From Mesodorylaimus sp. YZB2_4 (lineage: Eukaryota; Nematoda; Enoplea; Dorylaimida; Dorylaimidae), in NCBI GenBank assembly GCA_030248295.1, contig JASANH010001726.1, forward strand, positions 496,001 to 560,000: DNA of 64,000 nt, given 5' to 3'. Under the pieces are notes generated by a model that saw only the letters and a program-made list of their open reading frames with translations, had not been told where the DNA came from and searched no databases. Every line of letters starts with the position of its first letter. The stretch's first letter is position 1. The position numbers and the translations under genes are program-made. Positions 1 to 64,000 of this stretch are shown one piece after another.

Positions 1-208
1 AGGTTTTTAAAGAATTATTTGACCGCTATTGTGGGAAATATGAAGGAACGTTATTGCATTTACTAAGGATAACTAGGGAATAACAAAAGATGGAGATTCG
101 CGTGCGTGAGATGTCTCAATCTCATATTTCCTCACAGTCACCTTTACACCAACGCCACCACGTTCTTAGCATTTGTGAATGGTTTTTATCGCGCGGAACT
201 TCAACTAC

Positions 209-316
209 TTATACCGAATTCGGGTCAACCCGACCCGAAATTTCGGCTCAGAGACTTTCGGGTCGGGTCGGGTCGGGTCGGGTCCGTCGGGTTGAACTCG
301 ACCTGATCCGGTGTCT
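209..316. mobile_element. Short foldback element with CGGGTC-array ends
   Basis: The ends are inverted copies (TTATACCGAATTCGGGTC on the left, GATCCGGTGTCT on the right), and the interior is an array of GGGTC/GACCC motifs that folds on itself. AACTAC flanks both sides (203-208 and 317-322), a possible target duplication. The plan matches hAT-type miniature elements elsewhere in the window but with a different motif. Class assignment is inference. Confidence 0.5.
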
Positions 317-755
317 AACTACTGCGCAACCTCTTTCAGAGGCTAAGAATCACGGATATACAGCTCTTACATACGGTTGCATATTTCCTACACTGATATA
401 CTGACTGCGTACTGACTGAGCGCGCATACTGTAGAAGAATTGGGAAATATACTGGGCTCTTCTACTGTATATCTTTTATGACCGGAATGAGTTAACGCTA
501 ACATGCTGACCTAGCCTGTGTCCCGTGGCAGGTGAACCTGTGTCCCGGTTCACCTGTTTACGTGAACCATCTAATATATTATTTGTGTTGATATGTGCGG
601 ATGCATTTTCTGACCTTGATGACTAGTGCCTACTCAATCTCGAGCTGATGCCCAACCCGGCCGTGCGGCTCTCTTCTAATAGAAACAATTTCTTTTAAAT
701 CTCATAAAACTGCTGTAGTGGGCCATGAAAAGAGAATCAGAGAACTACCATTTAC
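317..755. other. Non-coding stretch, nothing recognised
   Basis: No exon, RNA gene or repeat could be supported here. For the NRF-6-like copy ending at 756 this is intron. The sequence past the splice donor is not similar to the matching intron of the second copy, so the next exon must lie beyond the left edge. Confidence 0.5.
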
Positions 756-3333
756 CTGCATTATAAATTTCTTCAGCAGAACAAGAGAGAGGAGCGCAGA
801 TTCCGAGTTGAATAACTCCAATTGTTTGTGTTGGGATTTCAGCTTTGCAATATTGAGCTATGAATCGGTTCGTGTCATTCTGGGCATTGATCCTGACAGA
901 ACGGCACAATCGGAACGATCCCAGCCAGAATTTATTCCAGTACCAAATGCCTGATGGTCGTCGGCCTTGCGAGTCCAGAACTAAAAAGCAGTGGTGGTAA
1001 ATAGCTCTCATATCCACACACTCATTACGTCGCACAATCATTCTTTATGCTGGAGCAGTTTTTGGTGACAGCAGAGATATAGTAAGATTTCATTATACTC
1101 GTGCAAGAAATTTTTCGAAAGATGAAATCTTTTTCTCCTGTATCTTCTAATGTCATGCCGCACATATGATTTGGCTTGGCAAAACTTTGAAATAGGTCTC
1201 ACCACACTCGTCTTGTCAATGTCCAGCTATTTTTGCGACACCAGTTAAGAAACCGTGGCGTCTGTTTTCCACTGTACATACATGTCTTTTGTTGATTTGA
1301 TCCCACTGGCCTTTTATAGCCATGACCCGATTATTGGGCTTTGTATGGATAACTGCACTGATTTTGATTTTACTGATCCTCATTTTCTTTTACGGAATCA
1401 AGACAATCATGGGTGTGAAGGCGGGTTAAAAAAACTCATAAGCCCGTACAGATTTCACACTTCAATGAATCAGCGCGTTAACTGTAGATGCCTCACGGTC
1501 AACTGCCCAAAAATTAGTACCTGTACCTTGGCTATATTGCATATTGTTCCGTAAGCTAACTTTTTTGCAAGTTTCCATTGCGGTTCTAAAACAGTACCCC
1601 ACGAATTCGTGCAAACTGAAAAGGTCAAATCGATTCCACATAAAGAAAGTGCAATCATAGTATTTTTAAACATGCCTTTCACTAAAAGTTAAAAGTACAA
1701 AACCAAATCCTTGAGCTTGACTATTTTTAAATCAAATAAGAGTCACTTTTGACATTAGGTGTTGCCCTTGCGGATCTGTTTCAGATCGGTTCAAGTCCTT
1801 TGAAAGAACGAGGCGTAATATGTGCCCGACAAATCATGACTGGGACGTCTCTCTGATTTATCAACTGTCTGGAGACACATTCCTCGCGCACAGATTCCGG
1901 TTGCACCGCTCTTTTGAACGCCTGAGAGCAGTGCTATGTAATTTAAATATGTGATATAGGAGGAGACGTCAGACTAGCTGCACCGCGACTACGTAAAAAC
2001 TCTACCGCATACGAGGAATAGAATCGAAAAGTACAAAATATCTCGATTTCTTCACCGAGAAAAACGTAAAAAAGATTCGTCATGAATTTAAGGTCACGTG
2101 GTTTCACTACTCTTTAACGATCTTGCAAGCTACGCAAAATGATTTACGTTTTGAGAAATATGAAATAGGAACTTAAACGAAATTATACTGCGTGTATCAA
2201 TTCTTTTCAAGAAACAATTTTTTGCAGTACCCGTATTTGGTTTTCTTCTATCATTTTTTTCGCGCTCTTGTATTTTTTTGTTGACGCTGAGAAAACTTCT
2301 TGTTAGGGCCTACTTTCCAGAATGAGGAAAAATAAAAGGACTTTTTGCAGAAACACATTTGCAGATCTGTTCAAAATACAGAAACCCCTCACTGCAGTAA
2401 AAGTATCCTCCCACTGCCCAGTCAGACACCCTTGAAAACCTTGAATCCTCTGGGTAACAAGAACGGTTTTAGAGCAGGAATCCAGAAAATATCTATGACA
2501 AGAAAATTCGTCCAACAAGTGGCATTCGAGTATGCCCACTAAAAATGGATCGCAAAGAGTCCTGCTTGAGTTTAGATGATCGGTAGCATTCTAACCATCC
2601 GTCTTATCGTTAGCCTAAAACCCTAAAAGCTCCGGCAGGTTTGATCTATTCGGGCTGTTATGTCCGATTACAGTGCAGCTGGCATTGTTTCAAGGCTTGC
2701 GGAAAGGTGCGCTCAACGAAATGATAAGCTGTCAGGCGAAGAGCGATCGGTCAGACAGGGTCATCTGCGGCATATCGTAAAACAAAATCACCGCACCCTG
2801 ACCTTGCCTTCAGTGAGATTTGACTTGGCTCGACTGAATAAGAGTTCAGGCAGTAGGTCGTCAAAAACTAACAGAAATCGCTAATGAGCACAGCCAGAGC
2901 AAGACAGAAACTGACTGCAGGAGCAAGCATTGGCCCTTACCATGTCTGGGCCATATGTGCTGTTCAGCACAGGTCTCGTTCCCGCATTCAACGAACTTTG
3001 TCCACGTTTTGTAGGCGAATTCGAATTCACGCTTGCAGTCGTTGCTAGCATTGACCAGGCCGAGCGAGGCCACGGATTCGTCCACGTACAGTGATTCGAT
3101 GGCAACCTAAATTATGTCGCGAGGACAATATCGTGAATGAAATAAAGATCCCACGCCTATGGACGTACTGATATGGCTTCGGCATTTGTAATATTCCCGT
3201 CTTTGAACAGGTAAGGCCTTATGTCGGCTCTAGGAGTGGCCAAAAATAACGCGCCTGGCGTCTCTGATGTTTCATTCAACTCGAGACAATCGACCAAGAA
3301 TAATCCAAGAACGAAAATCAAAACGTTCAACAT
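756..3333 (-). CDS. NRF-6-like acyltransferase, copy A, exons 1-3 (3' end outside window)
   Basis: This is the N-terminal part of a nose-resistant-to-fluoxetine (NRF-6) type membrane acyltransferase; family members act in lipid or yolk handling and xenobiotic transport in nematodes. Exon 1 is 3333-3169 (55 codons: ATG, a signal peptide starting MLNVLIFVLG, then an N-glycosylated segment). Exon 2 is 3106-2941 and exon 3 is 980-756. Donors gtacgt, gtaagg and gtaaat, acceptors tttag and ttttag, and phases 0/1/1 keep the frame. Exon 3 holds the Cys-rich NRF N-terminal domain, with LDSQGRRPSGI, WLGS and CAPLSCSAEE motifs. Intron 1 is only 62 bp, intron 2 about 2 kb. Exons 1-2, including their intron, are nearly identical to 16368-16716. 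Later exons must lie left of base 1; whether this copy is complete is unknown. Confidence 0.75.
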
Positions 3334-4150
3334 TCTTTTGAAGCAGGATCCAGTTAGGCGGCTCAACGCCCTGCGAGCGTCGCGTGCCGCATGAATGTGA
3401 TTCTTCAGATGGCGAAACGCGATCACCTTTGCAAGTTCCGTGCATCGCCCTGCGCATTCTTTCGTAACAAGTACGTCGAGAGTCCATGCTCGTTTTGGCG
3501 ACCTATTTAATGGGATTTATTACGAGAGACTAACACTCAACGTCGTCGTCCCTTTCTCACGTACAGTATTTTCACAATACTAGTTCTGTTTGAAAGTTGG
3601 CTGTTTTCAGCGCGAGTTGATAATAAGAGTGTGATAAACGCTAGAACTGTCCCTCTCGTCTTGGCCAACGAGTTATCTCTTTCGTTGACACCTTACCATT
3701 AAAACTCTTTCCAAAATTGAGTGAGCTTTTATGCAGCTTTAATCAAAAGTGGGTGGTACTTGAGATATAACGAAAATTACCATTCGCTGATCAACTTCTC
3801 ACGCAGTAGTTGGTTGGGCGCGGCCCCTACAGTACGCACAGACCGACTAAGGTATGCAGCGTAGAGAAAACCACCATACTTTGTGGATAGGTTCTATGCT
3901 CCATGGATCTCATCGCTGGCATCCCTGGGGCTCATGAATGTATGGTTGAGCAGGTTTTTCTGCTGCTCTCTGTCTCTTGGTCTGAATGGAGAAACTCCTA
4001 TCTCCGTTCACGATTGAATCCTTCTGCGAGGGTGCTTCAGAGTGGACAAAACTTACGCACAGAGTATATCAAAATTCGAAAATTGGCCTCGAAGAGGGTC
4101 TCGTGATTATTACAATGCGCCTACAGTCGCCGCGCTGTCTCTGATGATTG
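3334..4150. other. Non-coding upstream region of copy A
   Basis: It should hold the promoter of the minus-strand acyltransferase. No clear TATA box, RNA gene or repeat was recognised; short open frames look like chance. Confidence 0.4.
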
Positions 4151-5366
4151 AAGGCCCGTTTATACTCACGCCGTGCGCCGGAGCGGGGTCCGTGGCCGGG
4201 GGGGGGGGGGGGAGGGTCCTCGGGGTGAACAAAAGATACTTCAGCCAGGGTCCGGCGGCGGGGTCACCCCGGCCGAAAAAAAGCTAATACGGAGGCCAGT
4301 CTCCCTCGGAACCAGATTATAATTTTCATGTTCATTAGCATGTTCAACCACGAAATATAGTCGTTATCCGGCGGGGGGGTTTCCGGCCGGGGGGGGGGGG
4401 TTGTTGGAGTCAGCAAGTCGTGGTGAAGGGGCCTCCTATCGCGAAACCTGTTGGGTCCGGAGTCCAAGGCCCGGAGTCCGAAAAAAGGGCGTTTCACCAC
4501 GCACTCCGAAAAGGAGTTTTGTTGCTGGAGCGGAAAATTGACACCAAGGAGCAAGATGTGCAGGTTTAGTCGCACTCTACTCGCCTTTGTATGCTGGAGA
4601 GAGGCAAACTGTGAAAGATGCCAATGATGTCTTTTGTAATTTAGTTTTGGATCTTGCTCCCTAATTTCGATTTGAAGGAAATGGCAGTAATATAGCAATG
4701 CACACATAATGTAATTATTACAAATTTTGCAATTTTGAAAAATGATTTTAAAATAGTGTGATAACATTACACTACCCTGCTACCCTGCATGACCCTGCTA
4801 AATGTGCACGTAGGCCACGACAGCAGTTGCAGCGCGGCGGGACGGTTGATGACAAGGAAGATATTAGAAAACGACTATTATTCATATTTCGCGGTTGAAC
4901 ATGCTGTAGTTTTATGACAGTGCGTACTTGCTTCTCGAAAACTAACGATAAGACTAGTATAACAAAGGCTAGGGTGCCCCAAAGATGAACACATGAGAGC
5001 TCATAGTTCGCCCGATCGTCAGAAAATAAATTCATAATCAATGAACTTCATTTCCATCGCTTAGGCTTAAACAGGCAAGGGTTTTTAAAGTGTGTTTTAG
5101 AGTCACGCGAGACTCCAAGGTTTTTGCTCCGAATCGGAGCCATTTTCTGGAGCCTGCACACCATGAAGCGTCTATTTTGTAACTTTCGGTGAGACGCTAC
5201 GAAATTCCATTGCCACCTAAAGGACTCCGGGTGCCGAAGTCCAAAATTTCTGTCTGACTCCAAAATGGTGAAACACTTTTAGCACTCCAATCCGGAGTTG
5301 GAGTCTCCGGATCGGAGCCTGGAGTCGTGGTGAAACAGGCCGCCGGCGTAAGTATCAACGGGCCTT
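4151..5366. mobile_element. 1.2-kb inverted-repeat element with GGAGTC motif arrays
   Basis: Terminal 23-bp inverted repeats at 4151-4173 and 5344-5366 match at 21 of 23 positions (AAGGCCCGTT...ACGCCG). Further in, GTTTCACCACG (4491-4501) and its reverse complement (5326-5336) sit next to many GGAGTCC/GGACTCC motifs on both sides, such as 4457-4480 and 5281-5325. G runs at 4200 and 4391 lie near the left end. No transposase frame was seen, so it is non-autonomous. No target duplication was found. Two nested elements are an alternative reading. Confidence 0.5.
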
Positions 5367-6876
5367 GACACCGGAATGAAAAGTTTTACTGGCTACGTCA
5401 GCCAATCATCTCACGACATATGATTTCGCATCATATAAAGCAATGCAGAGAAAAAATCGATCGGTCACTGTATCATGGTATATGCAAGGAGCTGTACACA
5501 CATATTGTCGAAGCGGAAGTCACTTCCGATTTTCAAGGAAATTTATGGGATTGTCATACGCATCGCCTTCGCGTCACCTGCCAGCTGTGCGCACATACAG
5601 CAGTCCATTTTTCAAAAAAATTTTGTTCGTCGACCAGTGGTTTTCATTTTCAAAATACGTCGTTTCTAGCCTTGGGGGAAATAACAAAATACCGTATCCT
5701 CTAATTTTTCACAAAACAAAGCGTAAATTGCTTTAACCCGTAGTTGGTCGAACTCTTGGGTCCACAGACCCAACGCATGTTATAACACAGGGCGAAACGG
5801 TTTTATCTGCATATCTCGACAACCAGCCATTATTTTGCAAAACCGTTTAGTAGTATCATAGGTTGGTAGGTAGGACATGCTAGTACCAAAAATTATCGAA
5901 ATCGATCAAGCGGTTCTCAAACGGCGGCCCGAAAACCCCAAAAAAGTGCCCAAAAACAATAATAACTTCAATTGAAACATGAATCGTACGAAAGGAAGAA
6001 CTATCTTCTAGCACAGGCATCGTACAGTTGCTACTTGATGCTGCAAACAGTGAGACCAACTGGGGGTTAATGCTTTTCGCATTGCGCGGGAAAATCACTT
6101 TGTGCGCGCACACTTGCCTGGTGATGCTCAGGTGCTGCGTATGACAACGTTACATGAATTTCCGTGAAAATCAAAGTGACCCCCCTGGCCTACTGTACCG
6201 TTTTTACTAGTCTACCCCTACAGAATCAAAAGGTTACTGCCTCTCGCGAATTTGTTAGCCATAGGTTCACATACAAAAGAATAAGACTACTTATATTTTA
6301 ATTTTTCTGACTTTTTTCTAATTTATCTAACATTTTTTAAGGAAGGTACAAAGCCAGCGGTCCAACTCAATCATGCACACAAGCATATCCAGCAATGACA
6401 TAAAGCAATCACCGAATCACATCGACTTTTTGCTGTCACTTTTGGTCACTGCATTAAAAAATATTTTATCAATTTCCAACACGGGCATTTCCACCGCGAG
6501 ATGCAACGGGACAGCCATTAGGAAACTGACCACGAGACACTTGATCATGACAAAATACTGTAAAAAAGAAGCAGATAAGAAAATTTATGGTTTTAACAAT
6601 TCTCAATCAGACTTACAGCTGTCATTGCTGTTTCATAATGCAAAGGCTTGTCGCTGTGCTCAAAAATGTACAATAGCACTTGGAAATGAATCAGACATGC
6701 GCAATAGGTCAACTTGCCGAGGAGTTTGAATGCTTTCCATGAAAGAACGCCATTGATTAAATCTGCAATGAAATCTGCTTACTGGACAGCTTACTGCTTA
6801 CTGTTACTGGACGAGTAAGATAACTGCAATAGCACTAGATTCACAATCAGCAGGGGGCGGTTTCACTAAACCGATC
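5367..6876. other. Non-coding stretch, no gene recognised
   Basis: Open frames of about 60-120 codons occur, but none shows a family motif or convincing splice context. The sequence is AT-rich and unremarkable. Confidence 0.4.
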
Positions 6877-7302
6877 CTAATTTTTGTGCCGGTGCGTGTC
6901 AGAATAGCTGTCATAGAGGTGCCTTATCCGTAGATTTAAGCGCGTCCCGAGACATGTCACATATTGTTTCACAGTAAAAAGGATGACTTGAGACATTTTA
7001 TCAGACATAAGCCGGGCACCAATCACTAATCGAAGTTTGTATTTGAATAATTTTATTATGTCATACGAGGACTCCTTGGCTAAGGCAGGGCTAGTCCACT
7101 TCATATGAGCGCTGTAAAGGAGGCAAATCTGGTTTATTTTATTAGCTTCACCATGGGTTTTATGATGTTGGAATTCTCGTTTTACACACAAATCTGTCAT
7201 GTCAGTAGGCGCCTCTGTGAACCACATCATTTGGTTATTACAAGTCAAAATTTTGAGTCCTACAAACGGATTTTTTTTGTCTTTTGCGGGATTCTGTGCC
7301 AT
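6877..7302 (-). CDS. Hypothetical 141-codon open frame
   Basis: It starts with a true ATG, reads 141 codons and ends with TAG. It is basic and lysine/histidine-rich, with no signal peptide or membrane segment. I do not recognise the family, and a frame this long can arise by chance in non-coding DNA. It is reported only because it is the longest ATG-initiated frame between the two acyltransferase copies. Transcript evidence would be needed. Confidence 0.15.
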   Translation of the reverse strand: MAQNPAKDKKNPFVGLKILTCNNQMMWFTEAPTDMTDLCVKREFQHHKTHGEANKINQICLLYSAHMKWTSPALAKESSYDIIKLFKYKLRLVIGARLMSDKMSQVILFTVKQYVTCLGTRLNLRIRHLYDSYSDTHRHKN

Positions 7303-7881
7303 GGGAAAATACTTGCTAGAAACTTTACCACGCGTATAAGTTTAAATTCATTTTAAGTGTGTCTCCCTCCCCTGTCATGCGCTGTATTTTTCTTAGGTAA
7401 GGAGTAAAATGATGACGATGGCATTCTGTCTTCCCTTGTTGGCCTCAATAACTAAAAAAAGGCGTCAGAATTTTAGTCCAGCTGGAAAAGAGCTGTTATT
7501 ACGGGTCGAGAAAGCTAAGGCAAAGTGCCAAAATCTCAGGGCCCCTAAGATTGGTATAGACAGGCCACTGCCCAAAAAACCTGCCCTTAAGTGCCCTCAA
7601 AGCAGTGACGGCGTGGCAGCGGTGATGGGAAATAAAGACACCAGAAAGTGTGCGTCTTAGGACATGGTAGAAGTCGTCCTTAACTTAAGACAGCTTGGTA
7701 TCCTTGGCTGGGGCACAAGCTGATTGTGAAATGACTTAGGGCTGTCCTAGAATTTGGCCCTGCATTGTGATTTATAACTGTGAAACTGCCTCTAGATCTC
7801 CACGCAGGTAGGCATGAGCTTAAAATGTTTTCACCAACAGTTCGCTGAATTTACTTTCTTCGCTGTCAGAATACTCTGACG

Positions 7882-8024
7882 GGGTGCAAGAAATTTTGAC
7901 TTGACCCTGACCTTGACCAGACCCCAAAAAATTTTGTGGCCTTGACCCTGCATTTGACCAAGGATCAGTCAACCAGGGTTTTGACATAATTCTGACCTAG
8001 ACCTTGAGCTCGTTTCTAATAACG
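7882..8024 (-). mobile_element. hAT-like miniature element (GGTCA-array family), copy a
   Basis: On the minus strand this matches nearly the whole 161-bp element at 31496-31656. It has the same alternating GGTCA/GGGTCA motifs and the same conserved internal blocks (AATTCTGTCAAAACCCTG-like). The ends are degraded. It stops three bases before the captured acyltransferase fragment at 8028. Confidence 0.6.
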
Positions 8025-8027
8025 ATT

Positions 8028-8537
8028 ACACTGTAACTGTCGGCATGTATGAGAATCTTCAAGCAGATTGCAGGACCAGATTTATCTTTCCAGCGGATTG
8101 GTTTTGTCGTACAATTGGCTAAAGAAGAAACAATGCGATGATTATTTAAATTCTAGTTGGTATCGAGCAAAATTTGTTTGTCGGCGTTATATTAGGTAGG
8201 CAGAGGTCACTCTAATCGCTATAGTACTATAAGTAAGAATCCCAGGCGGGTATGGGAGAGAATGCGGTCAATCGGACAAAAGTCTGACGAGCAAGAAGGC
8301 AAGTCTCTCGACTACATCTGCCACTGAAACATCAACCGGAGTGGTAGACATCCCCCAGCCGAGCGAGATCTATCTTCTCCCATTCACAATGGCCCGCACA
8401 CTGTAGAGAGTTACATTCATATCAAATCTGGCTTTATGACAGATTATCCTTCTGCTCCAGCTACTTTGCGATACATACTGTTTTTCCATTCCAGGCTGAC
8501 CCCTCCCTACGCCCTAGTCATGTGGATTTATAGCCAG
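8028..8537 (+). repeat. Inverted copy (510 bp) of part of the NRF-6-like gene
   Basis: This segment is the reverse complement of 10132-10641 over exactly equal lengths. Reading along the arms I saw only two mismatches. It contains an exon fragment (frame MTDYPSAPATLRYILFF...YSQ) plus adjoining intron of the acyltransferase, in antisense to that gene. The open frame ends soon after the homology stops (at 8537). It is flanked by two opposed miniature elements (7882-8024 and 8979-9139). A transcript crossing both arms could form a long hairpin. Confidence 0.9.
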
Positions 8538-8978
8538 ATTTCTATAGCCTGCTAACAGCCCAGCTTTATTGACTACTGCGTGCCAGCGTTATGCCATACA
8601 CAAATCCATGGCATAGCCACTCTCCTTCCTCATTTGTATTTTGTTCATATCCAAACTTGGCTTCATAGGCGCAAGATAGTCTGGCCCAAGCCGCTTACAG
8701 CGTGGTAGAGTACCTTTTCTAGCGGCCAGCATTGAAATTGTTCCGAGCCAATAAGCTGTGCGAGTATTTTTGATTTTCAATGGAGGTGAGCTTTTTTTGT
8801 TTTCCCCAAAGCCTTTAAAAACAGCTTTACATATATTTTTTAACTCGATAAAAATTCAACTTGCATGTGAAATTTTACATAATGCAACGCAGGAAACTGT
8901 CAGCTGAACTAAATTTTCTTGGTGAACAGGCAAACACAGTGAGGGTTGTTGCTGATGCCAATTGATCAATGTCAAAGT

Positions 8979-9139
8979 CAGAGCCAGAAATTTACAATTC
9001 CTCGCCAAGGTCAACTGTCAGGCCAGAAGATTTTTTTGGGGCCGGTCAAGGTCAGGGTCAGGTAAGAAAATTATTTTGAGGGGTCGGTCAAGGTCAGGGT
9101 CAGGTCAGACAGTGAAAAACCCAGGTCATTGGAACACTA
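8979..9139 (+). mobile_element. hAT-like miniature element (GGTCA-array family), copy b
   Basis: It is 161 bp, ends in CACTA, and shares the last 40 bases (gtcagacagtg...ggaacacta) with the copy at 31496-31656. It carries the same GGTCAAGGTCAGGGTCA arrays and lies opposite in orientation to copy a. It sits directly after the last recognisable exon of the truncated acyltransferase gene. Confidence 0.7.
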
Positions 9140-10131
9140 CCCGGAATACTCTGGGTGCCCCAAGCCACCTACAGTAAGAGGCCACTAGAGGGTCAGCACT
9201 GGCGGGTGTGTACAGTTTTAAACTCGAGCAATAAAAGTCAGGCGCCCACGGATCGAACAAGGCTAAGAATTTACCTCTGACCTCCACGTAAAGCCATACG
9301 TATTTTACTGTCGTACCTGCTGTACTCGTACTTACCAGCATTTCCTGACGCGCATGCATAAATAATCCAGACCACGCACAAGGCGAAGACTGCCCTGCTG
9401 ATTCCGGAGTAGGCCGCATTGCCCCAGAAGCCAACGTGGTCAGTGTAATAGGGTATCACTGAGAAGGCGAGCACAAGCAAGCAGAAGGACCAGCAGAATA
9501 ATTTGAGTCTCTATAATAGAGCTCGTGTGTAGTGACTTTATAAATTGGCAATCAAAACATTTTTCGTACCAAACTGTGTTTCCTGCGTTCATTCTTCAGG
9601 TTGAATAAAATATCCCCCAGCAAAATACCTAGCAGGTACGGACCGCATCGAAGCCAAGGCTTCGTATATGGAACTAAAGTTGCTTCCCTATTTTGATTGT
9701 ACCTGAAGTCAGAGAGATAAGCCGTAAATCCCCACATTTTTTGAACGTCCTCTCTTACGAATTGGATAAGCCCTGCAGAAAAACAGGCGGCAGGTTGGCA
9801 TAAGCATAAGCTAGTCCTCGAGCAAGTCCATCAAGAAAGACGAGAATTGCGATCAAGAAATAGGCGAATCGAGGCCGCCTGAAAAGAAAACACCGGCTTT
9901 TAAAAGTGGAGGGTGAAAATCGTTTATTTTTGGCCTTCACCTCGCCAGAGGGATCAGAATCAGAGGAGCCAACAAATACATTTGATATTCAGCAGCCAAC
10001 GACCAAGCGTGTCCCATGCAATTGACAACATGGTAGAAATTATCGATGTAGAGAAGGTTGTGCCACCAGATTCCTTTGCAGTGACCGTCCTTGTTCGGCC
10101 AAAACGGCCCATCAGTTATGTAATAATACAG

Positions 10132-10641
10132 CTGGCTATAAATCCACATGACTAGGGCGTAGGGAGGGGTCAGCCTGAAATGGAAAAACAGTATGTATCG
10201 CAAAGTAGCTGGAGCAGAAGGATAATCTGTCATAAAGCCAGATTTGATATGAATGTAACTCTCTACAGTGTGCGGGCCATTGTGAATGGGAGAAGATAGA
10301 TCTCGCTCGGCTGGGGGATGTCTACCACTCCGGTTGATGTTTCAGTGGCAGATGTAGTCGAGAGACTTGCCTTCTTGCTCGTCAGACTTTTGTCCGATTG
10401 ACCGCATTCTCTCCCATACCCGCCTGGGATTCTTACTTATAGTACTATAGCGATTAGAGTGACCTCTGCCTACCTAATATAACGCCGAAAAACAAATTTT
10501 GCTCGATACCAACTAGAATTTAAATAATCATCGCATTGTTTCTTCTTTAGCCAATTGTACGACAAAACCAATCCGCTGGAAAGATAAATCTGGTCCTGCA
10601 ATCTGCTTGAAGATTCTCATACATGCCGACAGTTACAGTGT
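10132..10641 (-). repeat. Source arm of the 510-bp inverted repeat
   Basis: It covers part of exon 8 and the adjoining intron of the truncated acyltransferase and pairs with 8028-8537. The arms are separated by about 1.6 kb. Because the exon is in its native gene context here, this arm is the likely source. Confidence 0.88.
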
Positions 10642-12683
10642 CCTATAGTAGCTATAGAATGGTCATGAGAGGGAAAAGGTTTGGGAAAAAGCTCCTTTTT
10701 GTAGAACAGATTCTCACAATTCAGGCCACACCTAAGCCTAAATATACTGTAGGCAGTTTGTTCGATGACATCGTCTCCCGCAAGCGCCCATGGCTGACGT
10801 CCTACAGTAGATAAGACTGCGCAGTCCTAAAACAGTCCTAAGAACGGAGAACGTGGATCCACATCAAGTATGGGCGAGGTCCGAATACTGGAAGGCATAG
10901 ATTGTGAGACGTTTTTTCCCACTAGAAACGGAGGGGAAACGACCAAGGTGGGAGAATCGTCACGGAACTGAATTTGGGGGCTCATTTACGAATAGCCAGA
11001 CCATTACAGAGACCACCGGCATGTATGGACATTTTAAATTTCTTTAGTTGGTACCTTATCACAAAGAAGCTATCGACTGCAAACGCTCCCAGTACGGCTA
11101 CTAAACAGCTGTAATTGAGCTTCGTGGTTTCTCGCAAATATCTTTCGTTATCTTGAAAAAAATTTCAGGGATCATACACTTTTGCTAGAAAAAATTTGGA
11201 AAGATCTCAACATACCCGTCCAGTCAATTTGATAGAAACTATGGGTACTCATTACCCAGCAACATGTAAGAAATCTGATGCCATGCAAACAGCCGATTTC
11301 CCCTTCACCATTGTCGCGGCCGCAAAATAGTTTCGCCCAATTTGTTATGATGGAAAATGAGAGCAAAGATTTGGCGAATTTTCCTTAAAACAATGACGCT
11401 TCAAAGTTAGATAGCCAACCTCACAAGGCTGACTGTGGGTTATTCTTAACTGCAGGCAGTATGGCCAAAAACATGATCGAAGTTTCTACTGTGGGCTGGC
11501 AAAACTTGTACAAACGATACTATCTTTTCACATGTGAAGCTGTGCTATGCATGGTTTTCTAGCTCGCTCGACCTGGCATTCACTTTCGGCATTTTCATTT
11601 GTTGCTCAGCCGAACCAAGGCACCAAAAATTAAAAATTTCTCCAACATTTTTTTTTCTCATAGTGCAGTAAAAAGAATTATGTATAGATCGAATCGAGCA
11701 AGAGGCCCTGGAAGTCAGGCTTCAAATTTGGATAATAAAATTTGGATTTCTCCGTTTCTCTGTGGATTTGAAATTTAAATTAGAACTCATTTTTAGCCGA
11801 GGAAAACAAAGAGCCAAAATTTCGAGGAACTACACAAATACCTTATCTGGCTACCTAAGTAGAAATTATACCTCGCTGTTGATTCTTACGCGCAGCGCCT
11901 CTGCAAGGGCATTTTCCAAAAAGGCAACCTTACCTTGAATCCTTGATCGATGGGAACCTTTCAGGAGAATGCTCTTTTTATCACGTTGATCAGTGCCTGC
12001 CACGAAGGATTCGAGCAAAACATAGTCGACCACACTCGCTGTAACTACGATTAATAACAGCAGGATGCAGCCAATTCTAAAAAAGAGACTTATTGCCTGG
12101 TTTGAAAACAATCGCTAGAAATCCGTTTACATGGCAGCCATGGCGTAAACGTCTTTTGTCAAATCGGCGGGCTCTCCGCGACAGGAGACAGAAAATGTGC
12201 CGATTCGGGTCAAGTTGTTGACTAAACGGAGAAATTCTGTTGTCCACAGTTTTTTAAGTTGGATAAATTAACCATTTACCTGCATTGTATATTTCTTCAG
12301 CAGAACAAGAGAGAGGAGCGCAGATTCCGAGTTGAATAGCTCCGATTGTTTGTGTCGGGATTTCAGCTTTGCAATATTGAGCTATGAATCGGTTCGTGTC
12401 ATTCTGGGCATTGATCCTGACAGAACGACACAATCGGAACGATCCCAGCCAGTACTTATTCCAGTACCAGATGCCTGGTGGTCGCCGACCTTGCGAGTCC
12501 AGAACTGAAAAGTACACACGAAATTAACACAAGGTGGTAAGGTGGCAATGTTTTACGACGTCAGAGATACTGTAACATAATATTCAAAGCTACGAATGAC
12601 GAATGACGCACTGAAAACCTATTTTAGAATTTCCTAATTGCAAGCGGCAGATTTGAATGAATTTATTGTTGAAATGTTTTCAT

Positions 12684-12856
12684 GTCATGTCATGTCATAC
12701 TTTATCCATAGCCAAGCACCATAAGGCGCACTCGAGGGCTAAGGGACACATAATTGACAATCATTTTGTACCGAGGCGGGAGTCGAACCCTCCCCTGTAA
12801 GTGCGCACCCAGCGTGAGAGGCAGACCTCCTAACCCGCTAGGCCACAACCCCGGTG
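12684..12856 (-). mobile_element. tRNA-derived SINE, family 1
   Basis: On the minus strand it begins with a tRNA-like head: A box TGGCCTAGCGGGTTAGG and B box GGGTTCGACTCC. A unique body follows (GTCCCTTAGCCCTCGAGTGC), and it ends in a simple repeat of CATGT/TGACA. Related copies are at 39207-39387 and 41456-41522 (tail only). It is inserted in the large intron of the truncated acyltransferase. Confidence 0.8.
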
Positions 12857-14350
12857 TTTTCCCAGTGAGTCCACACACACACGAGATATGTTTCAAATAG
12901 CGCAGCACACTGCGTAAAGACTGCAGCGCTGCAGCAGGATCTTTTCGGGGCCAGTACAGTAATCTGTGAATCCTGAGGGTTGAAACTGATGTGGTCAGTT
13001 GGTGGGCATATTTGAGGGGGCTTATTTGCTAGTCTAACAACTCCTGCAAGGCCTAACTTCCACTCCTTCCACTTATACAGTCTGGTGTTAACCACTTAAA
13101 TCAGTTTATAAACGCAAATTGCATCCACAGGGTGGCCACATGCACATCCCCAAGCAACGTCATATTCGCACCCCGGAGTATTCGCAATTGCGGTCTTGGA
13201 TGCTTTCTGCCTAAATATCTCCTAGTTCGCGACTAAAGAAATAAGCGCGAGGGTCACTAGCTGTGCGTGTGCATTGGTTTATGTGTGCACATTGTCTCTC
13301 CTATGTGGATTCGTCGCCAGTTCTTCTAACAAATCCGGTACGAGCTGATCAAGGAGACTTGATTTGATTTGATGCATGCATTACCGCATGTATACCGCAC
13401 CCCTTTGTGTATGTATAGTTTGCGTATTTTTGCGAGATGTGTGAGCATATTGTACACGAAAGTATTTCCAGAATTTCAATGTGTAAGTACTGTATATTTC
13501 GTACACAACCAACCGTAGGTAGTACGACACTGACCTGTCAGTTTTTATTTTGATGAAACCTGATGGGTACAGGTGAATTATTCAGCAACAGGTTAGGTTT
13601 TAAGTAGACTGGTTTTCGACGCTCTTTACTGTACAATGACTGCACACTTTCCACGTCATGTCAGTGGCCATCCATGTCTCGATCATGTGTCTTCGCCATG
13701 CACCTGAATTGAGGAGAGTACAGTTCCATTCCGACCCCCGCAAATGGCATCTGCAATGACACGCGTCACGATCAAATGTTGAAGTCCACCCTGTCTCCTG
13801 TTGCCTTCGGTGCAATACAGAAGAGCTTTGGTCTTACAAAAACCATACACTCTGTTTGGTCGAGAGTTTCTCCGAGAATACTGTGAGCCCCCTTCAAGTC
13901 GGAAAGTCGAAAAATCGATACTTCCCTCGGCAGAAAGGCATCAATATTTCCGTCCCCCTCATGGAAGGTGTACTCCTTCTCCGATCGTGTGTTCTTGCCC
14001 CCCAGGGACCTCTTATCGCCCACCAGCTGGGGCCGCTGGTTACGCAATTAAAACTATTAAAGCACCGTAAATCCTCCTTGTTACTCAAGACGAAATGATA
14101 TAAATGGGTCAGACTAAGGAGGTACAGTACATACCTAGTTACTGTATATCCATAAGTGAGGGCCTTATAGGGTCTCGAGCAGGTCTAACCGGGCCCTGCA
14201 TAAAGTCCCATTAATTGGGCCACCATATTAATGCATGCCCTTTTGTCAGTGACAGCGACCATAAGGTCCAACCATGAGTGAGCGACACCGTGGGTGAGCG
14301 ACAGTGTATAATGGATGACCCAGGTCAATGTGGCTTAAGTGAGCGACACC
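12857..14350. other. Intronic sequence, no feature recognised
   Basis: This is part of the 3.9-kb intron of acyltransferase copy B. Several overlapping open frames around 13600-14090 lack any recognisable motif. Just before the MULE, the 12-mer GTGAGCGACACC recurs with variations at 14277-14350. Confidence 0.35.
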
Positions 14351-16169
14351 ATGGGTGAGCGACAATGCATTGAGGAAACCTTACAGTAGGATACAGAAAT
14401 TCGAATATGATGCGCAGGCACGTAAGATTTTATACTATTTTGTTACGCATTCTTGGCATTCTTAGCATTTGACAGACCACCGTTCAGTCGGTGCCAGTTC
14501 TGGTGCTTGTTGTCCTTTATTTGCAAATTGCTCAAACTAATTCTAGTATCAATATGGTTCGATACGATAACGTCGAGATTACAAAATCAGGACAAGGCTT
14601 TCTGATCGACAATCACTTATTTCGAAAGGATGGCGGCGGTCGAAACGGCAAGGCCTACCTACGGTGCTTAGAATGGAGACGGAAAGCATGCCAAGCGAGA
14701 GCCATCATATAAAATGAAGAAGCAGTCGTAAGCGGGGAGCACAATCACGGAGTTCCAGATATAACCATGTCCGAGCCCATCTGAAACGGGCGGTGAAAAG
14801 CGCTCAAAATTCGCGTCTGAGCCCTCCAAGAGTCTACGACAACATACGAAACAAGGTTCTGGCCACAGCTAACAATGCTGCTCAAAGAGAAGAGATGATT
14901 GCCCTGCCTGCGTTCCGAGAAGTTCGAGGTGCGATGGAGCATGCACGATCCGCAATGCCTCCTCCAAATCCTGATCACAGAACAGGAATCGATTTCGCCA
15001 CATTCGAGGATCAACTACGAAATCACGACGGCAGCGGCTTTGTGCTAGCTGGTTCTGGTCCCAACGATCAGAATCGTATTTTGGTATTTGGCAGTCAAAC
15101 GAATTTGACGCATCTCGCCGAGGCCACAGAATGGTATATGGATGGAACCTTTTGGGCTGTCCCGCATTTGTATTCGCAGCTGTTTTCGATTCATGCTTTC
15201 ATTTTGGGGCTGCAATTTCCTCTGATGTACGCTTTGCTTCCTGATAAGTCCGAAGTAACGTACAGGCGCATGTTTACGATGATCATGGACAAGATGGTCG
15301 CCCACGGCCTATACCCTGATCAATTTCGGCTTCAACAAATTATCAGCGATTTTGAAATCAGCCTTATCAATTCTGTTTACGATATGTTTCCTGCAGCCTT
15401 TCATCAAGGTTGCTATTTTCACTACTCGCAAGCGATCTATCGCAAAATTGCCGAAATGGGTTTAAGCGTGCGCTACAAGAACGACGAAGAGTTAAAGTTG
15501 CGCTGCAGTCAGCTGATCGCTTTGGGTCTAGTTCCTACCCACTTGAAGTTACAGTACTTGCAGGTGTTGTAGCAAGCGTTCATCGATGATGCCGATTTTT
15601 CCAGCTTGATCGCCCAGTATTTTATACCTGCATAGTTCGGTCGGTTTGCGTTGAACATGTGGGACTGGCGCTTGGTAGAAGTGCGCAACAACAATCGGGT
15701 AGAAAGCTGGCATAACAGGTTCAAGAAGCACATGGCTAAACCAAATCTGAGCATATATCGATTTATGCTGTTGCTGAAAGGGAAGCACGAAAATATTCAA
15801 GTCCTGATCACTGCGCGGGAAAACGGCTAGCCATTGCCGAGGAAAAACGACGAATATCAACCCGCTCACCAACGAATCATGAGAATCCAAAGAGAATTTC
15901 ATCGCCGTCAAGCTAATCCAATAGCTACGTACCTACGCCCACTAGCCCACTGTATGCCCCAACCAGTACGAATCAATGCGCTTTTGTAGATATGCATCTT
16001 TGCAATGATTCCTGCACGTATTCTTGTGTTTTAAATAATTTTCATTGAAATACGGATAGATCAAGATCAAATAAAATGGCAAAATTTGAATAAGTTCAGG
16101 AATATAAGGACTACGGATATTACAAGCAGAATATGTATATTGGTCTTATAACCGTTGTCGCTCACCCAT
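14351..16169 (+). mobile_element. Mutator-like (MULE) DNA transposon, degraded
   Basis: A 15-bp perfect inverted repeat, ATGGGTGAGCGACAA, lies at 14351-14365 and inverted at 16155-16169. Extra direct copies of the GTGAGCGACA motif precede the left end from 14277. Inside is a FLYWCH-MULE transposase relic. No target-site duplication was found. The element sits in the largest intron of acyltransferase copy B. Confidence 0.65.
14554..15830 (+). pseudogene. FLYWCH zinc-finger MULE transposase, inactivated
   Basis: The N-terminal part is a FLYWCH zinc finger (GFLIDNHLFRKD, then C-x-C spacing and GEHNHG) and the middle is a MULE transposase domain (YMDGTFWAVPHLYSQLFSIH, ALLPDKSE, DFE catalytic region, CYFHYSQAIYRKI). 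The gene is broken. There is a stop at 14710-14712, a frame change near 14765, and stops at 15570-15572 and near 15640. Reading the same frame through those two last stops still gives family-like sequence (WDWRLVEVRNNNRVESWHNR) to 15830. It is autonomous-element remains, not an active gene. Confidence 0.85.
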
Positions 16170-16716
16170 GGGAACGCCGACCAAAATGATAAGGAAGAAC
16201 AAGATAACCACCACAAAACCAGAACGTGGTGGGATATGACGTGATCTGATGATATTTCACAGAACAGTGCAGCCTCTGAGATAACCAGTAAGTGAGAGGA
16301 TACAAGAAGGGTGCAGATAAAAACGGATCGAGAGACCTGAAACGGGTCTGGTAAAGCGAACCCTTACCATGTCTGGGCCATATGTGCTGTTCAGCACAAG
16401 TCTCGTTCTCGCATTCAACGAACTTTGTCCACGTTTTGTAGGCGAATTCGAACTCACGCTTGCAGTCGTTGCTCGCGTTGACCAGGCCGAGCGAGGCCAC
16501 GGATTCGTCCACGTACAGTGATTCGATGGCAACCTAAATTATGTCGCGAGGACAATATCGTGAATGAAATAAAGATCCCACGCCTATGGACGTACTGATA
16601 TGGCTTCGGCATTTGTAATATTCCCGTCTTTGAACAGGTAAGGCCTTATGTCGGCTCTAGGAGTGGCCAAAAATAACGCGCCTGGCATCTCTGATGTTTC
16701 ATTCAATTCGAGACAA

Positions 16717-18676
16717 ATGACGTGATGTAATAAGAGACATAATATTGGGAGAGCGTGAAACATTATTTTTGTAAAAGCCGAGTTGCAAAGTCACTGAGCA
16801 AGTCTCTCTTCTAGGCGTGAACAGTGTCCTGTAAAGTCCGGCTGGCAGCCAGGGTGACGTGAGTTTAACAGGACCTTGTTCCATGTCAATGGCACCACAG
16901 GAAACGCGAACTAGTTTTGGTGGCCTAATTTTGAAGCGCCCTTGTGGGAAATGCTGTTCCGCCTTCTTGCTCTCAAGGAGGGACAGGATGCCCATTTTTG
17001 TACCATTGTTGACAATACGCCTACACTTCCTGCATGAAAATCGATTGCATTTTGACGTATTTCGAGCATGATCTCAAAAACTAATATCGCTAGTCACCAC
17101 CGGGTGGATAGAGCCAAGTCGGACTGGGTCAGAGAGAATTTCCTGCAATAATCCTTGATGTCATCAGGACGCAGAGTTATTGAATCAGGGACCGCAGAGC
17201 CAGCTCACAGATGAAAAGAATGAAATCACAGACGCTAATATGTAAAGCCAATTGCAACCTCATGGCCTTTTCGTGGGGTGCGCAACTGGCCTAAGTCTAC
17301 GAGAGAGATCATGGAAGAAGGGACGCTGAGGAGGACTTGCGGTCAGCTGTAATATGCTGTACGAGTATAGCCGTAGTGATCTAAATCAGCTACAGTGGTG
17401 CCTTTGGACATTCTGTCCAACGATTCGCTTCAGCAACCATTAGGAGGGGTCGGGCAGAAAGAGCATTTCCCCCAGGCGTTTTGTATGGGACCAGCTAACC
17501 CTTTTTGAGGAATGAAATTTGGCAGCTAGAAACAATGGGGTCGAATAGTGGCCAGTCACAATCAGCCTAGGGGCCATCCTTAAAGGTCGACCGCAGCCTG
17601 GGGGGGGGGGGGGGGGAGGAGGGGGCTGGCAAAAAGTGGTCAGGTGCGGTCTGCCATCGTCATCGTCATCGTCATCGTTTACTCCGTACCCAAGCAAATA
17701 CATGCACTTGACGGGAGGGAGACACATAAAATTAATCAAAACTCATACTCATGATAAAGTTACTAAACCCACGAAAAGTCGACCAAGCGTAATCCCATGG
17801 TACAGAGTGTCACTATGGAACTTATGCGCAACAGGCTTTAGTGACAGAGCATAACGTGACAACCTTTTTGTACGAAATTTGCGTCAGCTCAGGAGGGACT
17901 AGGCTACAAATTTCTTCAGCGCCTGTTTAGCCCAGTCACTCTGGAACTTATGCTCTGGAAATTTTGAACTGAAAAGTTCGTTGTCGATACCAATGGGAAA
18001 CTTCTCAAAAGCTTCAACGCCAATAACGCAACGGGCACACGATTTGGATTCGGCGCGTCAGATCATTTTAGTGTTTCGTCATTTGGATTCAAAGCAGGTA
18101 TCGTTTTGGGAATGTCGTTTGGGAAATCATGATTTTGAATAAGCAAATATAAGACTGGGGTTTTTGCCAAAACCATGAAGTCATCAGGAAACTTTGCGTC
18201 TCGCATCCATCCTTCCTTGTCTTATTGTTACAGGGAGATAAGCAAAATCTTTTGCTACTTCTCACTAAAAAGTTTTGCTACAGCTTCGATTTTTCAGGTC
18301 AATTTGGTTGATTACTTATTGACAATTGGATTTTCACTGAAGGCAAGAATTTATTACACACCCTGTAGAGACTATCATGCTGACGTGAGCCGAAACACGA
18401 GTAGTTTTTGGCTGTAAAGTTTGAGCACCCGCCTGCTGCGATAGACTGAAGGAAAGGTATGACACGCAGGCTGTGCGTTTTGGGGATACTGTAGGTGTGA
18501 ATGTCGCCCAGTTTCATTTGCATACGTGCGTGATCTTTACCAAAATTTTTCTCCCACTTGAAAAACACTTTGCATGCAGATGTTTTTATTGATTCTCAAC
18601 TTTTCTTTGAAAAAGTTCTCTAATAAATTTCGAACTTTTGAATAGTTCTTCATTTCTTTTGTAATAAAATCGAGTA
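16717..18676. other. Intergenic region with simple repeats
   Basis: No exon was recognised. A G run (17599-17617) and a CATCGT microsatellite (17656-17679) occur. The CNOT2 promoter should lie at the right end, where AT-rich sequence precedes the ATG; no clear TATA element. Confidence 0.45.
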
Positions 18677-21600
18677 ATGTTCGATTGTCTGGCACGACCA
18701 ACTTCCTCTTTCGGCAACAACGATCCTTTCATGATGAATCAATCTCCTTCTTCATTTGCCCCATTTGGTCAGCTGCCGCAATCGTCGTTAAGTTCTTCGT
18801 CAAAAATCGATTTCATGAACGGAATGACCAATTACAATCAGTCATCGTCTGCCAATAATCAGTTCCCGCCGTTTCATCGATTTACGCCTCAGCAACAGCA
18901 AACGCAAAATCCGAGCGTCAACTTTTTTCAACAACCTGCTTTCGGTCAATTTCGTACGTCATCGGCAACTCCCGTCGGGCTCACAGAAAACGAATTTCCA
19001 TCCTTGAACATGGGTAATAATCGAGGAGCAGCTGGATTTGGTATGGGCGCTTTCGGCCAATTTAGAAGCGTCGGCTTCGGCAGAGCTGGTTATGGTATGA
19101 ATAGTCTTTGGATATATAGTTGGCTGTATTGCAAGTTAGACCTCTGTAGTTTTTTAAAGTTTCACGATTTGCAGAAATCAAATTTGGTATGCAAATTTTT
19201 TAAAGTCCTGCCCAACAAGTCTATAGGGCGTTTTTCAAATTTTTTTCGAAATATTTGTCTGATTACTCTGAAACCCCATTTGAGAATCATCGTGTAGACC
19301 ATTTTTCCCTCTTTTTGGTGATGTGGGAAAACATAAACATATTTTAATAACCGTTTTTAGCCCATCTGATGAAGCAACAAGCGAACGTAGAGCGTACGCA
19401 ACCGGAGTTCCAAATCCAAAACGAAGATTTCCCTGCTTTACCAAAAGCCCAAAACGATATCACATCGATTACAGGAAAACGTAGCGATACGGTAAGACTT
19501 TATTTTTAGCGGATATGTACGTCTTTCGCGTTAGATGTGGAAGGATCTTCTGCTGCAGACTAACACGCGGATGGCGTTCGTTCTGGATGAAACGTGCATT
19601 CTTACATGTCCCTCACCTTGTAGTGTATACGCTGTTACCGGGTTGCTAAAGAGACTCGTAATTTCTAGCAACCGTCGAAATACGCATTTTTATTAGATGT
19701 CCTCAATGAGTAGGCGTATTTAAGAAATTCGGTTGTATTCTATAAAAAAAGAACAGATCTTGGACGAAGTAGCTTTTATGTTTATGGTTTTAAAGAATAT
19801 GACTTGTTTGTTAAAATTCCTGAATCATGCATTTGTTCTTTTTCAGCCGCTGTCCGCTGGCACTGCCGATGGATTAAAATCTGATCGTTTGTCTCTGATG
19901 GAAAACATGAGACAACAATCGTTACAACAACAGTCTGCATCGAATGTCGGCATGCAGACGCATCCGGATGGTAAAATTGGTTTGAAATAATTTTTAACTT
20001 CCGTTAGCTTTAGACGATTTTGTAATTCTATTTAGGCACTGTGACTGGAATACCGCCTGGCCTTTTGAATGACCAATTCGGCATGGCGGGCTTATTGACA
20101 TTTATTCGCGCAATATCCAGCGAACCGGCCATCGTCTCGTTGGCGTTGGGACAAGATTTAACCAAGTTGGGCGTTAATTTGAACATGCAGGAGTAAGTCT
20201 TTATAAGATGCAAATTGGGGAGGCGATAGTGCTGGTGTCTGGTTACATACGGCACGGACTCGTCTTTCCTTAGCCTGGTGGGGGCAGATGCCTTGCACGT
20301 GGGGAGATTGGCCATTGGGATGCAGGTCGATCTGGTAATGGCTATACTTTGGGACATACGTAGGGTCCCCGATCGGGTGCATAACTGGCTTGTACCGGCA
20401 TTGCATAAGACAGAATGCACAGTTGCAATGCTGCTGCTGTCGCAAAAATTGTGATTATCACAAGTTTTGCGGCGTGACTCTGGCCATGGTTCAAGCGAAA
20501 ACTACCAGCTATAGCTCGAAAGAATGCAGAATTAACTTTTTTGGTGCCCATGTTTGTCTTGGATTATTTTGGTGGTTTTATACCCTGGTTCGCGACTTCT
20601 GATGCGATGCGTCCTTTTTCGAGAGGGAAAGAAAGTGCAGCCCATTCTCTACCTGTGCCTACCATGCGGACATTCGACCCCTGTGATAAGAGACAGGGCC
20701 TATTTGTCTGACCCAGGGGGGGCGGTCAGACAAATGGGCCCTCTGCACATAAAGCTTTTCCCCTTTTATCGCTTGCCACGGCTGACCACGTGGCCGGCCG
20801 CCAAACTTTGGCAGATGTTTTCCATCGCTGTTTGCTATGTTTCTGCATCAAACGCGACCTTTCCAGAAGACACTTCCTAGGTTGGTTACCCCGCCGGATT
20901 TCACTGATCCACTGATACCAGATCACGGTTTCAGCGATAGCTTTAGGCGGTATCTCAAAATACCCCCTTCTGGTCAGAAGTAAGAAGGCGTCTGATCAGA
21001 CGCTGTCAGACGTCGAATCAGAATTTCGTGGTCTGAATTTGACCCCTTCTTATTTGAAGGTGGGTAAGGACTTGACGTCTGACTGGACGTCTGATTTTCT
21101 GTCGTAAGAAGACTGACCACATCGAGTTAGAAGTGGGGCACGCTCCAAGGAAGAAGGAAAAATGGCGCTGTAAGAAGCGGCCGTAGTGCGAGTAGGCCGC
21201 TAAGACACCCGATGACCACCACCCGCGCGCCTGTCGCGAGCAGCAAGCGGTCGGTCATCTCACCGCCCACTTGCCGCACGCCATTAGATACGCCATCCAT
21301 ATCGCATACCTGCAGTTTTGCATGGGACGATGGGCGACACCTTTCTTCCAGCGTCATTACTCTTCTAATTGGGAGCGTGCCCTACTTCTGACTCGATGTG
21401 GTCAGACTTCTTACAAACAAAAAGCAGACGTCAAGTCCCTTCCCACCTTCAAATCAGAAAGGGTCGAATTCGGACCACGACCTTCTGATTCGATGTCCGA
21501 CAGCGTCCGATTAGACGCCTTGGTACTTCTGAGCGGAAGGGGGTATTTTGAGATGACGGCTTTTAATACTGTAAACTTGAACCAACTGTTTCTTCAACGT

Positions 21601-23716
21601 GGTGTGTACCCCATCATCTGTGCAATGGTCGTGCAAGCTAGTTATTCACCCGTTTCTGCACCTCCGTGTATCCTCAAGTATAGCTGTGGGTCTGGTGGGT
21701 ATTGCTTGCTCTCCTGGGGACAGCCGCCGAGAATAGTTGTGTTGAACAGTTGAGCTAGGAGCATATGCTAAAGTCACAGGTTGGCGGCTCTGTTTGTGAG
21801 GTTTGTCCGAAGTCCCCTGCCTTACAATGATTTATCTCTGGGGGGGGGCACTGTTATGATATGAGGGGAGACTACTTACATATTTCACCAGTTAGGAGAT
21901 GTCGAAAGGCAGAACTGATCCACGTTCAGTTCCTGAGTTACGTATCTCCAACAATAAACACGCTTCGCGAGCTGTTGCATCGAGAGGTCGCATCGTTGCA
22001 GCTGATATGCAAGCGAACATGATTGGTCTATTTTGTCCGTGAAATAACAGTTCATTTTTATTCATTAAAGAATGCGTGGTTTTTCAGAAAGAATTTACAT
22101 CAGTCGTTCGGTGGTCCGTGGGCGGAGCAAACGTGCCGTCCTCAAGATATCGATTGTCAGGTACCTATCGAATACGCAACGAGTGCTGTCATCAGCGATA
22201 CTTTGGCACCGATCAAATTGAATCGGTATGGAGAAGATCTGCTTTTCTATCTGTTCTACAATTTCGGTGGAGAGATGTTTCAATTGGCGGCTGCTGCAGA
22301 ACTGTAAGTTGGGTGGCTGCTCTGTTCGAATGCATCTTGGGGCTATGGAATTCTGTGAAGATGCAGATGCTCGCGATCAGCTGGTAGCACCCGTTAGGAT
22401 GATGTTTCAATCACGGGCTAGGTCACGAGGGCCTGGTCAGAAGCTCTTGTGGTCACTTTTTACAGGAATACCAACCCAGATTTATGATAAAGACACACTG
22501 TGTGGATACGGGGGCTTCTCAGTCTTTTGGGTTGTATATTTACAGTTAGCAGCCGATCTGCCGCATCTTATTGTTCCCGTATCTTTTCAGTTACAATCGG
22601 GATTGGAGGTACCACAAGGAAGATCACGTGTGGATTGCGCGGGCGCCTGGAGTCGAACCGGTTGAGAAGACGTCAGTGTACGAGAAGGGGACTTACTACG
22701 TTTTCGATCCTGCTACTTGGAGAAAGGTGAGTAGCAGAGAATAAGCGGTTCCGAAGTGTACTAACCGACATAAAGGTAACAGTAAAATCACGAAACGAAC
22801 TTCAAGACTGCTTCACGCGGTTATTATCAGAGAAACTGCGAAACACTGCACATACGAAGGGGGACAAACGACATGACAGCACAGGTATCGGATGTCGAGC
22901 CAAATTAGGGTCTGATGAAGTAACGCTAGAGATTCGAAGGCCATCCCAAATGCTAGACCGCGCCACCAGATAAGGTGTTTTGCTATCGTCCGGCACGGCC
23001 ATGTTCTCTTCAGGCGATTGGCGAGGGTGGTGGGGTGTTTATCGTCGAAGGAATGACCTGTAGCTTCGCAGTGTTGCCAGCCTAGCAAGATGTGGCCCCT
23101 CAGATGCTGACTGAGATGATTCTCTATTAAAAAACGGACCCTTGCCCCCTTTTTAACATGTTCGACATATTACCTGTGCTGCCTTTTACATTGTTGTTAG
23201 TCCTCCCTTCGTATTTGTAATGTTTTGGCATTGCGCTGATGATGACCGCTCAGGGACACCTCCAGATTCTGCTTCGTTTCATGTTTTTTTCTGTGATCTT
23301 CGTGTCCCCACTTCTATTCATCCCCCCCGCCCCCAAGCCATTCAATAAACTTCTTGAATACATGGTTTCGAGCAAGCAAAGAAAGCCCATCTGAAGCTGT
23401 CTTTTACGTGCTTTCGAGAATGTGGCGTCACCAGTCTTCTATCGCCTGGTGATTTCAACTAAATCTTGGCACCATTCCATCACCTTGCCTTGGCATCAGA
23501 CTGGAAATGCTGCAGTTCTTCAGTGCAGCTCTTGTGTGTCGTAGTAATGTGTCGTCAATGCCTATTTGATTTTAGGTGCAGCGGGACATGCATTTGGAGT
23601 ACTCGAAATTGGAGGAGCGTCCCATGTTGCCACCTCAACAGCAACAACAGCAGCAGTCGTCGTCGGTTGCTGGGCACTCAAATATTGGTCTCTCCAGCGG
23701 CATGCACAACAGCTAG
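18677..23716 (+). CDS. CNOT2: CCR4-NOT transcription complex subunit 2 (NOT2)
   Basis: CNOT2 is a core subunit of the cytoplasmic and nuclear deadenylase complex and bridges CNOT1 and CNOT3 through its C-terminal NOT box. Seven exons join in frame: 18677-19094, 19361-19491, 19847-19970, 20036-20192, 22088-22303, 22591-22726 and 23576-23716, giving 440 residues. The N-terminal third is Gln/Asn/Ser/Phe-rich, with two Not2-type patches (ENEFPSL, NEDFPALP). The conserved core begins GIPPGLLNDQFGMAGLLTFI, continues CRPQDID, NRYGEDLLFYL and DWRYHKEDHVW, and ends KLEERP. The C-terminus has seven Gln then a Ser-rich tail. Human CNOT2 is about 540 residues; the shorter N-terminus may mean a missing 5' exon or a real difference. 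Intron 4 (1.9 kb) carries a foldback element. Confidence 0.95.
20696..20741. repeat. 18-bp inverted repeat (hairpin)
   Basis: Arms 20696-20713 and 20724-20741 pair at 17 of 18 positions (GGGCCTATTTGTCTGACC) around a 10-base G-rich loop. It lies in CNOT2 intron 4. It may be a tiny palindromic element; function unknown. Confidence 0.7.
20952..21554. mobile_element. 603-bp foldback element in CNOT2 intron 4
   Basis: The two ends are about 220-bp diverged inverted repeats. They start ATCTCAAAATACCCCCTTC (20952) and end with its complement (21554), and are rich in GTCTGA/TCAGAC motifs. Only about 150 bp separates the arms. There is no coding capacity. Target duplication unclear. Confidence 0.8.
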
Positions 23717-26700
23717 CGAATTACCGAAGATCACGAACGAGGAGATTGGGTGCTGGTCTCTAGGCTGTGTGTATGACCGCATTACTCGTGCGTATGCGTT
23801 TAAGATTTACTACAAAGATCGATTCGTAAATGTTCGTAGCTTGACACTTCTTGTAAACTAACAGTCGTTTCTCTGGCTTATATAAATTTGATAAAGAGGA
23901 AAAAGTAAACGCATAGGCCTGTCCAAGCGGTTTCTTGTAATTCGCGCCAAGGGACTGTATGGTACCACGATACCACCAAAGGAAATGAAGATTGAGGGGG
24001 GGAGGAATGGGCGCATCAGAGGGCCCAGATTTATTTTCTTGTGGGGGGCCTGTGGTCATCGAGCAAAAAGTGTCCTGAGTAACTGGGATGGAAAGATGGA
24101 TCGATGGTTCTGGCAATACGTGAACCTGGGCAACTGTACAGTCTCGTCTGGCAATCGACTCCCTGCGGCTGGGGGGGATGTTTCAACATCACCCTGTCAG
24201 GGTGATGTTTCAGCCCCGGGGTCAGGAGTCAAGGTCAGGCTGAGGCTAATTGTAAGCCAGAAGACCCGATTGACTGCCCTGGTTTCGGCGTAGAGCAAAA
24301 GCTCCGCATGTCACTCTGTTCACCCCCGCAGCAGTCAGCCCTCGGCTACAGCCAAAGTTTTATTGCCATATCACCTGATCCTGTCCCAATTAGGAGGGCT
24401 TCTCTCACCTGCTCAATTTTATTTAAACAATTTTCTGTCATCCTCTATCTCATCACCACATCAAAATTTAAATGATCACAGCATACGCAGTGGCCCAGAA
24501 GCTCATGGAAGTCGACCAAACCCAAAGTACCCTTTGCAATCCGTGGCACCCAGATCGTATCCAGGACACGAAGTCAGTCCTGACCATGGTGTGCTCATAG
24601 TGCTGGTAATCTTCCAATCCACCTGCAGCACCTATTAAGGGGCGCGTGAGAAATCTTGTGCTTCAGCACCTCTCTGCCACAGCAATGGCCAAAAAAGCCG
24701 GTAGGGTCGACGCTGGGCTGAACTGACCGGGGGGGGGGCGCGGGGAGGCTGTAAAGCTGTTTTGTAGGATATTCTTGAGGGCCAAAAAGTTTGAGATGGG
24801 TCAGAAATTATTAAGTGGGTCCGTCCACTCACAATGCTTTACAACCGAACACAGGTATACTGTATACAGTCGAGGGTGACACATTATACTCGAGATAACT
24901 GACCCTATATTATGTGTTTTCTTTGGGAATGTACACGCGGACTATCCTTTAACGCGGCAGGCGTGTATACTCCCAAAGAAAACAGGTTATAGAACACATT
25001 GATTCTGTCGCCCCAATTACATTATCACCCCGCATTGGTTGGTAATTTTCTACAAGTCTATTGTTTCGTCAGGTGGCAGTACAATTTGGTTCTTCGAGCT
25101 GACCCTGTTGACTATTGCTGTGAAACCGCCAATTGCGCGGGTTTGCACACTAAGAAATTTGACATGAAATACAAGTGTGCACCTCTCCATTCTGACATGG
25201 AGAGCATGGTCTTAGGTGTTGCCCCCATCTCTTGATGAGGGTTCGTCTCCACTGGTTTGAACCGCCCGGCACGAGTCGCTTGGGTGCAGCTCGTGAACAC
25301 TTCCTACGCTCGACATCTCTTGACATGGAGTTAGGGAGAGCGAACCTGACTGGTTTGGGGACTAGTCAGGTGCCCTCCTGGTCTTTCATGGCCTCATCGT
25401 CCACTCATCTCGTCATGAGCGGCTGGGTCCATCCTAACAGCCTCTTCCTCATTCAGTGCTCGTCCCTTGGCTGCCCTATACTTGTGGAGATGTCAGGCCG
25501 TCGGCCTACAGTAGTAAAGGTCTATCGTTACTGGTGTCCGTTTCGGTTGGGACCGCGCAGGGGCGATTCGAACCACGTGCGCGTGTACAGTAGGTACACC
25601 CACCCATAGACAAGAAAGGTATCACAGTGAGAACACTGAATAGTGGATGGGTACCCTTTGGCATCTCGTGGCAGTCGTGCACTCATCCCTCCTCACAGTC
25701 ATTGCTACCACACTGAAAAGCTTTCGACCCCCGACACACCCAGACAGCTGCGTCCAAAGCGGGCCAATCTGTGTACTAGACTTCGCGTGCTCCCTTCCAT
25801 CCAGCACATTCTGCACCCAGCTATAAAAATCGTACTTTCTGTTGCTAGAAACTTGCAAAGTCAACATGACCTTTGTAGGCTGAAGGTTAAACTAATTCGA
25901 AAAATATTCACACTAATTTTAGATGACTGAAAAATCTGCGTCTCCAGAAGCAAAGGCGCAGAAAAACAAACACCTAAGGCGCAGAATAATGCGAGGCCAT
26001 ACATGGTAAATAGACTTAACGGAAGGTAGCTCTTTTGTAATGAGCTATTTTTATAGGTTGCTCTATTTTCTGAGACGGCGGAAGGGCGTTGAATTTGATT
26101 TGTTCAAACATTATTTCAAAATTTTGTCTTTGTCCAATTGTGTTGGCCCTGCTGTTTTGGTGGTTGGGGTGCCGAAACCTAGCAGCAACCTTGTATAAAG
26201 GACTATTTCGTTCCTTTTTATCTCGTTAGCTTAGATTTAAAAAGGTGTTTGAAATTTGCATTTTCATTTCAAATATTCGAGCTTTTGCGTCTCGGTTCAT
26301 TACGGATAAATAAATTTATGTAAGTGAACTGTATTTAGGCTAAGTTTTTACCACATCTTCAGCCGCGCTCTCCAGCTGGCTCAAGACATTGATCTGAGAG
26401 TAGAACCCGCCCCTGCCAGCCTGGCCGCATCACCCGTTAGAGTGATGTTTCAGCACGGCCTTCAAGGTGGACGATTCTCTTCTCTTGATTTTTCGCTCTT
26501 CTGAAGATCCCATCAGCCACTGTCTCCAGTAACTTGGCCCCAGAATGCTTTTTGGCCCCGGCTATGCCGCAGGGAGCTGATGGAGCATGCGGAGGTCTTA
26601 CGTAGCGCAATTCGGGTATGCTCAAGATTGCACCATCGTCCGCGCATACCACAGAGAGTGGGTGAACCTGATCGTTAGGGAAACGACAAATCTAGCAGAG

Positions 26701-27125
26701 TGTTTCACCAACCTACCACTTGGTATGCCCGCTTTCTGCTGTTGGCCTGAGGGTTCTGGTAGTCCTGTTTTCTTTCATGTAGATACATGGTTCGATTGTC
26801 TATACTGTATGCCATGGGACATATGGTACCAATCATTGTTTCAAGCACCTATCTGAATTTTGGTACATTCTCCGGATGTAGAGCGGGCAAAAATTCCAAC
26901 CTTTCCGTCGGAGTCCTTAAATACTGAACTATAAGGACGGATGACGCAAAGTTTATTGTTTATCACACAGCAAGATGTTCCTGTTGCAAAAACCAAACCC
27001 TTATCCCATCCTTGTTCGCCAACTAAAATGCCTATGTAAGCTCCTGAACTATGCGTCAGTTTTTTGAATGTTTTTGCTATTCAAGGCAATCTCTTCGCTG
27101 TCGATGTTCGACAAGCCCCATACAG
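23717..27125. other. Intergenic region, small repeats only
   Basis: No exon could be supported. It holds a 24-bp inverted repeat (24915-24938 with 24961-24984, 22/24 matching, around CTTTGGGA). Two copies of a dispersed motif ending GTGATGTTTCAGC lie near 24200 and 26450. GGTCA-type sequence lies near 24222, and short tRNA-B-box-like stretches near 25555 (minus). Confidence 0.45.
24915..24984. repeat. 24-bp inverted repeat
   Basis: The arms start TGTTTTCTTTGGGAATG and pair at 22 of 24 positions with a 22-base spacer. Probably a short palindromic element remnant. Confidence 0.65.
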
Positions 27126-27133
27126 TATAAATA
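27126..27133 (+). promoter_or_regulatory. Possible TATA box of the SLC22-like gene
   Basis: TATAAATA lies 34 bases before the ATG. If used, the 5' leader would be only a few bases long, so it may be fortuitous. Confidence 0.25.
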
Positions 27134-27166
27134 AACCAATCGCTACAAGGGGACTCAAATTTTAGA

Positions 27167-28903
27167 ATGGTGACGAAAACAAAAAAACGCGATCCAAAAA
27201 GGTTTTCTACTGGTGGCCATGAAAAGGATGAAAAAGTGACGGATGTGGACGCTGTATTCAATAAAATTAAACCGTTTGGTCGATACCAATTTTTCGTTTC
27301 GTTTATTTACTCCTACGCCTATTTCCCCCTCGACATCAATAACCTATTCATGGGGTATGGGGGGATCAAGCCGAAATGGACGTGCTCAGATTGGTCAGTG
27401 CACGATAACATATCGACCAGTCCGCTGATTCCCACTGATAACTGCCATATATATCACAAATGTGCACCAGAAAACTTGACTTTCATTTCTGATTTTCACT
27501 CTATTGTTAGCGAATGGGGTCTAGTTTGTGACCGTGATTATTTCATGAGTTTGATCACCAGTATCCAAATGATAGGACTGTTAACAGGTGCCATCATGAT
27601 CGGATCGATCAGTGATCTTTTCGGACGAAAATGGACTTTCTTTACTGTTTTAAGTTTAGAAATGTCTTTGGGTGCCTTGTCGGGTCTTTCAACCAGTGCT
27701 ACAATTTTTGCCATATTCCGATTCTGTATTGGTTGGTGCACAGGGGCGGAAATGGTTGTTGGTTGGGTATTCGCTGCCGAATCGACGACTAATCGATATC
27801 GATTATTGATCAGAGTCGTGGCTGCACTGTTGCTTCCAATGTGGAATCAAGTATTTATTGCCTACTTGACCAGACATTGGAAATGGTACTCGATCATTGG
27901 CAATGTGTCTGGTGTCTTAGCTTTGCCTCTCCTAGCTCTATTTACTTACGAAAGCCCACGTTGGCTGGCTCAAAAAGGTAGAATCGAGGAGGCGCGTCAA
28001 ATATTGGCCTTGATCGCGCGATTCAACCGAAAAAGCCACTCACTGCCCAAAAATATTGATCTGGAGACCGAAACCTCGAAAACGAACGCGGTACAGAAAA
28101 AGTACCACGTGTGGGACTTGTTTCGTACCCGTCAATTGGCCGTGTACACTTTGGTCATGATTGGGACATGGTTCGCTATCAGCCTGGCCCACTATGGAAT
28201 GTTCTTCGATATTGGCAACCTCCCTACCAATGTCTACCTGAATGGGGCTGTGCTGGCTGGTGTGGGCATGCTGGTCATTCCACTGGCTATCTACGATGCT
28301 TACAATCCCAATGTGAACAGGAAGTACATGATGGTCGGCTTGTTCCTACTGACAGCCGTGTGCAACGTGGCAGTAGCCCTGTTCGAGACGGTCATCCCGA
28401 GCGGATCGGTCAGTGGAAGCTTATTGAGCTTGTCGTCAGTAGTGGGTCAAGTGTCCACTGAGGCCAGCTTCGATGTAGCTTACGTGTACGCCGTAGAACT
28501 GTTCCCCACCCTGCTCAGATCAAACGCCAATGGCCTGTCAAGTGTAGCCGCTCGACTGGCGGGAGTTATTGCTCCCCAACTGCTCTACGCCGGCAAATCC
28601 TGGATCCCACTCCCTTACGTCACATTCGCAGTGATCAGTGCACTGGGTGCTGCCATCGACGCCTTCTTCCTGCCCAACACCAAGAACATGCATTTACCAG
28701 AAACATTCGAGCAGTCCAACCATTTGGAAAATATTGCATCGACGAAGGGGTGTGACGGCAACGGTGACGACAGAAAAGCTGAAAATGGCCAGGTCGGCGA
28801 TGCTAGAATACAGTGGATGGCTAGGGACAATACGGCTACCATTGTGTACGATGATGAAGGGCGGCCAAAGAGGCACTCGGACTTCTCAGTGGAACGATAT
28901 TGA
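27167..28903 (+). CDS. SLC22-type organic cation/carnitine transporter (MFS)
   Basis: A single-exon gene of 578 codons with a true ATG. It shows the organic-ion-transporter plan. The N-terminus is cytosolic, then TM1 (FGRYQFFVSFIYSY). A large extracellular loop has several Cys and N-glycosylation sites (residues about 60-125). The MFS signature GSISDLFGRKW is at about residues 145-155 between TM2 and TM3, and ESPRWLAQKGRIEEA at about 262 begins the central cytosolic loop. Six further helices follow, with ELFPTLLR near residue 445. The C-terminal tail is hydrophilic. Length fits SLC22 (about 550). It should move organic cations, carnitine or related solutes across the plasma membrane; the substrate cannot be read from sequence. 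The lack of introns contrasts with its neighbours and could reflect retroposition. Confidence 0.9.
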   Translation: MVTKTKKRDPKRFSTGGHEKDEKVTDVDAVFNKIKPFGRYQFFVSFIYSYAYFPLDINNLFMGYGGIKPKWTCSDWSVHDNISTSPLIPTDNCHIYHKCAPENLTFISDFHSIVSEWGLVCDRDYFMSLITSIQMIGLLTGAIMIGSISDLFGRKWTFFTVLSLEMSLGALSGLSTSATIFAIFRFCIGWCTGAEMVVGWVFAAESTTNRYRLLIRVVAALLLPMWNQVFIAYLTRHWKWYSIIGNVSGVLALPLLALFTYESPRWLAQKGRIEEARQILALIARFNRKSHSLPKNIDLETETSKTNAVQKKYHVWDLFRTRQLAVYTLVMIGTWFAISLAHYGMFFDIGNLPTNVYLNGAVLAGVGMLVIPLAIYDAYNPNVNRKYMMVGLFLLTAVCNVAVALFETVIPSGSVSGSLLSLSSVVGQVSTEASFDVAYVYAVELFPTLLRSNANGLSSVAARLAGVIAPQLLYAGKSWIPLPYVTFAVISALGAAIDAFFLPNTKNMHLPETFEQSNHLENIASTKGCDGNGDDRKAENGQVGDARIQWMARDNTATIVYDDEGRPKRHSDFSVERY

Positions 28904-30187
28904 GGCAATTATTTAATTCTCTGTGACGCTCTGACAATGATCAGCATGCTGTAAAATAGGAAGAGCCTGACGTATAAATTGTCTAAAAGTTGTGTGATAA
29001 TCTGCTGTTTTTTTTAAATTTCACCCGCTCTGGGGCCCAACAGAGCTGAACTGAACACGCTATGAAACCCTGTAAAGCATTTTGTGCGGGCAGTGGTTTG
29101 GTTCTCATGCCTATTACATACTTGTTTCCTCACATCCAAAGTCGTAGTCTAAACGCCTTGTTTCCAGCGCTTCATGCTGATTTGGCTCGGGCTAATTTTC
29201 CTCCAGCCACCAGTTGCTTCTCGCCGCGGGGCTCTCCCTATTGGCCTATTTTGCCCCTGTTCCTGCAAGCCACGATCACGATTGCCGCAAAATAGGTGCC
29301 AGTGGGAATGAAAACAAAACATTATTTTCCGCAATCGCATGTACGCTAACAATACAACATCGCCAGCCTTTAAGTCGAACTTGGAAAACCAAAAATCGTA
29401 ATGTGTTCCTATCTGTAAAAGAAAGCTCTGTGCAAAATAACAGAAGCGCCTGGTCATCCTATCAGCAGTGGTCAGCGCCTAAAGTCCCGCAGATTTTCGA
29501 ATTTCTGTGTCGTGAAAAACCCTGAGCGTTCAGAAAAACAGGCAGGGCTCCTCCGAAACTAGGCTTTCGGGTTTCAGGCATCAGGTTAGAGTCGAACTTA
29601 ACAAAACCAAAAATTGTGATATGTATGTTCCTAGGTGCAGAAGAAAGCTCTCCTAGGTGCAAAATATTCGAGGAGTCTGGCCAACTGGTCAGCAGTGGTC
29701 AGCGTCTAAACTCCAGTGAAATTTTTTAAATCTTCAAGAATTTTTGGGGTTTTTACTCAAAACCCGAGTGTTTGAAGCTTAAGGGTTGGCAATGCTCCCT
29801 TGTAGATTGCCATCCCACCAACGAACACGAACGGTAGGTATATGGGCGAGGGTTATTGCCCAACGCACTGCATTGACGCCGAGCACGTATCCGCAGACCC
29901 CTCATGCTTGACCCATTGGGCACAGCCGCCACGCAAAAAAAGACAGAACCATTATGGGCAACAGAGCCAGTATTTCGTTCGTGATAGACATCGACACCCT
30001 TGTCTCTTGTTAGCATTGTGGACAGGTCTTCCAGCGCCAGGGAAACAGGTGTCATGACTTTTGGAGAATGGGGTGGGTAGAAGGAAAAGGGGCGATAGCA
30101 TGATAAAAGGTGAATAGGGTTAATAATGCTTTCGGTTGTTGTTGCACTTCTATTTTGCTTTGTGTCTAAGAAACATATAACATGGAA
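28904..30187. other. Intergenic, with a diverged direct duplication
   Basis: No gene recognised. It contains the direct repeat described separately (29370-29740). Confidence 0.5.
29370..29740. repeat. Diverged tandem duplication, unit about 215 bp
   Basis: The block beginning GTCGAACTTGGAAAACCAAA (29370) recurs from about 29590 as GTCGAACTTAACAAAACCAA. Shared downstream blocks are AGAAAGCTCT, GTGCAAAATA and CAGCAGTGGTCAGCG. Confidence 0.7.
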
Positions 30188-30231
30188 AAATGAGTATCAC
30201 GGAGGCAATTGTGCCTCCGTGATACTCATTT
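30188..30231. repeat. Perfect 20-bp hairpin with 4-base loop
   Basis: Arm 30188-30207 (AAATGAGTATCACGGAGGCA) is exactly complementary to 30212-30231 around ATTG. It could be the core of a palindromic element or a structured RNA; the loop is too short for a typical microRNA precursor. Confidence 0.9.
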
Positions 30232-30642
30232 GCCATGCCATGCCATTTGCCATTTGCTCATTTCAAGTGTCTCGGTAACACTCATACTCATCGTGGCACT
30301 GGTCGATCGAGTCAGTCAGACGCATAGCCGACAAAAGACACGCGAAAGCTGAGGAATAAAGTGTGTTCCTAGGTGGTGCATTTCGACCAGACTTTTGCTC
30401 CAGCACTTCTCGGTTTCGGCGACAATCAGCCTGACGACGGAGCCTGTGAGAACCTCGAAAAGCTGATTATGCTAACATCAGATTCCGAATGAGCGCTTCT
30501 GGTAGCATCCTAGTAGAAGGGTCAGCTTTAATGGTCGCGTTCAACGCAATGACAATTCGGTTTTTCTTTACATTTTCAAAAAATTTTTGTGTGCCGGAGC
30601 CCGTTTTGCCTCTAGCCAGCCAACAGTCAAACCTCATAAACA

Positions 30643-31006
30643 GGGCTGAGCGAACAACAGCACACACAGCAGCGTCCCTCTCCGTGTCTCCTCTAGAAGC
30701 ACCTCCACGCGAGGGCGTCCTAGACTGCACACCGACTTCCTCGAACGATGGCTGGTGGGCTGTAAATCCTGTCGGTGTTCGACAGCCGAGACTGGCTCCT
30801 CGTTCGGCTTCCGCCTCTACACTCGGAGCACCTCGACGGTACCGGGTGAGTCGACCACGGCCTGGCGTGCAAGGTCAGCGAGGGTTTATCGTTTATCGTT
30901 CGCAAACCTTCCTCCGTCACAAGGGATCGAACCCGGGACGAGTCCAGCTACTTGCTCCCAAGCAATACGGAGGGACGAAGTGTGAACCGCTGCACCACCG
31001 CGGCGC
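30643..31006 (-). mobile_element. tRNA-derived SINE, family 2, copy 1
   Basis: On the minus strand the head is GCCGCGGTGGTGCAGCGGTT (A-box-like), with B box GGGTTCGATCCC about 70 bases on. The roughly 290-bp body ends near CGCTGCTGTGTGTGCTG. The whole unit is repeated at 35938-36224. The two copies share head, body and tail blocks, so this is a real SINE family, not a stray tRNA. Confidence 0.8.
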
Positions 31007-31495
31007 CATGACTTCGGTTGATTGTGAGGGGTTGCAACCTGAAAGATTGTCTGTGATCAATGCTGTCGATAAACAGCTCCCCCGTCTGTGCCTTTAAATT
31101 TAAAAAATGAACTAGAGTGTTGGCCATGTATTGGGTAAATGTATGCTCGCAATGATGTCTACTAGGCACTATAGATGCTCGCCCAGTGGGCAAAGCTCGC
31201 CTCGCGAGTCAGTCGAGATGGTGTTGCAACGGGGCAAAATGGCCGCGCGCGAGTCCCTCGAGAGTGGCTGCAAGAACTCATCCTAAGACTACAAGAACAG
31301 CAAGCAGTTTCAAAACAGTTTAGAAAATTATCCTCTCACGTCACATGTTTTAATCACCCCTATAAAAAATTAGTGTCCCGTGTGGAATACGTCTTTGCTA
31401 CCCGTCCTTCACTGCCTAACGAATGAGAGTAGCCGAATCCTCTGACGTGCTGGCAGAGCTCAAATGCAAATGAGATGATACAGAGATATTCGTTC

Positions 31496-31656
31496 TAGTG
31501 CTAGAAATGACCTCAAGGTCAAGATCAGAATTCTGTCAAAACCCTGATTGACCGACCCTTGGTCAAAGTCAGGGTCAAGGTCAGAAAATTTTTTTAAGGG
31601 TCTGTCGAGGTCAGGGTCAGGTCAGACAGTGAAAAACCCAGGTCATTGGAACACTA
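31496..31656 (+). mobile_element. hAT-type miniature element with target duplication
   Basis: It is 161 bp with terminal TAGTG...CACTA inverted repeats and 8-bp flanking repeats ATTCGTTC (31488-31495) and ATCCGTTC (31657-31664), matching at 7 of 8. An 8-bp duplication with TARNG-type ends is the hAT signature. The interior is alternating GGTCA/GGGTCA motifs in inverted order. It is the best-preserved copy of the family also found at 7882-8024 and 8979-9139. Confidence 0.85.
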
Positions 31657-32123
31657 ATCCGTTCGTACATGTCCCAATCAAGCCCATCATTGATATTAGC
31701 AATTTGCCCATCCAGTACTGACAAGCTGAAAACATAGCAAAGAATTTTGTGTCAGGCAGAGAAAGGACACCGCACTGGATGTTCAGAAGCATAGGCACAG
31801 GGCGCCAGACGATATGGCTTCTGCAGCACGACTCAGTTCCACGATTTGCGGTCAGCAGACAGAGGCTAGCTCATTCGTGACTTCTTACCAGCCTAAAATA
31901 TTCAGACACAACGGTGGAATCAGACGACTAGACAAGCACATAACAATGAAACCACATCCCCGAACCACGACATCGATATATTCACGCTTTGATGGCCGAC
32001 TGACCAAGCGAAGATGCAACAAGAATTCATTGTGCGCACGAGAATCCGTGCATCCCTAGGAAAAATTTGTTTGCATTTGCCAATGGGTTTGTCCGTGTGC
32101 ACGATCACTAGGCACCAATTGCA

Positions 32124-32130
32124 TATAAAA
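32124..32130 (+). promoter_or_regulatory. TATA box of polycysteine precursor gene 1
   Basis: TATAAAA about 100 bases before the ATG, in a CATATAAAAGGG context. The paralogous gene has TATATAAGGG at a similar distance. Confidence 0.6.
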
Positions 32131-32228
32131 GGGATGGGAGATTGGAGGAGGATATCATCGAAGCTCATTTTGTATTCATACACAGCCGAGGCCAGCATAC
32201 TTCAGCAGATCCTCTTGCCCAAGAGAGA

Positions 32229-32934
32229 ATGCATTCGACAAAGATTTTTATTGCTTTCTTCTGCCTGGCCGTGGCCATCGTGTATGCTCGCCCAGCCGAG
32301 CAAGAGCAGACTGAAGGTAAGAATGTGAGGAAATCAAGGAGAACGTTTCGTCTATGCTTGTCCCTGTTCTGTAGAAGCTGTCCTGTCAGTGGAGGCCAGG
32401 GATGTGGATCGTGCCAAGCGATGCAGTTGTGGAGGCGGTGACCACATGGGCGGCTGGGGACGTATCCAACGTGAAGTGGAATCAGCTAACCAAAGGAACA
32501 AACGCTGCATGGGTGGCATGGGCGGCATGGGTGGCATGGGTGGATGGGGTCGTCAAGTGCGTGAATTGCAGTTGGTCGGACGCGCCGACAGCGCTGACTT
32601 CGAGCCCAGCACCGACAAACGTATGGCGCGCATGAAACGTGGATGCTGCTGCTGCTGCAAATGCTGTTGTTGCTGCTGCTGCTGTTGCTGTTGTTGCTGT
32701 TGTTGCTGCTGCAAATGCTGCTGCTGTTGCAAGTGCTGCTGCTGCTGTGGTAAGCGCGCCTTGGCTCAACGTGCAGCCAAGATTGCCAAGGAACAGATGT
32801 TTTTCCAACGCGACGCCGAGGTCAGCCGTCAACAACGCTGCATGAACGGACGCAGTGCCGAGAAGAGAATGAACAAGCGATGCATGGGTGGTGGTATGGG
32901 AGGTGGCATGGGTGGCGGTTGCAAGCGCAACTAG
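32229..32934 (+). CDS. Secreted polycysteine prepropeptide-like protein 1
   Basis: Two exons (32229-32316, 32375-32934; intron 58 bp, GT-AG, phase 1) encode 215 residues. The signal peptide is MHSTKIFIAFFCLAVAIVYA. A propeptide follows, then segments separated by KR sites. These are a CSCGGGDHMGGWGRI peptide, a Met/Gly repeat (MGG x4), and a block of 32 Cys in 35 residues arranged C5-K-C17-K-C5-K-C5. That block begins after KRG and ends in GKR, a classic amidation and cleavage signal. Further pieces (CMNGR, and CMGGGMGGGMGGGC before KRN at the C-terminus) follow. The Cys codons mix TGC and TGT, so the frame looks protein-selected. I know no family with this design. A structural, adhesive or metal-binding secreted product is possible, but function is unknown. 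A paralogue faces it at 36924-37588. Confidence 0.85.
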
Positions 32935-33213
32935 CTTGTCAATTAGTCTTCTTAGCGGTGTGAGTTTCTGTTATGGGTTCATCGTGCGCGTGTTTGCACT
33001 GCCATTTGGAAAATACAATGAGTTGGTTCTAAGATCAGTGCCAATGTGGGTCCAAAGAGCAGGCTGAGAGCAGACAACCACAGCGAGAAAACTGACATAT
33101 ATATCATGTAATGTGCTAAAATTTATTCGATTCAGTAGCGCAACTTGGTACTAGTGAGAGTGCCAGGTACGTGAACCGTGCTCAAAAACTTGTGCCTCGG
33201 AAAGCTGCATTAA

Positions 33214-33219
33214 AATAAA
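33214..33219 (+). terminator. Possible polyadenylation signal of polycysteine gene 1
   Basis: AATAAA occurs 280 bases after the stop codon. No closer canonical signal was seen; assignment is tentative. Confidence 0.3.
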
Positions 33220-33442
33220 ATGCGGAAAAAATTATACAGCCCAAAATGTGGGAGCGCACTGTGTACGGTATATAACCTACATTCGAGACACAACTTGGCT
33301 GAAATGGGGATACGTGATGCCTTCTTTAGATCATCATCACCATGATGCACCCAGTAATATGTCCTGTTGTACTTCGAATCTCGCATGTCATAACGCCAAC
33401 CGCTTGACTTGACAGCCCGCAGAAAATCATTTGCTTCCTTTG

Positions 33443-33850
33443 CTAAATTTTCAAGGTGCGGACTCTGAAGAGCAGCGTCCAGCGTACATTTGTCCCATGC
33501 CAATTAGGCTTCGAATATGGAAACCTACAAAAATTCTTGAAGGACAATGTCGTCTTCCGCGCCTCTTTCCCTGGCCAGATACTCGTATTTTTGTCCAGTG
33601 CGCCTTGTGCAACAGCTAGGAATATGTGTTCGAGCACGAGCCACGGATCAGCTACAGTACCAACCTGAACAGCAATTTGGCCCTGGACACCCTTTGACCC
33701 CAGACTCGCTGAAATGGATGTTTTCCGGCTAGCTATAGCCACGTAGTCTTGCTGCACTTTCAGGAAACTCTGAGAATTCACGTACCTGCAGATAATTACA
33801 GGATTTTTCCAAAGGAACATAATAATCAAAACATATCCCGAAAAACGCAT
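33443..33850 (-). CDS. Unrecognised open frame with hydrophobic N-terminus
   Basis: It starts with ATG and a hydrophobic start (MRFSGYVLIIMFLW), reads 135 codons, and overlaps a second open frame (33503-33210) in another phase. Joining them would need a frameshift or an implausibly small intron. No family motif is recognised. A strong donor-like CAG-GTACGT lies at the end of the hydrophobic stretch, so that part could instead be a first exon. It may be a decayed gene. Confidence 0.2.
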   Translation of the reverse strand: MRFSGYVLIIMFLWKNPVIICRYVNSQSFLKVQQDYVAIASRKTSISASLGSKGVQGQIAVQVGTVADPWLVLEHIFLAVAQGALDKNTSIWPGKEARKTTLSFKNFCRFPYSKPNWHGTNVRWTLLFRVRTLKI

Positions 33851-34273
33851 GCTGTAGTTTATTTCTTACATGTCGCTTCGTCTTTTCCTAGAACATACTT
33901 ATGTTACCGCATATCAAGCGCTTATGCGCACTTCGTACTTTTAAAACACACATTTCACCCGAAATAATTTGCCCGACGGCGAGACGAGCCAACCAATAGC
34001 ATCATCAGGAATTATGGAAAACACATCACAAGGTGAGATCGCAACAATGAAACGAGACCTTACAGTCGAGAGTACACAGGTGATAGGATAGGCAATAGGA
34101 TCGTAGTCTAGATGGAGCATAATTTTGAGAGCGCTCTATGCGCAAGTGTAGTTACTCCTACTGTAACTATCTCATTTTGAGAAAAAATTGCAGTTGACTA
34201 GTTTTTAAGGAAACATCGAAAATACTTTCCTGGTACCTTTTCTGTGCGCACCATATGCCCTCCTATGGCTAGC

Positions 34274-35841
34274 TACGGTTGGTAAAAATACTTGATTTGA
34301 ATGCGCATGCGTATGCGTATACGCAAAGTCTCTCGAATGCGTATGAGTATTGCGTAATACGCAAATTGCGTACTTCACAAAGTATGCATACAAGTTTGCG
34401 TATTGCGTATTTTTTATGGTCGGTTTCTAGCCCCATACAGTAACTAACTATGCATCCGTGGCAAAAATTCAGCGACCATAGCAGCTGCAAGGTCATTTTG
34501 ACATGGCAGTACATTTTGCTGCCGCTTATGGCCAGCTTTAAAAGTCCAACCGGAAAAATTCCTGTCAGCTTCGATCATGGATTCTTTCCGAATACTCTCA
34601 GCTCCCATCCAATCAATGCCTTAATTGCCCAACGCGGTACTTTTCGAAACACTTGTTCAGCACTGGCGGAACATGTCATAGCCACGGTGGCACAAGGTGA
34701 TATTTAGCCATATATAATACAAAAAACCTAGCACAGACTTTGGCTTTGAGGCCGCAGACCTGAATGACTGATAAGTTTCTTTGACATAACATTCTAGTCC
34801 AGCGTTTGGAGGCTTGCAGTGCAGCGGCCACACGCTCACAAAACATTCCTAAGACTCACAAGAAGACTGCTAAGACTTCCCTGATTTCCTGCACAAATTT
34901 TGGATAAGAACACTTACATCAGATACGGATTTTTAAGAATTACAGGGTTTTTAGAATGTCTTCCAGGAATGCTTGCTTAAATTCCTAATCGATTATAAAA
35001 ACAAGTCTTTTTCCAGCATTCAATATTATATACTGCTCTGTATGAACGCAGTTTACTGGCTGCCCGATTGTGTGAAGAAACAGACATATAGGCATTTTCC
35101 TCACACAGTTCGGGAGGATCTTCATTGAGAAACCTCAGAACTCCTAACAAGTGAATCACAGAGAAGAAATTTCGCGGATTTGAATACAAATTCTTTTACC
35201 CGTTCTTCTTGGTCTCCTACGTAATGTACATGATAAATCCTTACGGAGGGGGCTAAATAAATTAGCGTAGTCACAGGATCGCTACAAACTATCATACTCA
35301 CTCCTTACCGTGGACCTAAATAGGGACCACAGCATGCAAAGTTGCACAAAAACCTTCTCTTTATGCTAGAGGCTTTATGAGGCTTTTATGAGAGCTTTAT
35401 GGCGACATGCAGAAGAATCATAAAAGTCAAAACAAGAAGTTTAAGGAGATAGATGTGGTAGAAGGATTATGCACAGTGTGGCAGCTCTTCCATCCACGAG
35501 CAAGCCAGTTTAAACTAGAAATGAGGCATGACTCAAACACGCAGATGCCTTACAAACAATCACTCTGATCATGAGACAAGAAATATGGACTAATAAGAGG
35601 ATGTGAGCACATTGTCTCTATCTCTCGTCGTCATTGTTTCGAAAAAATTCGCGGCTTTTTATGATTTATTTCAAGCTGCTTTTATCGGCATACGCATTGG
35701 ATGTATTGCGTACAAGCCAGTTTGCGTATGCGTACATGCGTACATCGGTTAGAATGCGTATGCGTTTGCGTATACGCATCCAAATTCTAATGCGTAATAC
35801 GCAAACATTGCCAATGCGTATTTTGTACGCAACCAACTGTA
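34274..35841. mobile_element. 1.57-kb hAT-like element with GCGTAT-array ends
   Basis: Inverted ends TACGGTTGGT (left) and ACCAACTGTA (right) enclose dense TGCGTATGCGTATACGCA arrays at 34303-34410 and 35685-35835. Flanks TGGCTAGC (34266-34273) and TGGCCAGC (35842-35849) match at 7 of 8, an hAT-size target duplication. No transposase frame is present, so it would need a helper. It lies between the two polycysteine genes. Confidence 0.7.
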
Positions 35842-35937
35842 TGGCCAGCAGCTTTTTTTATTAAAATTGTTTTTGACGGAAGCCCATTTTTCCCTATAGT
35901 CCGTCAGCAATCATACCTTGAAAAAAAGACTGAGCGA

Positions 35938-36224
35938 GGATCAGCACACACAGCAGCGTCCCTTTCCTCGGACGATGGCGAGTGAACTGTGAACCCTGTC
36001 GGTGTTGGACAGCTAAGACTGTCTACTCTTTTGGCTTCCGTCTCTCCATTCGGAGCACCTCGTCGGTACCGGGTGAGTCACCCACGGCCTGGGGGGGGGG
36101 GAGGATGGTTTATGGTTTGCAAAACGACCGCCATCACCGGGGATCGAACCCGGGACGAGTCCAGCCACTAGCTCCCAAGCAATACAAAGAGACAAATGCC
36201 GAACCGCTGCACCACCGCGGCCGC
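35938..36224 (-). mobile_element. tRNA-derived SINE, family 2, copy 2
   Basis: Same organisation as the copy at 30643-31006: GCGGTGGTGCAGCGGTTC head, B box CGGGTTCGATCCCC (complement near 36140-36153), and a body with GGTGCTCCGAATGGAG. A G run interrupts the body near 36092. Confidence 0.8.
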
Positions 36225-36923
36225 TTATGTACAGGTAGCAGCTACTGTTAGAAATTTTTTATTTTCGGTTCGATTCCAACTAGAAATTTTTCCAACTTGA
36301 AACAATTTTATGAGATTAGTTGAAACGCGCTTCACAAATATTTTTCGTGAAAGAATTTGTTCCTTCATGCTCACATTCCCAAAGACCGACAGATGGTCAT
36401 TTTACTACATCTATTTAAACAATAAAATTTCCGAATCAGCTAGGATCGATAGCTAGACTCACAAGTCTTACGGCCACCTTGTAAGGAGGACTTAGTTGAG
36501 TATTTGTATTTTACATAGTGACATCTAGAATGCACCTTAGATTCAAGAGTGCCATAATGTATCTCTTTACCAGTTCCTATGCCTTCAGCTTCTAGTTCTC
36601 CTCTTTGTTATTATCGTGCAATATGCCTTTATGCATATACTGCATATTCTTTGCCAATATAACAAGCCCTCTTTCTTGCTTTATCCAGGTCGATAATTCA
36701 GTCTCGCCGCTGTGCTCGTCAATGAAACCATCGCTCGCACTATTGACTTACAACCTAGCGAGAAGGACGGGCGGAGGCACTGAATGCCTTTCAAATGCAG
36801 CCAAACACAATGAACCATATCGTGCTGTATATTTGGGACTCTCAAGCACCAGACTCACAAACACGAGCACCCAACTCTAATATGTATAACCTATTCCAAG
36901 CACAAAGGACCCTACTGGCCAAA

Positions 36924-37588
36924 CTAATTACGCTTACAACCGCCACCCATGCCACCTCCCATACCACCACCCATGCATCGCTTGGTCATTCTCTTCTCGG
37001 CGCTGCGTCCGTTCATGCAGCGTTGTTGACGGCTGACCTCGGCGTCGCGTTGGAAAAACATTTGTTGTTTGACGATCTTGGCGGCGCGCTCTGCCAGGGC
37101 ACGCTTACCGCAGCAGCAGCAGCACTTGCAGCAACAACAACAGCAGCAGCAACAGCAGCAACAGCAGCAGCAGCAGCAGCAACAGCAACAGCACTTGCAG
37201 CAGCAGCAGCACCCGCGCTTGGTGCGGGCCATGCGCTTATCGGTGCTGGGCTCGAACACTGCGCTGTCGGCGCGACCGAGCAACTGCAATTCACGTTTGC
37301 CATTCATGCATCGCTTGCTGCGTTGGCTAGATTCCACTTGGCGCTGGATGCGTCCCCAGCCGCCCATGTGATCGCCTCCCCCGCAGCTGCATCGCTTGGC
37401 ACGGTCCACATCCTTAGCTTCCACTGAGACGGCGGCAGCTTCTGTAGAAAGGGAAATTGACATGACAGACCCAATTTCTATTCCATGCTTTTCTCACCTT
37501 CAGTTTGTTCTTGATCGGCTGGTCGAGCATAGGCCAAGGCAGCCACAGCCAGGCAGAAGAAAGCAACTAAACATTTGGTCGAGTGCAT
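36924..37588 (-). CDS. Secreted polycysteine prepropeptide-like protein 2
   Basis: Two exons (37588-37498, 37441-36924; 56-bp intron at the same place and phase as gene 1) encode 202 residues. The signal peptide is MHSTKCLVAFFCLAVAALAYA. The layout matches gene 1: CSCGGGDHMGGWGRI, then CMNGKR in place of the MGG repeat, then a block of 32 Cys in 34 residues (C5-K-C22-K-C5) between KRG and GKR. A conserved linker (MFFQRDAEVSRQQRCMNGR) and CMGGGMGGGMGGGCKRN end the protein. Cys codons again mix TGC and TGT in different order from gene 1, so the two blocks diverged silently while staying Cys. The gene is convergent with gene 1. Probably a recent duplication; function unknown. Confidence 0.85.
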
Positions 37589-37675
37589 TTTCTGACAGGA
37601 GGGAGCGGCTCTGGCCAAGTGAGCTAAGCGGGGGTAGCTTGGTCGATAATGCGATGATGCATGCTCTTCTGGCAC

Positions 37676-37684
37676 CCTTATATA
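37676..37684 (-). promoter_or_regulatory. TATA box of polycysteine precursor gene 2
   Basis: CTATATAAGG on the minus strand about 90 bases before the ATG, matching the position of the TATA box in gene 1. Confidence 0.6.
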
Positions 37685-38057
37685 GGCATCCATATTAGAA
37701 AGTAGGTCATGCTGACAAAACAGACGATCCGTTAAGCAAACACTGATCCTGCCTGATTTCACGATTTCGTGGGAATGTTTCGAGCGTGATGAGCGAATTC
37801 GCCATCTTGAATCCATGGGCAGGCACTACTGCCGTGTAACACATTTTTTCATGTTATCTAGGGTTTGGTGAGTAAAGGTTTTTCAAAAAGTACCAGGAGT
37901 TGTGTCTTGAACAGTTTATCGCAAAATCAGTAGCTTTAGCTCTAAAAGAAATCCTAAAAACTGGGCACCTGAGAGAGATATTTTGCATGTTCAGCTCGGT
38001 TTCACAGAGCAGTTCAAGTTAGTCTTTTATTTCACTAAAATGGCCAATAGTGTAACG
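37685..38057. other. Intergenic, nothing recognised
   Basis: Upstream region of polycysteine gene 2; no further motif could be supported. Confidence 0.4.
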
Positions 38058-39647
38058 CAGAGGTCGGGCCAATAGTGTCATGCATGTGCTCTCAACTTCA
38101 TTGTGTGGTGTAAACCCATGTGCAATTTTTATTTGCGATTGCTCAAACTGAGAATTGTAATTATCTGGCCTCACTGTCTGTATTGCAGTGCACAATCGAT
38201 TTCACTGCTTGCCTAAATCAAATAAAAGTTGGATGGACTAAGCATCGACTGCATGCTGTAACACGTTACAGACCAGCAGCCTGGATTTACAGAAAACCTG
38301 TTGGCCAAAGGAGTAGGTTGTAAAGATTGCAAAAACGGGCAAGTCTGCCCGACCTGGTCTTTGGCTGAAGTATTACTGTATTTTGGATGGCCTCTCTAAA
38401 TGCGGCTTCTTGAAGATGATCGTCTGTCTGTCGAGCCAGCATGTCCAGATGCCTGTCGATGGCAAGATATACATAAATAGGATGCAATAGTTGCCTCAGC
38501 ATGCGAAAAAAGCACCCTCCTGGAGCGACGAGGATGGATTAGAAAACCTGCAACACATGCTATGCATAGCTTTATACAAAATTTCTCTTAATAATTAGGC
38601 CTTCTTCGTCAAGGTCGTGCGCCCTACTCGTTTTAGACTCCATGTTGGCTGGTCAAAGCAAAGAAGTATAGCATAGCATATAGCATGTTTTCTAATCCAT
38701 CCTCGTCGCTCCAGGAGGTGCTTTTTTCGCATTCTGAGGCCACTATTGAATCCTATTTATGTATATCTTGCCATCGACAGGCATCCGGAATGGACGCAAC
38801 AGGAGACCCTCTGCGATGTCGGTGCCAAGCTTCTTCCCCTGTGGGGGTGGGCTGATTCGAGAGCCACGCACCCCATGAGTTTATCGCTTTGTAAGAATAA
38901 AGGGTTCAGTCCCACCCGCGGCATGCCAGGAGCTCACTTGACGGCTGTGACTTGATCCCAAGCTGATCGGTTTTCAGGTCTGCTGAGCAAACTGTAGGAC
39001 TTTTCATCGAGGCAAGTGTCACGAGTGCAAGACGTGGGCATGCTGACCCGACAGACAGACAGACGATCATCTTCAAGAAGCTGCATTTGGGGTGGCCATC
39101 CAAAATACAGTAATACTTCAGCCAAAGACCAGGTCGGGCAGATTTGCCTTTTTGGCAATCTTTACAACCAAATGACACGCAAATTCGTGAAGCGTTCCAA
39201 ATTTTACCGGCGTGGCCTGGTGGGTTAGGCGTCTGCCTCTCACACCAGGTGCGCAGTTACGGGCGAGTGTTCGACTCGCGGGCCGGTAAATCATATTGTG
39301 TAAAATGTGTCCCTTCACCCTCCAGTGCGCATAAGCGTTTGGTGATGTGATAAAACATGAACATGATGATGATGATAATGAACAACCTACTCCTTTGGCC
39401 AACAGGTTTTCTGTAAATCCAGGCTGCTGGTCTGTAACGTGTTACAGCATGCAGTCCATGTTTAGTCAATCCAACTTTTATTTGATTTAGGCAATCAGTG
39501 AAATCGATAGTGCAGTCTGCAATACAAACAGTGAGGCCAGATGATTACAATTCTCAATTTGAGCAATCGCAAATAAAAATTGCACATGGGTTTACACCAC
39601 GCAATGAAGTAGAGAGCACGTGCATGACACTATTGGGCCGACCTCTG
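38058..39647. mobile_element. 1.6-kb foldback (long inverted repeat) element
   Basis: The left arm, about 38058-38545, is repeated inverted in three blocks: 39390-39647, about 39036-39169 and 38692-38790. The matches cover GGTTTACACC, AACACGTTACAG, CCAAAGACCAGGTCGGGCA and CTAATCCATCCTCGTCGCTCC. Two insertions break the right arm: a SINE (39170-39387) and an unidentified 245-bp piece (about 38791-39035). No coding capacity is seen. Its right end overlaps the final codons of the adjacent GPCR. Confidence 0.85.
39170..39387 (+). mobile_element. tRNA-derived SINE, family 1, with empty site
   Basis: The head has A box TGGCCTGGTGGGTTAGG and B box GTGTTCGACTC; the body is CCCTTCACCCTCCAGTGCGC; the tail is (ATG)n. 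ACAACC flanks it at 39164-39169 and 39382-39387. The uninterrupted sequence (GCAATCTTTACAACCTACTCC) survives in the opposite arm near 38320, which proves insertion. About 36 bases of extra sequence precede the tRNA head. Confidence 0.88.
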
Positions 39648-40697
39648 ACTAGCAACTGTTACAGCCACCCCACTGGCTACTTGGGCATTTGCTGCCCATC
39701 GTTTCAAGCATGGAGTTGATTCGTATATCATCTGACGGAAATTCTTGCTCAGCGCAAAAACGACATAGAAATCACAAATATCAAAAATTTCTAACGCTGC
39801 ATCGACTAAAGATCCAAAAAAATGACTACGACAGTCATAGAATGTTGGAGAGGCGTAGACAGCTACATAATATGAGCTGAGAACAACCATCGACAAAAAG
39901 TTAAACAATGATTCAAAAACTGCTAAAAGCAAAAGAACTTTTTGTTGATCTTCTTGTCTTTTCTTAGCTTCGTTTGTTTTTGTTGCTTTCATCTGACCGA
40001 CTTTCTTGACATGACGTTGATACATTGTCACCATGATCACATTGGATGCGATTAGAGACAAGGCTCCAACCAAACGTATAGCATTGCGCAAGTGGGACAG
40101 AGAAGCTGCTGTCAAACTGCTCGTATATTCTTCATCTACCGCGAGATGGTACAAGTTTTTTTCACCTAATTGAGGGAAGAAACGAAAGCAATCAAAAATG
40201 CTGCTACTTATTGCCACAAAAGAACAAATGGCGCAGGCGATTGCTTGGTGCTTTCTATGATTGATTTGTTTGTAGGAGAAAGGTTTTCCTAAAGCGAAGA
40301 TTCGATCGACAGCGGCGGCCAGAGCCATTAGCACTGATAAACTGATAAACATATTGACCAGAGGAAATGCAATGTGTGCAGCGAACCACATGCAAGCGTA
40401 GCTTGATCTAAACCAAACAACGCCATCCCGACCCTCTGCTCCTGAGAACCAATAAAACGTGACCACAAGGAGAGCGTAGGTGATCACCTCGATGGTCTCG
40501 GTCACAGTTACAATAATTTGGTAACCAAAAGCTGCTTCTTCTTTGGCTTTTTTACAGAATGCCACAAAACACAAGGAGTAGCCGCAGAGGCCAAATACGA
40601 AGTGCATTGGCATGATGACATAGTAGGCCATGAACGCAGCTACATCTCCAGCCGAGTGAGACCACGCGCAAACGTCGCTGATCGTTGAATTGGTCAT
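39630..40697 (-). CDS. Rhodopsin-like G-protein-coupled receptor
   Basis: An intronless gene of 355 codons with a true ATG. Seven hydrophobic helices are visible. After a short glycosylatable N-terminus (NST), TM1 is VIMPMHFVFGLCGYSLCFVA. TM3 ends ALAAAVDRIFALGKP, a DRF variant of the DRY motif. A basic third loop (QMKATKTNEAKKRQED) precedes TM6, and after TM7 comes an amphipathic ALSKNFRQMIYE segment. TM7 lacks a clear NPxxY (EIFDICDFYVVF). It resembles peptide or orphan receptors of invertebrates; the ligand is unknown. The last five codons and the stop lie inside the right end of the foldback element at 38058-39647. Confidence 0.8.
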   Translation of the reverse strand: MTNSTISDVCAWSHSAGDVAAFMAYYVIMPMHFVFGLCGYSLCFVAFCKKAKEEAAFGYQIIVTVTETIEVITYALLVVTFYWFSGAEGRDGVVWFRSSYACMWFAAHIAFPLVNMFISLSVLMALAAAVDRIFALGKPFSYKQINHRKHQAIACAICSFVAISSSIFDCFRFFPQLGEKNLYHLAVDEEYTSSLTAASLSHLRNAIRLVGALSLIASNVIMVTMYQRHVKKVGQMKATKTNEAKKRQEDQQKVLLLLAVFESLFNFLSMVVLSSYYVAVYASPTFYDCRSHFFGSLVDAALEIFDICDFYVVFALSKNFRQMIYESTPCLKRWAANAQVASGVAVTVASQRSAQ

Positions 40698-41455
40698 TGC
40701 TGGGCCTGGACCTTACAACGGCACTGTGATCTATGGTTGCCGATCTTGGAATTTAAAAGGTAGAAGGCTAGCTGGCGCAAGAAACATAGTTAATTAATCC
40801 AAGCTTCTCTAATTTCCGTTTGCACTGTTGGTTTTCGCTGGTCTACTTTTACATGAATGTTGCTCTTTATTCATATTTCCTGAGAGTCTTGCTGGGCAGG
40901 TTTCCTGGGATAATGCCTGGGGTCTCTCTGAAACGGCAGGAGGTAAGGATTCATACCTACTTTTAGTCTAATTATGGGATTCCTCGCATCTATTGCTCGG
41001 TGCTTGCTGATTTTTAATAAGGTCTTGAGAGCCTGGTGAGCAAGACTAATGAAAGAAGCTTACCAAAGTTTCAAAAGTTTGAAAGTTATAGCTCATTATG
41101 CGTTTCCTGCTGCCCGAATAAGGCCATCTGATTGTGGATTTTGACAAAGAGTAATGTTTGAGTGGATAGCAGTGCCAAACTGAACCGATATGAAATCAAT
41201 TGATATCACTATCATGCTCAAACAGGCCAAGTGCTTGTCTGTCCTCAAGTTCATATATGCTGGACAACAGCTAATGACTTATATTTCTGATAGCCATAGC
41301 AGCACTACAATGATCGTATTCGTAGGTACACACATTCAGGCACACAGCTAACCTGCAGACCAGTTTATAACCAGTACATTTGCATAACCTGCAAGACATA
41401 TATTATTTATATGCTCGCATTATGCATATTGAAATCGTCAGACATCCATAACCAC
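40698..41455. other. Intergenic, nothing recognised
   Basis: Upstream region of the GPCR and downstream region of the receptor subunit; AT-rich, with no supported feature. Confidence 0.4.
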
Positions 41456-41522
41456 CATGTGTTCCTTAGCCCTCGAGTACGCTGTAAAGTGCTCGGCCAT
41501 GGATAAAGTATGACATGACATA
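41456..41522 (+). mobile_element. SINE family 1, 5'-truncated tail
   Basis: It matches the tail of the copy at 12684-12856: TGTGTTCCTTAGCCCTCGAG, then GGCCATGGATAAAGTATGACATGACAT. The tRNA head is missing. Confidence 0.75.
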
Positions 41523-41675
41523 AATAAACCATTATATGTGCTATGATCATAAAATACTGATATCAGGTCACAAGAATCATCTAGCGAATGATACGAATTG
41601 TAGCGGACATAACATGCACATTGTGAGAAAATAACAAAAATTACAACCATATTTCAGGTTCGAGCGAGGAGCCTC

Positions 41676-44586
41676 TCATATCGTAAGCAGTCCAACCCAA
41701 AGGAAGGCATAGACCAGTGATAATAGGAGAAATATTATCCTGTCTAAAGCAATAACTACGCAGAGCCAATGCCTCGTACCTTCCACTCGCTCACTGGTAT
41801 TTGATTGTCCTCGGCGACGACTGCTTCCATTTGATGAATTCTGTCGTTGAGGCTGTTGCAGATGAAAACTTTCATTCGGCGATGAATGCCTCGGCGAAGC
41901 CCTCGCCGTAAATTCTGAATCTTCGGCAAAAGAGGCTTGTGGTGTTCTTTTAGTTGCTCCCATCTGGTTAGTAATCACTATGGCATGCCTCAGATTTTGA
42001 TGACGTCTAGATCTGCTTGACGACGAATGTGAACCGAAATCGCACCATTGAGTTTCCAGTTGATCAGGTGACAGGCAGCAAAATATTTTGATGAATTTAT
42101 TCCTCAGAAGATTTAGTAATTGAGGAGGTACGTGAGTTTTGCGCTCTGATAAAGAGTTGGTGAATAATGCGATTATCAGCGAGGTGAGAGAGATAAAAAG
42201 GTTTGTGATGCAAAGAATAACTAAAAATATAGAAATCAATAGTTGCGAAAGGATTGGGAAATATATTTATCATAAAGTACAGTAAATACATAATAATCTG
42301 TTATGCATTAGAAATGGAAATAGAGACCCCAAACAGGAACTGATCCAACCTCTCCAGATTACTGTTCACCTTTTTCCGTTTTCTACTCATCAAACAACAT
42401 ACCGTAATACACTACATATTGAAGAATATCTGGAGAATACCTTGGAGAAATATTATCTCAAATGGATCCAAGGTGGAGAAATTATTTGAGGGGAAAATGA
42501 AAATGTGCAACACATTTTGATATCAGTTAATAAATTTTTTTATTCCATAAATCTGCGCGGGCACCTTTGCAAGCACATGCGAATCCCTCAATGAGCATAT
42601 CCTACGGTACCTCCTTCATTCTTGAAAGCCAAAAAATGGCAAGCTGCCCATGGAGTGGGCACGTACAGTATAGGTATCCCGTAGCCAGGGCCTTTGAGGG
42701 GGAGAATCATTAAATCCAACGGGTCCGAGTAAGGGAAACTCAAAAACTGGGTGATGGGGAAGCTAAATGAGTACAATATTTACAGCTTGGACAGCCTCGT
42801 CTGCCTTGACCTCGTGACAGTGCCACGATAGGGGCTTGGGCTAGTGCAAATGTTGCTCAGGTCTAAAAACTTAGATATATTTATCAGATAACATCAAAGC
42901 TTAGCTGGTCTAGAAGATACATACGAAAAAATGGACTACATTTAGACCGTGTTTTTTGGCACTAGCAGGTAGAATCTTACCAGTGCGAGGCATTCCATTG
43001 AATACCATGGGTGGTAGTCGAGAAAACATAGCTAACATGTGAATAACCTCCAGAAATAAAGCAGCAAGAATCAATATTATTTTCCAGGAACCCTTTCTTG
43101 TAAGGGTGAATAAAAAGGCAACAGTCGTCATAATGGCCGTTATTATAGCAGGTATAAGAATGAATTGCCTGACAAAAACAGGCTGTCTTTCAATGGTGAA
43201 TAAAATGTTGATATAATGCCATTTTTCTGTTTCAAAAGTAAGTTCTGATAGAAGTAAAGAGACATTTGTTATTTTCCAGTTGGTGTTGTACAGCCTATGA
43301 CTGTCCCTGTAAATCAGAGATGGGTTGTTGGCTAAATTTGAGCTCAGATGCCATTTGAGTTCTTGCGTACGATACGCCCACGAACCCAGTGCAACAGTGC
43401 ACGTCTGCGTGTCCCACGGATAGCGTGCATAGTCGAATTCACAAAAGGCGTTCAAACTGATTGGAGGATCGATGACTACTCGACCATCTTTGTAAACGTG
43501 CGCTAAAGTGTTGGAACTGACCAAAGTGTCCATTTTTGATTCGGCACTAAAAACATTTTTGATGTTCACCTAGTTTTTAAACTTCTTTTTAAAATTGCTT
43601 TATTGTAACTGCTAGTCATTGCTTACTTGTTGTACAAGTGTAAATCTGGTCGCCATACAAAATGTTGAGGTATGACGATTTTAGAAATAGCGTTGCTGAA
43701 TTCTGTGCTCGAATTCCACGCTAGACGCTCGTCGTACCATTGCTAAAATGAATCGAGTGACCGAGATCCTTCTTGGAGGAAGTTAAGTTAAAGAGTTGTT
43801 GCCAGCTTAAATGCTGTGCATGCTTTGCATGCTGTGAGTGAGGACAGAACATGAGAGCATGTTTTCATAGCCCAAATGAAAACGGGGATTCATGCCGTAC
43901 CCTAGCGTCTTCTAGTGGTTTCTAGGTCAACTGCTCGCCCACTATTTCAGTGAAGTAAAAGGCTTACTTGAATCCCCCTGTGAAACCGAGCTGAACATGC
44001 AAAATATCTCTCTAAGATGCCTAACTTTTTAGTCTTTCTTTTAGAGCTAAAGCTACTACTTTGCAACGACAAAAGATCAAACCCATCGTGTAAGCTAGAT
44101 TGCAACTTTGCGTGACTTACCAGTATGACCCATCCGTGCAAATCTATAGTTTGATGATCTTCATCCTGAAATATAGAGCGAGATAGATTTGTGAAACAGT
44201 CACAATCATTAGATTTATTTACCACATCGCCCAAATGCGTGACGATCATAGAAAAATTACACATGACTTCGCTCGACGTTCCAGCCAACGGTCTAACATG
44301 TCGATTATAAGATTGCATAATTTGCAAATGGAGACCATGATAAGTATTATAATTTATTTCTTTAGTTGCTCCATGAATTTCATGGTCGCTGCTCACCTCG
44401 TCTTCCCTTTGCACTCGACGATTCATATCTTCATCTTGCGAATCTCCATACTCCCCTAAAAATTTACTCTTTTATGGCATCAGCGATTCGAAAAAAATCT
44501 ACAAATTTACCTGAGGCGAAAGAAATAGAAAGCAATAATAGTGACAAAAATGTCCCGAAATACAAATTATGTTCTCCCGCTGGCAT
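41676..44586 (-). CDS. Nicotinic acetylcholine receptor-like subunit (non-alpha)
   Basis: Six exons (44586-44511, 44455-44223, 44165-44121, 43742-43627, 43546-42981, 42220-41676) join in frame to 526 residues. A signal peptide (FLSLLLLSISFAS) is followed by the extracellular ligand domain (WYDERLAW, VWRPDLHLYN). The Cys loop, C192 to C206, has 13 residues between, including YPWD. M1 is about 283-305 (FILIPAIITAIMTTVAFLF), M2 about 312-330 and M3 about 346-365. A long Ser/Arg/Gln-rich cytosolic loop precedes the final M4 (DRIIFLLLSLVYAFLW). Loop C has no vicinal Cys pair, so it is a non-alpha type. Before M2 the usual GEK is GSWK, so the acidic ring residue is absent. It would form cation-type pentamers with other subunits at the plasma membrane, but ion selectivity is uncertain. 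Confidence 0.92.
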
Positions 44587-47500
44587 TATCACAATGTAAT
44601 AATTCTATTCTGTTCCTTGCTCTTTCCTGCAGTCTTGAATTATTACAGCCGACTAAAGCTCATAAACATCGCCCGAAGACTGGAATAAGCGAGGCGTTGA
44701 CGAAATAATCGTTTATTATTTTAACTATAGTCCACATTGAAAGAGTTGTGCGAAGGTGAGCAGTGAAATAAATTCGCAGCGGGGTGCCAACTTAATCGCA
44801 TTTGCTCGTTTGTTTTATTCGCATTCCATTTTAGGCGAGACAGGTTTACGAAATTTGTCTTTGACATACTTAGCGCCTTGAGGTATGATGGAATTAATCG
44901 GGTTCGACTGCACTAAAAATGTTTGCGATGCCTGGCCACTCGAAAATGTGTATTGATGAGTGCGAATAATGTTTCAGGTAGAAATCAAAGTAGTCCTTGA
45001 AGTTTCATTGATTTGGACTTACTAAGACTTACGGACGTTAGTTCATTGTAAATTGTGGTGATTCTGCAGGTTGCGCAGAGCGTCCTCGTAACCCTGTAAG
45101 CTACACGGGATGCTCCAACACACATGAATTTACGCCTCTGGTGACTAGATATTATCACTCATAGCCTGACGCTTTGAATGAAACATTAGGACATATCCAT
45201 CAATCACATGTGCAACTGCCATGAAGAAAATATTTTCACTTTTGCGTAGCAGCCTACGTAGAGAGCTAGGCAGCGTCTGGCTAGAGGGTAACAGCCAATT
45301 GTAGAAGATGCGACAAAAATAATAGGTGGCGTAGTTGTTTGGAGCCATTTGGTGTTGTGTTTCAAAAATAAAATTATATTTGCATAAAGCAAGAACATAG
45401 TTTGCATTTTAGCATGAGGTTCGCTTCGCTTTCAGAAATGAAAGTTAACGCAACATGGGAAAGACGCTGAGGGTATATCAACCAGCAAACATGACTCATG
45501 ATTGGCATGATAGGGTGATCTGGGCTTTTGTGTTTAGCTTCCCCACATTTTCCCAGTTTTTTTAAACTTTGTGTATTGGATTTTATGGAGGAGCCATGTT
45601 TGCTTTGTTGTGAAGAAAATTTCTTCCGTGAGTCTTACTTCAACATCATACAGTTCCAAGGATTATCATCACTTTTCTCGTGACCTTTTTTTTAAGTTCA
45701 CCAACATTTTAACGACGTCAGCCTAAATTATGCCCAGTCACTGAAAAAGCCCAGCAGATTTAGTATTGCGGCCGTACTTGTATAATGATGTGGATATAAT
45801 AGTCTAGTGAGCTTTTAATTGCTGCCAAAAAGCTGAATTGTTGCACAACCATTGCTCTTCTATTTGATGCACACAGGTCTATGCACTGCATTGACCAGTG
45901 GTGTAATTGAGTGCGCCACTAAATTATATCAATTTTGTTGCCACTGAATTACTGCCGCTGAGAAAATATTGTTACCTGTTGGCTACAATTCCCTTGGTTT
46001 TTCGCAACATAGTCGCCTGGGCTTACAACTTTGTTTTATAACTTGAAAAATGGGGTTTAATGAAGCAGGGATAAGTATACGTATAATGTACCAGCGCTTG
46101 ATGCGGTTTGGCCCGCGTATTATGATTTCGTTTATGGAATGCAACACCGGATGGCCTCACGCAGTGGCGCTGCATTTACACACAGAACTGTGTTCGGTCT
46201 TTTTTACACACGGTGTTGTGACCAGCGGTCATAATGCCTTGTGGTCTTATCTCGCCGCGGTCTTTTGGACGCGTTCTTTTGTCGCGCGGTCTTTTGTCAC
46301 GTAACCGAAGTGTGACAATATCCAGTATATCACGAACACAGAGAGAGACCTATTGCATGAAATTCTCCCACTGCAGTCCTACTACCATTTAGGAGATTTT
46401 ATGCTGCATGTCGCCTACGGTTTTATCTACTGTACAGTATGTACAGCATCTACGCTGAAGTTACAGTCGTAGCAAGAAATCAGTTGCCCTGGATACTCTA
46501 CCTGAAAAATACCAGTGTTGCCTTCGCATTGTCAACACACTAATTTTCAATTTCAACTGCAGCATGACTGTTTATTGTTAAAAATGTTTGGTCTGAACCA
46601 TCAAACTTTTTTCCTGGATTGAACTCCCTATGAGGTGGAGGGAGATCTGTGCTGCCAGGGCACGCGCGTTGTTCAGCCCGCGAGTCAGCAAGTAAAAATT
46701 CTCGCTGTCAAGCGGGACCTTTGCACGAAGTGGGCTCATTTAGGTACTCTACTCGTGATGCAGTCAGCACAGAGGAAAGCTGTTCCTTTTTACAATACGT
46801 CAGCACAAAAAAATATGAGAATATTGAAATATTCTCATTGAACAGATATCTTATCGCCAATTCGATGGCGCTGAACACGTAATTAGCGTCTTCTAAAAAC
46901 TCGTTCCATGGAAAATAGGAAGAAAATAGGCTGGCGCATCAAAATTATCTGCATGCGTGGGAAGGCTTCGTCAAATGTTGGCCAAGTACTTGCTCAGGGT
47001 GCAAAAATGCGCTATTGCAGGTAGAAAATTCTTGGAAATCTTGGAAATCTTCACTGGTTTTTGGCAATGTAAAGAAGGGATTAAAAAAGGTCCGATTTCA
47101 GGGAATCCATGTCATTAAGGCGGAGATAGAGACGTGGAAGATTTTGAACATGACGTGCGCACTGCATAGTTTCTATGCTGCGCACCTACACCTATGTGAA
47201 TCCTCACAGATTCTTAGACTCAATCAGTGAATAATCAATGACACTGATCAGTCAATGAAGAAAGTGAGTTTTTATATACAACAAAAAATAAGTATCGCAG
47301 GAGCGCGTCAGAAACCCAGAGCACGATATTGTGCGGGTCTGTGCCAAATTGCTGAACCGAATATTCCCCAGGGCAGGGATTCGCCTGCATTTTGTGGAGT
47401 TACTGCCAACGGCATGGCAGAGAGTTTTGCTGTCACATTGATATTTTCCTCGAAAATACTAAAATATCATTGGCTTACCTTGTGAGACATGCTGTGGAGC

Positions 47501-47731
47501 GTGAGCTATTAAAATCAGATATCTGCGCGTTAAGCACGGAATTATTTCCCAGAATAACTTTTTTTGTAGCCGCTGTACAAGTATAAAAAGTCAAGATTAT
47601 TCATACTAAATAAGAAATAGCAATAAAAAAAGAGCGTTTGCTTCTCATCGAAAAGATCTTGCAATTTTTAAAAAGCCCTTAAGCATCCACAAACATTAGA
47701 ATCAAGATGGGCCTTCAGAAAGATTCTGAAA
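44587..47731. other. Intergenic region, nothing recognised
   Basis: A 3.1-kb stretch between the receptor subunit and the Tribbles gene. Short open frames only; no repeat family, RNA gene or exon could be supported. The receptor promoter should lie just right of 44586. Confidence 0.45.
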
Positions 47732-49525
47732 TTAACCGCTTCTTTCCGCAACTTTGGCGCCGTCAGCTGGATGAAATATCGGACTCGCACCATGAGTGCT
47801 TATGTTGCGATTGACTAAACGCATGCCACGGGTGGGCCCAAGGAATTGGACGTATTGTGTTGTAGACGACGTCGCAGTAGACATCATTGGCCCCGCACCC
47901 CCATTTGAAGACTCACCACCACGCTCGATGCGACAAGGCGATCGCCAGAAAGCAGACCGACTGCAGTCGAAAACTTTGAATGCCGTTCTGTAATTCTTCG
48001 GCTGCAACCAACTGCTAGCCAATACCTCGGTTACTGTGGGACGTTCCTTCGGTTTCTTTTGCAACATACACCTTATCAGCAAGCACGCCTCAAGAGACAC
48101 CCTGTCACGAACTGAATTCAACGCGATTCGGCCCTCCCTAATTTTAGCAAATAATCCTGCCGGGGTCGAATCATAAAATGGATAGCGGCCGACCAGCATC
48201 ACAAACAAGAGGACACCCAAACTCCACACATCTGCTGCTTTTCCTGAATAGTTTCTTTTGCTCAAGTCTAGAATTTCTGGACTCACATAAGCCGGGCATC
48301 CATGGCGGCTTTGCATTGTGTCATCTTCGACGTCGAAATCATTGTAGGTGATCGAGTTCGGATCAGCGACCGCTGAAATTTCGGGGCAAAAGGCCGTATC
48401 GTCCAAATCTTCCAGTTTCAATGTTTGTCGACGCGCGTCAGCAAAAACGAACTTTCGCAGCTTCAAATCCCGAATAACCACATTTCTCAAGTGACAAAAT
48501 TCGACTATCTGACAAATCTGCTGAAAATATTCCTTGCATTGGGTTTCTGGTAACTTCCTTCTTTCGATGACATAAGCGTGAAAGCAGCCGTAATTAGGTG
48601 GTTCGATCCAATAAAAATACAACTTTGTGCACTTTTCTTCTTTTTCGCGATGTAAAACAAAAGTTGTATTTTTTGGAAATAAAAGCTCATAAATTTCTTT
48701 AAATTGTTCTGTATCGCCTATTATCAAAGATAGACGACAGGCCAGCCGCGTGCGATGCATGTGTTTCGCGCGATCGAATCGACGGACGGTGACAAATCTG
48801 CCGGTAAGTAAGTCGAGGCCGTCATAAACGCGCGCATTCTGATCGACCTCCTTCAAAAGTTGGACGTCACCTATTTGTGGGAGGTCCAGATCGAAGGGGT
48901 CGTCAGGATATTTTTGATGCTCCATCAAATCGATTTTTATGGGGGAACGCGGCGGCGTGGTATCTGAGATGGTCAAATGCCCTTGGATCAGGCTTCTTTG
49001 TGGACCAGGCGGAAGCAAAGCAGCGATCCAAGGGTTCAAACGTTCCACCTGCGTGATCGAAGGTTGATGGGCGGGTGCGAGAACAGGGGCGGGAGAGAGA
49101 GCAGGAACCACTGCTAGAGCATCTTGATCATTATTTGGTCTGTGATCGATTTCATTTTCTTGTATACTTTGATCTTGATTACCTGGAGCCGAACTTTGGT
49201 CATTTCCACCACTTTGTATTTCAATCGCCTGATTGTGACCGCTTTGGCTGGTTTGAGACCAGGTTTGATGGCTGATTTCAATCAGATCAGCTTGATCGTC
49301 TGACACCGTCATTGAGCTTATATTGTTCTCACTTGAGCTTCTTATCAGAATTGAATTTGCTGCAGTAGCATTTCGATTCACACTCGACCCTGTTGAACAT
49401 TCTCCAAAACTTATTTTACTTCCAGCAGGAATTAAACTCATTGTACTTGAGTTAGATCTTCTGCGTTTGATCGCATTTGCGCAATTCGTGTCGTCAAATT
49501 GACGTTTCTGTGGCGAATGAGTCAT
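47732..49525 (-). CDS. trib: Tribbles-family pseudokinase
   Basis: An intronless gene of 597 codons from the first ATG (MTHSPQKRQ). Tribbles proteins are scaffolds that bring COP1-type ubiquitin ligases and MAPK kinases to their targets. A long Ser/Asn/Gln-rich N-terminal region (about 1-215) precedes the kinase-like domain (about 220-510). The normal beta-3 Lys is Arg (FVTVRRFD, about 244). The catalytic loop is the Tribbles form VVIRDLKLRKFVF (about 350), and the metal site DFG is replaced by LEDLDD. HGCPAYVSPEI (about 407), GKAADVWSLGVLLFVMLVGR and FAKIREGRI are diagnostic. No clear C-terminal COP1-binding or HPWF-type MEK motif is seen; the tail is Ser/Thr-rich. About 600 residues is long for the family (350-480). 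Confidence 0.93.
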   Translation of the reverse strand: MTHSPQKRQFDDTNCANAIKRRRSNSSTMSLIPAGSKISFGECSTGSSVNRNATAANSILIRSSSENNISSMTVSDDQADLIEISHQTWSQTSQSGHNQAIEIQSGGNDQSSAPGNQDQSIQENEIDHRPNNDQDALAVVPALSPAPVLAPAHQPSITQVERLNPWIAALLPPGPQRSLIQGHLTISDTTPPRSPIKIDLMEHQKYPDDPFDLDLPQIGDVQLLKEVDQNARVYDGLDLLTGRFVTVRRFDRAKHMHRTRLACRLSLIIGDTEQFKEIYELLFPKNTTFVLHREKEEKCTKLYFYWIEPPNYGCFHAYVIERRKLPETQCKEYFQQICQIVEFCHLRNVVIRDLKLRKFVFADARRQTLKLEDLDDTAFCPEISAVADPNSITYNDFDVEDDTMQSRHGCPAYVSPEILDLSKRNYSGKAADVWSLGVLLFVMLVGRYPFYDSTPAGLFAKIREGRIALNSVRDRVSLEACLLIRCMLQKKPKERPTVTEVLASSWLQPKNYRTAFKVFDCSRSAFWRSPCRIERGGESSNGGAGPMMSTATSSTTQYVQFLGPTRGMRLVNRNISTHGASPIFHPADGAKVAERSG

Positions 49526-51799
49526 CTTCAATGGCAACTGCACTGAAGTCAAGGACTAGTTGCGGTTGGAGCACTAGTATAAAGCTTGAAACTTCACAGC
49601 CAAGGTTCGACCTAAGGGCAGATCTGCTAAGCGCCAAATGAGGTAGAATTTTTATATTGACCCTTTTATCTTCGTTTTAATCGCAAGAATGACGCAAAAA
49701 TGCACTTAAAGTGGGTGCTAAAGTTACGCTACGGCGCGTCACCGTGTATGCACAACATCTCGCCCACGACTGACTCACTGTGACGCTGCTCTTCGCGCCT
49801 GTCGGTACTGGCTCTTTTTGTTTGCTCAAGCCAATCGCGCAATAACTTGGCAGCTAAAAAGATATACTCTGGGTAACCAATTTCGACGAACATGGTGTGA
49901 AATAACAAAAACCAGGGCGGTTTTATTTTAGGTTTACGCTGAAGTGAAAACTCGAAATAATTAGCAATTATAAATTGGTCACATATCTCTATGCTGACTC
50001 GATATTGCCGACTTGCGAGTTCCTGTTCACTATTTTTCTTCGCATAAAAAGGGCAGACTGATAAAGAAAATATTGCGCGACTCGAACGCCAGTTTTACGA
50101 CATGACGCACTTAGGATAGGTTTCGCGATGGTGTGTGCGAGGTCTTATAACGACATGGCATACTGTACTCATTTTTACCTCCTTTCGTTGTAAGCATTTG
50201 CTTTGAACTGTTTCTTAAATTATTTCCTTTCTCGAGGCAATCTGTTTCTGGTGTCAGAAGCGGTAATCGCTGTTCGTTTTGTGAGGAACTTCAAAGTTTC
50301 CATCACATTTTTCATCCAAGTTCTTCAAAGAACCAATGCTTTATTCATAAAAGATTTGACCGCAGAGCAACATCTGATTTTAAACATGGGACCCTGCTAA
50401 TGCGGGCCTAAAATTTCACTGCTCCTGACGTCGGTCTTATCAAAAGCAGCCAATCTGTCTCTGCAGTTCGGCATCCACTGTTATCAAAAGTTGCGAGCGA
50501 GTCTTCTACGCTATGTTAAAAAATTCCTTAACAGCAAACACTCGTAGGTACTCGTTAAAAACATTTAGTCACTCGAACGATCTCGTATCTTTTTGGGGCT
50601 GAGTAAGGCGAAAACTTGGTTCAAAGAACTGCTTGTGTTCGGCTATGCACCAGGAGATTCAGTGCACTCCTGAAGATTCCTACGCAGAATGCTAGTCACA
50701 TATTTCACATCGCCGTAGTTGATGGGAATGTTGATGTGAGATTTCTATCGCGCGATCATTCTAGACGTGATTAGTGGAAAATCGGGAGCAATATTCAAAG
50801 ACCAATTGAAAGCAAATTTTTGCTGGAATATTCGAGCACATGCTACGCTGTAGTTGTGCGTCATCTAAGCTAGGGGAGTCGATTAGGCGAGTAAGGTCTT
50901 CATCCGCTCTTTTTACCACACCTCAAGGAGCTGCTCATGTCATCAGCACGTGCCGTCCAGAGAGAAAGTCAACAGGAGGTAAGCTTTGTCCAGACGGTAA
51001 GCCTATCCGTGTCCTGTGTGCTGTGCTCCTATGTCTTCCGTAATCATAATACATAAAAGTCGAGCATGATCGAGCATGTGATCTGAAAGAGGTGCACCCT
51101 CGCGAGACAATGAAAAAGTATAGTTTTTGCGCCCACCCAGAATTAAAATATTCACCATTCTAGTCTGCAGGGGCCTTTCTTGAAAGCTCAAATATTTTCA
51201 TGATTCATAACTAACAGAGCAAACTTGAGTATCTGTCACAGAGTTCTGAAATCAGGTTTTACTTGCCACTTTTAATTATCCTAAACATCGGATTCGAAAA
51301 TTTTTCTGCTGTCGTGACTCTCTCTCTTGTAGCTGGTATTTTCACTAGAATAAGCAAGTATAATTCAGAAAAATATTTACGCAGACATTAAGGGACTCGT
51401 TTCGTCATTGGCTTCCTCTGATGACATTGAAGGGCAAGACGAAGAATGCTCACATCAGTGTGTGAGACACAAGCGACTGGACTAGTCTAATTATGATTCA
51501 GTCGGAAAACCTGTCAGTTGGAGTATTTGCTCCAGAAGTATTTGGGGGCTGACGCAGAGGGAAACATAGGTCGTACTCAGCCAGGCATTTGCGCAATCGC
51601 ATAACAGGAAGAGGTGGTAACTTGTGCTTCCCGAAAGTCATTAAAACCGCTAATTCACAGGCTCACGTACGAAGCAGTCGTTTTTGTCGATAGATAAAAG
51701 CAGCAAAAGCATCACCCATGGGTAGCAAAGAGACAATGGCACTACAGAGTTTTCTCCTGCCATGCTTCCTTCTTTCTTTCATTTTTCCTCTCTTCAACT
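49526..51799. other. Intergenic region, nothing recognised
   Basis: Upstream of Tribbles and downstream of the next GPCR. No exon, repeat family or RNA gene supported. Confidence 0.45.
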
Positions 51800-53357
51800 T
51801 TATGGAATCTGTTCGCTTTTTTCTCCACATGGCCCAAGGCTGAGAGCGTCGAAGGATGAATAGCATCTCGTTTCATGCATGGACAGAGCACCATGACATC
51901 GATTAGCTGATGCTGGTACTGATGTTACGGCTGATGAGCTAACGAGTCCCACGCGCATGCCATTCATCGCTACTGTGCTGCCCGGAGCATCGTTCTCTGA
52001 CACCGAGAAGCGTCGTGGTGTCGAGCATGTAAGACCTTGTCGAAGTGTTCTGGGCACAAACAAGGATACAAAGGTGGCTCGAAATCGCGAACTCATGCCA
52101 CAATATCTGAAAAAGCAATAATATTAGTCTAGAACAATGGTTTACATCCTATTGCACTTACAAAACAAAGTTGACACCGCTGTTTAGAAGGGAAAGCAAG
52201 TCCAGCACATCGCCGAGGGTTGGGTAGACCTTGAAATATACATCGCTCAGATAAAATCCGCTCATTGTGGCCACAAATGCTTGTGGTAATTCAGCCACCA
52301 GAAAAATGGAGAGTATGGTCAATAACATTTTTGTAGTACGGCTACTAAAATATTTTGCACGTCCATGATTTGCCACCGCACCATTTCGAGCAGTGGTGCC
52401 GTTTCGACGCCGTAAAATACGCGTACTCCGCCTTTTCGCTGCGGCTAGTGTCTTCAACAGACGCCAAATACTGAAGAATAGGAGGAGACACGGCAATAAT
52501 TTGAAACAAAGGCCGTTTATTAGAAGTACAGCTCGTAGAAGAAGACAATCATTGGCCAAGGCCGATTCGGATGGCAGAACTGTATATCCAACGGATGTCG
52601 GCAGTCTGGCTCCCACTATAAGCTCTGATCCTGGTCCAGACCCGCCTCCGATTACAGCATCCAAGGCTTCCGCGCTGATATTACGGGGCGTTCGGTTATC
52701 ACCGCACGACTCCACTTCGATCTGCACTACGCTGTGCGTGAATATGACTGGTATGCACAAAATAGCCAAGAGGCCGTAGATGTAGGACAATGGTCTCCAG
52801 ACGTGGCCTGGTTTGAGCGAAGTGTTATTCAATTTCGCCTTTCTCATTACTCTTAGGCGCATAAATGCTAACAATACTACTAACCATAAGCTACTGCTAT
52901 GAAGTAGAATACTCCACAAGGAATGGAACAAAATGAACACCATCCATCCATACGTATAAATCTCTGCGAGACATACCCCTCGGTTGACCACGTAGAAATG
53001 TACCACATAGATCAAATAGGAGCACATTGTTCCAGCATCGCACAAAGCCACGGCAGCCAAGACCACATTAATCGATGTCCTCATATTTGGTCTTGTCAAA
53101 ACAATAAAATTTAAAACATTGGTCAAGAGACCGAATGCGCACAAGACCAGGCACACGTGGCCGTGGATAGGCTGATATTGACGAGAAAATTCTTCTAGAG
53201 ATGTCAAAAGTTTTCGGTTCCATTTTTTCCATTCCAAGCCCGAGTCTTCATTAATTTCTTTGCCGTCTGTCCAATTACCATCCACATTCGAATATTGGGG
53301 GAGATGTACCGGGCCAGCATAGAACCAGCTATCGGCACTGTTCCCGCACAGGTCCAT
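51800..53357 (-). CDS. FMRFamide/myosuppressin-type GPCR
   Basis: Two exons (53357-52162, 52106-51800; 55-bp GT-AG intron, phase 2) give 500 residues if ATG at 53357 (MDLCGNSADSW) is the start. A TTTCGCAG acceptor-like site just before it leaves room for an upstream exon. The extracellular N-terminus has NWT sites. TM1 includes LVLCAFGLLTNVLNFIVLTR, TM2 VVLAAVALCDAGTM, and TM3 starts at a Cys (CLAEIYTY). TM4 follows HVWRPLSYIYGLL. TM6 is KMLLTILSIFLVAELPQAF. TM7 continues over the splice as LLNSGVNFVLYCGMSSRFR. The NxxNFVLYC-MS-FR end and VLNFIVLTRPNM start resemble myosuppressin/FMRFamide receptors of invertebrates. A Thr/Ser-rich cytosolic tail follows. Ligand assignment is by motif only. 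Confidence 0.82.
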
Positions 53358-56300
53358 GTTGCCGCTGCCTAGGGTCGTTGCCTGACGGCTGCGAAAGAAA
53401 TAGGACAAGTAATGAAGGGGAGAGGAAAGATGTCAGCTACAGAGCATATTATTACTGATGAATGGAAGTAGACGTGATAGCCAAACTTCGTCGGTCACGC
53501 ACTGTCACTCGTAAGTCCCCATGAGATTAGACCCGCTGACAAACAATGAGGGGCGCGCGTGAGAGGGGTCATGAAATATATAATGTCTCACAGGACATTT
53601 GCATTCATCGCATTGCCCACATCAGACAATCAATCCTTCAAAAACAATAATCGCAAAGAAATTAAAATCTAAAAATCAAAATTTAAAAATTTTCGAACTT
53701 TTGCTCAAGCACGCTGTACCAGACACGCATTCATCACGCTTTGCCGAATGCGCCGCAGAAAAAATCCTTTCTTCTGCTCCAATAGTCACAAGTCGGTTTA
53801 AATTCGAACAACGTTTCACAACGGACTTTTATTCTAAAAGTATCTTTCTAGTGCTGCTTTCCGTTTCGGAAGCAGTGTCTAGTCGGGCGTAGATAAGGAG
53901 ACCGCTTAGTGAGAGGACCAAATTTGGCCTGAACTCTTATGAGCATTAGCTCGAAAGGCAGGGTAGTCAATGCGCGGGTGGGCGAACGAAAGATTTTAGA
54001 GCCTTTAAAGTGAGGAAATGTAAAAACGATTTGGTTAACGCAGGTTTTTTTTTATAACGCTATTCCTATCTACTCACATAATTGAGATCTAAACGGAGGG
54101 CTTCGGTAAAGAAAAGCTTACAGCCAATTCGGAAAGTGCGAGTCACTTGGGAAATATGGGCTATCCATTTAAGGAATGGCAACCCTATCAGATGCGCAAT
54201 GAGACTCGACTAGCTGCCGAGGGAGTCTTGTCAAAATTGATGAGGAACCACGCAGAAGCAGGTCGTGCAGAAGGTGTTTAAAAATGGGGAAATTTCAAAT
54301 TTTGTGCATCTTGAATGGCTCTACACTCTTAACGAGTATTCTGCATGCACGATCCGTTAACTTTTTAGATGCGACATTATGGACAGGCAGAGAGTGCATA
54401 TCCAGTATCGGCCTAGATGCTTAAGCGCACACTCGTACGTGGGTAGGTGACAGGGATAGAATCAAGTGTTACCCTAATCATGGGTGGGCTTGTCCACAGG
54501 CACCCTCTTGTAAATAGAATCTCGAAGGCTAAACTACGTTATTTGAGATAATTCTAATAGATCACAAAGAGAATGTACAAAAACTAGCACAGCCATGGGT
54601 GGTATGCCCCCAGTGACAAATGACGTAAATTAAAGAAAGCCCATTGAATCAGATTACAATAGGCCATTCTTGTTATTTTAGGGTCGTTGCCAGGCACGCT
54701 TCATTAGTCCATCTTTATTCAGAAGTATGAATGTGAGCATTAGATCTGCTCTCAGATTCGCCCTTGACGACAACAATACCACACGCTACAGACTGACCGC
54801 CATGTTCTCGGGAGATCAAGTGGTCAGAAGTTTTGGGATCGAATTCTGTTTTGTTAAAAGCGAAAAAATGTAAATCGCCCCCACGCTATGCCATACGCGC
54901 AGCTCTTTTCTTACAACGAACTGTGTGGCAAAGACAGAATTTTTCGAATTGACGCACAAAGTTCATATTCGGAAAGGAAAAGAAGAGCGATAATTTGACG
55001 ATGAAACGCGTAAAATCCATTGCAAAATACGTCAAGCCATAGCGGATAAAAAGGGTTCAGGAAGAACGTGCCTATCGCAATCAGCAAAGGTAGAATCACC
55101 GCGCCATGTGGGGGTTCCTTGATCAATTTGATCTTGGATTTTTGAAAGACTACGGTTTCACTAAGAAACCTGTCAGCTCTCACAAAATGCGTCGGTTACA
55201 GATGAGAGAATTCATAAGCTCATCCAGGAGTTTTAGTGCAGACGAGTACTTTGTGAGGGCTAAACACACTGTAAGAATCAAGACGAGGCAACAGTTGGGC
55301 TCGTGATCGCGTGAAACTTTATCGCTGTATGCGGAAGGAGACTTTCTTAGGCAGGTAGAAAAAAGAAAAATGAAAATACAGTTGAGCCAGTCAAATACTG
55401 TTTAAAGCTCGGTGAAACATAACCAGCGAAGTATTATTTCGGAAGAGTCAAAAATTCGAAGCGAGCAGAAAATGCTTAGAATCATAGCGCGCTCTGCTTG
55501 CTCTTTCTGGAAACAGTAGCAGGTCATTCTGTGAAGTGCAGGAGCTTGTGTCACATGCTAAGTATAAATTTTTTTTAATTCAAATTTTTTTAGATTTATT
55601 TGCTCACGATCAGAGTTGACGAGCCAAAACATTCAAAAAGCGTAAAAAAATCATCTGACACAAAAATTTGTGGGTTTCGCAGAGTGTTGAACATTTGGAT
55701 TTTATCAACCATAAGAAAGTGCAGACCATTTCCTGATGGAAGGTTAGAGGCCATTCTAAACGTGAATTTATTTCTCCACCTACAAGTCGTGCTACAGTGT
55801 TTCGCATGATCTGTAAAAAGAAACCTCGGACGGGTTTTTTCGTCGATCGCAAGACCCCTTGACATGGATAATAATGAAAAGTGCTAACCTTCCACATAAA
55901 ATTGAAAACCTACGCAAGAAGAAAACGAAATCAACTGAAGCGTTTAGAACGGCTCGAGCGAAGTTTATCGCAAGTATTAGATGAAGATTGATTAGCATCT
56001 CTTGCTCATGCTTTGCTTCATTTTCGTAATTGTGCTACGAGTATTATGAAAATGTATTCAGAGCGTTAAGAGTCGGAGACAGTAAAAAAGCACTCATACA
56101 AAATCCAAGATTTTCGACGACCTTTGACTAAACAATAATCATACCCAAATTCTATTCTTTTTTCCCAGGGCACACTTTTCCTGGGTATGACAGAGCGGAG
56201 CGGTAAAATATATGTTTCTCCGTGCATTATTGATTGTTGTGAGGACTTTATTTCATAAAGTGCACAGGGTTGTCAGAAAGAGTGCCCAAGAGATGCTGTG

Positions 56301-58325
56301 CGGAGCGCATTAAATGTCAGGCGCAGCCGCTCGATCCTACGGTTTTTCTTGGCACTAAAGCCCAAAGCACAGAATGTATGGTTCAAAGCGATGCGTCAGA
56401 TAAGCGTTCGATGCAGCACTTTTTGGGTGAACTCACAATGTAAATGGTGCCTAAAACGTCTCATCGCAAGCTTGTTTGACGCATCGCATCGATCTATATT
56501 TCCAGCTACGTGCGGTTTAGAGTTTTCAAGCAGAGCAGACATTGCGTGGAAAGGAGAGGGCCAGAGGCGCGAGTGCTTGCGAGTAGCAACACCTATCGGA
56601 TTGCGTCATTGATAGCAGTTTTTCAACCTAGCTGCGATGAAATAAAAAAGATAGGCGCTTGGTTTAGCTACCTGTTCCAGATATATGCTGTTCCTGTTTT
56701 CTTGTTCTACGATAAGTGTATGGTCTCACAGTATTCGTTCTGCTTCAGGTTACATTATTTCCCTTTGTCGTTTCCCTTCATGGCCTGGGGTGTCACGCTT
56801 GTCTCCCTCACATTCTAGCGCCTCTGACAAATTACCATCAAGAGCCGTAAGTACGATGCATACCACTGTGATCCTAAAATTAAGTGCCCTTAAGAAGGGG
56901 CACATTAGGATGGTGCAAAAGGTTCTACTAAGGTATAGTCGTACATACTCAATTCATTATTAACATATCTGGCTGAGCGCTCCTACGCCAGTAGCTGGCG
57001 TAAATCTACCGCCTACGCTGGGAAATGTGTTCTTCTGCCGGACATGGCTGATGATCATGAACGCTGTGATCGACGAGATATGAGCGACCGGCTGGGCGTT
57101 GGGAACCAATGAGAATTGGCGAGACGCGAAGAGTGGGCGATCACTGGACGAGACGTGACGACCGACTGGGTGCGATGAGGTTAGGATCAGGAAAGTATAA
57201 TGGGCAACAATGCATGTGAAGATGAAGCTCGCCTGTAAAGACAAAAGAGCTGTATGCATGGACCACCATGATGATCTCAATGCAAGCTTGTCTATTGTTG
57301 TGCATTCCTGCATCAGGTGGTCATCCCATTGCTCTACAGTAGTCCTTCGACAGGCAAAATCCGATCCCAAAACTTACGGGACTATTTCTTCCAGTTGAGG
57401 ACACAGGCACAAAGACCGAAGTCTCTTAGACAAAAACTCTGAATACTGGAAGGCAAGTCTCGCGAGTATACATGCGTCTGAAACAGCAACCGGAGTCGAT
57501 GAAGTCTCCCAGCCAGGGAAGGTATCGATCTCCCGACTGGTTACATTTTGGACCTCGCCGCATACTGATCGGTTTTATTGGTCGTTTCCACCTTTACATT
57601 TCGCCCTAACGCTCCCGAATATGCTCCCCTCATGATCTCCGTCTAGGGATGCTGAACAATTTTCTCCACAACACAACTGCCACGATGACATTTTTTGGAA
57701 GTACGCTCAGGACCCATTCAGAACCAACCTTCCCCGACCTCATCGAAAACATCGACTAGCAGGAGGCCCAAGTTGCACTCGTACTAGGAGTTGTCCTTAC
57801 ACACGCAAGATACAGTATATACATAGTCATGCTAATTGAGGTGGCTGGTCTCGATTATGCAGCGGTGTCCAGGCAGGGGACATACAGTACCTATTTGACG
57901 AGGATAAAAACGTAACTTTGCTTATGTACAGTATATCCAACGGAGGTATATTTAGAAGGCGTATTTGTAAAGGATTCTGTACTTGAACAAATATGGTATC
58001 CAGATTACAAAGCAGCTTGAAAGCACTTTCAGGCCTCATATACTGTAGAACTTACCGCCTTCACTCTTTTAGTGTACCTCTGCTAACTACTTTATCATTT
58101 GCTCATTGGGTGCTGACGTGCTACACGCCGCACTGATTGTACGCGTCCCTACAGTACAATGCGGTGAACAGCGACCACAGCAAAGAAAAGTTTGCATTTT
58201 GTAGCAATTTTTACTTGGTAAACCCAGTTTTGTTAACATATTTACATTACACATGGACATACTGTACAAATGATAACAATTTACCCAGCGCTACTCCCCC
58301 TAAACTATAAAAGAGTGCCCTAATT
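53358..58325. other. Intergenic region with hydrophobic minus-strand frames
   Basis: No complete gene was supported. On the minus strand, hydrophobic open frames at 55183-54911 (ILPLLIAIGTFFLNPFYPLW) and near 55998-55910 (INLHLILAINFARAVLN) could be remnants of another receptor, but no joined frame or motif supports it. A dispersed-repeat relative of 8290-8360 lies at 57455-57535. Elsewhere nothing was recognised. Confidence 0.35.
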
Positions 58326-61300
58326 TTAATTCACGGTGTAACCACCATCTGCTCGGTTACTTGCTGATGCTTTTATTATGTCAGCAGCTGCACATGGCGC
58401 CACAGTGGCGACAGACGAAGTGATCGCTCCTGACTTGCCCAAGACTAGGTCTGCCAGTTTGACTCTAGTATCAGTGTTTAGAAAAAAGTAGAGAAAAGGG
58501 CTGGCAGTGAAAACCATTGTGAAGAAAATTGACATAAACAAATTAATGACCAGTTTCAGTGCCTCTGACATCGGTACATAAATGATAATGTGATAAATTA
58601 TCATGACCACTGTTTGTGGCGTGGCTATCAAAATACCTTGCAATGCCAGCAATGTTTCCAGCCGACGTTTTCTGGTATTTTCATTAGCTTGATTTAAAGT
58701 AGCTAGTATTTTACGCCTCAATTTGATAATTTTCACGCCAGTGACGATGTAGATAAGAATTATGCAAATGAAAAGGAATGGTTGAATACCCAGATCTACT
58801 ATTTGGTTATGCAAAACTGCTCCAGGCACACTCATATTGTAAAAATCAGTGGCCCCGTCCGCGTACAAAACGTATTCGCATGTCGTCGTGAACACGCACA
58901 AATTACTTGCCAGGGTGAACGTAGTAATTATCGCAAAGTGGGCGATCATCATTTTTCTGGTCCACAACTAAAAGACAGACACGTCAGCTGGGGTTTACGG
59001 TCCTCTAGCCACCACAGGGGGCGCGCTTCATTCAGCCCCATTCGACAAAAAAAAGAGATGGGCCCTGAGCGAGAATTGAACCCGCGTCCATAAATGCAAT
59101 ATACTGTGTAAGGGTATAAAGTTCCGATGGAAAGATGGGAAGCCAGGTCTGACATAGGGTCCCAAAACCCAACCTAACCCAAAACCCAGCCCATTTTTTG
59201 GGTCTTTGGGTTGGGTTGGGCTATTTACACAGGGTGGTTTTGGGTTGTGGAGGTTGACCTTTTTTCAAACCCAACCCCAAAAGAACCACTTTTCCACCTT
59301 GGGGTCAGCACAAGTATGTGGTTGATCGGCACAGCGTTTTGAAACCCCTGCGACATGATGTCCGGCGGTTTCGAATCGACAAGATCCTGGTGCTCCAAAA
59401 ACGTACCCAGTGTCCCCAGCTAGTCTGCTTCCACTTGTCAGTCTGACTGCGACAGAACTGAGAAATCGTCTTTCACTAAAAATCGAGCTCTCACTTGGTC
59501 TTTTGTCGACTCGCAGTCAGGGATTAGGTCAGCCAGGTCCTAATTTTGAAAGATTGAAAGTTAGGTCGGGTCAGAATCCATGAAGAAGCCTCTTGCTTTT
59601 TGGCAGGGGGTGGGCTTGAGATGTTTGCCGGGTTTAGAGAGTGATTTCTTGCCTTGAAACAGGTATTTCCTGCAAATTTATTCACAGACTACTGGGAACT
59701 TGTGTCTGAGAGAGGCCAATTTTGCAAAAATTTTGCCTCGGGGCCCCACATCCCACCCCCACTCGGGCGATTGGCGCTTATCCCCTCATCCCTCTAAATT
59801 ATTGCATATTTACGCCATTTTTTTGTTGGGCCCCTACGATCCTGAAATCTTGCGTAGCCGCCTGAACTGACGGAAGCCACTGCCACTGTACTGGCGGGCG
59901 CATATGATGACGGGAGACCAGCATCTCCCTGTTCGAGGAACAGGGCTTGCAAGATCTAACGATAAGTGCCCTGGTGAAAATGGACCCTAAGCTGGGGGAA
60001 TTTTATTTGAAACTTGCAGCTCGAAAAGGGAGTGGTCGTTGAGATGTGAGCAGGATACTTCTCAGGTCTCAGGTTGTTTTTTAGGGAGTCCAAATTTCGA
60101 ATTTGGAGGTGCAGTCAGATTAGCTCATGCCAGTTTATCACCTGTTAGATAAGTTGCTTCTGGTATCCCTGGAGATCTTTTTAAAGGTAGTTGAAGATGC
60201 GAGTAGGGCGTGACTCATTCAACCGCTCAAAAATGTGTTCATCGAAAGGTCAATGCTCACAATCAGAGTTATGTGGGCTGTCAAAATGTGCTACTCGGTG
60301 CCCTTGGGAGGCCAGGGAGGACTCTTCCACTAACCTCCCAAGTTGTCTTTCAAAGAAGACATTCGAGTAAAGCCACCATGCCAAGATTGCTTCCCCTCAG
60401 GTCGCTTAGTAAAGAATGACAGCATTTCACAGAAATGTGCGTCACAGATAAGATACGTGCAGATCTTGGGTCATCTTTGATCGATTCTCCCCCGTGTTTG
60501 AACAAAGCTGAGCACTTTTTCACTGTCGGTAATTTAGGTGCATCATTGCCATACACCAAGGCCATTCGATCAAAAATTTCTGCGGCCTTTGAAGCCTTCT
60601 TTTGTAAAAATCAAATTTGTTATCACTTCTCTGGCCCACCTCCACCTGGATGACCATATTTCAAGACCCCGTGAATGGATCAGCGTGATTTTTTGGAGGG
60701 GCTCCAGTGGGATGTGCGGCAGTGCAGTACGAATTTTGCTGCAGCAGCTCATACGGAAGGTACTCAGGCTACGGACTTTTTGAACTCCATACGTAACTTC
60801 ACCAAACAAAAGTGGTTTTGTGGGAGTTGTAGTCAATTTTTTAAAAAAAATATATGTTTTTATGGGTGGGGTTTGGGTTCACTAGCGAATGGGTTAGCGT
60901 TGACATTTTTAAAATGGGTTTGGGTTGGGTTTGACTTGAAAATTTTTGAGTTGGGTTTGGGTCGAACTAAGAAAACACATTGTCGGACCTGGATGCGATG
61001 TGCACTTGACCTGTAATCGCAGAAGCGCGTGTTCGATTTCCGCTGACTTGTGAGGGGTCGTGCTTTTTGTTATGTCTTTTGTTTGCATCTACGCATATCC
61101 GCGTGATGTAAGCCGCATCGCTTACCAGGTTATACAGCTTTGGATGAAGCAGTGCAGTCATTCGTTCAATGGCGATGTAGAGTTGGTGATAAAGGGCTCC
61201 AAACCAAGGTAGTCGGTCAACGCCACCGTACACTCTCTGCAACAGTCTGTCATCCGAGTGCTGGCTCATGTATTCTACTATCGCTGGAGACCAAATTGTT

Positions 61301-61482
61301 TTGATTAGACCAAATATTTCAACAAATCCGAGACTGATGCAAAATGTAAAAAATGGTTTGTTAAACGCATTTTTCGAATGTTTGATCAAGACTGACAGAA
61401 CAATTACATAGAGTGCCAGACCAACGCAGCCCGCTCCAAATAATACCCTATCTTGGAATATGGAGAAACAAGTAGCGCACAT
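58326..61482 (-). CDS. Chemoreceptor-like 7TM GPCR, two exons
   Basis: Exon 1 (61482-61126) and exon 2 (58967-58326) join in phase 0 (CTG-gtaagc, cttttag-TTG) to 332 residues. Exon 1 has TM1 (FGAGCVGLALYVIVLSVL), TM2 (FFTFCISLGFVEIFGLI) and TM3 ending AIERMTALLHPKLYN, the E/DRY equivalent. Exon 2 begins LWTRKMMIAH and holds TM4-TM7, with a TM5 LFICIILIYIVTG, a basic loop, TM6 LLALQGILIATPQTVVMI and TM7 FFTMVFTASPFLYFFLN (SPFLYF in place of NPxxY). The very short N-terminus and this layout recall nematode serpentine chemoreceptors. The 2.16-kb intron is almost filled by a transposable element (59143-60992); it splices cleanly on paper. Confidence 0.85.
59040..59125 (-). mobile_element. tRNA-like SINE remnant
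   Basis: On the minus strand a B-box-like GGGTTCAATTCTCGC is followed within 16 bases by a run of nine T, typical of a Pol III unit. No convincing A box upstream and no second copy in the window. Confidence 0.35.
59143..60992. mobile_element. 1.85-kb hAT-like element with GGGTTT-array ends
   Basis: Inverted ends CCAGGTCTGACA and TGTCGGACCTGG (11/12 matching) bound the element. CCCAAAACCCAACC arrays lie at the left (59160-59285) and complementary GGGTTTGGGTTGGG arrays at the right (60870-60965). Flanks ATGGGAAG and ATGCGATG match at 6 of 8, a weak 8-bp target duplication. It is inside the intron of the 58.3-61.5 kb receptor gene. Two independent smaller elements at either end would be an alternative. 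Confidence 0.6.
60430..60660 (-). pseudogene. mariner transposase helix-turn-helix fragment
   Basis: Reading the minus strand with one stop gives KEGFKGRRNF, then YGNDAPKLPTVKKCSALFKHG and GESIKDDPRSARI. This is the N-terminal mariner DNA-binding region, including its hallmark DDPRSGRP-like end. Nothing of the catalytic domain follows. It is a relic carried within the larger element. Confidence 0.7.
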
Positions 61483-63086
61483 TGTCAGAGTCTGCAAGCC
61501 GTCGAATACAAGATTAAGCTGGTAAATTTGCCGTCAGCAAAGCATAGAGCAAGCCTGAAATGCACACTGCAATAAAAGAAAAGTAGGCTCGGCTTGTTCA
61601 TGAAGCCGATAAATTCTACAGCCAATACCCTCACGCCTAAGCATAATTAATTTTGCTTTAGTTCAGCAGTGAGCTCCCTTTGTGGCCCCTCCGACCGAAC
61701 TCAGGCAACAATGAATTGCTTTTGTGCAGCAGTCTCAATTAGTGTGATCTAACAAGTTCAATATATATTTTAATAAATCTCTGTGCTACCACTTAAATTA
61801 ATTAGCGTCTGTCCAAAACATTCTTTACGGAGGAGCTCACTGAGTAAAGTGTAATACTGAAAAGAAATGGAGTTTGAAATAAATTTTACCGTGCGTTCAG
61901 TATGCGGGGCGTGGCGTGGCAGTCTCCTCACTATCGCATTTAGGCTAGAGTAGATTTCCGCGAGCGCTCTCATTTAGCACTCTGGAAACTCTGAACGGTG
62001 AAATATAAAAATTGACGGGAATTCAATTTCATTTTCAAAATAACAGCATTTAAATATTGGCGGCACATCAAAAAGCTGTAGACGATGATGGCGAGATGGA
62101 AGGGACATTGTCGGATTGGACATAAACTTGAAGTGACAGCTTACGCTGCAAAAGGGATTTCCTGACACTCAAAGAAGAGCCTAAAAATAAATTATGGACC
62201 TTGCAGATTTCACCATTCGAGGATCGCGTTGTAACCAAGCGTATCGAGAAGGTCACATACTGTACCAGTATGTGTTGCATGCGAGCGAGAGATTTTTAAG
62301 AGCGCAGGCGGCAGTAGTTCGGAATAATTCGAACGACGGCAAATAAAGCGAGCTGAACAGCAGGTACAAGAAATTTACTGTCTGCTGTAAACGACCGCAC
62401 GACCAGCTTCGGCCAAACCGCCGAACTGGTAAAACCAAACCAGGACCGCACCTGAACCAACCTGCATCTTATTTGTGCTCTGTGCCTTTTGTCGTATTGC
62501 GACTACAGCGTATCGCCTTTTGTCGAAACGACGACAGTAATGGCCCCTCGAGAAAGGACGACACCATGCAGTTAGGCGCCATATGGGATGATCGAAGTCG
62601 AAGGTGGCTGCCAAGAATTAAGAACAGCTTATAAAGTCTAATTGAGCTTGTTCTAATACCCCTTGGCTCATCCCCACACCCTTCCCCCCCCCCCCCCCCC
62701 CAAAAAAAAAAAATTTGGGCACCCTCAAACAGTGAGATTCACAACAACTTGAAACGCAGGCTTGAGAATGAATCGCTTTGTTATTTTTTTTAAGGTAATG
62801 CTGTTTGTGGAAAAACTTATTAAAATTGTGTGCAAGGTGTAGAAGCGGTGTTTCCTCACGCAAGCTGTGAGATACCAACAAAATAGAGCCTACCATCCCT
62901 CAGACACAGGGGAAAAGAGAAACAGATACACTGAGCTCATACAATGCCAATTTGGTAACTAGTTTAGACGAATTCGAGCTCTATTCTTGTTGACGAACTA
63001 ATTTGTGACGTATGTCGACGAGATAGAAGGGCCTTCTCGCTCATTGATCATTGAATCGAATGACCTAATGCGACATCACGTACACA
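61483..63086. other. Intergenic region, nothing recognised
   Basis: Upstream of the two-exon GPCR. A C run followed by an A run lies at 62687-62713. No exon or RNA gene could be supported. Confidence 0.4.
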
Positions 63087-63087
63087 G

Positions 63088-63302
63088 CTGGCGTACCTTC
63101 TACAAACCAAATGTCTCCTGGGGCTTCACATTTGACGATAAAGAATACGACTACTAGCGGACGCCCGAGCCCAGTGAAACGTTCGAGGACATGTGATACC
63201 CGTACACAAGCGGCGAAGACTGAAATCAGTCGAGCATATCAAGAATTAGTTGTGATCAGCGAATCTTTGGCCGACGTCGACCCTCCTGCTGGAGCTCACT
63301 AG
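63088..63302 (+). CDS. Possible terminal exon or small protein
   Basis: After an ACACAG acceptor-like site the frame reads 70 codons to TAG. It contains ATG at 63111 and a basic, Ser/Thr-rich sequence (GRPSPVKRSRTC, then AKTEISRAYQELVVISESL). The composition looks coding, but no family is recognised and no upstream exon was found. Treat as a candidate only. Confidence 0.2.
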
Positions 63303-63877
63303 TAAACCGATATTGTTTAGAGCCAAGACCGCGTGATCATATTCAACGAGTTTGGTCAATTATTCAAGTCAAACAAAGGTAAAGTAACCAGTTTTAAAGA
63401 AATGATAGAAGACGTGCTAGTGTTTCAGTGGATAACATTTTCTTCCTACCACACCATACTGTGTCGAGTAGTGATTAATTTCCTCCCCGTCATTGGCTCC
63501 CTTCTCTTCAATAGGCCATCTGACCAGCAGACTGGTCGGGCCATGCATCACGCTCCCACATTCGTGGTAGTTTTATGAGCTCTGTCACAAAATCAGCGAA
63601 AAAGTTTTCTAAGCATGAAAATCCTGACTGGAAACTATATCCAGAGTGCAAGTAATAAGCGAGCTCGGCTATATAGCATAACACAATTAAATAATATATA
63701 ATGCGGGGAGAGTTTTTGAGGGGAAGTTACACCTTCGTAAAACAGGGAAACTGAATGACATTAGATAAGAAAAGTGAATATCATATCTTGCCATTTGTAC
63801 CCTATTTATTTCTTATCTACATAAATGCCTCTCGTGAATTGTGCACGAAGCACCACTAAGTTTTCGATCCTTACAAC

Positions 63878-64000
63878 ATGCCAAGAAAATATCGCAACAC
63901 TACCACGCGTAAAAGATTGCCTTGTGCCATTCTTGCATTTTGCGTTTTCATTTTAGCCATTCCAATTATGTATGCCAAGTTTAATATCCGGGCGACACAA
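63878..64000 (+). CDS. Probable type II membrane protein, 5' end only
   Basis: ATG at 63878 opens 41 codons to the window edge. A basic cytosolic start (MPRKYRNTTTRKR) is followed by a single hydrophobic anchor (AILAFCVFILAIPIMYA) and then polar sequence. This is the plan of type II Golgi enzymes such as glycosyl- or sulfotransferases, but nothing beyond the anchor is visible, so the function is open. An AT-rich ATATATAATG lies about 180 bases upstream. Confidence 0.5.
   Translation, partial: MPRKYRNTTTRKRLPCAILAFCVFILAIPIMYAKFNIRATQ

Follow-up and report, generated by a model that had tools for sequence, protein, structure and literature searches.

A multigene family of putative secreted precursors with near-pure cysteine blocks in the genome of the nematode Mesodorylaimus sp. 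YZB2_4

The genome of Mesodorylaimus sp. YZB2_4 carries at least 29 loci in 145 Mb whose predicted products contain a block dense in cysteine, with up to 41 consecutive Cys in the longest homopolymer, set between basic sites of the prohormone type. As judged from the sequence, these loci are, with high confidence, a genuine and selected multigene family on which selection acts at the protein level. Two members lie as a convergent pair in the window, i.e. the whole stretch of 64,000 nucleotides analysed (contig JASANH010001726.1, positions 496,001 to 560,000). The codons of the block, the divergence of its flanks and the basic sites that border it carry this conclusion, and the possible fate of the released peptides is considered in their light.

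The convergent pair and its relatives

Gene 1 and gene 2, the stop codons of which are separated by approximately 4 kb, exhibit a common design: downstream of a TATA box, one exon carries the signal peptide and another, behind a short predicted phase-1 intron, encodes the peptides (Table 1). The original prediction, that the two are paralogous, convergent and equipped with a leader and dibasic sites, was confirmed in the sequence, and their design turned out to be common to the 29 loci. The proposed block of 32 Cys in 34-35 residues, with KRG before it and GKR after it, was likewise found in both genes. Concerning the small Cys/Met/Gly peptides that had been described for the pair, CSCGGG... 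and CMGGGMGGGMGGGC are indeed common to gene 1 and gene 2, but CMNGKR as such is present in gene 2 and the equivalent slot of gene 1 reads CMGGMGGMGGMGGWGR.

Table 1. Features of gene 1 and gene 2 (position 1 is the first letter of the window).
Feature	Position	Strand	Description
Gene 1	32229..32934	+	
Gene 1 TATA box	32124..32129	+	105 nt upstream of ATG
Gene 1 exon 1	32229..32316	+	ATG 32229; signal peptide MHSTKIFIAFFCLAVAIVYA (by hydropathy, not SignalP), then RPAEQEQTE
Gene 1 intron, predicted	32317..32374	+	GT-AG, 58 nt, phase 1
Gene 1 exon 2	32375..32934	+	peptide-bearing region and stop TAG
CSCGGGDHMGGWG peptide, gene 1	32422..32460	+	flanked by KR and R; putative W-amide
Gene 1 poly-Cys block	32644..32748	+	35 residues (32 Cys, 3 Lys); KRG before, GKR after
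CMNG peptide, gene 1	32839..32850	+	flanked by R on both sides
CMGGGMGGGMGGGC peptide, gene 1	32881..32922	+	KR on either side
Gene 2	36924..37588	-	
Gene 2 TATA box	37679..37684	-	96 nt upstream of ATG
Gene 2 exon 1	37498..37588	-	ATG 37588; signal peptide MHSTKCLVAFFCLAVAALAYA (by hydropathy, not SignalP)
Gene 2 intron, predicted	37442..37497	-	GT-AG, 56 nt, phase 1
Gene 2 exon 2	36924..37441	-	splice model predicted
Gene 2 poly-Cys block	37110..37211	-	34 residues (32 Cys, 2 Lys); KRG before, GKR after

Paralogues were sought in the 145 Mb assembly (1067 contigs) using the DNA of gene 1, the protein of gene 1 and three divergent members, and the stretches fetched were read in six frames. 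The loci were found and recognised via the block, so the count covers block-bearing members, and relatives without a block would escape it. Class A consists of 19 genes resembling gene 1 and gene 2, and class B of 2 genes (on C118 and C9). The 3 genes of class C, all on C46, are longer and encode the peptides R-CSGGGWG-KR, R-CSGGGDWG-KR, R-CAGGNWG-KR and R-CMGGGGGGSWG-KR. Class D comprises 3 genes on C2, whose blocks are made of Cys-Ser/Gly/His or of alternating Cys-Gly; the single class E gene, also on C2, presents numerous R-CCG peptides and 31 consecutive Cys, and the single class F gene, on C164, has an 89-residue block built of CCDCCK repeats. Neighbouring members in inverted orientation occur on C41, C247, C109, C174 and C46.

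Immediately upstream of the block, the motif KRM-[ASH]-R-[TM]-KR is present in 21/29 members (18 of the 19 class A genes, B1, D1 and F) and absent from A11, B2, D2, D3 and classes C and E. The search with the gene 1 protein retrieved F at 8.5e-21 and D1 at 1.5e-7. The kinship of classes C and E to class A is less sure, since it rests more on the low-complexity block.

A TATA match was found 69-109 nt upstream of the leader ATG in 27/29 members, which, being kin, do not represent 27 independent trials. It is present in all 19 class A genes, in B1, D1 and F, in C1-C3 (at -77), in D2 (at -96) and in D3 (at -71), and was not found for B2 and E. For comparison with the background, such a match is present in 2.2% of the 41-nt stretches of the window (400 of 18274). 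A leader-like peptide was recognised in 28/29 members by hydropathy or by eye, not by SignalP; for class E neither a start nor a leader was found. The top splice model gave a phase-1 intron in 21/21 class A and B genes, which we count as 19/21 because two models are untrusted, that of A4, which misses the leader exon, and that of A11, which has an in-frame TGA within exon 2 and looks damaged. The predicted intron measures 50-88 nt in 17/19 genes, 257 nt in A3 and 155 nt in A15; that of A6 is open in itself, and class F is read without an intron from the leader through the stop.

The block is bordered in the same manner in all members, with [KR]R before it and, behind it, a G that a basic pair or KY follows in 29/29, although the presence of the block itself in 29/29 is partly circular, as the loci were recognised by it. 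In classes A, B, C and F, a G follows the preceding [KR]R. Cysteine represents a median of 21% of the ORF (29 ORFs). The small peptides around the block mostly begin with Cys, directly behind a basic site. Outside the blocks, 119 of 218 Cys, a total that includes some Cys from upstream reading unproven as coding, stand directly after Arg, which accounts for 10.5% of residues. The R-C...G-[K]R peptides include CMNG, CMSG, CMQG and C...GGWG. Small peptides with Gly before K/R sites are many in classes A-C, and none is listed for E, D2 and D3. In the pairs of C109 and C174 (A16-A19), one slot lacks the Gly and reads CSTQKR or CSAQKR, which makes amidation impossible there. The family presents sequence features of amidated neuropeptide precursors, namely a leader (28/29, by hydropathy), several peptides between basic sites and Gly before K/R.

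Regarding the wider genome, the N-terminal domain of nematode cuticle collagen gave 133 matches, compared with 0/14 in control genomes (prokaryotes where listed), which marks it as that of a nematode. The exact SL1 spliced leader gave 0 matches and so lends no support to a chromadorean ancestry; features of the 18S and COX1 sequences point tentatively to Enoplea (Dorylaimia), and the closest COX1 chains of the PDB were uninformative on placement. Two receptors are encoded in the window as well, one of the Srw type and one with an Srx score slightly below the cut-off.

Coding constraint in the block and its flanks

The blocks of the 25 members in classes A, B, C and E comprise 884 codons, every one of which is TGC (559), TGT (288), AAG (32) or AAA (5), i.e. 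847 TGY and 37 AAR. The length of the block differs among paralogues, from 24 to 89 residues across the classes, and its spacing differs from class to class; the reading frame is kept among the paralogues. In four of the five comparisons of equal-length blocks, the differences fall at codon position 3 alone. A set of 8 equal-length blocks exhibited 19 variable columns, every one of them third-position, and the third-position-only differences amount to 17 for A15/A16, 19 for A13/A14 and 1 for C1/C2. The first- and second-position differences of the equal-length pair A3/A10 are explained by a Lys at a shifted place.

The same slot is occupied in four paralogues (classes D and F) by (CCDCCK)n, (CG)n or CC-Ser/Gly/His patterns. 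Within the Cys frame of class D, AGC, AGT, TCG, TCT and TCA all serve for Ser, and each of the four GGN codons is used for Gly. Tyr, Glu and Ala each occur once in the D3 block, so that the constraint there is not absolute.

The flanks were compared over the 19 genes of class A. The pooled dN/dS is 0.036 in the 28 codons before the block and 0.133 in the 44 codons after it. Among the 171 pairs the median dS is 0.80, and in 0/171 does dN/dS reach 1. Between gene 1 and the C59 paralogue, the flanks present a dS of 0.59 with a dN of 0.

The original prediction had considered that the Cys run might be variable and frame-shifted like a microsatellite. Across paralogues its length varies, its frame is kept and TGY or AAR is found in 884/884 codons; judged on these codons, the Cys run does not drift as a CTG microsatellite would. 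The broader proposal, in which an ordinary CTG/CAG microsatellite lies in a gene or pseudogene and another frame, antisense poly-Gln, is the real one, appears to us extremely improbable. An exchange between TGC and TGT also leaves the amino acid unaltered in the antisense Gln frame and in the sense Leu frame, the antisense frame of the class A flanks yields pooled dN/dS values of 0.108 and 0.248, and CAG tracts elsewhere encode poly-Gln in the longest repeat-bearing ORF of 10/14 non-family loci fetched. However, stops interrupt the antisense frame in 3/19 and 12/19 class A flanks, as against 0/19 in the true, Cys-encoding frame, and the antisense Gln frame of D2 has a stop within the block, those of D1 and F staying open. 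Moreover, the Ser (AGY and TCN) and Gly (four GGN codons) of class D are written in the Cys frame, and the leader, the TATA box and the splice sites agree with the Cys strand.

The non-family loci with poly-Gln are L026, L028, L036-L040, L042, L043 and L045. L041 is without such an ORF, and L044 is related to L043 and shorter. In L046 a poly-Leu ORF exceeds in length the poly-Gln one opposite to it, and in L047 the longer ORF encodes poly-Ser.

Possible fates of the released peptides

Considering the basic sites and the Gly residues that precede many of them, we propose that a proprotein convertase and a carboxypeptidase would cut the precursors in a secretory gland, and that a peptidylglycine monooxygenase would amidate the exposed Gly. 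The products would carry one thiol (CMN-amide, CSGGGW-amide), two thiols (CMGGGMGGGMGGGC, CGGGGGGC-H) or many (poly-Cys, (CCDCCK)n, (CG)n). A storage granule would hold the thiols reduced until release, and the secreted thiols would then oxidise to an insoluble disulfide network, in which poly-Cys would form the nodes, the Gly/Met peptides with two Cys would be flexible linkers, and those with one Cys would be ends. Such crosslinking of the released thiol peptides has, in our judgement, an even chance of being correct, and the product would probably be a material of the cuticle or egg coat, a plug or an adhesive. Pattern and length drift and the density of Cys is retained, which would fit a network better than it would a fixed metal site. 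Since density and not geometry is conserved, and since one-Cys peptides accompany the block, the network is somewhat preferred over metal binding. On the other hand, the Met, His and Cys-x-Cys content fits copper equally, and the amidation signals look more like those of signalling peptides than of a matrix.

The metal-binding alternative supposes that the peptides are secreted, or retained in the granule lumen, and that the poly-Cys, CGCG and CCDCC blocks, together with the Met/His/Gly peptides, serve in the storage, detoxification or delivery of Cu(I), Zn, Cd or As in gland, cuticle or gut. Classes D and F have Cys-x-Cys and CCxCC spacing, class A has the His/Met-rich CSCGGGDDHHMGMGGMGGGW and CMGGGMGGGMGGGC, and a Cys-rich secreted protein of another nematode, Trichinella, binds Fe, Ni and Zn according to its published description (PMC2954182). 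We nevertheless hold this function to be rather unlikely, as one-Cys amidated peptides would chelate poorly, the spacing within the block is not constant between classes and the metallothionein models of Pfam gave no match.

The amidation signals bear also on a role as hormone or neuropeptide precursors, where the Cys-Gly-Trp and CMN peptides, in putatively amidated form, would be the signals and poly-Cys would be packaging or a spacer. The genome encodes an amidation-type copper monooxygenase domain (25 matched segments), and the four successive R-C..W-G-KR peptides of class C (CSGGGW, CSGGGDW, CAGGNW and CMGGGGGGSW) follow a classic multi-peptide layout. The W-amides of this class are possible signals. 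For the family as a whole this role is improbable: A15-A19, D1-D3 and E are without a C...W-G peptide, whereas the block is found in 29/29 loci, which were recognised by it, and nineteen similar copies would be unusual for a hormone.

A further function, that of defensive or host-directed Cys-rich peptides, would agree with secreted, multicopy and Cys-dense products, and nematodes include parasites. It seems very improbable to us, because class A is under strong purifying selection with no sign of diversification and the proteins exhibit no spaced-Cys pattern that would yield a fixed fold.

Returning to the disulfide network, a more far-reaching proposal is that the family represents a new class of material, in which ribosomally made precursors of the prohormone type release a defined kit of peptides with one, two or many thiols, near-pure Cys homopolymers among them, which polymerise to form the network outside the cell. 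We put this forward tentatively, as a proposal somewhat more likely to fail than to hold. If it is true, the gene sequence sets the crosslink density.

Comparison with known families

The original prediction knew of no described family of this design, and the searches of Pfam, NCBIfam, PDB, viral contigs and the literature bore this out. Pfam, the metallothionein profile included, gave 0 families for 7 representative proteins and the 20 members of alignment A2. With 8 proteins, NCBIfam gave one class F match at 16.5 bits (cut-off 1700), which was taken as noise. The profile search of the PDB gave no relative, and a scan of viral contigs with the family alignment gave 600 pattern matches, none of which is a relative. 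No poly-Cys prepropeptide family is described in the literature searched, subscription papers being mostly outside it, and homologues that are unpublished or present as annotations are possible, in other nematodes too.

The Trichinella protein Ts-PCHTP resembles the family in being a Cys-rich nematode protein with a signal peptide on exon 1 and a proposed metal binding (PMC2954182). It is described with 36 spaced Cys (8.8%), a long fixed motif and a tail of 7 His (PMC2954182). When its spaced-Cys motif, as published there, was used as a regular expression, it matched 0/29 ORFs. In contrast to Ts-PCHTP, the blocks of the family are Cys-dense and have basic sites on both sides. The C-terminal poly-His tail is absent from the family, the longest His run in the 29 ORFs being 2.

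The nematode NLP and FLP precursors, like the members of the family, start with a signal peptide and carry small peptides set off by basic sites, with Gly as amidation donors; we know of no NLP or FLP member with homopolymeric Cys or with a set of peptides starting with Cys. CC-Ser and Cys-Gly repeats are found in disulfide-linked material, in the ultra-high-sulfur keratin-associated proteins, the sperm protein SMCP and the Drosophila Mst CGP proteins. Unlike the family, these proteins are intracellular and without processing of the prohormone type, and to our knowledge none has 30-40 consecutive Cys. Metallothioneins and phytochelatins bind soft metals by Cys-x-Cys, CCxCC and Cys-Gly patterns, which occur in the family too, but they are cytosolic or made enzymatically, with no secretory precursor.

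Poly-Cys has been described as nonexistent among the tandem repeats of mammalian proteins (PMC3523016), and a second study reports that human Cys does not tolerate repeats and that Cys repeats are scarce throughout its set of proteomes (PMC5125637). The rule against poly-Cys is broken by this selected family, in which as many as 41 Cys stand in a row. The family raises the question of how a secretory cell would fold, store and release a pure-thiol peptide without premature oxidation, and it may be a lead to a disulfide glue or a metal-binding polymer of a new kind. As far as checked, the type of precursor is known, and a family built on near-pure Cys peptides is new.

Poly-Cys precursors of classes E and A

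Upstream of the single class E locus, on the stretch L054 of the assembly, there is a frame bearing ALPECTSSDDCGSGCCVFKG... and additional R-CCG peptides, so the class E gene probably extends beyond the portion included in the count. The match of A11, one of the class A copies, contains an in-frame TGA and its C-terminal end is altered; this copy is probably decaying.

Monooxygenase and COX1 segments in the assembly

The domain search of the whole assembly with PF01082 (Copper type II ascorbate-dependent monooxygenase domain) gave 25 matched segments on many contigs, for example C57, C341, C273, C292 and C455, some of them interrupted by stops. These segments perhaps represent an expansion of amidation-type enzymes. 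The assembly also presents 15 COX1 segments (contigs C73, C273, C741, C47 and others; also the fetched stretches L029-L031). Several of these contain internal TAA or TAG stops, which points either to mitochondrial DNA copied into the nucleus or to a fragment of the mitochondrial genome joined in contig C73.

Repeats and other genes of the window

A dispersed repeat of ~170-270 bases, whose copies are 77-86% identical, is present in the window and in two other stretches, L053 and L057; our guess is that it is a SINE.

Location of the features in the window and elsewhere in the assembly
Feature	Position	Strand
Dispersed repeat copies	window 35901-36260; 30621-31004
Frame upstream of class E	L054 1843-2457
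A11	L048, C49:426661-427185
PF01082 matches (example)	C57:301092-318226
MULE-type transposase fragment	window 14718-15569	+
MFS transporter, sugar/organic-cation type	window 27131-28900	+
Rhodopsin/Srx-like receptor	window 39633-40712	-
Neurotransmitter-gated channel, ligand-binding domain	window 42913-43569	-
Protein-kinase-like ORF	window 47735-49555	-
Srw-type 7TM receptor	window 52161-53432	-

The transporter is encoded by a single open frame of 590 codons, and both scores of the rhodopsin/Srx-like receptor are slightly below the cut-offs. The top PDB matches of the protein-kinase-like ORF are Tribbles pseudokinases.
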